Origin: Liolophura sinensis
Taxonomy: Eukaryota; Mollusca; Polyplacophora; Chitonida; Chitonidae
Assembly: GCF_032854445.1 (NCBI RefSeq)
Contig: NC_088300.1
Coordinates: forward strand, 4,216,001-4,280,000
Direction: 5' to 3'
Length of the DNA: 64,000 nt
The notes beneath the pieces are model-generated. The model was given only the letters and a program-made list of their open reading frames with translations, was not told the DNA's origin and did no database searches. Positions 1-64,000 of this stretch are shown piece by piece; positions within the stretch are counted from its first letter, which is position 1; every line of letters begins with the position of its first letter. A program made the position numbers and the translations under genes.

Positions 1-626
1 GAGGGGAAGTGCATTGGTTTCAATAAAGGGAACATCTCTCATGTTTTTCAGCACTTGCAGAAAAACGGTTCACATCAACTGCGGTCTGGCTGAACAACAT
101 GTGATGGTGGGTGGGTGGGTGGGTTGGGGGGGGGGGGAATGGTAATACGTGCAGATTGTGCTAGCAAGACGGTTTGACTGACTGTCACTGATGACCCATG
201 GAAGCAGGTGAGGGGTGCTTGATCAAGCTTAGCCTGGCAGGTAACAACTCTGTTCTCTCAATTAGCAAACCACACACCTCTAAACTCCTCCATTTTTTCA
301 CAGGCTATGTTCAGTATGTAATACAGGCAGGAAATTAAGCTGTCAAACAAGGCTGTGTCTAACTTACAGCATGGCTCATCTCAAGTATATGTACAGGTAT
401 ATTTCTGAAAAGGTTTACAACGGTTCTAAATCAATACAACATTTACACAAATTAGAGTCTGACTATCGCATTTGGGATTAAGGTTTCTTACTAATCTTAA
501 GAAATGTGAAGAAAACCAATATAGTGAAGGAGAAGAAAAAAAAAACAGTTGAATTCCACACAAAACCCACTGCATGGCACTCTCCATGTGTATGAATATA
601 CTTGTTAGTCACGGACAAGTGATTAG
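1..626. other. Left flank, no gene seen
   Basis: I see no convincing exon here. A G-rich stretch at 107-138 starts as GTGG repeats and ends in a run of G; it could form a G-quadruplex. The stretch ends where the 64-bp tandem array begins. Confidence 0.5.
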
Positions 627-3132
627 TACATGTACCAGGAGGGCACAGGAAGGCTACAGTTTGATGCCTGCATACACAACCTACCACAAGTACATGTACC
701 AGGAGGGCACAGGAAGGCTTCAGTTTGATGCCTGCATACACAACCTACCACAAGTACATGTACCAGGAGGGCACAGGGAGGCTTCAGTTTGATGCCTGCA
801 TACACAACCTACCACAAGTACATGTACCAGGAGGGCACAGGAAGGCCACAGTTTGATATCTGCATACACAACCTACCACAAGTACATGCACCAGGAGGGC
901 ACAGGAAGGCCACAGTTTGATGCCTGCATACACAACCTACCACAAGTACATGCACCAGGAGGGCACAGGAAGGCTTCAGTTTGATGCCTGCATACACAAC
1001 CTACCACAAGTACATGTACCAGGAGGGCACGGGAAGGCTTCAGTTTGATGCCTGCATACACAACCTACCACAAGTACATGTACCAGGAGGGCACAGGGAG
1101 GCTTCAGTTTGATGCCTGCATACACAACCTACCACAAGTACATGTACCAGGAGGGCACAGGAAGGCTTCAGTTTGATGCCTGCACACACAACCTACCAAA
1201 AGTACATATACCAGGAGGGCACAGGGAGGCTTCAGTTTGATGCCTGCATACACAGCCTACCACAAGTACATGTACCAGGAGGGCACAGGGAGGCTTCAGT
1301 TTGATGCCTGCATACACAACCTACCACAAGTACATGTACCAGGAGGGCACAGGGAGGCTTCAGTTTGATGCCTGCATACACAACCTACCACAAGTACATG
1401 TACCAGGAGGGCACAGGGAGGCTTCAGTTTGATGCCTGCATACACAACCTACCACAAGTACATGTACCAGGAGGGCACAGGAAGGCTTCAGTTTGATGTC
1501 TGCATACACAACCTACCACAAGTACATGTACCAGGAGGGCACAGGAAGGCTACAGTTTGATGCCTGCATACACAACCTACCACAAGTACATGTACCAGGA
1601 GGGCACAGGAAGGCTACAGTTTGATGCCTGCATACACAACCTACCACAAGTACATGTACCAGGAGGGCACAGGAAGGCTACAGTTTGATGCCTGCATACA
1701 CAACCTACCACAAGTACATGCACCAGGAGGGCACAGAAAGGCTACAGTTTGATGCCTGCATACACAACCTACCACAAGTACATGTACCAGGAGGGCACAG
1801 AGAGGCTTCAGTTTGATGCCTGCATACACAACCTACCACAAGTACATGTACCAGGAGGGCACAGGGAGGCTTCAGTTTGATGCCTGCATACACAACCTAC
1901 CACAAGTACATGTACCAGGAGGGCACAGGAAGGCTTCAGTTTGATGCCTGCATACACAGCCTACCACAAGTACATGTACCAGGGAGGGCACAGGAAGGCT
2001 TCAGTTTGATGCCTGCATACACAACCTACCACAAGTACATGTACCAGGAGGGCACAGGAAGGCTTCAGTTTGATGCCTGCATACACAACCTACCACAAGT
2101 ACATGCACCAGGAGGGCACAGGAAGGCTACAGTTTGATGCCTGCATACACAACCTACCACAAGTACATGTACCAGGAGGGCACAGGGAGGCCACAGTTTG
2201 ATGCCTGCATACACAACCTACCACAAGTACATGTACCAGGAGGGCACAGGGAGGCTTCAGTTTGATGCCTGCATACACAACCTACCACAAGTACATGTAC
2301 CAGGAGGGCACAGGAAGGCTTCAGTTTGATGCCTGCATACACAACCTACCACAAGTACATGTACCAGGAGGGCACAGGAAGGCTTCAGTTTGATGCCTGC
2401 ATACACAACCTACCACAAGTACATGCACCAGGAGGGCACGGGAAGGCTACAGTTTGATGCCTGCATACACAACCTACCACAAGTACATGTACCAGGTGGG
2501 CACGGGAAGGCTTCAGTTTGATGCCTGCATACACAACCTACCACAAGTACATGTACCAGGTGGGCACGGGAAGGCTTCAGTTTGATGCCTGCACACACAG
2601 CCTACCACAAGTACATGTACCAGGAGGGCACAGGGAGGCTTCAGTTTGATGCCTGCACACACAACCTACCACAAGTACATGTACCAGGAGGGCACAGGAA
2701 GGCTTCAGTTTGATGCCTGCATACACAACCTACCACAAGTACATGTACCAGGAGGGCACAGGAAGGCTTCAGTTTGATGCCTGCACACACAACCTACCAA
2801 AAGTACATATACCAGGAGGGCACAGGAAGGCTACAGTTTGATGCCTGCACACACAACCTACCACAAGTACATGTACCAGGAGGGCACAGGAAGGCTTCAG
2901 TTTGATGCCTGCATACACAACCTACCACAAGTACATGTACCAGGAGGGCACAGGAAGGCTTCAGTTTGATGCCTGCATACACAATCTACCACAAGTACAT
3001 GTACCAGGAGGGCACAGGAAGGCTTCAGTTTGATGCCTGCACACACAACCTACCACAAGTACATGTACCAGGATGGCACGGGAAGGCTTCAGTTTGATGC
3101 CTGCACACACAACCTACCACAAGTACATATAC
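627..3132. repeat. 64-bp minisatellite, about 39 copies
   Basis: A tandem array with a constant 64-bp period. Each monomer begins with the 10-bp palindrome GTACATGTAC, followed by CAGGAGGGCACAGG, a CTTCAGTTTGATGCCTGCA segment and ACACAACCTACCACAA. Copies differ by scattered point changes (GTACATGCAC, ACATATACC, cttcag/ctacag/ccacag) and one extra G near 1983. The period is not a multiple of three, so the 60-90 residue frames across it are by-products. The array ends abruptly in unique sequence after 3132. Confidence 0.97.
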
Positions 3133-4118
3133 CTTGGTAAATACACTATGCTGCTCTGCACTGATTGAATCCTGCTGCAGAACTCCTTTAATTAACTCCT
3201 GTTTGATACACCAGAAAGAGGGCCTATAAACATCAGGAAAACTAACAACTGCAGAAACTCACTCCACTGCCAGACACTGGCCACCACTAGAAGACTTTGG
3301 TGGACAGGTTGGTTAGACCACCAGAACTCCAATGGATGTATGGAATTGATTCACAGGCTGAGTGATATGACATATCTGTACTCCTGTCAGCAGCATTCAG
3401 CTACCAATACATCTTCATGCTTGAGGTTTTCTGTGGGTGTGTGGGGGTAGGGGTGGGGTGGGGTGGGGTGGGGTGGATGGAGAACCTGAAAGAGAGAGAC
3501 ACTGTCAGCTGCTACATTCTGTTCAAATGTAGTACTACATGCTGTACAAATGTAGTACTACATGCTGTACAAATGTAGTACTACATGCTGTACAAATATA
3601 GTACTACAACTACTAACAATAAGGTACTGAAAGCACAAGCACATACTTCTCGAAAATAACACAGACACCACATCAACTGACCAAATGACGGCCAAGCACC
3701 TCATCAACTGACCAAATGACACTCAAGTCTCCAAACTACCTTAACCCAATCAGAAAACTTGATAAAAAAGCTCAGCCCAGTAGGCCATTTTTGTTCACTA
3801 AACATCAGGACGATGTAACACAGCTCATAAATGACGAGGATTTAGATCTCACCCAATCACCCTCAGACTGAATATACATGTAAATAACCAATGAATTTGT
3901 GTAATTTCCATATGTAACACTCAGCATTTCTGTTCAATTTTACTTATTTTTTATTTTTCATGATCCATATTCAAAAATATATTCACTTATGAAAATTTAA
4001 AAAACTTAAAAGTATCTGACTGTTACATCGATCTGTTACTAGTCAATTGAGGGGTTATTCGTGTCTGTTTAAATGTCTATTAATGTTAACTCCAACTAAT
4101 TAATCTCTGTAAATTCAG
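3133..4118. other. Unique AT-rich stretch with simple repeats
   Basis: No gene is evident. A G-rich stretch at about 3443-3480 (GGGGTGGGGTGGGGTGGGGT type) is a possible G-quadruplex. Most of the rest is AT-rich. The last bases form a T-rich run ending in CAG, discussed with the candidate exon that follows. Confidence 0.45.
3521..3608. repeat. 23-bp short tandem repeat, about 3.5 copies
   Basis: The unit is TACAAATGTAGTACTACATG plus CTG. It contains the 14-bp perfect palindrome ATGTAGTACTACAT, so each copy can fold on itself. The last copy is diverged (ATATAGTACTACAA). Confidence 0.85.
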
Positions 4119-4222
4119 ATGATTCTAGCCTAAATGTGACTCCTGAGAAAACTGCTGATCAAATTTTATCAAGTGTACTTGAAATTGTCAAGGCTGGTTG
4201 TGAAGATGGTAAGGAAAAGTGA
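4119..4222 (+). CDS. Possible terminal coding exon of an unidentified plus-strand gene
   Basis: After a T-rich run ending in AAATTCAG, an open frame reads DDSSLNVTPEKTADQILSSV, then LEIVKAGCEDGKEK and a stop. The pattern L-x-V-T-P-E-x-T-A-D-x-I-L resembles the C-terminal helix of small P-loop kinases, but I cannot name a family and it may be chance. If real, the exon starts with bases 2-3 of a codon. Its upstream exons would lie beyond the window or inside sequence I cannot read as coding, with the 64-bp array in an intron. An internal GTAAGG at 4209 could alternatively be a donor. No poly(A) signal was identified. Confidence 0.25.
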
Positions 4223-4550
4223 CATGTGACTGAGGATAACAGTGGACACTGCACTTAAGACCGCTGAGGGTGGAATTAAAGACGAGAGCCTGGCCAGACA
4301 GGCGCCATACAAGCCCAGCCTATTATCACGCTATTGATTCCTCCAATGGGGACGTCTGATTGTTAACATTTGCCAGAGTAATGCTTTCACCAAGGTCCGG
4401 ATAACAAACCAGGAGCAGTTTTATGGTCCACTGTCAAGCTGTGGCCTATGGCTCTGGACTGGCCACATGTAACTGACCACCCAAAGGCAGATGCTGCAGC
4501 AGCCTGTATGTAATAGTGATCATGTGACAATTACAGAATTACACAAGATA
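4223..4550. other. Unique stretch before the 103-bp array
   Basis: Moderately GC-rich unique sequence with no exon I can support. It could be 3' UTR if the preceding candidate exon is real. Confidence 0.3.
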
Positions 4551-5990
4551 GCAGATGTAACAAGCTCCTCTAAATACACAGACAATGGGGTAATACAGGA
4601 TTGCCAGTATCCACATTATCACCTCTTACATACAAACACAATCACACAACACAGCAGATGTAACAAGCTCCTCTGACTACACGGACAATGGGGTAATACA
4701 GGATTGCCAGTATCCACATTATCACCTCTTACATACAAACACAATCACACAACACAGCAGATGTAACAAGCTCCTCTAAATACACAGACAATGGGGTAAT
4801 ACAGGATTGCCAGTATCCACATTATCACCTCTTACATACAAACACAATCACACAACACAGCAGATGTAACAAGCTCCTCTGACTACACGGACAATGGGGT
4901 AATACAGGATTGCCAGTATCCACATTATCACCTCTTACATACAAACACAACCAGACAACACAGCAGATGTAACAAGCTCCTATGACTACACAGACAATGA
5001 GGTAATACAGGATACCCAGTATCCACACCATCACTTCTTACATACAAACACAACCAGACAACACAGCAGATGTAACAAGCTCCTCTGACTACACAGACAA
5101 TGAGGTAATACAGGATACCCAGTATCCACACCATCACTTCTTACATACAAACACAACCACACAACACAGCAGATGTAACAAGCTCCTCTGACTACACAGA
5201 CAATGAGGTAATACAGGATACCCAGTATCCACACCATCACTTCTTACATACAAACACAATCACACAACACAGCAGATGTAACAAGCTCCTCTGACTACAC
5301 GGACAATGAGGTAATACAGGATACCCAGTATCCACACCATCACTTCTTACATACAAACACAACCAGACAACACAGCAGATGTAACAAGCTCCTCTGACTA
5401 CACAGACAATGAGGTAATACAGGATACCCAGTATCCACACCATCACTTCTTACATACAAACACAATCACACAACACAGCAGATGTAACAAGCTCCTCTGA
5501 CTACACAGACAATGAGGTAATACAGGATACCCAGTTTCCACATCATCACCTCTTACAAACAAACACAACCAGACAACACAGCAGATGTAACAAGCTCCTC
5601 TGACTACACAGACAATGAGGTAATACAGGATACCCAGTATCCACATCATCACTTCTTACATACAAACACAACCAGACAACACAGCAGATGTAACAAGCTC
5701 CTCTGACTACACGGACAATGAGGTAATACAGGATACCCAGTATCCACACCATCACTTCTTACATACAAATACAACCAGACAACACAGCAGATGTAACAAG
5801 CTCCTCTGACTACACGGACAATGAGGTAATACAGGATACCCAGTTTCCACATCATCACCTCTTACAAACAAACACAACCAGACAACACAGCAGATGTAAC
5901 AAGCTCCTCTGACTACACGGACAATGAGGTAATACAGGATACCCAGTATCCACATCATCACCTCTTACATACAAACACAAGCAGACAACA
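4551..5990. repeat. 103-bp minisatellite, about 14 copies
   Basis: The monomer starts GCAGATGTAACAAGCTCCTC and ends in ACATACAAACACAACCAGAC AACACA. Two subtypes are ordered along the array. The first four copies carry ATGGGGTAATACAGGATTGC, and the later copies carry ATGAGGTAATACAGGATACC. This suggests local homogenisation after a switch near 5000. The period is not a multiple of three, and the 69-residue minus-strand frames repeated across it are artefacts of the repeat. Confidence 0.96.
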
Positions 5991-8900
5991 TAGTAGAATG
6001 TAGTGTCCAGTACTGTCTTTTAAAAGTATAATACAAGAATTCTAGTTATATACTGTCATGATCATCATATGAACTTATGCATAGACTGAGCACTTATCAA
6101 AGAAGCTGACAGTTGAAACAAGAGACTCTACCTGTCTGTCTAAATTTTCACACTTAAACATTTTGCCAAGATGGCTTTTTTACACTAAAAACATGTTTCT
6201 GCACAGTCAGGAACCGCAAATTTTGAAAAGTGCACAGGCGGACACAAAAATAAAAATTTACACTGCAAAATAATGGACTGACAGCTCACTATGTAACCTT
6301 CAAGATCTGTCAGGGCACGAAAATTGAATTTAAGGTCATGGCACATGGCCATTGTCTAATGTTACACAACATGATCAAGGTATACAGGTACAAGGAGTTG
6401 AGGTCATCAGGGGAGATAAATGCCATTATCTGCATTATTCATGTCCCCACACTTCATGTCAATACTCATCATCTCACACAAGCGATTTGGGAATCATCGC
6501 AATATTGTCAATCAGATACCTTTTGTAGTTCTCCAATCTCATCTCATCTATTTTCAGATCCTGCCTTATTGTCCATTCAGTATTTGCTTTAGGTGAGCAG
6601 ATGTTTGCCCCCAGGTGCCCTTTTCCCTGCTGTAACCTCACTCAAGAGCCCCCCTCCCCTTCCCCTCCCCCCATTCCCACCCCTCTTAGTCTCATCCACT
6701 TCCTAAGCTGCCCATACATCTCAGCTAGGAGATCTTCCATTACTGCCAAACAGTACACACCTGGTATTCTTTTCCTATGAAAATGTAGGAGCAGCAGACG
6801 TATATAATGCACCAAAACTTAATACCTGGCTGCAAAACTTAAGTATAATTTACGTGTTAACAAATACACCATGTACAAATACATAAATATTCTTTCAGCA
6901 TTCTTTTATATACTAAATGAAATCACAAGAACCTACATGTCCATATGCCGGAAAGTACTTCAAATACATGAAGTACACTGTATAATCACAATTAAGAGGT
7001 CCTCAAAAACTATTTACAGGAAAACCCATCTCAGGTATTTGAATGAACTAACACAAAGCTTGCATAACTTATTCTGATGAGTAAATTAATGACAGGGTAT
7101 AGTGACAACCGCTCACATCAATTAACACTGACATCATCAAAGTAAAGTCTGCTCTTGTATTTTCTATAAGAGTGGCTGACTTTCTCAGAAATTAAAACCA
7201 CTTTGCTTTTGTTCAAATAACGTACACAGTAGAAGGCATATGAAGCTGATGTTGGCAGATTGCATCATTAACTTGTCCTCTCCGGTAAACTTTGTTAGCG
7301 TCACTTGTTCTGTGTTTTGATGGCTAATGGACATGAACATGCATTTTCCCGAGCAGACAAAGGTTACCTGAGGCAATGACAAGCTACGTAATGGTAATCC
7401 AATAGAACTAATAGAGCGAACTGATTAATTGGGCCTCTCTAATGTCACTGGCTAAGTGATAGCTGATTGGTTTTTAACGCTCTAATTACCCTCTATTTTG
7501 GTAGCATCCTGTCATTAACAATGTGTTAGAGCATGGGGGTGAAACAGTTACAATACATGAAGTTTGGTTACTATTGAATACATGTTTCTTCATAAGGTTA
7601 TAAGGTTCAAGCTCATTGCTTGGGGACAAATACAACATTCAATCCAACATTTCCTCCATGACTTTATAAGCTACTAATTTTGCCTGATTCTTTGAGTTCT
7701 ATTTGTTTCAAAAACATGTTTTGAGGTTTGTTTGGAAGACAGGATTATCTCCTGGAAAATGACAAAAAGAAAAAGTATTGCAAGGCTCAGTTGTCAAGAG
7801 GTTTTAGTCCAGACAGTTGAGCCAGTGGCCACCTGGCCAACTTTCACACATTATGTACTACAGTACCTTATGAAATGTTCAAGTTCCCTAAAACTGTGCT
7901 CCATAAAGCATGCATATGTTTAACAAAACTATCAGCATTTGTATTTCCACATGCATAAGTCAACGCTTCCTTGTACATCAAGGAAAAGATTCATACAACT
8001 GACTACCACGTTTTTATGTACATCACATATAAGCTGTTGTGCTATATACATGAACATGCATATCACAGATGCGTATATGCTGACATCCTTCTCGAGATGG
8101 AATACATTTATCATATACAAAAAAATGTAGCTTTCAAATCCCAGGATACCTACACAGACCTAACACCTCATATCTTCAACAGACATCAGCATTTTTATTC
8201 ATATCCCTCTATATGAGATTCCAGATTGCTCTGACGTCAAACTTCAACTCCCAAGATACATGTAAATGCGGAAAATTTTTCCATTCCCTGTAAATGGTTT
8301 AATGCAAGATCAATACAAATTAACTTTGCAATTTTACTTCTCAGAGGTACACATCTAAATCTTAACACACCTATCTCTCAGTTTGTCTCAAGATACACAA
8401 TTGCAATATATGTACTGAATCAATTTTTGATTTTCTTACTTATTAAATCAGACAGTACAGTGATTTAATTACTCATAAGAATTCTGAAGCAGAGTGAAGT
8501 GCCTAATCTCTGAGGGAAGCTCCCAGTATGACCCACAAATATAATAATATGTGTTCTGTATTTAATATTTAAAGACAATACACATGTACCTATACATGCA
8601 ATAATGGATTTGAAGGCGAGTCCATATGTAGTCTATGGCAAAGATGGCAAATTAATGCATGAAACCATATTTTCTTGTGCACCACAACAACTCAATCATT
8701 CCTTAATCTTATTGTAAATGGATATAAAAGCTGCATAAAGAAACAGATATACCATATGCCAAAATGTACACTAACTTTTTGCATTAGGACAATGTCTTAT
8801 TTGCTACAAGTAAGTACATTTATATTTGGTTCATCTGAGATCAGAGCAGACCTTAACATACATGTAATTCCACTTTGCCACAAAAATACTATATGTACAT

Positions 8901-9078
8901 GTATAAGCTTGAGTATTAAAAATATCAATTCTGCACATGTACTATAACATACTGAGGATGCTACAGTACTGCTGCTCCATCTTTAATTACAATTTTCTCC
9001 CAAAATACTCTTGACTCACATACTATGGCTAAGGGAGCTTTAATGTTTTCTAATTCAAGAATCTTTCCCTTTGTGAGG
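5991..9078. other. Intergenic or intronic AT-rich DNA, no gene seen
   Basis: No exon could be supported on either strand. A C-rich stretch at about 6647-6685 is polypyrimidine/polypurine. Short frames of 60-90 codons have no recognisable content and no convincing flanking splice sites. Confidence 0.5.
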
Positions 9079-12010
9079 AGGAGATGGTGTTATTGCAGCA
9101 TGCCACACTGGGGGACATGGTTGGGATGTGTGAGGAGATGGTGTTATTACAGCATGTAACACTAGACAAGGTTGGGATGTGTGAGGAGATGGTGTTATTA
9201 CAGCATGTAACACTGGACAAGGTTGGGGTGTGTGAGGAGATGGTGTTATTACAGCATGTAACACTGGACAAGGTTGGGGTGTGTGAGGAGATGGTGTTAT
9301 TACAGCATGTAACACTTGACAAGGTTGGGATGTGTGAGGAGATGGTGTTATTACAGCATGTAACACTGGACAAGGTTGGGGTGTGTGAGGAGATGGTGTT
9401 ATTACAGCATGTAACACTGGACAAGGTTGGGATGTGTGAGGAGATGGTGTTATTACAGCATGTAACACTGGACAAGGTTGGGGTGTGTGAGGAGATGGTG
9501 TTATTACAGCATGTAACACTTGACAAGGTTGGGATGTGTGAGGAGATGGTGTTATTGCAGCATGTAACACTGGACATTGTTGGAGTGTGTGAGGAGATGG
9601 TGTTATTGCAGCATGTAACACTGGACATTGTTGGAGTGTGTGAGAAGATGGTGTTATTGCAGCATGTAACATTGGACATTGTTGGAGTGTGTGAGGAGAT
9701 GGTGTTATTACAGCATGTAATACTGGACAAGGTTGTGGTGTGTGAGGAGATGGTGTTATTACAGCATGTAACACTGGACAAGGTTGGGTTGTGTGAGGAG
9801 ATGGTGTTATTACAGCATGTAACACTTGACAAGGTTGGAGTGTGTGAGGAGATGGTGTTATTACAGCATGTAACACTGGACAAGGTTGGGGTGTGTGAGG
9901 AGATGGTGTTATTGCAGCATGTAATACTGGACATTGTTGGAGTGTGTGAGAAGATGGTGTTATTACAGCATGTAACACTGGACAAGGTTGGGGTGTGTGA
10001 GGAGATGGTGTTATTACAGCATGTAACACTTGACATGGTTGGAGTGTGTGAGGAGATGGCGTTATTACAACATGTAACACTTGACATGGTTGGACTGTGG
10101 GAGGAGATGGTGTTATTACAGCATGTAACACTGGACAAGGTTGGGGTGTGTGAGGAGATGGTGTTATTACAGCATGTAACACTGGACAAGGTTGGGGTGT
10201 GTGAGGAGATGGTGTTATTACAGCATGTAACACTGGACAAGGTTGGGGTGTGTGAGGAGATGGTGTTATTACAGCATGTAACACTTGACAAGGTTGGAGT
10301 GTGTGAGGAGATGGTGTTATTACAGCATGTAACACTGGACAAGGTTGGGGTGTGTGAGGAGATGGTGTTATTACAGCATGTAACACTTGACAAGGTTGGG
10401 ATGTGTGAGGAGATGGTGTTATTGCAGCATGTAACACTGGACATTGTTGGAGTGTGTGAGGAGATGGTGTTATTGCAGCATGTAACACTGGACATTGTTG
10501 GAGTGTGTGAGAAGATGGTGTTATTGCAGCATGTAACATTGGACATTGTTGGAGTGTGTGAGGAGATGGTGTTATTACAGCATGTAATACTGGACAAGGT
10601 TGTGGTGTGTGAGGAGATGGTGTTATTACAGCATGTAACACTGGACAAGGTTGGGTTGTGTGAGGAGATGGTGTTATTACAGCATGTAACACTTGACAAG
10701 GTTGGAGTGTGTGAGGAGATGGTGTTATTACAGCATGTAACACTGGACAAGGTTGGGGTGTGTGAGGAGATGGTGTTATTGCAGCATGTAATACTGGACA
10801 TTGTTGGAGTGTGTGAGAAGATGGTGTTATTACAGCATGTAACACTGGACAAGGTTGGGGTGTGTGAGGAGATGGTGTTATTACAGCATGTAACACTTGA
10901 CATAGTTGGAGTGTGTGAGGAGATGGCGTTATTACAACATGTAACACTTGACATGGTTGGACTGTGGGAGGAGATGGTGTTATTACAGCATGTAACACTG
11001 GACAAGGTTGGGGTGTGTGAGGAGATGGTGTTATTACAGCATGTAACACTGGACAAGGTTGGGGTGTGTGAGGAGATGGTGTTATTACAGCATGTAACAC
11101 TGGACAAGGTTGGGGTGTGTGAGGAGATGGTGTTATTACAGCATGTAACACTTGACAAGGTTGGAGTGTATGAGGAGGTGGTGTTATTACAGCATGTAAC
11201 ACTGGACAAGGTTGGGGTGTGTGAGGAGATGGTGGTATTACAGCATGTAACACTTGACATGGTTGTAGTGTGTGAGGAGATGGTGTTATTGCAGCATGTA
11301 ACACTGGACAAGGTTGGGGTGTGTGAGGAGATGGTGTTATTACAGCATGTAACACTTGACATGGTTGGAGTGTGTGAGGAGATGGTGTTATTACAGTATG
11401 TAACATTGGATATTGTTGGAGTGTGTAAGGAGATGGTGTTATTACAGCATGTAACACTGAACATTGTTGGAGTGTGTGAGGAGATGGTGTTATTGCAGCA
11501 TGTAACACTGGACAAGGTTGGGATGTGTGAGGAGATGGTGTTATTACAGCATGTAACACTGGACATTGTTGGAGTGTGTGAGGAGATGGTGTTATTACAG
11601 CATGTAACACTGGACATTGTTGGAGTGTGTGAGGAGATGGTGTTATTGCAGCATGTAACATTGGACATTGTTGGAGTGTGTGAGGAGATGGTGTTATTAC
11701 AGTATGTAACACTGAACATTGTTGGAGTGTGTGAGGAGATGGTGTTATTACAGCATGTAACACTGGACATTGTTGGAGTGTGTGAGGAGATGGTGTTATT
11801 ACAGTATGTAACACTGGACATTGTGGGAGTGTGTGAGGAGATGGTGTTATTGCAGCATGTAACATTGGACATTGTTGGAGTGTGTAAGGAGATGGTGTTA
11901 TTACAGTATGTAACACTGGACATTGTTGGAGTGTGTGAGGAGATGGTTTTACTGCAGCATGTAACACTGGACATTGTTGAAGTGTGTGAGGAGATGGTGT
12001 TATTGCAGTA
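9079..12010. repeat. 51-bp minisatellite, about 57 copies, with an 867-bp higher-order duplication
   Basis: The monomer reads ATGGTGTTATTACAGCATGT, then AACACTGGACAAGGTTGGGG and TGTGTGAGGAG. Because 51 is a multiple of three and the monomer lacks stops in several frames, frames of about 1000 codons stay open on both strands. A block of 17 monomers (867 bp) is present twice in tandem: the variant with GTAATACTGGACATTG lies at about 9904 and again at 10771, and the rare GGCGTTATTACAACATG and GGACTGTGGGAGG variants are copied likewise. The monomer has internal dyads: GTGTTA/TAACAC and TTACA-gca-TGTAA. I regard it as non-coding. Confidence 0.96.
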
Positions 12011-13819
12011 TTTAACTAACGAGATTTGCTTAACGAGGCAGAGTTCAGTGGAGGCAGGCCCGTCTGTCCATCACAAGTCAAGTGGATCATCCAATTGACT
12101 GGGATGATTGTGCCCAATTTGTCTTCTGGCCCAGCAAAAATGCGCTAAATTGAGCAGAAAAAACAGAGATAACTTGTTTCTCTGTCAACTCTTACGCCAC
12201 TTCTCTAGCAATCACAGACTTTTTCCTCTTACAGTTTTTAGGCCTCTTTTAGAACTGTTTACTTTCAATTAGGGATTTGTACTTTGATCGTGCTGGCAAC
12301 ATGCCAAACATCCACAAAGCTATCTACATTTGTGTTTGAGATGTTATCTCCATCAATATAAATCAGCAAAATGCTGATTCCACTTTAATCACATCTATTG
12401 GTAATGACACAAATAACACGACATTAATAATGTGCAGACATGTTATTATTCATAACTGCAACTGTTCTAACTACTCAAACTGGATATGAAGTTGAAGCAA
12501 ATTTATCCTTACCGCTTTCTTATTTATTAGACAAGTCAGGTTGAAATTTTCTCTGAAGAATTTTGGCACACAGGCGCTGGTATGATAATTAATGAGACCA
12601 AGAACCAAGGTGTGTTTCACACCAGGATTTCTGCCACATTCATGATGTAGTCTTAGCACTTCTTCATTAAAACCTGACACACATGTGCAATAATCAACAG
12701 CCCAGAGTTGAGGTGTGAACTGAAACTAATCATGAACCAGTTTAGACGGTACAGATTATTACCAATTATCAATTTTCCTGACGCACTCAATCAGCAAGAG
12801 GAATAACCTTAGCTTACATAATTACTTCAGTCTACCTTCTACAAAACAGGCACTAGAGTATTATAAAGTTACCAAGTCCAAGTATATAACATAATACACA
12901 TGAACTGATGACCAAATGAGAAAGCTGTCATTTAGATAGTTGTGACATTTGTGTTTATCTCTCTGACTCCCACATGCATCTGAGCAGCAAGTCTCAATCT
13001 TCTGTGTAATCTAGCTAACCAACTGATAATTTCCCATTAATATGGTTCTGTCAAACATGGGTTCTTCACAGTGCCACCCTCATTATACACTGCCAGCTTG
13101 TACAACATATAATTTACTCCTCAGTTTATTCACAAACAGACCTGGAGAATGTATGCACCCTGTTTTTCATCCTGTCTAGAAATCAGTTCAAGATCAAAGA
13201 GCTGACTTTAAACTCAGATAGCTGATAAGCCACAGATGTCCCATCTAACATCAAACTCCAGTGACCTATCACAAGCTGGGATGCTGACTTCTGGAATACC
13301 CTTTTCAATGATGGGAGAGTTTTCCCCCTAACTTCTTCATACTGCAACAACATAAATCTGTCACACAGACAAAATCAGCATCATGTTTGGTACTTGTAAC
13401 TGTATCTTTTGAATTTCATTTTGGCTGAGAAAAACAGACAAATTCTCTCTCTCTTTTTTTTTTTTTGATAACAAAGTCTGAGGTTTTGTAGCAACGTGGT
13501 CATGTTGACTGGTTGATCCCAGTCCAAATATTGATAAAGCTGAGCTGGGTCAAGTCACCGCCTAGCTTGTAGCAATAGTGTCCAGCTGTGATCCCTTCAT
13601 GGCCACATGGGGACCTAGACATCTCCTTCAGAAGCCAGCAGGCCTGCCCCCATACAGTGTTAACACAAGCTGCTAACACTGAGGGGATTAGCCTTCATCT
13701 GACACAGACAGTAATGGGCCATAGTGAACATATCCATAAGGGGACAGATAACACTTGTACAAAACCATCCTGTTAGGTCATCAACATACATGTACTGATA
13801 CATAGATGAACATGTTTAG
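12011..13819. other. Unique AT-rich DNA, no gene seen
   Basis: No exon, RNA gene or transposon was recognised. There is a poly-T tract at about 13455-13466. Confidence 0.45.
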
Positions 13820-14360
13820 GTGTACCACCAGCCTCCACCAGGTCCTTGACAATCTCACCTGAACCTAAGGTAACTAAACTGGGAAGAGCCCTTTGCCTGG
13901 AACCTCCTCACCTAAAACTTTAATAACCAAATCTAGAAGAGATTTTCGCCAGGTAAACCTCCCTGGCAAACCTGCCAATCTAAAGCTTTGATAACCAAGA
14001 CAGGAAGAGGTATACCTACCTAACAACCCCCTGACTTAAAACTTGGATAACCAAGGCAGGAAGAGATATTCACCAAGTAAACCTACCTGACAAATCTCCA
14101 GACCTAAATCTTGCATAGCCAAGACAGGACAAAACATTCGCCATGTATACCTACCTAACAACCCCCAGACCTAAAACTTGGATAACCAAGACAGGAAGAG
14201 ACCTTCACCAGGTAAACCTACCTGACAACCTCCTGACCTAAAGCTTAGATAACCAAGGCTGGAAGAGACCTTCACCAGGAAAACCTACCTGACAATCTCC
14301 TGACTGAAAGCTTAGATAACCTAGGCTGGTAGAGACCCTGAACAGGCACACCTTACATGT
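13820..14360. repeat. Degenerate 67-bp tandem repeat, about 8 copies
   Basis: Recurring elements are GATAACCAAG-CAGGAAGAG, the segment ACCAGGTAAACCTACCTGAC, and ACCTAAAGCTT. The GATAACC motif recurs near 14045, 14180, 14247 and 14314 (spacing 67 or a multiple). The copies are more diverged than in the other arrays, so this array is probably older. Confidence 0.8.
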
Positions 14361-17300
14361 GCCTCACACACAGTGGAAAAAAGCGAGATACAGGCTTCAA
14401 CATGTGATCTTATTCATGAGTACATGACTGATAGTGATTCAAAACACACACGAGTCGCATCTACAGACAGCTCGGAATCCAGTGCCCTCGGATGACGACT
14501 GATGCAACATCCATGTAACTGGTTCGGCCCTTCACAATTTTTGATTCCAGTACTCCTATGTTACTCATGTTTTCACTGCATAACAAGCACATACTTTGTA
14601 AGTGCTCCACTATGCCAGGATTTGATATTAAACCTTTACCTTTATCTGTATGTAGCCAATGATTCTAATTTCTGGATGGGTCTCCAGAACACCTTTCATG
14701 CTCAAAGATACATGAAACACTTGGGTTTTTAGTTCTAAATATGTAGCACAGGATGTGGCTTAACACATAAAATTACAAAAAAAATTATTAGCTTTCTTCT
14801 TGGGGTGTAAGATGTCTTTAAACTATAGTTTTCATAAGGTACCAGTGGTCAGTCTGGAAATTAAGTACCCTGCTCTGGTTAGGTCAACAATGATAGCTGT
14901 CAAAACTTTGTTGGAGGAAGGGTGGGGCTGAACAGGGAACACTAAGCGGGTCCCACTTTCCCAGCATGTTCATCTATGATTTCATTTCCTAAAAATATGC
15001 CTAAAACAGAAGGGTTATTAAGAAATATTAAGTATACTTCAACAACAACAAAAAAAAACAACAACATTTTTTTGGGTGTGTCTTCATGTCTGTTTGAAAA
15101 CCACATTTTGTTTTAGAGTACCTTTTCATGTATGAGACTTTAACATTATTGGCCTGAGAATTGGAGTTCAAAGTATCCATGTACATGTAAGTGAAAGAAG
15201 TAAAAGATCTTAAATCTTTTCTGAGATATTCTGGTGTTGTTGATCTTGACAAAATAGGGTTATAATCAGCGGGAGATTTACAGGAGAAATCAGGCGAAAA
15301 CCACCAATGACTAGCAAGCAGTCTTCAGATTTCTTTGGTTACAGCTTTAACAAGCCAAGTGACAGGGCTGTTTACTCAAATTTCAGGGCAGAGCAAGAAA
15401 CTCTTCACATGAAACACTGATCAATGCCTCAAGTGTAAGAAAGTGGATTGTTGGACAAGTGAAAGCAATTTGGGATGGATTTTACCTTGGATATTGTGGT
15501 TTACAATTTACATACACCATGTGAGACTGCCTTGATCCCTGACTTTTCCTGGACACATGGCTTTCAAAGTGAACCTTAGGGATTTACAACCAGAAAAGTA
15601 GGGGACTTGGGGGCAGGAGTGGGGGGCGATGGTGCCCTGTCAGCATGTGTGGCTGTCCTTACAGGCTGTCAAGAAATTGTGGGGTGCTAACAAGATTGGT
15701 GTGAACAGTTAGGGAGGTTTAAATGGGGGTGGGGGTGGGGAAGTGCAAGAAGCTCCCAGGGTTTAAGAGCAAGTCAGGCCACATTTCAATTATAACAGCC
15801 CTAGGTTAAATTACATTAGATAACCCAGAAGTCAACACTTAATTTATATACATGTAATTCCATGGAGAGGAAACTGACACTTATATCATTGTTTACTGGC
15901 AGCTTTCCCACAACCCCCCTCCCCACCCCCCTCTGGAGGATTGAGATAGTGTAAACCCTGCCCTGTTTTACATGTTCCTTATATCTGACATCACATAACT
16001 CTCTGACACAGGATTACATATACCTCCACATACCATACAAATGCTACATTGAAATCATTCCATCACACAAGATGTTGAGGTACAAAGACCCTTATCAAAA
16101 ACAGAAATGGGCCCTTTTTGTTTGAAAACAGTCAATGTCATTTAAAAGAAAAGGTCTAAGGAAATGTACATGTACTATATCAATTTTTTCTCGCACACAT
16201 ACACGTATCAGTTACTTTACCAGATTATCTTTGGCTTTCAGAGCTTTAAAAATAACAATACAACAGCCATACTCACACAATTTGCACAAATAAGTAACAA
16301 TTCAACAGCCACAGTCACACCCTTTGCATAAATGCAGTGGGTGTACAGCATGTCCATTTAAATGTAAGAGCAAAGATAAACAGCTATGCTTCAGGGGACA
16401 ACTTTTCCATATATACTAGTAATAGAACAAACAACATGGTCTATCATGATATATATAAGCACAGGAACACTTTAAGGCTTGTTGGTGTCTAGCTCTCTGA
16501 AGTTTATTTCCTAATCTATGGAGATAAACAGCCATAAGTCACAGAGCCTTAGTTCTTCTTCCCCCCACCCAACAAAATTACAAACAGGGCTCCACTAAAA
16601 TGAGTGCTTGGGGCTTTAAGGTTTCAGTAAAATGAGATAACACATACAATACAAAAACTTTACAAAAGATTTTTTGTTCAACTTTTTTTTTTTTACTTCA
16701 AAGTGGCCATTAAAGGAGACAATTAGCATGCCTGATACGGTAAAACATGATGGTCGAGTACTGACTGAGACTTAGCGTTTTATTGGTTCTGGGTACCAAG
16801 TAGGGCTTTGTGACACCCATGACCTTGAAGTATCCTGTCTTTCCCCAATGTTGCCAGCATTTGTGAAGGCATTACAACAATAATTTTAGATGTAACCATA
16901 ATTCTATGTTGAGTATGGCATTACAGAGGCATATTACCATTTACCTATGCCTAATGACATGCATCTGACTTCGAAAGATCAATCTCATGTTCAGTTTTAT
17001 TAGGGGTTTTCTTCGACCATAAACTCACTCAAGTTGACATATTTAGAAGATTGACTTTTTTGCCTGGGTTACCTCTCCTTGTTGTCCAGACAACGGGAGA
17101 TGTTCAGCCAACTTTGAAATGTCAGACACGGGATTGTGTGGTAATTATGTGGTCTACAAGCGAATGTTGTATTGTTCTCACTTCGGGAGGACAGTTTAGA
17201 TCGGTGATGGATTTCCCATTATAATCCCCTTAAATGACATTTTTTTGGCAAATATAGGCCCCGGAGGTTTAATTTTGTATTAACACTTCTGGACTTTACG

Positions 17301-19085
17301 TGACATTTATGCCTTCACTTGAGATTTGGTCTAAGTTGATATAACTGACAAATGTCAATGTTACACCTAACTGTGTGCATAGGACTTTCTGAGGGACTAC
17401 CATACAGGGTTGCACCTTGCTGGTCATAATTTATAATTTTGTATGTTCAATGGCAGAAAGCAAGTCACCCTCCAGTGCTCTTCAGGGACACTGGTAACAT
17501 CACGTGCAGTCTCTGTATTCAGGTAGGAGAAGATTGCTGCAAGTTTGCATTTGTGGCATTCTTTAGTGTATGACTGAGAGGGCAATTCAGTACTGTGTTA
17601 ATAAGGCTTAGGAATACTGAAAATCTGTCAGAATAAAGGTAAGACATTTGTTAATACCCATGTGCATGTATGTACTAACTGATCTTTATCATGCATGTGG
17701 TTGTCTATGGATACATGTCATACATGTAGACAGATACATGTGCATACATATACATTAATAACCATCAGAAACCTCTCACCTTAGGAGAAACGAATTTTTC
17801 AGATGCAAAACACTTAAAGAACATATTTGTATCAAACATAGCTTTTATCAAAAGTACAAACACAGTGTGTAACAAGAAGTGAATATTTTATCAATTAATA
17901 CATGAAAGGTGATCTTCCCTTCTAATAAGAGTGTATTATGAAGTATTCGTAATTCCTAATGGTCTACATATGTATATGGCAAAGCTAAAGTTACATGTTA
18001 GGCTGCACAATTACAACACAATACCATGTCTGGACTGATGTGATATTTGAAGTTCGCTTAAGGCCTCCCAGCTTCTAGACAATAAGGGGAGTAAGCCCAG
18101 TCAAATTTAAGTCAGCACAATTTAGCGCTGTCTACAATATGTCTCTTTAATATCACCTTGAATATAAAATTTACTATTAGGCAATATTATATCTGTACTT
18201 GATGGATTTGGAAAACCTACATTCTTACATTAATCTGTCAGATGAAAAAAAGTTCATTATATTCGTACTTTGTTTGATATTTGCACATTTATGTAAATAA
18301 ATCCTGTATTCAGAATTAACATGATTCCCAGCACGGCAGTAGTGTAAAGTTTTCTATCATTATAACCATTCACTTCAAACTTTCCATATGGCCATCTTTT
18401 CTCTCATTAATAACCTAGGCCAGATAACTATACACTGGAGCATGTTACCATTGGTTCTGACAAACACTTGGACATGTGTCAGTGTGTCAAAATAGATGTT
18501 TATTTATATGTGCTCTCTTCTCTACTTATTCACACCAATAACTCCTGATGATTATCTATATGACATGTGTGAGATGGGAGAAGACCACTGCTAACTTAGT
18601 GGCACCCATGCCTAATGCATTCCACACACCAACACATACACATTAGGCTCCCAAGGCTTTTAAGGTACATGGACATCAGACTACTATGTTCACTATTAAC
18701 ATGCATATATATATATATATGTCTCCAGCACAAAGGGTTTGACCACTGAAGCTTTTCATGCTGCGCTTGCCAACAGAACCAGAATATAGTAATATGATAA
18801 CCATATACATCTTTCAAATGGATACCAGTTCACAGTATAGGTTTATTTTAATAATTGCTTGTGCTTACACTTATACTCAGAGTAGCTATATGATTATTAT
18901 TCTGCAACATTAGCATCAACATCTTGAAGCTTTCATGGGGCTTTCAGAGTTAATACTGTTATTGTCATAACAGCTATAAAAGGTTTCCATGCATTTAATC
19001 CACTAGATTTGATCTCCATACATCTAATGTCCCCTGCATGTTTGATCACTGGGACAATTGATATACAAGCTTAATTCATGTTCAT
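14361..19085. other. Unique DNA without a supported gene
   Basis: No exon could be supported. A C-rich tract lies at about 15914-15932 and a short AT dinucleotide run near 18706-18720. An open frame at 15250-15420 on the plus strand is about the length expected by chance. If the TRIM9-like gene extends leftwards, this would be intronic to that gene. Confidence 0.4.
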
Positions 19086-19399
19086 AACCTATTACATGTA
19101 CACTACCGTATAACAGACGTAACCTATTACATGTACACTACCATCTAATAGACATAACCTATTACATGTACCATACCATCTAATAGACATAACCTATTAC
19201 ATGTACACTACCATCTAACAGACATAACCTATTACATGTACACTACCATCTAATAGACATAACCTATTACATGTACCATACCATCTAATAGACATAACCT
19301 ATTATATGTATACTACCATCTAACAGACATAACCTATTACATGTACACTACCATATAATAAACATAACCTATTACATGTACACTACCATCTAATAGACA
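19086..19399. repeat. 35-bp minisatellite, 9 copies
   Basis: The monomer is AACCTATTACATGTACACTA followed by CCATCTAATAGACAT. The core TTACATGTA is shared in part with other arrays in the window. Variants include a CCATACC block in two copies. Confidence 0.93.
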
Positions 19400-19464
19400 T
19401 GATGCCATGACAAGTACCCTGTATGACCTCAAATTTTACCCACAAAAGTGCATTTTTAGAGGCA

Positions 19465-19565
19465 AATTAATGTCATAAAATATTATTTTTGGGAGCTGAA
19501 ACTTTTAATTTTCCAGTAGGATATCATTCCATGTTTCAAGGAAACCTAAAAATACCTTTCTAAAA
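19465..19565 (+). repeat. Unclassified interspersed repeat, copy 1
   Basis: The segment with TTTTTGGGAGCTGAAACTTT followed by TTCCAGTAGGATATC resembles segments near 35030-35160 and 37455-37640, which carry GGTTTTGGTGCTGAGACTTA and CCCAGTAGGATAT. All three are in the same orientation. No termini could be defined and I do not know the family. Confidence 0.5.
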
Positions 19566-20036
19566 TCAAAAGAACTCTCGTAAAAAGTTTGTCTTCAAAA
19601 AAAAAAACAAATACATTCACAATCAATTGGTTGTTTCACACAAGTTTCACTACAAAAAGAAGAAATTCTTGGTGTGACAAAAACCGCTGTAATCTTGGAA
19701 ACAAATCAAGGGTCAAAATGGTCATTTCTATGTTTAGATGTACACATGTACAGTATGCTAGGTTTTTACACCAAGCCAGATAAGCCAAGTGTCTGAAAGG
19801 CATGCAGTGTACAAATTACACTGACACAAGTAAACATTGACTTATTACATCTTTATCTCCTGTAGGTGAATGTATCTTACATTTAATAACAGGGGCACAA
19901 GAGCTGTTAAAAAATTTAGAGCGATGCATAATGACACCAGGGGGTCATAAACTGACATTTGACAACTGGAGAGAATAAGGCAGGAAATTACAAATACAGC
20001 TGAGGTCAGAAAGCTGCTGGTGAACTGGCTGCTTTT

Positions 20037-22629
20037 CTACATGTAGGATTCTCTTAGAGTCTTGCTCCCAGCTCCCGCAGCATCCACACTACATGTAGAA
20101 TTCTCCTAGAGTCTTGCTCCCAGCTCCCGCAGCATCCACACTACATGTAGAATTCTCCTAAAGTCTTGCTTCCAGCTCCCGCAGCATCCACACTACATGT
20201 AGGATTCTCCTGGAGTCTTGCTCCCAGCTCCCGCAGCATCCACACTACATGTAGGATTCTCTTAGAGTCTTGCTCCCTGTTCACACAGCATCCACACTAC
20301 ATGTAGAATTCTAGAGTCTTGCTCCCAGCTCCCGCAGCATCCACACTACATGTAGAATTCTCCTAGAGTCTTGCTCCCAGCTCACACAGCATCCACACTA
20401 CATGTAGAATTCTAGAGTCTTGCTCCCAGCTCCCGCAGCATCCACACTACATGTAGAATTCTCCTAAAGTCTTGCTCCCAGCTCACACAGCATCCACACT
20501 ACATGTAGGATTCTCCTGGAGTCTTGCTCCTAGCTCCCGCAGCATCCACACTACATGTAGAATTCTCCTAAAGTCTTGCTCCCAGCTCACACAGCATCCA
20601 CACTACATGTAGGATTCTCCTGGAGTCTTGCTCCTAGCTCCCGCAGCATCCACACTACATGTAGAATTCTCCTAGAGTCTTGCTCCCAGTTCACACAGCA
20701 TCCACACTACATGTAGAATTCTAGAGTCTTGCTCCCAGCTCCCGCAGCATCCACACTACATGTAGGATTCTCCTAGAGTCTTGCTCCCAGCTCAAGCAGC
20801 ATCCACACTACATGTAGGATTCTCCTAGAGTCTTGCTCCCAGCTCCCGCAGCATCCACACTACATGTAGGATTCTCCTAGAGTCTTGCTTCCAGCTTACG
20901 CAGCATCCACACTACATGTAAGATTCTCCTAGAGTCTTGCTCCCAGCTGCTGCAGCATCCACACTACATGTAGGATTCTCCTAGAGTCTTGCTTCCAGCT
21001 CCTGCAGCATCCACACTACACGTAGAATTCTCCTGGAGTCTTGCTTCCAGCTCCCGCAGCATCCACACTACATGTAAGATTCTCCTAGAGTCTTGCTCCC
21101 AGCTCCCGCAGCATCCACACTACATGTAGGATTCTCCTAGAGTCTTGCTCCCAGCTCCCGCAGCATCCACACTACATGTAGGATTCTCCTGGAGTCTTGC
21201 TTCCAGCTCACGCAGCATCCACACTACATGTAGGATTCTCCTAGAGTCTTGCTCCCAGCTCCTGCAGCATCCACACTACATGTAGGATTCTCCTAGAGTC
21301 TTGCTCCCAGCTCACGCAGCATCCACACTACATGTAGGATTCTCCTAGAGTCTTGCTTCCAGCTCCCGCAGCATCCACACTACATGTAGGATTCTCCTAG
21401 AGTCTTGCTTCCAGCTCACGCAGCATCCACACTACACGTAGGATTCTCCTGGAGTCTTGCTTCCAGCTCACGCAGCATCCACACTACATGTAAGATTCTC
21501 CTAGAGTCTTGCTCCCAGCTCCTGCAGCATCCACACTACACGTAGGATTCTCCTGGAGTCTTGCTTCCAGCTCACGCAGCATCCACACTACATGTAAGAT
21601 TCTCCTAAAGTCTTGCTTCCAGCTCACGCAGCATCCACACTACATGTAAGATTCTCCTAGAGTCTTGCTTCCAGCTCACGCAGCATCCACACTACATGTA
21701 AGATTCTCCTAGAGTCTTGCTTCCAGCTCACGCAGCATCCACACTACATGTAGGATTCTCCTAGAGTCTTGCTTCCAGCTCCCGCAGCATCCACACTACA
21801 TGTAGGATTCTCCTAGAGTCTTGCTCCCAGCTCCCGCAGCATCCACACTACATGTAAGATTCTCCTAGAGTCTTGCTCCCAGCTCCCGCAGCATCCACAC
21901 TACATGTAAGATTCTCCTAGAGTCTTGCCCCCAGCTCCCGCAGCATCCACACTACATGTAGGATTCTCCTAGAGTCTTGCTCCCAGCTCCCGCAGCATCC
22001 ACACTACATGTAAGATTCTCCTAGAGTCTTGCCCCCAGCTCCCGCAGCATCCACACTACATGTAGGATTCTCCTAGAGTCTTGCTCCCAGCTCCCGCAGC
22101 ATCCACACTACATGTAGGATTCTCCTAGAGTCTTGCTTCCAGCTCCCGCAGCATCCACACTACATGTAGGATTCTCCTAGAGTCTTGCTCCCAGCTCCCG
22201 CAGCATCCACACTACATGTAAGATTCTCCTAGAGTCTTGCTTCCAGCTCCCGCAGCATCCACACTACATGTAGGATTCTCCTAGAGTCTTGCTCCCAGCT
22301 CCCGCAGCATCCACACTACATGTAGGATTCTCCTAGAGTCTTGCTTCCAGCTCCCGCAGCATCCACACTACACGTAGGATTCTCCTGGAGTCTTGCTTCC
22401 AGCTCACGCAGCATCCACACTACACGTAGGATTCTCCTGGAGTCTTGCTTCCACCTCACGCAGCATCCACACTACACGTAAGATTCTCCTAGAGTCTTGC
22501 TCCCAGCTCCTGCAGCATCCACACTACACGTAGGATTCTCCTAGAGTCTTGCCCCCAGCTCCTGCAGCATCCACACTACATGTAAGATTCTCCTAGAGTC
22601 TTGCCCCCAGCTCACGCAGCATCCACACC
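20037..22629. repeat. 52-bp minisatellite, about 50 copies
   Basis: The monomer is CTACATGTAGGATTCTCCTA, then GAGTCTTGCTCCCAGCTCCC and GCAGCATCCACA. It opens with the 10-bp palindrome CTACATGTAG. A subset of left-hand copies has a 3-bp deletion (ATTCTAGAGTC instead of ATTCTCCTAGAGTC), while right-hand copies are more uniform. Some copies have TACACGTAG, a CpG variant of the palindrome. Confidence 0.97.
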
Positions 22630-25600
22630 AACATTTCCAAGTGACATTTTGCTTGATTCTGATTGATTCATGCACCTAGTAGGTTCACCATATAGCTTGT
22701 TTTGAAGTTTGATTAATTTTTCATCAGAAAAACTCAGTTGTTGACATCAAAAGTATCATTTTATAGTTTTTATGTCTATCTGAAAGTGCATTTTTACATG
22801 AGAAACTTTAGGTGAAATACAGCATATGCAGCTATAGGCAAATGTAAACTATCTGGTGCAATACCTTGCTGCTCATTTCCAATTCTGGAATATAATTTCA
22901 CTGAAACCATACATGTATTTAAGATCAAAATGCTCCAGAAACAGTTAAGAAACTTGCAGTTTTTGAAAAGTATAAACCGACAGTTTTCTTCAAAACAAAA
23001 ATCAAAGACTACAGCTTAACAGCATATTGGCAGTAGCTGAGCCATACTACTGTCAAGTGTAACCATGGAGACTGATTACACGTCCTCCAAGTACAGAAAC
23101 ACTGTCAAAGTCAGAAGTTAAACCAAGCCCTGTAAACTGGCCACGATCTAACTGACTGGGACAGGACGATAATGACTGTGGTTGATTTAACAAAAAAAAA
23201 GGAATTGTTTACTACATGGCAACTTTAAATAGAACAGCAAATGAGCGTAATTTGACAAAAAATGCGCTGCAGTGACATTAGTGTTTACTGAAGCAGAAAC
23301 TTCAGTCAACCTATTTTATAACTAAGACAGTGTCATTTTTTCTTGTACCACAGACAAAGTGGCAAAACATATTATTTCACCAGAAAACAACAAGAGAAGA
23401 CTGAGATGAAAGAAGCAACAGACCTTTCATTGCACAAGTTCATACATTAACACATATCCATACAAGCTAATCTTGAAACAGACTTGCTGCAAAATATCAA
23501 AGTAATGATATCTCTAGAGTCTTCTATTTAGCAAAAATATGCAGAGCCTTACTTGTGCAACAAGGTATAAAGTAAAAACTGCTTTGGCATGAGAGTTTGT
23601 ACAAGGTAGGCTGTATGACTGTAGCTCACTGCATGGCAGAGATTTCCACTAATGCCTGATGGGCCCAGATATGGCTGGGAACCTTAAAGGGGCTTGCCAT
23701 GGAGCATTTGGGCTATAAGACCAACCCACTAAAAACATTAAGATTTTTAACTGAAGCCTGCTTCCGAAGGACACCTATACTTATCTATTCATTCCCTTAT
23801 AATGTACGTAAATACTCAGAATAAAATCTATGTGTTCAAAAAAAAGAGAAAAAAAAAGAAAAAAAAAAAAAGGGTAACAGGCTACTACAGTGCATTAGTG
23901 CATTAACACTGGTTCTACCAACTATCTCTTAGTATTTTCATCGTAACACAAGTAGTGCTATAAAAATAAACAAATAAGTATTCTGAACAAAAGAAATGTA
24001 AGATTTTAATTTATTATTTGTAACTGTCAAAGGCTCTCTCAAATTCTCAACATTATAAAGCATCTTGTACTTTGAGTAAGAGTACGCACTGTTCTGGTGA
24101 TGTTATCAAGCTCAGGGCACTTCTCATCTACACTGAAGCTCTAATTATGTACTTAAATACATGTATACAAGAGGCTATTTAGAAAAATGGTGGGCTTACA
24201 ACCTGGATTCAAAATATTTATTTTAGGGACAGTATAAACTTTGGACCACACTGATCAAAAAATTGGACACAACAAACAGATGCATATTTCTTGCCATGCA
24301 TGTAATTTGTAACCTCCTGTGTTACTGTGTAAACATGTATGTCTACGCCACCTTTCACAAAAACATGTTAAATCCAAAATGGCATGTGTGGGCGTGGCTG
24401 TAGAAAGATGTGCATGTTGATTAAGCTGGTCCGCTATAATGTGATTCCCTTGAGTGGATTATAAGAATATCTAAAATGCATTAGTGTGATGACAGTATAG
24501 CCAACTTGAATACACTCGCAGTATCTGTATTGGAACTATGAACACATGAACTGTGCCACAGCCATCTGCCAAACAATAGGCTAAATATCTCTGGGCTGTG
24601 TTACAAGTGGTGTTTTCAGAAGCTACTGTATATATAGGAAGTGACCTGAGGGTGAACAGTGTTGACTAATGGCTTATAATAAAACCCCCATGTGGCCTAT
24701 ATGTAGCTGCATGTCAGTTTCACTCCCCCACACATCACAGAGCTGACGAGCTGACAGGCCACTTCCGTCCTGCAAAGGTGTGCAGAGTTGTTTCAACTGA
24801 ACCAAGCATGGCTGAAAGACAGATTATTTGCCCACACACCTGCCTCACTAGCCTGCCCCAAACAACAGGTAGGGGCTGCACACAAGCTCCTGACCAGTCA
24901 TCAATACATGCTACATCAGCGTCTCCCAAAAGCTTGTGGATTTAACGGTCAGAATTAACCTCTCCTTACCCCTGGCTAGGATCAGCCTAGAGCTACACAC
25001 CCAACAGCTCCTGTACTGATTACAGATTGACATAAATGTTTAGTCTACACATGGCCTAGCTTTTCCAACAGGAACTCCCTATTCTCAGATAGACAGTGCT
25101 GGGTATGAAGTTCACATCCATACCTTCTAATCCCTTAATAGCGTTCACCTTGCACTCCAAGTTCAAAACCATTACTCGTCAAAGTTTGTCACACCTATGC
25201 ACATTTATGAACTTTCAACATTTTCACAGCAAATCTTTTCACCTGATCCACTTTGTTAACAGTATGGTGAGACACGCATAATCATGACTGCAAAAACAAC
25301 AGTTCAACTGTATATTAAAAGTGGCAATAAACTGGAAACCATCAACATGTGAAAGTATCTGCCAAAATGAAAGCCACCAAAATTTGCATAAATGGTAGGT
25401 GAATAAAAATGAGTGCAACACTTGTGGAATAACCACCACTCAGTGTTGAAACATCACTTAGGACACAGAGAGATCAAAATCAGTTATGATAATACCACCA
25501 CAGCATAAAAGCACCATTTTGAATCAGTGTCACATTTCATATTAAATATGGATTAGATTTATATTGCTAGGTCTGACAGAAGTTTACAGCTGGGTGTAGA

Positions 25601-26214
25601 ACAACACTGCAACTAGCAGCAACTGGCACAACTGGAACCAACCTAAAGCATATCACTGGGCACTGGTTTTAGTGGATTTATGCTGGCTTCCCATCACCAA
25701 CAATTGCTGACTCAGCACATGTTCGGAGTTGAACAAGTTCTACCTTTTTGCGTTTAGTTATACATTTAGTTATACCCAGTTCTGCTGATCTACATGTCTT
25801 TGCACCCAGTTGATCACAGCTGCTCAAGATCACAAGGCAACTTTTCAACAAAAACATTTATGCTTAGGTTGACTTCGCAAAGATGGACCCAGTTGCCAAG
25901 GATCACAAGTCGACCTAAGCCCAGCCTCACTACTAATAAGAGCTTTTCCAATTCACTGAAACTATGGGTTTGGCACAGCAACTTCTTGCCAATGTGAGGC
26001 AGACTGTCAAATTGACATCACCTTATCATCATATATTCAAACATATCATCTTTCCCATGTAATGAAATGAGGTTTGGCATGTGATGTGTTAACAAGCCAA
26101 TATGGTAAATCTCAACAAAGGCAATTGACAAATCATGTAACAGTGACGCAGCCTGACCGGTAATATTTTCTGGTGCAATCATGAAATATCAAATGTATAC
26201 ATCTTACACCTTAC
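22630..26214 (-). other. Intron 1 of the TRIM9-like gene (start of it)
   Basis: Downstream of the TRIM9-like exon the minus strand reads as intron, opening with GTAAGG at 26214-26209. I searched for the coiled-coil exon expected next and could not find it, so the intron probably runs leftwards past several arrays. A-rich low-complexity sequence lies at 23839-23872. No other gene was seen. Confidence 0.6.
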
Positions 26215-26964
26215 CTTTTGTGATTTAGACATTGCTCCCAGAGCCTGTACGTCATGGTTGATATGTAGACCTTCTTGCGCACACAGGTAACATACAGGTA
26301 TACGACACATGACACAGAACATGCTAAGCTGTTCGTCTGCATGTTCCCTGCAGCGTGCTTCTTTTCCTTTGTTTTTGACTCGTAACAATGCTTTCCCTTG
26401 TGTGGGATCCACCAGGTTGTGTTTTACAAGCGGTCCACGTGACGGGTGACAACTGTCACGGCAAGTGTCGCAATAAAACACCTCACACTGCTCACACATA
26501 ACAGTTGCCTCATTGCTACCTTCCTCACACAGCTGACATTTAATTGTCACTGGTTTGTTTTCGGCATATTTATGAACAATGTTTTCAAGCACTTTATTTT
26601 GTGGGAGTGATTTGATGCCATTTTCGTCCATGAACACAGGTCTTTTACACACAGGGCATTTCAAGCCATAGACACTTCCCTGGATCGACTGCAGGTAAAG
26701 GTTGCCGATGCTAGGTGTGCCCACATAGCTGTTAGGCCGACTGTTGCACACAACACCACTGTCTGTTTCACTCAAAATACTAAGCTTGTCGATTTCAGGA
26801 TAGTCCAATTCGTTAATTGTTTGTGAAGTTGAGCCATCTTCCGGTGAGTGAGCAGGCTCCTGTAGTTTTGAAGCACAAGCCATACACAATGAATGAGCGC
26901 ACGGGAGAAGAAGGGGTTGACAATACAAGCTGGTGCAAGATGGGCATTTCAGTTCGTCCTCCAT
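26215..26964 (-). CDS. TRIM9: TRIM9-like RING/B-box E3 ubiquitin ligase, coding exon 1
   Basis: This exon encodes the first 250 residues of a TRIM-family E3 ligase. The N-terminal RING starts with CPSC (7-10) and CAHSLCMAC (22-30). It has a long acidic/serine-rich insertion (about 35-98), and its last Cys pair is CPVC (103-106). The split RING with this loop is characteristic of the TRIM9/TRIM67 (C-I) subfamily. B-box 1 spans about 143-184 and B-box 2 about 205-240. The exon ends at MSKSQK with donor CAAAAG|GTAAGG; the open frame continues 11 codons into the intron and should not be counted. The coiled coil, COS box, FN3 and SPRY domains would be on later exons that were not found. Known family members act in neurons in axon guidance and vesicle release. 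TRIM67 is the alternative name if the two are not separated in this lineage. The ATG is preceded by TTCAAGA. Confidence 0.93.
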
Positions 26965-28534
26965 TCTTGAATATGAAATAATTCCTAAATTAACTTACAG
27001 GAGAAAGCACTTGACTTTCAATAACACTGTGATTCAGTGCTGACCATGACCAGTAGCATCCTAAAGGACCTGTTAAATTTAGCCTGGAGCTCGGAACATT
27101 GACAGTTCGCTTCTACCTCCGTCTCTCACATGTGTTCGAGTGACGCTATATGCGTGCACTCTCTCAACTCTCGCGTCTATTTGCTAGGTGCGTGCTACTC
27201 TCCACGATGCGGTATCTATACCTTGTTCCCAAGGGTCTCCGTCTCATACGACTCGTGTGGAATGATTTCCAAAAATGAGGTCTTCAGATTCACATCATCC
27301 AGCAATCACTTATCCCGATATACCATCATGATTGTTCCGTATATATTCCTTATCAAATAAGACATCGTGTATCTTTAATATGTACTTCAGAGAAAAAGTC
27401 AATAAATTTTAATCAATAATGGTAAAGTATTGCCAGGAAATGTTTCTGCGAAAAAAATCCTTATCGTTTAGTTGCAGTATAACACCACAATTAAAGCCGG
27501 TTATCAGGCCTGTATGTAATACAGGGAAGAAAGCATCATCAGTTCTGGTACCGAATATTAAAGGCTAACATCATAAAAAGACATACATGTACATGTATTG
27601 ATTTATAGGCCTACATGTAGGCGCCTAGGCCTGTTATACATATACAGGCCTACATGTAGGCGCCTAGGCCTGTTATACATATACAGGCCTACATGTAGGC
27701 GCCTAGGCCTGTTATACATATACAGGCCTACATGTAGGCGCCTAGGCCTGTTATACATATACAGGCCTACATGTAGGCGCCTAGGCCTGTTATACATATA
27801 CAGGCCTACATGTAGGCGCCTAGGCCTGTTATACATATATAGGCCTACATGTAGGCGCCTAGGCCTGTTATACATATACAGGCCTATACAGACCTATTTA
27901 CTCGAATTATATTATTGTGAATGATCAGCCAGCCAACTTTAATAAATATATGTATCAGAACAGTGATTGGAATTCAAAGATGTGTTTTACCATGTACATC
28001 TTTGACTCGACAGCGTAAAAATACTTGGAGAATTTATTCAATGAATTCAAGATATATTCTCACATAAATGAGTTAGCGTAGGAGAATGTGCATGCGTGCG
28101 AACATATATTCTGGTATAGTGTGTTAAGTTGTCCATATCTATCTCTTACTGAGCACTTTCTGACACACAGATATAGATGTATGAAAGAAAATTCCCGCCA
28201 TGGGGACAAGATTATAATTATTATACTCTCCCGTCGATCGGTTGGGCCTATATAGGCTACAGTACCCTAACGGAAACTTGTATTCACTGCCAGAAGTTGG
28301 ATGAGGATCAGTTCAAAACTCGTCAGATGTAATGAAAATGTGAAAATTAATCTTTTGAAGATTTGAGAGACATAAATTTATCACTTCCAACTAATAATGC
28401 TTTCTTGGTACACTATGTACTTATTCAAATGAAGGAGATAGGTTTTTATAGGCCTGTTAGTCACCGGTAAACATGAGTCGTTGGGATTAAGGTGTTAAAG
28501 ACGAAAATCGCCGAAACAAGGAGAAAAATCTAAG
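26965..28534. promoter_or_regulatory. Divergent intergenic region between TRIM9-like and L2HGDH start codons
   Basis: 1.57 kb separate the two start codons, which face away from each other. The region must hold both 5' UTRs and promoters. No clear TATA box could be assigned. Its most striking content is the 39-bp palindromic minisatellite at 27606-27886, with TACATGTACATGTA just to its left. Frames in this stretch look non-coding. Confidence 0.6.
27606..27886. repeat. 39-bp palindromic minisatellite, 7 copies
   Basis: Each monomer alternates two complementary 8-mers, CAGGCCTA and TAGGCCTG. They are separated by 12 bp (CATGTAGGCGCC) on one side and 11 bp (TTATACATATA) on the other: 8+12+8+11 = 39. 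Every 8-mer therefore has an inverted partner on both sides, and the array could extrude many small hairpins. The monomer also contains the 12-bp palindrome CCTACATGTAGG. Copies are almost identical, which suggests recent expansion. The 39-bp period keeps frames open on both strands (a 13-residue repeat), which I take as a by-product. Confidence 0.97.
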
Positions 28535-28656
28535 ATGGCCACCAAAACAGTAGGCAGTGTAGCTGCAAGGTGCTCGTGTCAGGCTTTGCGGTTTGGGGAT
28601 TTACTTTGCTTCACATCGACTGTCACGCACACACAGCACAACCGTAGATACACAAG
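28535..28656 (+). CDS. L2HGDH: L2HGDH exon 1 (presequence)
   Basis: It encodes [15 protein letters not shown] and on to HNRRYT, with the first two bases of Arg41. The donor is ACAAG|GTAGGC. It was too short to stand out alone; it is supported by the Kozak context, the presequence-like composition and an exact phase-2 match with exon 2. Confidence 0.85.
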
Positions 28657-31600
28657 GTAGGCATTAGCTTCAGCAGTCATTCGTATATTGCATTACTTAT
28701 CGTTAAAGTCTTCCATTTGTGATAGGGGGCGTAGATTACCGTACCGGTAATGTACAGACAAAAAGTAATACCGGTATAACAACTGGTTGCTGTCAAAATA
28801 TTTAAAATGCTGTTTTTCCCAAAACGTTACATTTTTAATATCGTGAAGGTTGTTGTTTTTTTTTTCTAAAAAAAAAAGTGGACGGAAAATTATAGATCAG
28901 AATTTGGTTAAAATGTGACAAGCTTGGACGGCTGTATCTAGATGCAGCCATAATTAGGACAATTTCTGGGGCTAACCACAGGCGCTTGAATCCAGTGCCA
29001 TATACCAACCTCCTACATATACATATATATATATATATATATATGAGAAGTAAAGGTATGAAACGACTTTCGACCAACACCACGTAATGTCTCAGAATTT
29101 CAAGAAATAGAGTCTTTGAACTTTCCCATGTGTACCCTACTAGGGGATTTTATCCCCTAGTCTGCTCTAATCCACCGTTGGTATTTCCAAATCAATTTAA
29201 TTTTGTCATTGTGGTGGTATCTGAGCCTAATAGTCATTGCTCGTGTCCAGTCACCATCTTATTCTGCTATATATATACCCCAGATGACCTCAACTGTAAA
29301 CATGACCTAGCTACCACCATAAGGACTCAAAGGTCACACATGCCTTATATGGGAGGTGACATTAGTTGATGGGCTCTGGTACGATGTAGACTAGGAACTT
29401 CACCCTATAGGTTATCTCCCTTGTAAAGGGCCATGGACACAACTGCTATCTAGTGGGCTCAGATAACACAGCTAAGTGCGACAACAAAATACAAATGATT
29501 TGGAACATGCTGGATTTGAACAGACAGATTCTCGGCAGGGAAACGAGTGGAGTAGTTGGAGGTTGAAGGCTGTGTTCCTTGAATTTCGAAGACGTATATT
29601 GTGTGGTACCGATCAAAATGCATTTCATACCTTTATGTCATTATCTATGAGAGGTTTTTGTATGGCATATATAGGGTTTTATGGACTGGATTTGAGTGCC
29701 TGTGGGCTAGCCTAAACAGTGTAGCCCTGCCAATGTGCTATCCTTTAATCTTGTGGAAGAGGCGCACTGATGCACTTGCAGCGTGGGTTGTGATAAAAAT
29801 TGGGAGGGTCCTCCGGGGCCGAGGGGCGTAGCACGCCAGCACGGCGCAATGACACAGAAGGCTCCCGCCAATGCGGTGGCTGTGAGTTCAAGTCCAGTTC
29901 ATGCTGGCTTCCGCGATCTGCCAGGAACCTACGGATTGTCAGGGTTCTCCTCCCACTGTAATGCTGGCTGCCGTCATATAAATGAAATGTTCATGGAAAA
30001 TGTAATGTTCATGTAAAAAACCAATCAAATAAATACATAAATATAAGTGATCAAACCTGGATCGGGTCATACCAGAGACTATAAAAATGGTACTTGTTGT
30101 TGCTTCACTTGGTGCTCAGCACTGAGAGGCTAGAGCAAAGAAGCAGGACTGGTTGGCTCGGTGTCAGTGTAATGTGGAGGGAAAGGGGGGGGGGGGGGGG
30201 GCGTCTCATGTTTGGCGTCTTCAGCATGATACCTCAGTGGCGGCAACACTTTGGTGGCATAGACTCGCCCTGCCACATGAAGACACAGTATGTGTAATCA
30301 CACCTAATGACTCCTCGTCGGCATATGACCGAAAAATGATGAAGGATGACATAAAACCCCAAACATACAAAGGTACATGTACGTATATTGGTTGGTTGTC
30401 AGCATTCCTGGTAGAATGAACCTGAAGGAAAACATCAAAACTTCAACTGTATAATTGCAGGGGGAGGGGTCCAAGGTGTTGAGGCTGATGATTTCTGGAA
30501 GTAGATGTACCAAGATCAAACATTGTGAAGGAAAATGTCAAGTCAGGGTTTTGTTGTTTATCTTTGGGTTTCTTTCTTTCTAGACATTCCAATGACCAAA
30601 CAATTGAATATGTGGGTTTACAAATTTGTGTGTCTCTTCAACAGTCCAATGCTGTGGTTAGTGATGATTTGGTCTTGAAACTAAGTAGTTCTTCATGTAT
30701 ACAGTCTGTCCTTTGATCCATACAGACTGGAATAATTGTATGAGCGGTACATGGCCCTTATGGTATTGTAATTGTGCTGATATAAAAGCCTTAATCAGAT
30801 TAAACCATGATTGGCAAAGTCACATAGATGAACAGTGTATTCAGATTGCATGTGCAAACTACTAGACAGTGTACAGGAAAAAGTTATCTGTGAGCTACAA
30901 AGCATCACACATTACTTTGAACATAAACAATCTAGACTGTTTATGGAAATACACCTTGGACTCCTCCCCCCTCCCCCTAATTCTTCTAAAACTTGTGACA
31001 AATATTAGTAGTGTTGAAAGTAGAATATTACATTTCTTACCAGCCTTCTGAAAAAGTGAAGATATGAATATGTTGTTCATTGATTGGTCTAACCATGTGA
31101 GTAGAAAGAAACTCAACATTCCTGATACAATTACATACGTATTAGCTAATGGACCAATTGACTCTAGAAGTTGTAAGCTTTGAAATTCAAATAGTGTTAA
31201 TTAACTGAAACAGTATCTGTATAATATCTCTTCAATAATCTGTAGATCTAGATATTCAAGGTCACATTTGCTTGGGGTTTGATGTACTTGGAAGTGATAT
31301 GAAGAAAAATATCTAACCTTGGAACTAGTTTAATGTCAGATTCTCTTACGAGTAGACATCTTGATTCGTGTGACTTTTATTACAGGCCAGTGTCTCATGC
31401 TAAAAATTATGACATCGTCATTGTGGGTGGAGGAATCGTGGGATTGTCGACAGCACGTGAGCTGATTATGCGACACCCTTCTCTAAAGCTTGCTGTGTTG
31501 GAAAAGGAGAAAGCATTAGGTAATGCATAACTGATGTTCAACTCCCGAGAAGGAGCAAATAGGCCTACCTTCAGAAGTGTGTTAACCAACAGAATTCTGA

Positions 31601-34600
31601 CATTGAGATAACATCCAGTACCATCAATCAGACTGTTCTTCATGATGTATCATTATCAACAAGTACCAACAACAATACAATTTTATTGTATTCAAAGTCA
31701 TGCTTGGATTGGACCAAAAAAAGATAATGCCCAATTAAATTTTTTGTTCTTTACGTGTAGCTGAAATAGAAAAGCTCCAAAAAGTGATACTGTAGTATAA
31801 GATTTATTTAACAAGAGTGAACAAATTTTGTTTGTTTCGAGCCTCTGGTGAAAATCTTTGACTCAAGAAATTTTTACCCTGAGTTTCATAAATTAAATAC
31901 TGCATGGTCACAAGTTGGATATTCCTTTGTTTTTTGTTGTTGTATACTGTTGGCTAATTCATTGTATGTGTGTTATTTAGCCTGTCATCAGAGTGGTAAT
32001 AACAGTGGGGTGATTCACGCTGGCATCTACTATACCCCAGGGTCTCTTAAGGCAAAGCTGTGTGTGCAGGGTGTAGATCTTGTCTACAAATACTGTGATG
32101 ACAATGACATTCCTTACAAGAAGTGTGGAAAGGTAAGGCTGGTTTGTGTGAAGTATTTAGGGCAAGACCAGTGGTTTTGACTTGATTGTTTTAGATTTTC
32201 TTTCATAAACATAAAACCCTCGCATATTTAAGTCAGTTTTAAAATAACTGATTAATGAACTAATTCATAAAACGGAAGTGACGCATGTGGTGAATGTAGG
32301 CAGTGCAGCAACCAGACATTAGCATGTCAGCATTCACTGCCTGGCGATCAAGCAGAGGATCAAGCTGTAGTTATTTGTCAAATATATGTGTGTCCCTCTT
32401 ATCAGAGGCTCTGTCACATCACTTCATTGCATCATGTAGTATATATATACTGTTTATAAACCTGCGTGTTAAGATCACATCTTGCTCATGAGGGACTATA
32501 ACCATATAAATATGTAGGACTAAAACCTAGGACTATATACACGTATGCCGTCAGTGTAGTGTCATGACAGCTGATAGTTTTGCTGGTGCAAAGCCCGCTT
32601 TATGGTGGTATTCATCATACAAGCTGAAAGCACAGGTGTTTTTACGTATATTATAGCTTTAATGCAGGAACTCACCAGTATATGTTATTAGTAACTTTAA
32701 TAAACGTTATTTCAACAGAATTTGGCCAACCTATAAGCAAATCATGTGATGTCTGACAGTTGTACATACCTAACTTCAATTAAATCCCACCCAACCCCTG
32801 TAATGTGTATTCGTTTGATTTATTTATTTGATTGATTGGTGTTTTAGGCCATACTCGGAAATATTTCACTTATACCACAGTGGCCAGAATTATTGTGGGA
32901 GGCAACCCATGACCATCCACAGGTTGCTGGACTTCCCACATACGGCCAGAAAGGAAGTTGGACTTGAAATCACAGCGACCGCATTGGTGAGAGGCTCCTG
33001 GGTCATTATGCTGCTGTAGCTGTCAAAACACTACCAGTGCACAGTATAGAGTCCAGGCAAGGTTATCTACAGAGTCTGAGGAAAATGCAATTTGTGTCAT
33101 GGTGTGTATGAAAACATATATTTTAGCATATAGCTGCAGCACACCTCTGCTTTATAGCCAGACAGTGTATACTGACATTATTGCTGTGTTGTTGCTGCAC
33201 CGTCCACATGCTCCATGTGCGTCACTTCTGTTTTAGAAATTGGTTAAATAATCCCTTATATTAAATCTGACCTAAGTGTGCCCGGGTCTTGTCTTCATGA
33301 AATGAGATCTAGAAACAACTGAAACCAAGTCAAAGATCTTTGGTGTTGCCTTTGAATACTAACATTTGCACAGTGTAATATTGCAAATAGATTATAGGAT
33401 ACATGAAACAAATGGTTTGAATTTCTTATTGCATAAAAGTACAAAAAAGAAAAATGTCAGCCATGTTTTATTTTCTATTAGGAAGTGGTGTGGCAGGTTC
33501 AGCTCACACCTTGCCAACTGGCTGATGTGCACGAGACCCCACTGTACCGAGACAAAATTTAAATCGGCATTTCTACAAGTTTCCATTCAATATAATTTAA
33601 ACCTTATTTATTTTTACTGGTGATACTTTTATAAAACATAAAAGATTAGATTGACTGCCACTTGAACCAGTGTTGAGCGACAGACAGTTCTTTTCACTGA
33701 AACTTCCAATCTTCTGACTCAAATGCATGGTTTCTGATGTCCCAGCCAGAGTCGCTGGACTTTCCTATAAGAATTTCTATCCTGGGAAGCCGTGCCAAAT
33801 TCTTCACTCGTACTACCATCATTCCAGCGATATCAAATTCATGTCAGACAAAGCAGATGAGAGTGCGTTTGTGTCATCTATGGTGGCCGGTATGTGAGCA
33901 AAAATAGGTCATCATCGCTAGGCATTACCAGCTTTTCAAGTATCTGATGTAATTCCATTACTTTTCAAAATGTTTGTTGCAAAACTGTTTTACATATATA
34001 GTTTTCAGGGTTCTAATTAAGAGGTGTACATGTAGGGGTAATTTAAGATTGTTGTGCCATGACTTCTGGAAAAGCATACAGTGGGTAATGCATGGGTTTT
34101 TCAATGCATTGCAAGGTTTTTCAGTACATTATCTTGGGAAGTCTTGATTGTATGAAGTCACTCAACTAGCGCTCTGCAGCCGACAGGATAGGCAGACGGC
34201 CCAACTTTAGTGGTTTATAAATGGAACTAGTTAACATAATATTGTTTTAAATGCAGTTTGCAAACTAACATAGAATGAATATTATGTCTACGGAACATTT
34301 AATGTGAAAATAAAGACATTCCATACAATGTTTTACAAAAATTTTACACATTTATGTTATGATCCATAAATAGTAGGGTGAAACTTTGGGGCTATCTAGT
34401 TTAGATTTACTATGCCTTAGTATCATTGGTCAGATGAACAGATGTCAAGCAGAGTTGCTCCCCCTGAATTCCAAGATGTACGTGTACATGTAAATTGCGT
34501 GTTACTGTCCACATTTGTGTTGTAGAGCAAGGTTTTTACATATTTATGTCACATATATGTTAAATAAAAGATCATATTTTTCAGTGCTTTCCGGTGAAAA

Positions 34601-37600
34601 CATCTTATCTGACAATTTAAGAATTTTCAAAATAATAGTATGTGTGTACAGGAAACCATTTATTTTGTTGACTGACTTCTTTAACTTAATGTATATGTAA
34701 GACATATCATGAGCTTGTAAATGCTGTGTTTTTTAAAAGGGTGTATGTAGCATGTATTTGTTTTAGTGACATTTTTTCAGTCATGTAAAAAGTTTAGAAT
34801 ACTCTTGCTTTGATAATTAATTGATTTATTTATTTGATTTGTTTGATTGGTGTTTTACGCCGTACTCAAGAATATTTCACTTATAGGACGGTGGCCAGCA
34901 TTATGGTGGGAGGAAACCGAGTACAGTCTGGGGGAAATCTACTATAATTATTTGAACATTAATCTTTACAGAATGGAAGCAATATTTTGTATTTGTCCAA
35001 ACATTGTGGAGGTAAACAAAAGTCATAATATATTAGTTTTGGTGTTGAAAGTTACATTTCCCAGTAGGATATTTTCCTACCTTCCCAGCAAACCTCAGTG
35101 CACATATATAAGGTAAATGTAACTCTGAAAATCAGGCAAAATGAATAACTTAGTCATGTCAGAAATCGTGTTCAGTACTGTGATTACATGTTTAACATAT
35201 TTGTTGAAAGAGAATAGGTATGGCTATGCTACTGAGTGTGTGATTTGTCCTTGTTCTCAGTTAATTGTGGCCACAACAGCTGAGGAGGTCCCCAGGCTGG
35301 AGGGGTTACTGGGAAGGGGACAACAGAATGGTGTTCGTGACTTACGCATTATGGGACCAGATGGCATTAGGGAGATTGAGCCTAACTGTAGGGTGAGACA
35401 ACTAACACAAACTTTTAAACCTCTCCATGTGTATATGGTGTAAATATGCCATTGTGGATGCAATCAGACCTAGTATTGGAAGTGTATGCACATAAATGTG
35501 CTTTGTATTAATGTTTTTGTAGACTAGACATGAATATAAATTACTACATTAACTAGCAGAAACTTTTACCAGCACAATATACTTCAGTTTCTCCTACAAA
35601 AAGTTCATAGTTTTGTCGCCTTTTTCCAGGGATTGAAGGCCATCCATTCGCCTCACACCGGTATCGTTGACTATGGCCGTGTGGCCAGGTCGTATGGGGA
35701 GAATTTTCAGCGACTCGGTGGAGATGTCTTGACAGAGTTTGAGGTCAGTGAGTTCAGACTAACCTCAAAGAGCATCGGGGATCTGTCTCATCCCGTGACT
35801 GTCGCCAACAAACAAGGACAGGTAACTCGGTCACTCTACCTGTGACATTGTCCCGATGTCATTATTAATCAATAATTTCTCATGATACTGGTGGAGGGTT
35901 AATGATGTATGTGGTAAGTTATAGTGGCTGTCCTCGTGTCTGTGGATCTTCCACTCAGAAAATAACCTCTTGTGTATGTGGAATATTCTTGAGTTTACTT
36001 TAAAACACAAATTTTTGAATACTGAAAACTTGTTTCTAGGTTTATTGTGGTTTTATAATCAGTGGATAGTATTGGTTGTTTATGTTTTGGCAGACAGTGC
36101 AGGGTAGATATGTGCTGACCTGTGGTGGACTACAAGCTGACAGGCTGGCTGAGAAGTCTGGCTGTGAGCGTGAGCCACGCATTGTGCCATTCAGGGGAGA
36201 CTACTTGCTGCTGAAGCCAGAGAAGAGTAGTATGATCAATGGAAATATATACCCAGTGAGTCTTCATTACTGTAAAAATAACAGTGACACATATTCTTGT
36301 TAGTAACTCTTTAGTGATATACAGTATGAAGTGTTCAGTGAAATAGTGAGCAGGTCAGTGATTTAGGGTTAAATACATCATCTGCTTTCTAGACCTTTTC
36401 TCTCCTGATGTTTGACCTAAACAGTATTTTAATGGTCTAGCTTTGTCCAAATTAATGGTCTAGCTTTGTCCAAATTAATGGTCTAGTGTTGTCCAAAATA
36501 ATGGTCTAGCATTGTCCAAATTAATGATGGAGGATTGTCCAGTTTAATGCTCTAACATTGTCCAAATTATAAATATGTATCATGTGAATTCCAGCAGAAG
36601 CAGACTTCTATCAAAGTTTGGAATTTAGCCGAGGTTTAGAAGTCATTTAACAAACCTTAAATATTTGAAGTGGTCGTGCTAGTGATATCACTATGTGAAG
36701 TGGTCGAGTTAGCGATATCAGTATGTGAAGTGGTTGAGCTAGCGATATCAGTATGTGGAGTGGTCGAGCTGGTGTATCAGTACGCATTAAGCCCTGTGCT
36801 CGTCAGTTTGAACTACACGTATATACCGGTACGCCTCTCCCTCAGAGCACTATTGTTGGGGGACAAATCCGCCTGCCATCTTGTATGTGAAGTGTGTTGT
36901 GTGCAGTTTGGTTAATGGGTTGTGTCATATATATATTCATGTATAATACAGCCACAACACAGATATTGTGTGATGCTGGATAGTAACTGTAAGTCAGCAA
37001 CATATGGCTTAAATTGAATAAATACATGATAACTGAGCCTCTGAGTGCAATCAATTTACCAAATATTAAGGTTTTCTTCACTGAAACATTTGAAAGCACA
37101 TGTAACAATGTGTGCAAGAACAACTTTGGGGTACTGTTCTAATGAATCGCATGTTGTAGTGAAGCTTGTTATAGTGAGTGAGAGGTGCACTGTGATGTAA
37201 TAATGGCCAATTTCTCTATAGGTTCCAGACCCCCGCTTTCCCTTCCTGGGTTTTCATTTCACCCCTCGTATGGATGGCAGTGTGTGGCTAGGCCCAAACG
37301 CTGTCCTGGCATTTAAGAGAGAAGGCTATCAGCTGACAGACTTCAGTTTGACAGACTTCATAGATGCTGTCCGTTTCAGGTATAAAACATTGTTAATATA
37401 TTTTGGAGAATGCACCGATTTTTAAAGGTTGTCTAGATTTCCCTTAAAAATTTCCCAAAAATGGCATTTTTGGACGCAAATAAAGGTCAGTAAATATTGG
37501 TTTTGGTGCTGAGACTTACATTTTTCCAGAGAGATAACATTTGTAGTGTGCAGACCTCAGGAGCGCTTTCTGAAATTAGTAGAGCCTGTAGAATCAGGCA

Positions 37601-40600
37601 AAATGAGGGGCTCAGTCAGGGACAAAATTGTACTTCAAATACACTTATATTAGGCCTATGTCATTACAAGTAGAAATTTGTTACCAAATCTTCTACCTGT
37701 AACTGTGCATCAATGGAATGAGGGGTGTTACAACGTTGCATGACACACTTCACACTATGATTGCAAATGAGAGGCTTGGTCACTTCCGGCTTACATGTTC
37801 AGCAGACTTATAAACCTTGAGTCACTTGAGTGATTTAAAAGCTGAAATAGCCAGTACCTCTTTTTGGCACTCATCAGTTTTTTTGTATTCAAGCAAATTA
37901 GTATCCATGTCACTAACTGATTTTAAACATAACAGGTCTGATGTAGTGATTGTGTTTCTCTGGTCAATGTATTCATTCTTCCTGTCAAACAAATGTACTG
38001 ACTGATAGTTTACCTGTCCCAGGACGTTTGGGACGTTGAAAATATGGAGTTGATGCCAGTGTGGAACTGAAAACTGCTTGTTTTCCAATCATGAAATCTG
38101 CGTTTTTCTTGTTAAACTACATGTAAATAGGACATCTGAACAGTACAAAACAAGAGAATGTTTGCTTTATATTTGAAACAAACAAAAGTAGGTCAAGGTT
38201 TTATTATGCACTCACCGTGGTTTTGCCACCTTCGATAGTTAAGGTATTAAGACAGCTGTAGGAACAGAACTGTAGTATTGTTATGTTTCCGTATTATTAT
38301 TAAATGTTTGTATTATGTTGCTTACAATAATATGTTTTGTGAATGAATGCTTCACTGTTCTGTAATTCCTTTGTATGGGTTATCTCCCCTGTAAATGAAC
38401 TACTAGATCCTGTGTTACTATACCACGTGATTTGCCCTGTATAAGGCTGTGTCGAGCCGTACATCGGCAGTTCTTGCAGAGCTCGGAGAACTCGTCTCTC
38501 TTCCTGAATAAGGATACTGAGGCAAAATCCTGAATAAAGCCTGGCGGGTATTAAATGAAGCTTACAGCCTGCAGAAGGCTATCAGAGCTTATCACGCCAG
38601 TTTCTCTGTCCTGATTATGAGGGCCGGATTGAGTGCTCACGCCGGTGCGTGCGCATTACCTGTCTGTATATATATCTTCAATAAACTGTCGCAAACTTAT
38701 CCAGTGTGTTCTGGTTCGTCTATCAATCTCCGGAGCCCCTTCTCGAAACAAGTCTGTCCCTGGGGATTAGGCTTTATGGACGATCCTTATAACATTGTGT
38801 TACCTGGCTCCGTAACAGTATGAGCCTATCCCGGTGAATGATGGGTGTCGCTTAACTGTACCAACATTACGGTATCTCAGCAACTGATGTGGCTTACCTG
38901 TACCAGCATTATGGTATCTTAGCTTTGAGTTTTGAGTCTATTTCAGTGAACGATGGCCGTCGCTTACCTGTACCAGCATTATGGTATCTTAGCTTTGAGT
39001 TTTGAGTCTATTCCAGTGAACGATGGGCGTCGCTTACCTGTACCAGTGTTATGGTATCTTAGCTTTGAGGCTGAGTTTATTCCAGTGCATGAAAGGTGTC
39101 ACTTACCTGTATCATCGTTACTGTAACTTTGAGTCTGTCTATCCAAGTGAACAGTGGGTGTTGCTCACCTGTGCCAGCCTTATCTTAACTTTGAGGTATC
39201 CCAGTGAACGATGGGTGTCTCCTACCTGTACAAGTATTACGGTTTCTTAGCTTTGAGTCTGAGTCTCTTCCAGTGAATGATGGGTGTTGCTTTTCTGTAC
39301 AAGCGGTATCTTTGCTTTGAGAATGAGCCTATCGAGGGAATCAATGGGTGTGGCTTACATGTACCAGCATTACAGTATGCTAGTCTATCCAAGTCAGTGG
39401 TGGGTGTCATTTAACTGTACCAGCGTTATGGTCTCTTAGCTTTGAGTCTGACTCTATCCCAATGAACTACTGATGTGGCTTACCTGTACTTTGAGTCCAT
39501 GGGTGTGGCTTACCTGTACCAGCATTATGGTCTCTTAGCTTTGTGTCTGAGTCTGTCCCAGTGAATGAAGGATGTGGCTTTGGCAACCTTACACCAGGAA
39601 TATTGTTATGCAGGTGTCAGGTTGAGGTGCAGTGGTGTTTTGCAGCCTTATGTCATGAGATTTGTTAGGTAGGTGTCTCGTTGAGGTGCAGTGGTGTTTT
39701 CCAGCCTTATGTCATGAAATGTGTTAGGTAGGTGTCAGGTTGAGGTGCATTGGTGTTTTGCAGCCTTATGTCATGAGATGTGTTAGGTAGGTGTCTGGTT
39801 GAGGTGCAGTGGTGTTTTGCAGCCTTATGTCATGAGATTTGTTAGGTAGGTGTTTGGTTGAGGTGCAGTGGTGTTTTGCAGTCTTATATCATGAGATGTG
39901 TTAGGTAGGTGTCTCTTTGAGGTGCAGTGATATTTTGCAGCCTTATGTCATGAGATTTGTTAGGTAGGTGTTTGGTTGAGGTGCAGTGGTGTTTTGCAGT
40001 CTTATATCATGAGATGTGTTAGGTAGGTGTCTCTTTGAGGTGCAGTGATATTTTGCAGCCTTATGTCATGAGATTTGTTAGGTAGGTGTCTGGTTGAGAT
40101 GCAGTGATATTTTGCAGCCTTATGTCATGACATTTATTAGGTAGGTGTCTGGTTGAGGTGCAGTGGTGTTTTGCAGCCTTATGTCATGAGATTTGTCAGG
40201 TTGAGGTGCAGTGGTGTTTTGCAGCCTTATGTCAGGATATCTTTTATGCAGGTGTCAGGTTGAGGTGCAGTGGTGTTTTGCCGCCTTATGTCATGACATG
40301 TGTTAGGTAGGTGTCTGGTTGAGGTGCAGTGGTGTTTGCCGGTGTTTTTATTTTTTTCATAATTGTGTTCTGTAGTCTAAAACTGAAACATAAATATCAA
40401 GGAGGTGGGAATTTTCACTTTTTGTCTTGTGATGTTTCAGAGGACTACGGAAGCTAGCAATGAAACACCTGACATTTGGTATGCGAGAGATGTACGAGGC
40501 GTTCAGTTTGTCAGCCAGTGTGAAGAAGCTACAAAAGTTTGTCCCATCTTTAACTGTGGATGATGTCATCAGGTACAAAGATAAATTCTAATGTAGAATA

Positions 40601-41052
40601 GTTGGGTAGAGGTGTTACACAGTTGTCAGTGAACTGATAATGCAAATGTTACAGCAAACTGTAGTTCGAATTACTGTAAAGGTAAAAAGAGTTGACTGTC
40701 ATATGTCAGTGAAATAACTCGTAGGCTGTTCTAATGAAGATGTGTGCTTTCAGGTGGAAAATGTGTTACAGGTACAGTTTATCACTTTGTGATTGGGCTT
40801 AAATACTCTGTGTGGTGATAGATCCAATCATTTGTTCATTGTCAAATCTCTTTCAGAGGCCCGTCAGGTGTAAGGGCCCAGGCCTTGGATCATGACGGAA
40901 ACCTGGTGGATGATTTTGTGTTTGATGGAGGACAAGGCGACCTAGGCAGTCGACTCCTGCATGTACGCAACGCGCCATCTCCGGCTGCCACATCATCACT
41001 AGCTATTGCGAAGATGATCGCAGATGAAGTTCACAAAAGATTTCAGCTATGA
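28535..41052 (+). CDS. L2HGDH: L-2-hydroxyglutarate dehydrogenase, mitochondrial, nine exons
   Basis: This FAD enzyme oxidises L-2-hydroxyglutarate, a side product of malate dehydrogenase, to 2-oxoglutarate in mitochondria. Joining 28535-28656, 31386-31519, 31981-32132, 35261-35392, 35630-35821, 36094-36255, 37222-37379, 40441-40572 and 40857-41052 gives 1380 bases and 459 residues; the human enzyme is about 463. All introns are GT-AG and phases match. The N terminus is Arg/Ser/Thr-rich and lacks acidic residues apart from one Asp at position 22, as expected of a mitochondrial presequence. The FAD dinucleotide-binding motif GGGIVG is at 55-60. Family blocks follow: [57 protein letters not shown] and a C-terminal [16 protein letters not shown]. 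Nothing is broken. Intron 3 holds a fold-back and SINEs; intron 7 holds a solo LTR and two minisatellites. The start ATG has a good context (AAGATGGCC). Confidence 0.97.
29139..29161. repeat. Perfect 10-bp hairpin
   Basis: ACTAGGGGAT and ATCCCCTAGT are separated by three T. It lies in L2HGDH intron 1; no role is known. Confidence 0.6.
29808..30046 (+). mobile_element. tRNA-derived SINE, full-length type
   Basis: The 5' part has a tRNA-like head with a B-box-like GAGTTCAAGTCC after CAATGCGGTGGCTGT. Then come a body (CATGCTGGCTTCC, TCTCCTCCCACTGTAATGCT) and a tail with ACCAATCAAATAAATACATA. It matches in reverse the copies at 32814, 34816 and 53083. I recall this domain as common in mollusc SINEs, but I cannot assign a named family with certainty. 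It lies in L2HGDH intron 1. Confidence 0.85.
30185..30201. repeat. Poly-G run of 17
   Basis: Uninterrupted G in L2HGDH intron 1, just 3' of the SINE. A second G run occurs at 53024-53042. Confidence 0.95.
31386..31519 (+). CDS. L2HGDH: L2HGDH exon 2 (FAD-binding motif)
   Basis: The acceptor is TTATTACAG. It encodes residues 42-85 including [19 protein letters not shown], the Rossmann beta-alpha-beta with the dinucleotide-binding glycines. The donor is GCATTAG|GTAATG, phase 1. Confidence 0.96.
31981..32132 (+). CDS. L2HGDH: L2HGDH exon 3
   Basis: The acceptor is GTTATTTAG. It encodes residues 86-136 with [17 protein letters not shown] and the end KKCGK. The donor is GGAAAG|GTAAGG, phase 0. 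The inverted-duplication arm begins only about 20 bases into the following intron. Confidence 0.96.
32152..33360. repeat. Large inverted duplication with about 245-bp arms (fold-back)
   Basis: The left arm is 32152-32395 and the right arm 33115-33360. Reading the right arm in reverse complement, both contain in the same order TTTGACTTG, a TTTCAT-AA-ACCC block, TTAAGTCAG/TTAGGTCAG, AAAC-GAAGTGACGCA, GCAGTGCAGCAAC/GCGGTGCAGCAAC-like, ATGTCAG-AT-CACTG-CTGGC, AAGCAGAGG and AAATATATGT. The loop of about 720 bp contains a SINE. It starts 20 bases after exon 3 of L2HGDH, so the pre-mRNA could form a long imperfect hairpin. It may be a TIR element or a local inverted duplication; no target duplication was found. 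Confidence 0.85.
32814..33020 (-). mobile_element. SINE copy, reverse orientation, nested in the fold-back loop
   Basis: It begins TTGATTTATTTATTTGATTG, continues TGGTGTTTTAGGCCATACTC and ends at the tRNA-like part GCGACCGCATTGGTGAGAGG. It is nearly complete but lacks the GGGAGGAAACC-GGCAGAG segment intact. Confidence 0.88.
33746..33889 (+). CDS. Orphan candidate exon inside L2HGDH intron 3
   Basis: A short frame bounded by TGATGTCCCAG and GCCG|GTATGT reads [19 protein letters not shown], then [14 protein letters not shown] and [17 protein letters not shown] 56-codon frame with its own ATG at 33727 runs to a stop at 33897. The residue composition and splice signals look coding, but it is not part of L2HGDH: exons 3 and 4 join in phase without it. 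I do not recognise the protein. It could be a nested or captured exon, a decayed copy of another gene, or chance. Confidence 0.35.
34816..34941 (-). mobile_element. SINE copy, truncated (3' domain only), reverse orientation
   Basis: It contains GATTGGTGTTTTACGCCGTA, ACTCAAGAATATTTCACTTA and GGTGGGAGGAAACC, then breaks off before the tRNA-like part. L2HGDH intron 3. Confidence 0.88.
35025..35160 (+). repeat. Unclassified interspersed repeat, copy 2
   Basis: It carries TTAGTTTTGGTGTTGAAAGT, CCCAGTAGGATATTTTCC and AATCAGGCAAAATGA. The last motif recurs at 37595-37612 in copy 3. It lies just upstream of L2HGDH exon 4. Confidence 0.5.
35261..35392 (+). CDS. L2HGDH: L2HGDH exon 4
   Basis: The acceptor is TTGTTCTCAG. 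It encodes residues 137-180, from [17 protein letters not shown] to REIEPNCR. The donor is TGTAGG|GTGAGA, phase 0. Confidence 0.95.
35630..35821 (+). CDS. L2HGDH: L2HGDH exon 5
   Basis: The acceptor is CCTTTTTCCAG. It encodes residues 181-244 starting [16 protein letters not shown], a family signature. The donor is GGACAG|GTAACT, phase 0. Confidence 0.96.
36094..36255 (+). CDS. L2HGDH: L2HGDH exon 6
   Basis: The acceptor is TGTTTTGGCAG. It encodes residues 245-298 including [15 protein letters not shown] and [16 protein letters not shown]. The donor is TACCCA|GTGAGT, phase 0. Confidence 0.96.
36428..36567. repeat. 23-bp tandem repeat, about 6 copies
   Basis: The unit is TTAATGGTCTAGCTTTGTCC plus AAA, with variants AGTGTTG, AGCATTG and GAGGATTG. 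It lies in L2HGDH intron 6. Confidence 0.85.
36669..36785. repeat. About 30-bp tandem repeat, 4 copies
   Basis: The unit is GTATGTGAAGTGGTCGAGCT plus AGCGATATCA. It lies in L2HGDH intron 6, 100 bp after the 23-bp repeat. Confidence 0.85.
37222..37379 (+). CDS. L2HGDH: L2HGDH exon 7
   Basis: The acceptor is TTTCTCTATAG. It encodes residues 299-350 with [19 protein letters not shown]. The donor is TTTCAG|GTATAA, phase 2. It is followed by the longest intron, 3.06 kb. Confidence 0.96.
37455..37640 (+). repeat. Unclassified interspersed repeat, copy 3
   Basis: It shares GGTTTTGGTGCTGAGACTTA, a TTCCAGAGAGATAAC block and AATCAGGCAAAATGA with copies 1 and 2. It is the longest copy and lies in L2HGDH intron 7. 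Confidence 0.5.
38279..38817. mobile_element. Solo LTR, 539 bp, with 4-bp target duplication GTAT
   Basis: The ends are TGTTA and TAACA, perfect inverted repeats with the canonical TG...CA. GTAT precedes the element (38275-38278) and follows it (38818-38821). Inside are a TATA-like CTGTATAAGG near 38438 and AATAAA signals near 38533 and 38679, in plausible LTR order for transcription to the right. No internal gag-pol sequence is present, so this is a solo LTR left by recombination. A 4-bp duplication suits Ty3/gypsy-like elements, but the family was not identified. It sits in L2HGDH intron 7. Confidence 0.85.
38818..39563. repeat. Degenerate tandem repeat of about 70 bp, about 10 copies
   Basis: Recurring blocks are GTGAACGATGGGTGTCGCTT, ACCTGTACCAGCATTATGGT and ATCTTAGCTTTGAGTCTGAG. 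The copies are strongly diverged and of uneven length. The array starts at the right edge of the solo LTR. Confidence 0.8.
39605..40345. repeat. 59-bp minisatellite, about 12 copies
   Basis: The monomer has GAGGTGCAGTGGTGTTTTGC, AGCCTTATGTCATGAGATTT and GTTAGGTAGGTGTCTGGTT. It ends about 95 bp before L2HGDH exon 8. Confidence 0.93.
40441..40572 (+). CDS. L2HGDH: L2HGDH exon 8
   Basis: The acceptor is TGATGTTTCAG. It encodes the second part of Arg351 to the first part of Arg395, with [20 protein letters not shown]. The donor is ATCAG|GTACAA. Confidence 0.95.
40857..41052 (+). CDS. L2HGDH: L2HGDH exon 9 (C terminus and stop)
   Basis: The acceptor is ATCTCTTTCAG. It encodes [20 protein letters not shown] through [19 protein letters not shown] and ends DEVHKRFQL-stop. 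The C-terminal glycine-rich and [10 protein letters not shown] blocks are typical of the family. Confidence 0.97.
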
Positions 41053-41177
41053 TATTAAACTGTTCATGATTTTCAGGGAATTTATGTGGTAATTCTGTAT
41101 GGGTATAATTAGGTGGGTGCAGTATTACTCAAGTTTCTGGTGTTACATTTATAATTTGTCTTTCATGCTTCATTTGC

Positions 41178-41183
41178 AATAAA
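41178..41183 (+). terminator. L2HGDH poly(A) signal
   Basis: AATAAA occurs 126 bases after the stop codon, in the setting TTTGCAATAAATATTTTG. It is the first canonical signal downstream of the stop. Confidence 0.7.
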
Positions 41184-44100
41184 TATTTTGTATACATTCT
41201 TCTAGGGTATTGGTTTGCATTCTGAATACATTGTCAAAGGTTTATTAGTGAGAATAATGCATTGTACTGGTATTAAGTCATATTAATTGGTATCTAATGA
41301 CACTCTCAGTTTAGTGATGCTTAAGTTAAGTTTTTTGGTGATATGTTGAAATTGTCGTGAAGCAGACAGGTCTAAAGGTTTTATTGAATACACTCTTCAG
41401 ATGATTTAGCCAAGGTGGTAAATGCAGTAACTGAATTGATACACCTGTCTGATTCTGTGGAGTCATATCTCTGCAAATGAAAGACTAAGATAATAAAATA
41501 AGCAGGTTACTATAACATGTAAAACCTTGTACGAGTAATTTTGTGTGTGGTGATTCAGTAGGACTTTTCAGAATACAAGTACATTGTCACTCTGAATCTT
41601 GAGATTATCATCTTGGTGACAGGATATTTTGATATACATTAACAAGTGACATGTCATAAATTGTGAGACTTTCATTTACCGGATCAAATTCTTTTACCCC
41701 AGACAGAAAAGTATTTGAAATATTGGTGGCGGGCCAGAGGGATTTGTCATGATGGCTCTTGCCACAGTGCATAACATGTCCCCCAAAATTTCTGCTGCCT
41801 CACACCATCTGATGTGAAATAGAAATCCCGACAATACTGAAAATTACAAATGTCAAAGCGATGACATGACCAGATTGTTATCGGCTCGTTAAATTAGGCA
41901 CCCAAGTGTGTTTATGTTGTGTTTTAACAGGAACATGGTTGAATTAATATATATTATGAGACAGGAACTCAAAGAACTGACAGTTGATTTAAGAGAGAGT
42001 TATTTAAGCCTGTTAATGGTTCCTATAAAAGACCATCCACTGAAGACCAGGTGTAAATACAGGACAGGCTGGCTGAGGTTTCACTAGAAAACTTGTTCAT
42101 AATTATGTTTGTGTCTGTAGACTTAATCCACTCATTTTCACCTGTGTATTGTGTACTTTTATAGGTCTTGCAAGTGACATCAGGGCTAAATTAGCAATTT
42201 TACATGAAATTTATCAGTGTCATTGACAATCATTGTGTATGTTTTAACTTCATAGTCGAATTTGAATCATACTGTGGCATATATTTCATTATTTATGGGA
42301 GGGGTAGAACCAATTCCAAAATGTGTGTTCGATGGGGAGGAGTGGTAGGGGATAAAACTGAGTGAGTGTCCTGGGATGTCCCCTAAGAAATATGGCTAAC
42401 TAATAGAAGCTCATTGGTATTACATGGGTTTTGGCAGGGTAACGGTACTCAAATGAAGCGGTCATGTTCTGTGTACGATACTGTCTTCGGGTCAAGTTTG
42501 TCACTGGCATATTGTTACAAGAGGCAGAGGTTATTATTTTGATGACGACTGTTTATCTGTCTGTATCCTTGTCCATATTGTATTCCAGATCGAAGTTTAA
42601 TGCTATAGTTTTACTTTTTGGAGACATGTTTAAAATCAGCATGTTTCTGATTGGGATGCTACTTTTGGAAAAACCATGCCAGTAATCTTCCAGTAACTCA
42701 GAATTTATGTATCCATATATGTTCATATGCAGGTCTTTGATTAACTGTAGTTTTATTTTCAGTACTTTTCCATTTTGATAGAGATTATTAAGATTATGTG
42801 CTGTAACCAAGTCTTGTTCAGTTCCACGGTCGCTGTTATAACCAGATTGGCTTAACCTTCAGTGAACTCAATAAACATTCAGCTCTGACTCCTAATTTTG
42901 GGAAGTAGGACATGTATATTGGTTGAACATAGTCAATATATCCGTGTATAGGGATGCACACTTATCCTGTTTGTTTGTTGCCATAGTAAATGTGCATGTA
43001 AAGAGGCATTAACCTTTCTGTAACCTGTATACTTGCATAAGTGCAGAAACGATGCAGATCTAGTTCAGCAGTTGTCATCCAAAGACTTTGTCACAGGTAC
43101 ACATGCAGCTAATTATAACAGCCTGTGACTGAAAAATGGCAGGTAATCATTGTAAATCTTGGATTGATGGTAATGTAAATTCTGGGTGTACCTTGATCAA
43201 TATGAATATATCACCTTGGAACACAGATAGTTTCTGTTCATGCACAAAGACATGTAGGTACAATCAGAAGTTGTCTTGGGGTATCATACATCAACTCTGA
43301 CCAGTCTTAAGCAGTCAGGCCTTGTTGTGTGAGCTTTGAAATTGATCTTAAAGAGTGAAAACAATTTCTTTGGTGTCCGTCATGGCTGTGATTTTATGCC
43401 AGGATCAAAGATCAGCAGCAAATTATAGATGTCATAGATGTGATACATGCAGTTGTAGTATGGCTGGCATTTTAAATATATATATTTATATTTGAGCTTT
43501 TGAGTTTTGAAAACTATAGTTATAGGTTTTGGTGGAAAGATACGTACATATCGGTGATACAGCCGTGGTTTTCATAGAATTAAAATGTTTTCAATCAATT
43601 TTTTGGGTGTATTTTTGCCTCACTTCAACTCTTACATATCGTAAGTCTAAAGTTTTGTCAGTTGGTATATGTACCTGTACTACAAATGTTTCACTCTTTT
43701 TTGAAAAAAGGAAATTGAAGTTTGTACATGCTGTGATATCAGGAGAATATGTCTAGAATTTCTGAGCTTTTAATCAATTTTATTGCTTAGAGAAAGATCA
43801 TTTGTTTGGTAAACATAGGCTTTACAGCAGTATTATTTTGTCATGATAGTGGTTGTAAATAGGCATCTTGGAGTTTGAATGAGTTCAGATCAAACCAAAG
43901 ACTTTAACATTATGTGATTTTTAATCCAGTATCATGATGATTATTCATTTGATAGATATGGTTTTTACTTAATTAGTAGAAGCAGAAGTCCATTACCTAG
44001 AAGTATGTGACTTCCCTATAGCTAGTCTCCACTGCATTTTACACTTTTCTACCATCTTTTTCTCTGTTGTGCAGCAAACGTTTGAGAAACGGCTGATGCA

Positions 44101-45057
44101 TGATGGGTTCCAAATGCGATTGTGTTGAAATAGACTTCAAAACTTATGATAACGGAGAGTTTTGTTAAAAAAACGTCTTTGGTAGTGATTGTTTTATACT
44201 TGCTTGAAAATATAAAAATATTCAGTGGATTGTTAACTGTGTAGCAGCAGTAATCAGCGAAATCATAGTATTTAAATAACGAATTTCAGTTTCAAGGTGC
44301 GGCCATTTCTTGTAGGAGCCGTTTACAGTTAGATTTCCCATCACTCAGTTACCAATTTCCTCTCAGGTCGACATATTTTTGCACCAGGTGGCACAAGCTT
44401 CTACAGATGATGTAAAATGTGTGATGTACAGAGGAGACTAGCTATAGTGGGAAGTTGATGGACTTCTGGTAAAAGGCATTTGTTGAACACATTATATGTT
44501 AGAGGATTTATCATCCAGAAATCTTTCTTCTAAGAATAAACAGACTAAATCAGAATAAAATTGCTGGTATTTATGAACATGGTTTTGTCAGATTTGGAAT
44601 GTTGTTTATTATCACTTGTTTTCTTGTTTATTCGGATGAGCATGGCCCTGTGAATGAAGTAAATTCACACCATATTCATCTTGGCCATTAGTTCTTGTAT
44701 ACCGTGTCTGTCATCAATCAATATAAATTACATGTAAGTTCACTGGAGCTTGTTTAGAATCACCCAAAGAGTTACTGTATAGGACCTGAAGTTTGTACTT
44801 GTAAAACTGTACTATTTCAGGATCACTTAAGGGTATTCAAATGGTAATTTTGTTTTTCTGATTACCGAAACGAAAACTCACAACAACTCTTCAGTAGCAT
44901 GATAAGGTGCACAAATCAATGTAGAAATGCTAAACATTTGGTGAGGGACACATAAGACCTTTTCCAGCTCTGGAGCTAGGCTGTTTTGTACATTAGTTGT
45001 GATAAAATTATTTGAGTATTGGTTTTTACACTGTGAGAAAAAATATTTCGCTTTAGT
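41184..45057. other. Intergenic region between convergent L2HGDH and PLAAT
   Basis: No exon or RNA gene could be supported on either strand. It contains the MITE-like element at 44010-44455. The rest is AT-rich unique sequence. Confidence 0.5.
44010..44455. mobile_element. MITE-like element with about 30-40 bp terminal inverted repeats
   Basis: The left end is ACTTCCCTATAGCTAGTCTC and then CACTGCATTTTACA. The right end in reverse complement reads ACTTCCCACTATAGCTAGTC and then TCC-ATTTTACA. The arms differ by a 2-bp and a roughly 10-bp indel. There is no coding content, and no clear target-site duplication was found, so the family stays open. Confidence 0.6.
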
Positions 45058-45340
45058 ATTTATGGAAACCACTGCACAATACAAGTTGAGTGAGAGAAAA
45101 CAGGATGAATCTGGTAGAAACCACTGTACTACACAAACTGGGTGACAGAAAACAGGATGAATCTGGTGGAAACCATTTAAGTATACAGCTTTAGTGAGAG
45201 ACTGATGGGTGAGGTAAAACATGCCATGTTTGATCGAAACCACTGAACTACACAACCTGGGTGATAGAAAACAGGCCTAGCCTGATCGAAACCACTGAAC
45301 TACACAACCTGGGTGAGGGAAAACAGGCCTAGCCTGCAAA
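45058..45340. repeat. Degenerate tandem repeat of about 52 bp, 5 copies
   Basis: Recurring blocks are GAAACCACTGAACTACACAA, CCTGGGTGAGGGAAAACAGG and CCTAGCCTGATC. One copy is longer and diverged. A 125-codon minus-strand frame across it is not credible as a gene. Confidence 0.8.
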
Positions 45341-45390
45341 TGCACATGGTGCCATAGCCGAGGTAAGGTTGCGGCCAAACTAGTTTCTTA

Positions 45391-45475
45391 GAGTGAATAA
45401 ATGAATGAATGATTGCGACTTAATGCCACTTCAGCAATATTTCGACCATATCATGATGTGCAGTTTCCTCAAGAA
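45391..45475. mobile_element. Fragment of another mollusc-type SINE or interspersed repeat
   Basis: The stretch GAGTGAATAAATGAATGAAT, followed by ACTTAATGCCACTTCAGCAA and TATTTCGACCATATCATG, resembles the abundant mollusc repeat with a GAGTGAGT head and a CAGCAATATT core. This assignment is from memory of the pattern only. Confidence 0.4.
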
Positions 45476-45479
45476 TGTT

Positions 45480-46727
45480 TTACTTGCAAAATAAACTAAA
45501 CAATTTATTTACATTAATAACAACAAATCTAAAGCAGAAGTAAAGGAAAATAGCATTTATTATTTTCCATATGACATAAAATTCATGATACATTTTTTTA
45601 ATATCATATACAAATATAATAAATTTTATATAACTTGTAGGCTCATATCTTGGACATGTTAACAATACCTAAACCTTAAGCATGCACACACATATGTAAA
45701 CTGAGTAAGATGCTTAAAGAAAACATTTTTTTCATTTTCTTAAAATAAACAGCAAGTTACAATATATTATCAACAAATGTCTGCAAAACAAGAAAAACAA
45801 AATGCATCCTGTCACTTCTACATAAAATAAAAAAAAGTAAAATATAGGACAGAAAACATTAAGTCAAAAGCACTTAGTTTTCACACGATAAGATATGAAC
45901 ACCCCAAAGTACACATCCAAACACAGGTACATTCAATACATGAACACCATCAGGCATTACCTGTACATCCTCTTAAATAATTAAAACCTATGGTAAGTCC
46001 CACTATATATACAAAATGTACTAGCAACAGGAGAGAAATAAAACATTACCACAGGCCTCACAGAGCAGAGCAATAAGAAACATCCCATGTCAACTTACTC
46101 CAAGATGACGAGGTTATAGTCTGTCCTTAAACCTTAACATTGTGTGAGCATTATGTGTACATACAGTGTATATTGTCAGAACAAGTTTTGTGTTGAATTT
46201 TGTCATATTACTTGCAAAAACAAACTGCATGCCGGCCATCTTAGCGGGCCTACACAGTGAACAGAACGATCCAAGAATTTCCCCATTCTCATTCAATTAA
46301 ACATGAAATTAAGCCTTGCACAGACATCAACCCAACCAGCTGTAAGCCTCAAGCCATACTCATATTGTTGTGTCATGGCCGAACTTGGTTTGATGCACAG
46401 GTTCCAGGAGAAAAAAATCTGAACCCTGCCTCCTCCCCAAACACCAGAACATATACCGGTACAAAGAAATATGCATATACTACTCCTTACGGAATTTTAT
46501 CACAATTTTATCACATACACATTGTACACGTACTTTATAATTACAATATAATTAAAATCAAAGATCTTCTCTGGATTTTCATCTTTCTAATTATCTGCAA
46601 TGCTGTACCAGTTATGAGGCTGCACAAGTGATGATACATGTACTGTATCAATGCTTGCCTACATCAGTAAAAATATATGCAAAATTACCATATTTCAAAT
46701 CAATGAATGCGCGTTGATGAACAGATT
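45480..46727 (-). other. Likely PLAAT 3' UTR
   Basis: Sequence downstream of the PLAAT stop is AT-rich with no exon. AATAAA-type signals on the minus strand occur near 45504-45509 and again farther upstream, so the transcript may end near 45490. The exact end is not determined. Confidence 0.4.
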
Positions 46728-46829
46728 TTAGTTATTTGCATTTCTGCGTGATCGTCCCATGCCCATGGCCAAACCGACAAATGCACCGACCACACAAGTG
46801 ACAGCAGCAAATGTCACGGCTTTGTCTAC
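46728..46829 (-). CDS. PLAAT coding exon 4 (membrane anchor)
   Basis: The acceptor is TTTTATTTTTACAG. It encodes VDKAVTFAAVTCVVGAFVGL, then AMGMGRSRRNANN and a TAA stop. The hydrophobic helix and basic tail match the anchor of PLAAT proteins. Confidence 0.93.
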   Translation of the reverse strand, partial: VDKAVTFAAVTCVVGAFVGLAMGMGRSRRNANN

Positions 46830-49800
46830 CTGTAAAAATAAAATCCATCAAGCAAATTTGAATAAGATTACTTGCAAAAGAAGTAGCGTAAATGACAGCA
46901 ATGGCGTACGTATGTCCCATGAAAACTTACACCATGCAAACCCCATACAACTTACACAATTGTGTGACAATTAAACCACCTGCATTTGACTATGTAGCTG
47001 ACAAACTTTCCCACAGGCGATGTCCTCATTTGTGACCTGCAAGTATGTGATCCGCAACAAACTTCCAACAAAATGATCCTTCGCTAAGCAGGACAGGTGG
47101 TCTGCATCTTAACCCATGATGGTGATGTCTTAACTGCTTACTCCATGACACACCATAGTGACATCTTACCTGCTCACATCATGACACACCACAGTGACGT
47201 CTTACCTGCTCACTCCATGACTCACTTTGGTGACATCTTACCTACTCACTCCATGACGCACCATAGTGATGTCTTACCTGCTCACTCCATTACACACTAT
47301 GGTGACAGCTGCTCATATCATGACACACCACAGTGATTTCTTACCTGCCTACACCATGACACACTATGGTGGCGTCTTACCTGTTCACTCCATGACACAC
47401 TACAGTGATTTCTTACCTGCTCACTCCATGAGACACCATAGCGACACCAGGCGGCAAAGTGCTCGCAGTTCTTACACAACACACTGTAACCAATTTCCCC
47501 TAACTTGGCTCTTGCCCTGCGTACAATATCCATACCACGACCAATCGGACTGAAACAAAATCCGTACAAGTATACATCAGCATGGCCAAGTGCTTACCAT
47601 ACAAGTATACATCAGCATGGCCAAGTGCTTACCATACAAGTATACATCAGCATGGCCAAGTTGTTACTGTACAAGTATACACCAGTATAGCCAAGTGGTT
47701 ACTGTACAAGTATACATCAGCACAGCCAAGTGGTTAAAGTACAAGTATACACCAGCATGGCCAAGTGGTTGAAGTACAAGTATACACCAGCATAGCCAAG
47801 TGGTTACTGTACAAGTACAAGTATACGTCAGCACAGCCAAGTGGTTAAAGCACAAGTATACACCAGCATAGCCAAGTGGTTAAAGTACAAGTATATACTA
47901 GCATAGCCAAATGGTTACTCTACAAGTACAAGTATACATCCGCACAGCCAAGTGGTTAAAGTACAAGTATACACCAGCACAGCCAAATGGTTACTCTACA
48001 AGCACAAGTATACATCAGCACAGCCAAGTGGTTAAAGTACAAGTATACACCAGCATAGCCAAGTGGTTAAAGTACAAGTATACACCAGCATAGCTAAGTG
48101 GTTACTCTACAAGTACAAGTATACATCAGCACAGCCAAGTGGTTAAAGTACAAGTATACACCAGCACAGCCAAGTGGTTACTGTACAAGTATACATCAGC
48201 ACAGCCAAGTGGTTACTGTACAAGTATACATCAGCACAGCCAAGTGGTTAAAGTGCAAGTATACACCAGCACAGCCAAGTGGTGACTGTACAAGTATACA
48301 TCAGCACAGCCAAGTGGTTACTGTACAAGTATACATCAGCACAGCCAAGTGGTTACTGTACAAGTATACATCAGCACAGCCAAGTGGTTACTGTACAAGT
48401 ATACATCAGCATAACCAAGTGGTTACTGTACAAGTATACATCAAGTGGTTACTGTACAAGTATACATCAGCACAGCCAAGTGGTTAAAGTACAAGTATAC
48501 ATCAGCACAGCCAAGTGGTTACTGTACAAGTATACACCAGCACAGCCAAGTGGTTAAAGTGCAAGTATACATCAGCACAGCCAAGTGGTTACTGTACAAG
48601 TACAAGTATACATCAGCACAGCCAAGTGGTTAAAGTACAAGTATACACCAGCACAGCCAAGTGGTTAAAGTACAAGTATACACCAGCACAGCCAAGTGGT
48701 TACTGTACAAGTATACATCAGCACAGCCAAGTGGTTACTGTACAAGTATACATCAGCACAGCCAAGTGGTTAAAGTGCAAGTATACACCAGCACAGCCAA
48801 GTGGTGACTATACAAGTATACATCAGCACAGCCAAGTGGTTACTGTACAAGTATACATCAGCACAGCCAAGTGGTTACTGTACAAGTATACATCAGCACA
48901 GCCAAGTGGTTACTGTACAAGTATACATCAGCATAACCAAGTGGTTACTGTACAAGTATACATCAGCACAGCCAAGTGGTTAAAGTACAAGTATACATCA
49001 GCACAGCCAAGTGGTTACTGTACAAGTATACACCAGCACAGCCAAGTGGTTAAAGTGCAAGTATACATCAGCACAGCCAAGTGGTTACTGTACAAGTACA
49101 AGTATACATCAGCACAGCCAAGTGGTTAAAGTACAAGTATACACCAGCACAGCCAAGTGGTTAAAGTACAAGTATACACCAGCACAGCCAAGTGGTTACT
49201 GTACAAGTATACATCAGCACAGCCAAGTGGTTACTGTACAAGTATACATCAGCACAGCCAAGTGGTTACTGTACAAGTATACATCAGCACAGCCAAGTGG
49301 TTACTGTACAAGTATACATCAGCACAGCCAAGTGGTTACTGTACAAGTATACATCAGCACAGCCAAATGGTTACTGTACAAGTATACACCAGCATGGCCA
49401 AGTGGTTACCGCACAAGTATACACCAGCATGGCCAAGTGGTTATGGTTGATGTCTCTCAATCGCCAGGGCCAATGAGGTGTTAGTTCTATTCCACCCTCA
49501 GTCAGAGGCCATGTGTGGACATTAATACAGAGTTTGTGGGACATCACCAATATAATGAATATCTGAGTCAAGCGTGGGAAAGTTGTCACAAGCACTCCAA
49601 GATTCCCATATAAGGTCATTATTACCAATACATAATGTTCCTTGGGCATCTTCCAAAGAGGACCCTAATATTTTTCAATTGGATTTTTTGAAGAACATGT
49701 TTTTTTCTTTCCCTCAATGTTATTATTTATTTTAAATTCCTCTTTTTCAACTAAAAGTAAACAAAAACCTTCTCCTACTTAAGTACTATTCTTTTTTTCT

Positions 49801-51116
49801 GGTAGAGTCCAACAAACAAGTGTTGTTTCTCTAAGGAAAAAAATTTTGTTCATTGTTTAACAATGTGTAGAAAGAGGGCTTTGTAGTTACAAGTAAATCA
49901 GACAGAAATCTAATGATTGTCCTCCTGGTTGTGAAACCTGGTGGTGGAGTGGAAGGAAAGTGGCCAGCCATGTCCAGGTAGACTATCAGGTAAAGATTAT
50001 AAGATGCCAGGACAAAGTTTGATACCTTTTAAACTACTGTATTCTAGTGTAATCCTTGTACATATACCTAATACCACACAAAGTATTATGTAAATCAAGT
50101 AACAAAATAGAAACGAGTTGGAATCAAAGATTAATGCCTCTCAACCTTGCTTTTGATAATCTTAGATGTACACTCAACATGTACATTCAAAAGGTAATGG
50201 GGAAATCAGAAAAATAATACAGTACTTCTTGTTAATAACAATGCTTAATTTAGCCTCGAACCCATGCTTACGTATATTTGTGATCCTTGTTATTCTTTTT
50301 TGCCCTGCTTCCCATAGCGACCTCAAAGAAATCCTCCTCTTTGACCCAAGCCTTGTTGAATTCCTCTCCAGCAATGCTAAACTTGCTGTTAGACTGCCAG
50401 CCATCTCCTATCCCATCATTCTCTCCACTGAGGTGGATGACTGTGCCATGTCCTGTACGTGCACAAAATGTCTTCATGATTATACCTGCCCATAATCCAA
50501 TATCATATACACTGCATATATATACATGTACATGCAGAGGAGAGGGACATAGCCCGGGCATGTAAGGAGGGGGAATTGTCCCAGGTGAAACTGAGAGTAG
50601 GAGAAAATGTTCATGGCTGAAAATGTCCGCTGCTCAACATAAAGGCTCCCAATAAACACACCAGTGCTTACTGGCTGTGACGCACCAACTACTATACAAT
50701 TTACTCTCAAAATATTAAACATACAGTGTCATGCAATTCTGTACCTGAAGTACCTGTATCTGGTCATCTCTTTTCAACAAATATACAAGTAGGGGCCTAC
50801 ATGTACCTGTAACTGTAACAAGAAACTGCACAGTTTCAACTATTTCACACTGAATATTTCTTTTCTGAAAAAATAGATGGGAGTCAACTACTGTCTGTTC
50901 ATAAATTAGGAGAAATGCAACATACCTAAATACTCACCATATACATGTCCCCAAAATGCTTATAGCTACATTGTACATGTACTTATTGATCATGCACTTA
51001 CCGGCATACACAGCGTAATGAGAGTACCACATATTTCTGGGGAACTCGATCATGTCTCCAGGCTCCAACTGACGTAATACTGTCTCATTGTGACGCCGCA
51101 CTGACAAAGTAGCCAT
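46728..51116 (-). CDS. PLAAT/HRASLS-type LRAT-domain phospholipase/acyltransferase, four coding exons
   Basis: Members of this family are small NlpC/P60-fold enzymes that remove acyl chains from phospholipids or transfer them to phosphatidylethanolamine. Joining 51116-51002, 50452-50272, 47549-47417 and 46829-46728 gives 531 bases and 176 residues (vertebrate members about 160-170). The catalytic set is present: His33 in SHYAVY, His45 in VIHL, and Cys127 in the diagnostic NCEHF. The two His are 12 residues apart, as in the family. NNKDHKYTP and RYGVSWSEQ are further family blocks. A hydrophobic segment at about 147-166 forms the C-terminal membrane anchor, followed by a basic RSRRNANN end. 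Exons 1-3 carry the enzyme domain and exon 4 the anchor. The start is the ATG at 51116; a TTG in frame nine bases upstream is not needed. Which vertebrate paralogue it matches cannot be told, so I give no symbol. Confidence 0.95.
47105..47447 (-). repeat. 36-bp array containing copies of the PLAAT exon 3 splice donor, 9-10 copies
   Basis: Read on the minus strand, each unit is close to GTGTCATGGAGTGAGCAG followed by GTAAGA and about 12 more bases. The first unit is the real exon 3 end and donor. Later units at 36-bp steps keep CAG|GTAAG in most cases (cut positions 47417, 47381, 47345, 47276-47273 region, 47205, 47169 and so on), with decay farther out. The period is 12 codons. Confidence 0.9.
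47417..47549 (-). CDS. PLAAT coding exon 3 (catalytic Cys)
   Basis: The acceptor is GGATTTTGTTTCAG. It encodes PIGRGMDIVRRARAKLGEIG, then YSVLCKNCEHFAAWCRYGV and SWSEQ. The donor is GAGCAG|GTAAGA, phase 0. Its last bases are the first unit of the 36-bp array and its acceptor abuts the 35-bp array; see the findings. Confidence 0.95.
47565..49446 (-). repeat. 35-bp minisatellite in PLAAT intron 2, about 53 copies
   Basis: The plus-strand unit is CATCAGCACAGCCAAGTGGT plus TACTGTACAAGTATA. Some units have an extra ACAAGT (41 bp). A block of about 500-520 bp occurs twice (GCATAACC variant at 48409 and 48931, GGTGACT variant at 48281 and 48803). On the minus strand each unit has TGCTGATG, fitting a branch point, and then CTTGTACAG. 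The array abuts the exon 3 polypyrimidine tract. Frames of up to 204 codons across it are by-products. Confidence 0.95.
49450..50271 (-). other. Unique part of PLAAT intron 2
   Basis: No exon or repeat was recognised. The donor of exon 2 lies at its right end. Confidence 0.5.
50272..50452 (-). CDS. PLAAT coding exon 2
   Basis: The acceptor is CACGTACAG. It encodes HGTVIHLSGENDGIGDG (catalytic His45) through EEFNKAWVKEEDFF to KKNNKDHKY. The donor is TATAC|GTAAGC, phase 2. The open frame continues into the intron only to an immediate stop. Confidence 0.94.
51002..51116 (-). CDS. PLAAT coding exon 1
   Basis: It encodes MATLSVRRHNETVLRQLEPG and then DMIEFPRNMWYSHYAVYA, including catalytic His33. 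The donor is TATGCCG|GTAAGT, phase 1. A good acceptor (TCTGAAATTTCAG) ends at 51134, leaving 17 bases of 5' UTR in this exon. Confidence 0.95.
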
Positions 51117-51654
51117 CTTTTGCAATATTTAGACTGAAATTTCAGAACATACACAAACATACATAACAATATGGTTCTTCGTATATGAATTCAACCTTTT
51201 CACAAGGCAACTGTGAGGCAATTTATTCACTTGATAAGTTTATGATTATGGCGATAATTTATCTCATGTGGATTTGCCAATATCTTAACTGGCTTTACAG
51301 AAAATATAATTGTTTCAGTCCAGGCAGAAATATGCCCTCCTTAACATGTACATATAAAACAAGACTTAGTAAATAGGTCTTGTATCTAAAAGAAAAAATA
51401 GGATACATTTTTAGCAAATGCTTCATGTTGGCTTGAACAGCAACAAAATATACGTGACTTCTCAGGCACTGTCTATAGTTTAGAATAGGCGTACAAACCT
51501 CTGGACGGGCTATATTAGATAGGTGGTGCACCTTCCCTCTTTTTTGTCAGGCACAATTTTAACAGATTGGCAGTGCAAACTGCAACCCTGCCCCTTTCTA
51601 GCCCACCGGTACAAAAGCGCCCAGTGCCATCAACATCCAATATTAACAGGGAAA

Positions 51655-51765
51655 ACAATGTTTAAGCAAATGCTACAGGTAGTACCTTAAAAAGTACTGC
51701 ACATGTTGAGCTCAGGTTTTGCACACATGTAGAACACTAGAACAAGCATGAGGTAGAATAAGTCA
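51655..51765 (-). repeat. Partial copy of the ~180-bp repeat family
   Basis: It contains AAAAAGTACTGCACATGTTG and GAGCTCAGGTTTTGCACACA. The same blocks recur at 52830-52900, and in opposite orientation at 54668-55171. Confidence 0.6.
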
Positions 51766-51770
51766 AGGGC

Positions 51771-52703
51771 TAGCCTTAACAGTCTAGACTAAGGTTAGCC
51801 CTCCACACAGTCTAGTCTAGGGCTAGCCTTAACAGTCTAGACTAAGGTTAGCCTTCCACACAGTCTGGTCTAGGGATAGCCTTAACAGTCTAGACTAAGG
51901 TTAGCCCTCCACACAGTCTGGTCTAGGGCTAGCCTTAACAGTCTAGACTAGGGCTAGCCCTCCACACAGTCTGGTCTAGGGATAGCCTTAACAATCTAGA
52001 CTAAGGTTAGCCCTCCACACAGTCTGGTCTAGGGCTAGCCTTAACAGTCTAGATGGGCTAGCCCTCCACACAGTCTGGTCTAGGGATAGCCTTAACAGTT
52101 TAGACTAAGGTTAGCCCTTCACACAGTCTGCTCTAAGGCTAGCCTTAACAGTCTAGACTAAGGTTAGCCTTCCACACAGTCTGGTCTAGGGATAGCCTTA
52201 ACAATCTAGACTAAGGTTAGCCCTCCACACAGTCTAGTCTAGGGCTAGCCTTAACAGTCTAGACTAAGGTTAGCCCTTCACACAGTCTGCTCTAAGGCTA
52301 GCCTTAACAGTCTAGACTAAGGTTAGCCTTCCACACAGTCTGGTCTAGGGATAGCCTTAACAGTCTAGACTAAGGTTAGCCCTCCACACAGTCTGGTCTA
52401 GGGCTAGCCTTAACAGTCTAGACTAGGGCTAGCCCTCCACACAGTCTGGTCTAGGGATAGCCTTAACAGTCTAGACTAAGGTTAGCCCTCCACACTGTCT
52501 GGTCTAGGGCTAGCCCTAACAGTCTAGACTAAGGTTAGCTCTCCACACAGTCTGGTCTAGGGATAGCCTTAACAGTCAAGACTAAGGTTAGCCCTCCACA
52601 CAGTCTAGTCTAGGGCTAGCCTTAACAGTCTAGACCAAGGTTAGCCCTTCACACAGTCTGGTCTAAGGCTAGCCTTAACAGTCTAGACTAAGGTTAGCCC
52701 TAG
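51771..52703. repeat. 53-bp minisatellite with palindromic monomer, about 18 copies
   Basis: The monomer is AACAGTCTAGACTAAGGTTA, then GCCCTCCACACAGTCTGGTC and TAGGGCTAGCCTT. It contains the palindromes AGTCTAGACT and GGCTAGCC. Two monomer types (GGGATAGCC and GGGCTAGCC) alternate irregularly. It lies in the probable 5' UTR intron of PLAAT. Confidence 0.94.
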
Positions 52704-52719
52704 AATTGTGCTAGCGTGA

Positions 52720-53080
52720 CTGGAATGTTCTATCGTTGATACACTGTGTGCATATTAATTACTGTAAACTTCAAAATTCATGACTTAGGGTACTGTGTAT
52801 TAGAATCACTGTTAAAGTAAATGTTAGGGGCAGTACACACATCTCAAAAAGTACCGTACTACATATAATGAGCTGAGGTTTTGCATACATGTACAATAAC
52901 AAAACTAAAAAGATGTTCCACTGTTGATTCCCTGTGTGGATATTAATTACTGTAAATTAAAACATTCACAAGTAAGTGTAGGCCTATTAGAAACTGTTAA
53001 GAATCCATGTTAAGATAAATGTTGGGGGGGGGGGGGGGGGGGCGTCACCTCTCAAAAAGTACTGCTTGCATCAAGGTGAA
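52720..53080 (-). repeat. Two tandem copies of the ~180-bp repeat family
   Basis: Both copies carry CTGTGTG-ATATTAATTACTGTAAA, followed by TATTAGAA-CTGTTAA and CTCAAAAAGTAC. The second has a run of 19 G at 53024-53042 inserted before GCGTCACCTCTC. They are inverted relative to the three copies at 54668-55171. Confidence 0.7.
53024..53042. repeat. Poly-G run of 19
   Basis: Uninterrupted G inside a copy of the ~180-bp repeat. Confidence 0.95.
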
Positions 53081-53082
53081 GT

Positions 53083-53203
53083 TTTATTTATTTATTTATA
53101 TATCTGATTGGTATTTTATGCCATACTAAAGAATATTTCACTTATACAATGGTGCCCAGCATAATGGTGGGAGGAAACCGGGCAGAGCCTGGGGGAAACC
53201 CAT

Positions 53204-53204
<1 letters not shown>
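53083..53204 (-). mobile_element. SINE copy, truncated (3' domain only), reverse orientation
   Basis: TTTATGCCATACTAAAGAAT, then ATTTCACTTATACAATGGTG and GGTGGGAGGAAACCGGGCAG. It breaks at the AT repeat that follows. Confidence 0.88.

Positions 53205-53206
<2 letters not shown>

Positions 53207-53262
<56 letters not shown>
53207..53262. repeat. (AT)28 microsatellite
   Basis: A pure AT dinucleotide run directly after the truncated SINE. Confidence 0.97.
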
Positions 53263-53265
<3 letters not shown>

Positions 53266-53456
53266 GTGTTACATGGGCTGATATTGTCTGACGTTAGGTT
53301 TGGCAAAACTTTTGTTCGGCCGTGGTCCCTTTATCCACCGCTCAACCACCCAGCACACACACGAAAATTAAGCCTTAAATTTATTTCAAACAGTTTCTGA
53401 AATGAATCCAAATGTATGTCTACCTAACAAGTATATAATAGTATCAGCAAACTCAC

Positions 53457-53560
53457 CTGTCAAATTTCGCCACGTAGCGCTTTGATGGAACACTGCAACA
53501 CACTCAACAGGCAGAGGATATGCCAGTGACAGTCAACATTAAACCGAGACTTTTATGATT
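53457..53560 (-). promoter_or_regulatory. Possible untranslated first exon of PLAAT
   Basis: On the minus strand TTTGACAG|GTGAGTTTGC at 53457/53456 is a strong donor with no coding frame before it. It would pair with the acceptor before PLAAT coding exon 1 (51134). The start of the exon is not visible. The resulting 5' UTR intron would contain the 53-bp array and a SINE. Confidence 0.4.
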
Positions 53561-54667
53561 TCCATGTAGATAAGCTTTCGGTTGTGAAGTACAGGAAATC
53601 CAGGCGAGATTCCCAGAAATCATATTTATCAGTAAAGTTAAGCCTAGAGCTAAAACGAAAACGTAACTGATCGCTGGGTCATTAACGAAAGCGAGGGCTC
53701 ATACGTCATAGGTTTGGGAAAACCCATAGACCTAGTCTATAAATAGAATTCTCCTGGCCCGTATTCACAGGCCGACTCGATTTTCAAGACCAGCAAGATC
53801 TTCTCCGAGTTCTTCTTTCAAGCTTGGTTTCAGATGGCCTGGAAGGGCGTCTGGAATCTAGAGCTCAAATGGAATGGATGGAAGATATATTTGGAAGGAG
53901 ACATGTATTCATAGTTTCGACTACCCGGATTCCTGGCAAGGAGCAGGAAGTTATAAACGACATGGAGCTAAACGGGCGAAATACTGATTTGTGCCGATTG
54001 CTTAAGTATAAAGTACTACAGGGCCTTTGGACTATTATGTCTGAAGACTAGATACATCCTGATTACTTTTCCTGAAAGAATTTCTTACCTCAAAGCTACA
54101 TTTTTCATTTTTCATGCTAAAATCTTCTTCAGTCCCTATCTCATTTGGGTTAAATTTGCCTTGTTTTCACTATGTATTCTAGTCACGTGACCAAAGAGTG
54201 TGCTGATGATTGGCTCAGAGCAACCATGACATCACTGCAAAACTATGAATAGATACCGCATACCTTCCCCCAGTTATTATCGGCTGTAGTTCTCAGATGA
54301 TAGCCTGAAGTTGTTCCCTTTCCCATGCTGTCTTTCACCTCGACCTCTGGTTGCCGCTGCACATGCGAGTAAAGTGGCTGGATGTGCAGAGTCTCGAATA
54401 CTGTGGGTGTGGCAGTGTGTATCTAGTTGTCCTGTTAGTTTGATAACATTCAGTTGCAAATATCCAACTGATTCAATGGGTGGGGCCTGGAGATGTGCAT
54501 TGCAAAACGCCTTCTAATGTGTGGTAATTATCAAACTTAGAACTGGTAGCAAGGCTACCAAAGAGTTCGCCTATATGGGACACATTAATGCAAAACTTCA
54601 GCTCAGTTCATAAAGAACTGAAATCATGAATAGATAATTTACAGGGAGTAATATGCTCCAAGAGCAT
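53561..54667. other. Intergenic region, possible PLAAT promoter and an unidentified small frame
   Basis: TATAAATA occurs near 53738 on the plus strand, with a 59-codon ATG-started frame after it (about 53872-54051, MEWMEDIFGRRHVFIVSTTR and onward to SED-stop). I do not recognise this product and cannot call it a gene. The stretch next to the candidate untranslated PLAAT exon is likely to contain that gene's promoter. Confidence 0.35.
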
Positions 54668-55171
54668 CAGCGATGGAATATCCCCCTTGCGTCGTATTGT
54701 GCTTTATATGTATGTAAAACCTCAGGTCAATACATATAATACTTTTTAAGATACCAACCCTAACAATTTGTTTAATAGTGATAATAATTCATAATACACA
54801 AAGTCAGGAATTCAGTAATTTACTGTGTTCATTCTGCACACACCCAATCAATGATGGAATATCCCCCTCGTGATATAGTGCTCTACATGTGACCAAACCC
54901 TTAGGTCAATACATGCAGTACTTTTTGAGAAACCAGCCCTAACATTTTGATTAATAATGATTCTTATACATAATACACCAAGTCAAGAATTCAGTAATTT
55001 ACGGTACTTAATATGTACAGATTGAATCGACGATACCCAGTGTTATTCTGTTCTACATGAGTGCATACCCTGAGCTCAATACATGCAGTACTTTTTGAGA
55101 TACCACCCCTAACACTTTGCTTAACATTGATTCTTATACACAATACACAAAGTCAGGAATTCAGTCACATT
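54668..55171 (+). repeat. Three tandem copies of the ~183-bp repeat family
   Basis: Blocks recurring at about 180-bp steps are GATGGAATATCCCCCT (degenerate in the third), CAATACATGCAGTACTTTTT, CCAGCCCTAACA, ATACACAAAGTCAGGAATTC and AGTAATTTAC. The same family occurs inverted at 51655 and 52720-53080. Confidence 0.85.
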
Positions 55172-55560
55172 GCTTTCTTTATTATTTGATGTTGATACCC
55201 AGGGTAAGACATAAGACAAGATAAAAAGGACATTTTTTGCATAATTTTTTCAAAACAAAAGCAATACCTGCATCCACGGCAATCACTGGTAGTTAGTATT
55301 CAAATGCTTAACTGCTAAGAGAAATCCCACTGACAAACTTGCATTTTCACATTATCTTCTTTTCCTGAAACATTACAGTTTTTATATTTATCAGACTCTA
55401 CTGGACAGCTACTGCAAAAGAGTTTATTTAGGGCAAAGTACCAGACAAAACTAATCTGCCCAGAAATGAGAGAAATATCATACAACACATCTGATCTAGT
55501 TTTGCATTTTAACTTGTTACATGAGCAGCTACATGTATGCGCCGGTAGTTATCTTGGTCA
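55172..55560. other. Unique AT-rich stretch
   Basis: Nothing recognised. Confidence 0.4.
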
Positions 55561-55564
55561 GAAA

Positions 55565-58355
55565 GATACCCCAAGACAGGAATACCCAGTGATACAAAGA
55601 TAAACCAACACAGGAATACCCCGTGACACAAAGATACCCCAACACAGGAACAGGAATACCCCGTGACACAAAGATACCCCAACACAGGAACAGGAATACC
55701 TCGCGACACAAAGATACCCCAACACAGGAATACCCTGTGAAACAAAGATACCCCAACTCAGGGATAACCCGTGCCACAAAGATACCCCAACACAGGAATA
55801 GAAATACCCCGTGACACAAAGACACCCCAACACAGGAATACCCTTTGAAACAAAGATACCCCAACACGGGAATACCCTGTGACACAAAGATACCCCAACA
55901 CAGGAACAGGAATACCCCCTGACACAAAGATACCCCAACACAGGAACAGGCATACCCCGTGACACAAAGATACCCCAACACAGGAACAGGAATACCCCAT
56001 GACACAAAGATACACCAACACAAGAACAGGAATACCCCTTGACACAAAGATACACCAACACAAGAACAGGAATACCCCTTGACACAAAGATACACCAACA
56101 CAAGAACAGGAATACCCTGTGACACAAAGATACCCCAACACAGGAATACCCCGTGACACAAAGATACCCAAAGACAGGAATACACTGTGAAACAAAGATA
56201 CCCCGTGAAACAAAGATACCCCAACACAGGAATACCCCTTGAAACAAAGATATCCCAAACACAGGAATACCCTGTGACACAAAGATAATCCAACACAGGG
56301 ATAACCCATGACACAAAGATACCCCAACACTGGAACTGGAATACCCTATGACACAAAGATACCCCAACACAGGAGTTCCCCGTGACACAAAGATACCCCA
56401 ACACAGGAACAGGAATACACCGTGACACAAAGATACCCCAACACAGAAATACCCTGTGACACAAAGATAACCCAAAACAGGAATACCCCGTGATACAAAG
56501 ATAACCCAACAAAGGAATACCCCGTGACACAAAGATACCCCAACACAGGAATACCCCGTGACACAAAGATACCCCCGTGACACAAAGATACCCCAACACA
56601 GTAATACCCCGTGACACAAAAATACCCCAACACAGGAACAGGAATACCCCCGTGACACAAAGATACCCCCGTGACACAAAGATACCCCAACACAGGAATA
56701 CCCCTTGAAACAAAGATACCCCAACACAGGAATACCCCGTGACACAAATATACCCCAACACTGGAACAGGAATACCCTGTGACACAAAGATACCACGAGA
56801 CGGGAATACCCCGTGACACAAAGATACCCCAACACAGGAACAGGAATACTCCATGACACAAAGATAGCCCAAGACAGGAATACCCCGTGACACAAAGATA
56901 CCCCAACACAGGAATACCCCGTGACACAAAGATACCCAAAGACAGGAATACCCTGTGAAACAAAGATACCCCGTGACACAAAGATACCCCAAGACAGGAA
57001 TACCCCGTGACACAAAGATACCCCGACACAGGAATACCCTGTGCTGCAAAGATACTCCAACACAGGAATACCCCAACACAGGAACATGAATACCCCGTGA
57101 CACAAAGATACCCCAACACAGGAACAGGAATACCCCATGACACAAAGATACCCCAACACAGGAACAGGAATACCCCATGACACAAAGATACCCCAACACA
57201 GGAACAGGAATACCCCGTGACACAAAGATACCCAAAGACAGGAATACCCTGTGAAACAAAGATACCCCGTGACACAAAGATACCCCAAGACAGGAATACC
57301 CCTTGACACAAAGATACCCCAAGACAGGAATACCCCGTGACACAAAGATACCCCAACACAGGAATACCCCAACACAGGAACATGAATACCCCGTGACACA
57401 AAGATACCCCAACACAGGAACAGGAATACCCCGTGACACAAAGATACCCCAACACAGGAATACCCCTTGAAACAAAGATACCCCAACACAGGAATACCCC
57501 GTGACACAAAGATACCTCAACACAGGAACAGGAATACCCCGTGACACAAAGATACCCCAACACAGGAAAACCTCGTGACACAGAGATACCCCCACACATG
57601 AATACCCCGCGGCACAGGGATACCCCAACACAGGAATACCCTGTGACACAGAGATACCCCAACACAGGAATACCACCATGACACAGAGATACCCCAACAC
57701 AAGAACACCCTGTGACACAAAAATACCCCAACACAGGAATACCACCATGACAGGATACCCCAACACAGGAATACCACCATGACACAGAGATACCCCAACA
57801 CAGGAACACCCTGTGACACAAAAATACCCCAACACAGGAATACCCCATGACAGGATACCCCAACACAGGAATACCACCATGACACAGAGATACCCCAACA
57901 CAGGAATACCACCATGACACAGAGATACCCCAACACAAGAACACCCTGTGACACAAAAAAAAAACCCAACACAGGAATACCACCATGACACAGAGATACC
58001 CCAACACAAGAACACCCTGTGACACAAAAATACCCCAACACAGGAATACCCCATGACAGGATACCCCAACACAGGAATACCACCATGACACAGAGATACC
58101 CCAACACAGGAACACCCTGTGACACAAAAATACCCCAACATAGGAATACCCCATGACAGGATACCCCAACACAGGAATACCACCATGACACAGAGATACC
58201 CCAACACAAGAACACCCTGTGACACAAAAATACCCCAACACAGGAATACCCCATGACAGGATACCCCAACACAGGAATACCACCATGACACAGAGATACC
58301 CCAACACAAGAACACCCTGTGACACAAAAATACCCCAACATAGGAATACCCTGTG
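55565..58355. repeat. 34-bp minisatellite, about 78 units, with 40-bp variants and a 100-bp higher-order unit
   Basis: The basic unit is CCCCGTGACACAAAGATACC plus CCAACACAGGAATA. Many units have a 6-bp duplication (CAGGAACAGGAATA). From about 57700 to 58350 a 100-bp composite unit repeats with its AACACCCTGTGACACAAAAA block at 58111, 58211 and 58311. The monomer lacks stops on the minus strand in all frames, so frames of up to 932 codons result. I consider it non-coding. Confidence 0.96.
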
Positions 58356-58366
58356 ACAAAGTGTGA

Positions 58367-59140
58367 ATTTACAGTAACTGCCAGACCTCACAATAAAACA
58401 AGTTCATGGTTTCACAAACGTTACCTGGCTCCAGTTTGCTACCTACATTTTACTGTCAGAATGCCCACATTTAATAATTTAATTTCATCAGAAAACAAGT
58501 TCAGGTGAAAGCAACATACACAGGAATAAATATATTCCTATTTCCATAGTGGGTATTGACATTGTAGTTACGGACCATGTATGAGGTAAGTATTTTTGTC
58601 CCAGCCCACCAAGAGAATGCGGCCCTTTTACACGAAGCCTTCCTAACATTAAGAACACATAACTACTATGGCAACCAGCACTGTTGACATTACGTCGGCA
58701 TTGTAGTTATGTGCTCATTATTTTATGAGGGCTTCGTGCAGGTGGGCCTAAGAGTATTCTCCTTGCCCTGCAAAAGCTTGGTCTAAATGGTTGCAACAAT
58801 GTTTGGACATATGACTGCCTGTGGCACTGGAATCCAATGATTTTGAGTTAACTACTTTGGTAACAAATATTGATGAATATTATACATAAAAGTGGATTTG
58901 CACTTGAAAACTTAACTCTGATGAGTATTTCATATAGAACTTGAACTGGAAGAGACCATGTTGATAGGAGATTGTAATGAGGTTTTATAACCAGTATTCG
59001 GTGTAAAATGTTGCCTTCAGTGTGAACATGTGATCAGCCAGAAAATGAAAGTTTAATGTGAATAAAATGGCTTCACGGTCCTGCTCCAAGGCATTTGTCA
59101 GGTGAACTCGTAAAAATAAAGACAACTACTGGTACTTATT
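58367..59140. other. Intergenic sequence before the eIF4A-III 3' end
   Basis: Unique sequence apart from the fold-back element at 58605-58770. No exon seen. Confidence 0.45.
58605..58770. mobile_element. Fold-back / MITE-like palindrome
   Basis: Left arm 58621-58668 reads GGCCC-CACGAAGCC-TC-ATTAAGAACACATAACTAC. Right arm 58699-58748 in reverse complement reads GGCCCACCTGCACGAAGCCC and then GAGCACATAACTACAATG. The outer parts (AGAGAATGC / GGAGAATAC) also match. A further partial direct copy of the right arm starts near 58559 (CATTGTAGTTACGGACCATG). Non-coding; no clear target duplication. Confidence 0.6.
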
Positions 59141-62100
59141 AGGATTAAAACATTTATTTGCATTAAAGGACATTTAAAAAAAAAAGAACTGGATGATAAT
59201 TTACAAGTGGATGTTTATAAAGACACTGATAAAGCGAAGTAAACACTTCAAACATTTCACAAGTTCAAGAATGTTCTGGACCATGATAGTATTGGACAAG
59301 TAAGACGAACACAAAATGTTTGTAGAACTTCCTGACGAAGGACAGCTAAAACTGGCATCTTCGGTAAAACTTCTCAGCAAGCCTGAAAAATAAATGAAAA
59401 ACAGGGGATAAAGAATTTAATAAAATAAAAAGAGGCAGGAAAGCAGCTACGTCTCTGTACTAACTCAACAATTTTCTACATTAACCACCAAGGTTACTAC
59501 ACAATGATGTAAAGTTTGTGACATTTTGATCTAAATTCCCATACATTTTTCTCCTCTTCTAAGCTAAGGCTTTTCTATGTGAATTTTACTATTAACTGTT
59601 TGATAACACATTTCCAAGTAAAATTCCTCAATTCGCTCACTTTAAATCGTCTCCAATGACATAATTTGGAAAAAGAAAAACTCAGGTCTAAAAAATCATG
59701 CTAAATAATGTTTGACTGATACCCAATAGTACAAATTGTTTTTGGCTTACTGTTACCTGTATTTCACTGATGTTTTACACAATTCAAACTATTTTTTATG
59801 GGTGTAGGAAACTACAACACCTTTCCACAGGACCTGACAAAAAGTTGCAGGGGATTCAGTAAAAGCTCAGGCCCGGCCAAGACAAAATAGCTGGCAAGCA
59901 GTTTCGCACTCTCCTTCATGCCACTTTACGCAAGCACATCCATTTTTTTTCTTTTCCATTCGCATAAAAATATATTTTTTGGAGAGTAACAGATCATTCG
60001 CCTAAATTTGACTTGAAACAAAAACAAAAAATATCAGCAGAAATACTATTTTTTTCAGTTTGTCCAGCTTTTTATACACTGTCACGGTGGAAGTAAAACA
60101 GCCCCATCAAATATTTAAATTGAAGTGAACAGTTGTCCATGCATATATTACTGGTACCTGTGTACAATGAAACAACAAAAAACAACTGACGAATGAAGAG
60201 GAAAACTTACGTAAATGACAGCTGGCTGTCAGTGATCCATCAGGCCACTGACAGCCTTCATGTGTCCACCACAGTGACAGTCACGCGCCTCCTCTATATG
60301 CATGTTGTGTCTACAGATCTCGCTCTTCAGATCAAATCAGCAACTGTGAAAAGAAATTCGGAATAGTTTGTTTTATCTCTCACAATAACAGCATATTATT
60401 AAAGGAACGATGCGTATTGAAAGTTACCTTGTTGCCTGAAGTAAAGAAAAGATATTTTCTCCAACGAAAATGTACCACTAGACTACTTAAGTCGAGCTTT
60501 CTTTGACTTGAACATTTCAACATTATTTTGTCTCTGAATGGAAATGATACAATTTCTTTGGACAACAAAAATATTATATATATAGAACTTGATTGAGTCT
60601 AGATGCAGCTGGAAATAATGTCCAGTATATGAGGGTTATACGAACCATTCATTGGCATCTCATCAATCTGTGTAGAATAGTACTGTTCAATATCCCTCAA
60701 GATCCGGATGTCATCATTCTTCACAAAATTGATAGCAACACCCTTTCTGCCAAATCGACCAGAGCGACCAATCCTAAAAGTACCAATAACATGTATAGAT
60801 ATTCATGACCCTGTTTTGCTTTTTGGTGCTATGCCTTGTATCCCAACTGTTCCTAAAACATTCCATTTTTCTCAACTCTAAGGTGTTATTATAATAGTGG
60901 TTTAGACAAAGTATAGCGTACAATATCGATCAATTGATATGTCACACCAATACAAGTTGTCATCACTGCCAAGACCATATTTGTGCACAAGAACTGGTTC
61001 ATGACATCAGCAAAAAAATTATGTACTTCTTCAGAGTCACAGTTGCACATTTGTTGAATGATAGTAATGAAGTAATTAAGGTATCTCTTGGTAAATTCCA
61101 TATTTTACACAAGCTTCGACCCTCATCCATGCTCATAACATTTGAAATTGATGTAGAGATGACTTGCTTTCTTTTTTATTGCTACTGACTGCTACTGGCT
61201 TAGCTGAATCTTTCAACGAATATTTACTGGATAGTTTTAATTCTAACATTTCTTCTACAAGACATTCCTCAAAACTGACGCTTTCCTAATAAAAGGCCGC
61301 CTTTCTAGCTTTTAACATTACTTCAGACCTTGTAGCTTGATTGGCACAATGTCACCAAAAGTGTAATATCTGTACAGTAATTCATCATTTGGTCACAGCA
61401 TAGAAACACACAGCTGATCAATGAAAGCCTTAACAGCGGTATCCACTAACAGTGAACACCAAGCCAGTTAAATGTTCTGTACCATACATGTATAAACACT
61501 TGACCATGTGGCTGATATATCTTTTGTTTAGTCAATGACTTACCTATGGATGTACAACTCACGGTTGTTAGGCAGATCGTAATTAATGACTAACGAGACC
61601 TGCTGAACATCAATTCCTCTTGCCCAAACATCTGTGGTAATCAAAACTCGACTGAAACAAAAGGGCCAACGCTCTGACTTTAATATGATAAGATATCAAA
61701 ATACCATAATAGTTGTTTAAGAGCTCATGTTTAAGGGCTGTAGTCAGATGTTAAATTCAATAGGATCAAGTAATAAATGTTAGCCAGGTACTGAACTCAA
61801 TTAGAGTATCAGGGTTTGCACAGCTCATACGAAGATAAATTCCAGGATTTTTCAAGGACTTAAAAGCAATATATGCTGCATGTCACAGTCATCCACAGGC
61901 CCCCAGTCCTACGTGGACCTGGTGTAAATTCCATCCATATGAATGTGTGTGAAAGACAGTCATCTTTCGCCATTTTTGAAAGACAAACTAACATGCCAAC
62001 AGCTCTGAACCCAGTTTCTGTACAATAGTTAGGAGTTGGACTGTTGTTCACTTTCATCCTCTAACTTCTCGCAATGAAACAATACACTTCTGCCATTTTG

Positions 62101-64000
62101 TCCTGGCGAGTTGGGATGTTTGTCAAGAGTTATCTCCCCTATCACACATACACTGAACAGGTTAACCTCTAGTTATGGCCATGGATTTATTCATGCCCCA
62201 ATTCAACCAATGTTTAAATTCTTGCAGTAATGGCCACTCGTCTCAAAACTTACATTTCCTTGACATTTTTTTATGTACAGGGCCTACTAAAAATGGTCAA
62301 AATAATCCCGTGTCATACACAGCTGAGTTGGCGAAAGTATCAAGCATGATGGCAAATCGTGCAACTATACTATCAGTATCCATGCTCCAGGACAGCAAAC
62401 TTGAGTTATATATGCGACCCTGGAAGATTAACATTAAGATGCTGCAAGATACGAGTCAACCAAGTTGCGGTCTGGAGCGGACACTGAAGATGGCGTGGAA
62501 AGTAAACCAGGGACAAGAACGATAAAACATGACAGGATTTATACTGTTTTACTTTTTCACATCTGTGACATTTACTTCACTAAGCCTGAAATTCAAGCAC
62601 TTTCAAGGACTTTCAAGGCATGGAATTTCTGAAAAAAAAAAACAATTCAAGTATTCTCCAGGTTTTCAAGAACCTGTGCCAAACTTGGAGTTTGAGAAAT
62701 GTAGACTGTCATAATTTTTTCTGTACTTTACATATATTAATGTGATCAGTAAGGCTTGAAAAATAAAAAAATCATAAAAACATCAAAATCAGACATAATA
62801 AAATGGTGGATTTATAATTTTTTAGTGTCAGCAAGTCATAAAACAATACAATTGTTGTTGCCTAATTTTGACAGATGAAAATTCAGATCACAATGGCATA
62901 AAGCTTACAGTAAGTCAGCTCAGGTAGTCCACAAAGCAAATGCAAATGTTATACCTTTCACCAGCTCTGAACTGTTTCATAATGGCTTCTCTCTCCTTCT
63001 GTGGCATGTCACCATGCATGGAGGACACAGTGAAGTTAGCTTCCCTCATCTTCTCTGTCAGCCAATCCACCTACAGTGATAAACATTATTCATATGTTTG
63101 ATCAGTGGTTGATACAGTAATCAGCAGTACTTCACAAACAAAATGGTAATTTATGAGGAAGATGCTGTGACAACTTGTTGGGAAGCACCGGGACAGTCAA
63201 GAAGCTACTTTATCTCAATATGGAATCTGTATGAACTAGAACTGAACTTGTAGCTTTAATGCTATGTGTTCTATAGGGATAAGATTTTATCTGGGGCTTC
63301 TCCAGAATGACAAAAAACTCAAAAGCATGTTCTGGCAGGTAGAATTGCATAATACCCCAACAGGTCTTTAACACAGTATGTCAACAAGAGGTTAGGGATC
63401 TCAACACACATCTGTCATGGCAGGGTGATTAACAGTGAATGGCATCAGGCTTGATGTTCATGACAGAAACGCAGAGGATTGAAATACACTTCGGCCATTA
63501 CTATCAGCAGAATGTATCATACAGGCACGAGTGCAATGTTGGAGAATGCTCAGTGCTAGAAAAATCAGGGAAACTCTTATACTGTACTGACCTTTCTCTT
63601 GGTGTTGCAGAATATAACTGCCTGTGTGATTGTCAGAGTATCATACAGATCACAAAGGGTGTCAAACTTCCACTCTTCTCTCTCCACTGCGACAAAGAAC
63701 TGCTTGATCCCTTCCAATGTCAACTCATCACTGTGGACAAAGGATAAGGATCACATACAACATAACCAAGGATAGAATTTCAAAACTTTGCACCACAATT
63801 AAGCGACTGATCACAATCAAACTAAAATGGTTCGTTCTGGTGATAATACAACCAAAAATAGAAGAAACATCAAGTGATCTTAAATGTGCCAAGGTTTGGA
63901 CTAGGGTAAGTTCTCCTTTGATCAAATATATACGTGCTCACCGTTTGACCAGGATCCTGACTGGGTCGGTCATGAACTTGTTTGTCATCTCTAGGATCTC
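59140..64000 (-). CDS. EIF4A3: eIF4A-III (DEAD-box helicase of the exon junction complex), C-terminal part and 3' UTR
   Basis: The last 188 residues of eIF4A-III are encoded by 64000-63942 (partial), 63730-63592, 63070-62955, 61651-61544, 60773-60646 and 60343-60327. The N-terminal RecA domain lies beyond the window. The helicase C domain shows [17 protein letters not shown] (motif IV region), [20 protein letters not shown] (motif V region) and [20 protein letters not shown] (motif VI). The end [19 protein letters not shown] matches eIF4A-III rather than eIF4A-I/II. The protein clamps spliced mRNA upstream of exon junctions together with MAGOH-Y14 and is needed for nonsense-mediated decay. 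All phases match. The 3' UTR appears to be spliced (intron 60210-59383) and ends after an AATAAA at 59158-59153. The penultimate coding donor is atypical. No defect is seen in the coding part. Confidence 0.96.
59153..59158 (-). terminator. eIF4A-III poly(A) signal
   Basis: On the minus strand GCAAATAAATG; the plus strand shows TTTATT at this place. It lies about 225 bases into the last exon. Confidence 0.7.
59383..60210 (-). other. Putative intron in the eIF4A-III 3' UTR
   Basis: The donor TCATTTAC|GTAAGT at 60211/60210 and the acceptor CATTTATTTTTCAG|GC at 59383/59382 are both close to consensus, the latter with a strong pyrimidine tract. The exon junction would lie 116 bases after the stop codon. 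The 3' exon (59382 to about 59140) has no coding frame and ends with a poly(A) signal. Confidence 0.7.
60327..60343 (-). CDS. EIF4A3: eIF4A-III last coding exon (VADLI-stop)
   Basis: The acceptor is TTTCTTTTCACAG. It completes Val and encodes ADLI and TGA. Only 17 coding bases; it is supported by exact phase and the conserved C terminus of the family. The exon continues as 3' UTR to 60211. Confidence 0.93.
60646..60773 (-). CDS. EIF4A3: eIF4A-III exon e
   Basis: It encodes [20 protein letters not shown] then [12 protein letters not shown] to DEMPMN plus one base. The acceptor is TTGGTACTTTTAG. The donor is AATG|GTTCGT, far from consensus. Reading on without splicing gives [15 protein letters not shown] and a stop, losing the conserved VADLI end. 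Confidence 0.94.
61544..61651 (-). CDS. EIF4A3: eIF4A-III exon d
   Basis: It encodes [20 protein letters not shown] then [15 protein letters not shown]. The acceptor is CTTTTGTTTCAG; the donor is CATAG|GTAAGT, phase 2. Confidence 0.96.
61810..62700. mobile_element. Possible non-autonomous DNA transposon in an eIF4A-III intron
   Basis: The left end has GGGTTTGCACAGCTC then TTCCAGGATTTTTCAAGGAC. The right end, reverse complemented, starts AGTTTGGCACAGGTTCTTGA and has CCTTGAAAGTCCTTGAAAG farther in. The short ends look like imperfect inverted repeats. The TTCAAGGACTT motif occurs near both ends. A 116-codon plus-strand frame inside has no recognisable content. Boundaries are approximate and no target duplication was identified. 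Confidence 0.35.
62955..63070 (-). CDS. EIF4A3: eIF4A-III exon c
   Basis: It encodes [20 protein letters not shown] then [18 protein letters not shown]. The acceptor is TATCACTGTAG; the donor is GAAAG|GTATAA, phase 2. Confidence 0.95.
63592..63730 (-). CDS. EIF4A3: eIF4A-III exon b
   Basis: It encodes [20 protein letters not shown] through [16 protein letters not shown]. The acceptor is TTTGTCCACAG; the donor is AGAAAG|GTCAGT, phase 0. Confidence 0.95.
63942..64000 (-). CDS. EIF4A3: eIF4A-III exon a (cut by window edge)
   Basis: It encodes [19 protein letters not shown] and the first two bases of Arg. The donor is AAACG|GTGAGC. Confidence 0.95.

Follow-up and report, generated by a model that had tools for sequence, protein, structure and literature searches.

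How an exon that encodes a catalytic motif is recognized between two tandem arrays, and whether both arrays descend from the splice signals of that exon, are the questions raised by exon 3 of the PLAAT gene analysed here. The first-pass annotation of the window (the whole stretch of 64,000 bases analysed) had proposed that the minisatellites on either side of this exon both started by tandem duplication of the sequences that define it. This proposal stood for the downstream array, whose unit consists of the exon end plus the donor, but not for the upstream array, since the polypyrimidine tract and AG of the acceptor lie outside its unit. We consider it likely that a boundary-spanning repeat of the kind called a "mirage" lies downstream and a separate minisatellite upstream, both most likely near-neutral, with the true acceptor and donor mostly used. 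The coordinates of all mapped features are given in Table 1.

Table 1. Features mapped in the window, with strand and basis of the assignment.
Feature	Position	Strand	Basis
PLAAT gene, four exons, 176 aa	51116-46728	minus	homology
PLAAT exon 1 (115 coding nt, counted from the first ATG), donor CCG|GTAAGT	51002..51116	minus	in-frame LRAT N-terminal match; donor position unique
PLAAT exon 2 (181 nt), donor TAC|GTAAGC	50272..50452	minus	required for unbroken LRAT match of the assembled protein
PLAAT exon 3 (133 nt, phase 2 to phase 0), NCEHF motif	47417..47549	minus	homology
PLAAT exon 4 (102 nt with stop), C-terminal hydrophobic segment	46728..46829	minus	translation; acceptor position unique
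Upstream minisatellite, intron 2, 53 units, two main unit types, ends 14 nt before exon 3	47564..49443	minus	TRF, unit list
Genuine 3' splice region GGATTTTGTTTCAG, downstream of last array unit	47550..47563	minus	sequence
Downstream minisatellite, unit = last 30 nt of exon 3 + GTAAGA	47122..47446	minus	TRF, identity scan, pairwise matrix
Genuine unit of downstream array (exon 3 end + donor)	47411-47446	minus	identity scan
Eight intronic copies of this unit	starts 47410, 47374, 47338, 47307, 47271, 47235, 47199, 47163	minus	identity scan of intron 3
L-2-hydroxyglutarate dehydrogenase-like gene, eight exons mapped	31386-41050	plus	FAD-dependent oxidoreductase match and solved homologue
Degenerate array, ~70-bp units, many TACAG|GTAAG-like donors, antisense within L2HGDH intron	38800-39560	minus	
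eIF4A3 (DDX48)-like gene	60640-63999	minus	exons matched to solved chains

The assembled PLAAT protein matched the Pfam LRAT domain (PF04970, E=8.2e-27, residues 16-139) as well as PLAAT / HRAS-like suppressor chains of solved structure (best E 1.2e-18), and its NCEHF cysteine motif and two upstream histidines align with those chains; we take this cysteine and the two aligned histidines to be catalytic. By the LRAT domain, the NCEHF motif and the histidines, the gene is predicted to encode a PLAAT/LRAT-type acyltransferase. The exon of 133 bp with the catalytic cysteine that the first-pass annotation had described was recovered, with NCEHF inside it; it is bounded by the acceptor TTTTGTTTCAG|TCCG and the donor GAGCAG|GTAAGA and is translated as PIGRGMDIVRRARAKLGEIGYSVLCKNCEHFAAWCRYGVSWSEQ. 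The hydrophobic tail in the translation of exon 4 was judged by eye only; in PLAAT1, the C-terminal transmembrane region is called hyper-conserved in the relevant passage of PMC10760033.

On the downstream side, TRF reported 36 bp x 9.0 copies at 47128-47446, with overlapping longer-period rows beginning at 47122. An identity scan of intron 3 (587 nt) with the exon-end unit located eight intronic copies, so that the 9-10 copies of a 36-bp unit containing the exon end and CAG|GTAAGA that had been noted at first are borne out. In order from the exon, these copies match the exon-end unit at 29, 27, 24, 31, 30, 30, 30 and 32 of 36 positions, compared with a maximum of 23/36 outside the array (64 kb, both strands; mean 9, SD 2.7); the weakest of them, at 47338, is 5 bp short and with 24/36 lies hardly above this outside maximum. 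A pairwise identity matrix, from which the shortened copy was excluded, gave a mean of 29.9 identities in 36 between the genuine unit and the seven full-length intronic copies, and 29.4 for those seven among themselves. Thus, the genuine donor region lies within the set of monomers, a point that the annotation had put forward as a check of its proposal. The 36 exon bases preceding the genuine unit matched array units at 5-8 of 36 positions, which places the start of the duplicated stretch about 30 nt inside exon 3. The exon copy encodes RYGVSWSEQ, where solved PLAAT chains have RYGVSRSDQ and RYGVARSDQ; because it encodes residues common to these chains, exon 3 is the probable source of the array units, and the duplication probably proceeded from exon to intron. 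The minisatellite would have begun when the junction of exon 3 and intron 3 was duplicated in tandem, and may later have grown by unequal exchange or replication slippage. In structure, the downstream array is a mirage: it is minisatellite-like, it spans an exon boundary, and many but not all of its copies carry splice signals.

The boundary-spanning repeat is an already described phenomenon, to which the PLAAT locus adds a further example, compact and clearly delimited. Tandem repeats across exon-intron boundaries were named mirages in amphioxus globin genes and in Adh3, the latter in a 2002 paper cited in the globin study (PMC3087553), whose passages on the subject report AG/GT signals in many but not all copies and unstable lengths, and suggest that new introns may arise from mirages. 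Repeats of 60 and 108 bp are reported at the splice sites of PGBD5 in a study that also mentions troponin C (PMC3902484). As in these amphioxus genes, in which either the 5' or the 3' boundary may be duplicated, the PLAAT downstream array has a tandem, boundary-spanning unit with AG/GT in many but not all copies (PMC3087553, PMC3902484), and its 36-bp unit falls within the 10-72 bp reported for amphioxus Adh3. Unlike them, it lies in a PLAAT gene, 30 of the 36 bases of its unit are exonic, and the same exon is flanked on its other side by another minisatellite, far longer and not boundary-spanning. In amphioxus VCBP3, too, introns close to the coding exon contain copies of whole exons or of parts of them, and canonical splice sites are present in some of these copies, but no short tandem array is described in the corresponding passages (PMC2632668). 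Intron gain by duplication of AGGT or of a boundary (Rogers model; potato RdRp) likewise involves a tandem copy that brings ready splice signals (PMC4974935), whereas the PLAAT copies sit inside an existing intron and no new intron is inferred. The claim that no case had been described in this family held for PLAAT itself, since no report of a boundary-spanning repeat in a PLAAT gene was found in the PLAAT or amphioxus-repeat literature among the matches listed, but it did not extend to the phenomenon, given the amphioxus mirages of Adh3, the globins, PGBD5 and troponin C. The passages concerned in PMC2206037 and PMC12783039 contain no boundary-spanning case.

The decoy 5' splice sites that had been postulated around exon 3 do exist in intron 3. 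AG|GTAAGA is kept in 6/8 intronic copies, five of them with CAG|GTAAGA, identical to the true donor over nine bases, and one with TAG|GTAAGA; in the remaining two the donor has been lost (CTGTCA in one, TTAAGA in the other). Decoy donor 1 (+36 nt) is in frame and adds 12 aa (VRNHCSVSWSEQ) ahead of exon 4, and decoy donor 2 (+72 nt), also in frame, adds 24 aa (VRNHCSVSWSEQ plus VRRHHSVSWCRQ). All later decoys read through a stop in unit 47338, and from +139 the frame is altered as well. On paper, productive splicing is thus possible from two of the six usable decoys, and reading-frame analysis indicates that the other four would truncate the protein. If decoy donor 1 or 2 were used now and then, the linker from the catalytic domain to the C-terminal hydrophobic segment would be longer by 12 or 24 residues, and use of any donor past the second would lead to a stop. 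In experiments with duplicated donors, the intron-proximal copy frequently wins; since five decoys equal the true donor over nine bases, accurate use of the latter is not self-evident. The passages on donor choice in PMC5585400 concern SRSF1 and leave the preference for intron-proximal copies undecided.

These decoys could in principle make the downstream array a tunable splice switch, in which copy number sets the ratio of isoforms with 12 or 24 additional residues, or with premature stops; this we regard as an unlikely alternative. The length of the unit (36 bp, or 12 codons), the absence of stops up to decoys 1 and 2, and the identity of five decoys to the true donor are consistent with it, and in C. 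elegans a minisatellite is reported to be enriched next to genes in which several alternative splicing decisions are made (PMC4039745, in the part bearing on this point). The nine donor positions are, moreover, the least varied of 36 circular windows along the unit, with 2/31 of the unit deviations in the exon copy and the seven full-length intronic copies (copy 47338 excluded). Site permutation gave p 0.023, or 0.042 with intronic copies only, values that ignore the relatedness of the copies; as the copies of an array are related, this conservation is at most a hint, and could hint at retention of the decoys. Against a switch stand the four of six usable decoys that lead to stops, the loss of donors in two of eight copies, the weakness of the conservation test and the amphioxus mirages, which are reported without disturbance of regular splicing (PMC3087553, PMC3902484). 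A stronger version, in which selection keeps the mostly intact decoys as a rheostat of length and dosage at exon 3, seems improbable; were it true, a fast-changing copy number would set how often the catalytic domain is followed by the 12- or 24-residue extension or by a stop. The donor motif content of the array was rejected as evidence. The window holds 20 strong donor matches, of which six, the true donor included, are in the PLAAT array and seven in a minus-strand array at 38.9-39.5 kb without a known exon; thus, donor-like motifs inside arrays are not special.

Under the near-neutral reading that we favour, the spliceosome would mostly use the true acceptor and donor of exon 3, and both arrays would be passengers. 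Adh3 data and globin RT-PCR suggest that regular splicing is undisturbed despite mirages (PMC3087553); on the other side, a database gene model of PGBD5 treats repeat copies as exon (PMC3902484), which counts against near-neutrality. The presence of a true donor and five decoys, equal over nine bases within about 250 nt, makes the locus a natural test of how the spliceosome chooses among 5' splice sites, and also of whether new exons or introns originate from mirages.

The upstream array differs in kind. TRF gave 52.9 copies of 35 bp (47564-49443) and 53 units were listed, in agreement with the approximate count of 53 copies of a 35-bp unit given before. Most units (43) are 35 bp long, six are 41 bp, and there is one each of 26, 34, 36 and 55 bp; the 55-bp unit is the last one and extends into the exon through the way of cutting. 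The description of these units in the first-pass annotation has to be corrected: CTGAT, said to be in each of them, is present in 31/53, with CTGGT in 18/53, and CTTGTACAG, said to be in most, is found in a bare majority (27/53). The motif GGCCATG occurs in units at both edges of the array and is rare among inner units. The idea that this repeat was built from the exon's own splice signals fails at the junction itself: the array and the exon are 14 nt apart, GGATTTTGTTTCAG comes only after the last unit, and the boundary is thus not spanned as it is in a mirage. The true polypyrimidine tract and AG are therefore outside the unit and unrepeated, and only a branch-point-like motif is held in common. 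The array would thus be an intronic minisatellite in its own right, whose expansion reached the edge of the acceptor.

The last upstream unit may nevertheless supply the branch point of exon 3. The AG-free zone before the true acceptor is 43 nt long and has a single yUnAy motif, the CTGAT of that unit, with its A at -28; since 4/11 mapped acceptors have no yUnAy motif in this zone, it is a candidate branch point only. The true acceptor has a weak tract, with 9 pyrimidines of 15 compared with 8 or 9 at 27 decoy TACAG sites and 9-13 at the 11 mapped acceptors, so that tract quality hardly separates true from decoy acceptors. It is position that distinguishes them, the nearest decoy CAG being 117 nt upstream. 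With the nearest stop in the exon 3 frame 15 codons upstream, use of a decoy acceptor would introduce a stop or shift exon 3 out of frame. No inverted repeats of at least 12 bp, by which the two arrays might pair across exon 3, were reported in 46700-49500.

That both arrays were born from the signals defining exon 3, as the first-pass annotation had it in full, is in our view improbable. The last upstream unit does adjoin the acceptor and holds the only yUnAy motif of its AG-free zone, and the unit shows a weak, 27-bp gapped resemblance to the start of exon 3 (p.002-.04 against mononucleotide shuffles, in eight combinations of unit, target and scoring). However, the real tract and AG come after the last unit and are not repeated, and among 6,200 60-bp segments of the window, 0.7-8% resemble the unit equally or better (three units, two scorings), for which reason an exonic origin of the upstream unit was rejected. 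Comparable closeness of an array edge to an exon is, furthermore, reached in 24% of random rotations. An origin from a tRNA or SINE was considered as well, GCC[A/G]AGTGGTT resembling a tRNA D-arm, and was not supported: no tRNA was found, Rfam gave nothing at gathering scores over the whole window or up to E=1 in 46700-51200, and the motif is confined to the array. An exact 31-mer of the unit was not found among prokaryote and viral records, a result of little weight given the nature of these collections. About 40 nt at 61484-61523, within an intron and just past a donor of eIF4A3, resemble the upstream unit and are its best or joint-best outside match in six scans, probably by chance.

An exact 331-bp repeat at offset 496 within the upstream array indicates block duplication and, together with a published globin mirage that was aberrantly assembled in a draft genome (PMC3087553), could suggest that copy numbers or arrangement are partly an artefact of assembly, which is very improbable in view of the point changes and indels that distinguish units along the array, the distinct sequence of both edges, and an exon-end similarity that does not depend on copy number.

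The near-neutral reading was also set against the tandem repeats of the window as a whole. Twenty arrays, merged by hand from TRF rows and including a few with only ~2 copies, cover 18,684 of the 64,000 bases (29%); the short or low-complexity rows at 3444, 23838/23839, 29980 and 53207 were left out. These arrays were compared with 29 mapped boundaries, 15 in the L2HGDH gene, six in PLAAT and eight, approximate, in the eIF4A3 gene. A single array edge is found 14 bp or less from a mapped boundary, a closeness that 24% of rotations reach; with tandem arrays making up 29% of the window, an array ending so near an exon is unremarkable. Array-exon proximity was thus rejected as evidence, and the claim for the downstream array rests on sequence identity instead. 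A boundary inside an array occurred in 99.9% of rotations, a measure that is uninformative because rotations ignore coding constraint. Among the 20 arrays, the downstream one is the only one that contains a mapped exon boundary, in contrast to ordinary intronic minisatellites such as the upstream 35-bp array and those in the introns of the plus-strand oxidoreductase gene, which we take to be L-2-hydroxyglutarate dehydrogenase (L2HGDH). The latter introns hold five arrays (36.4, 36.7, 38.9, 39.2 and 39.6-40.3 kb), none of them closer than 104 bp to a mapped boundary. The degenerate antisense array in this gene might be a mirage derived from a minus-strand exon outside the mapped set.

Further repeats were noted elsewhere in the window. 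At 9078-12016, a 51-bp unit is repeated 57.6 times; one frame of the plus strand (1014 aa) and two of the minus strand (1006 and 986 aa) run through it without a stop, probably because the unit length is a multiple of three. A 39-bp array with 99% matching (27607-27886) lies ~0.6 kb upstream of a minus-strand exon encoding a RING and a B-box (TRIM-like; 26179-26994). Related stretches of the form GCAAAACCT..AG..AGTACTTTTT at 51680-51740, 52840-52890 and 54671-55165 are apparently a dispersed repeat.
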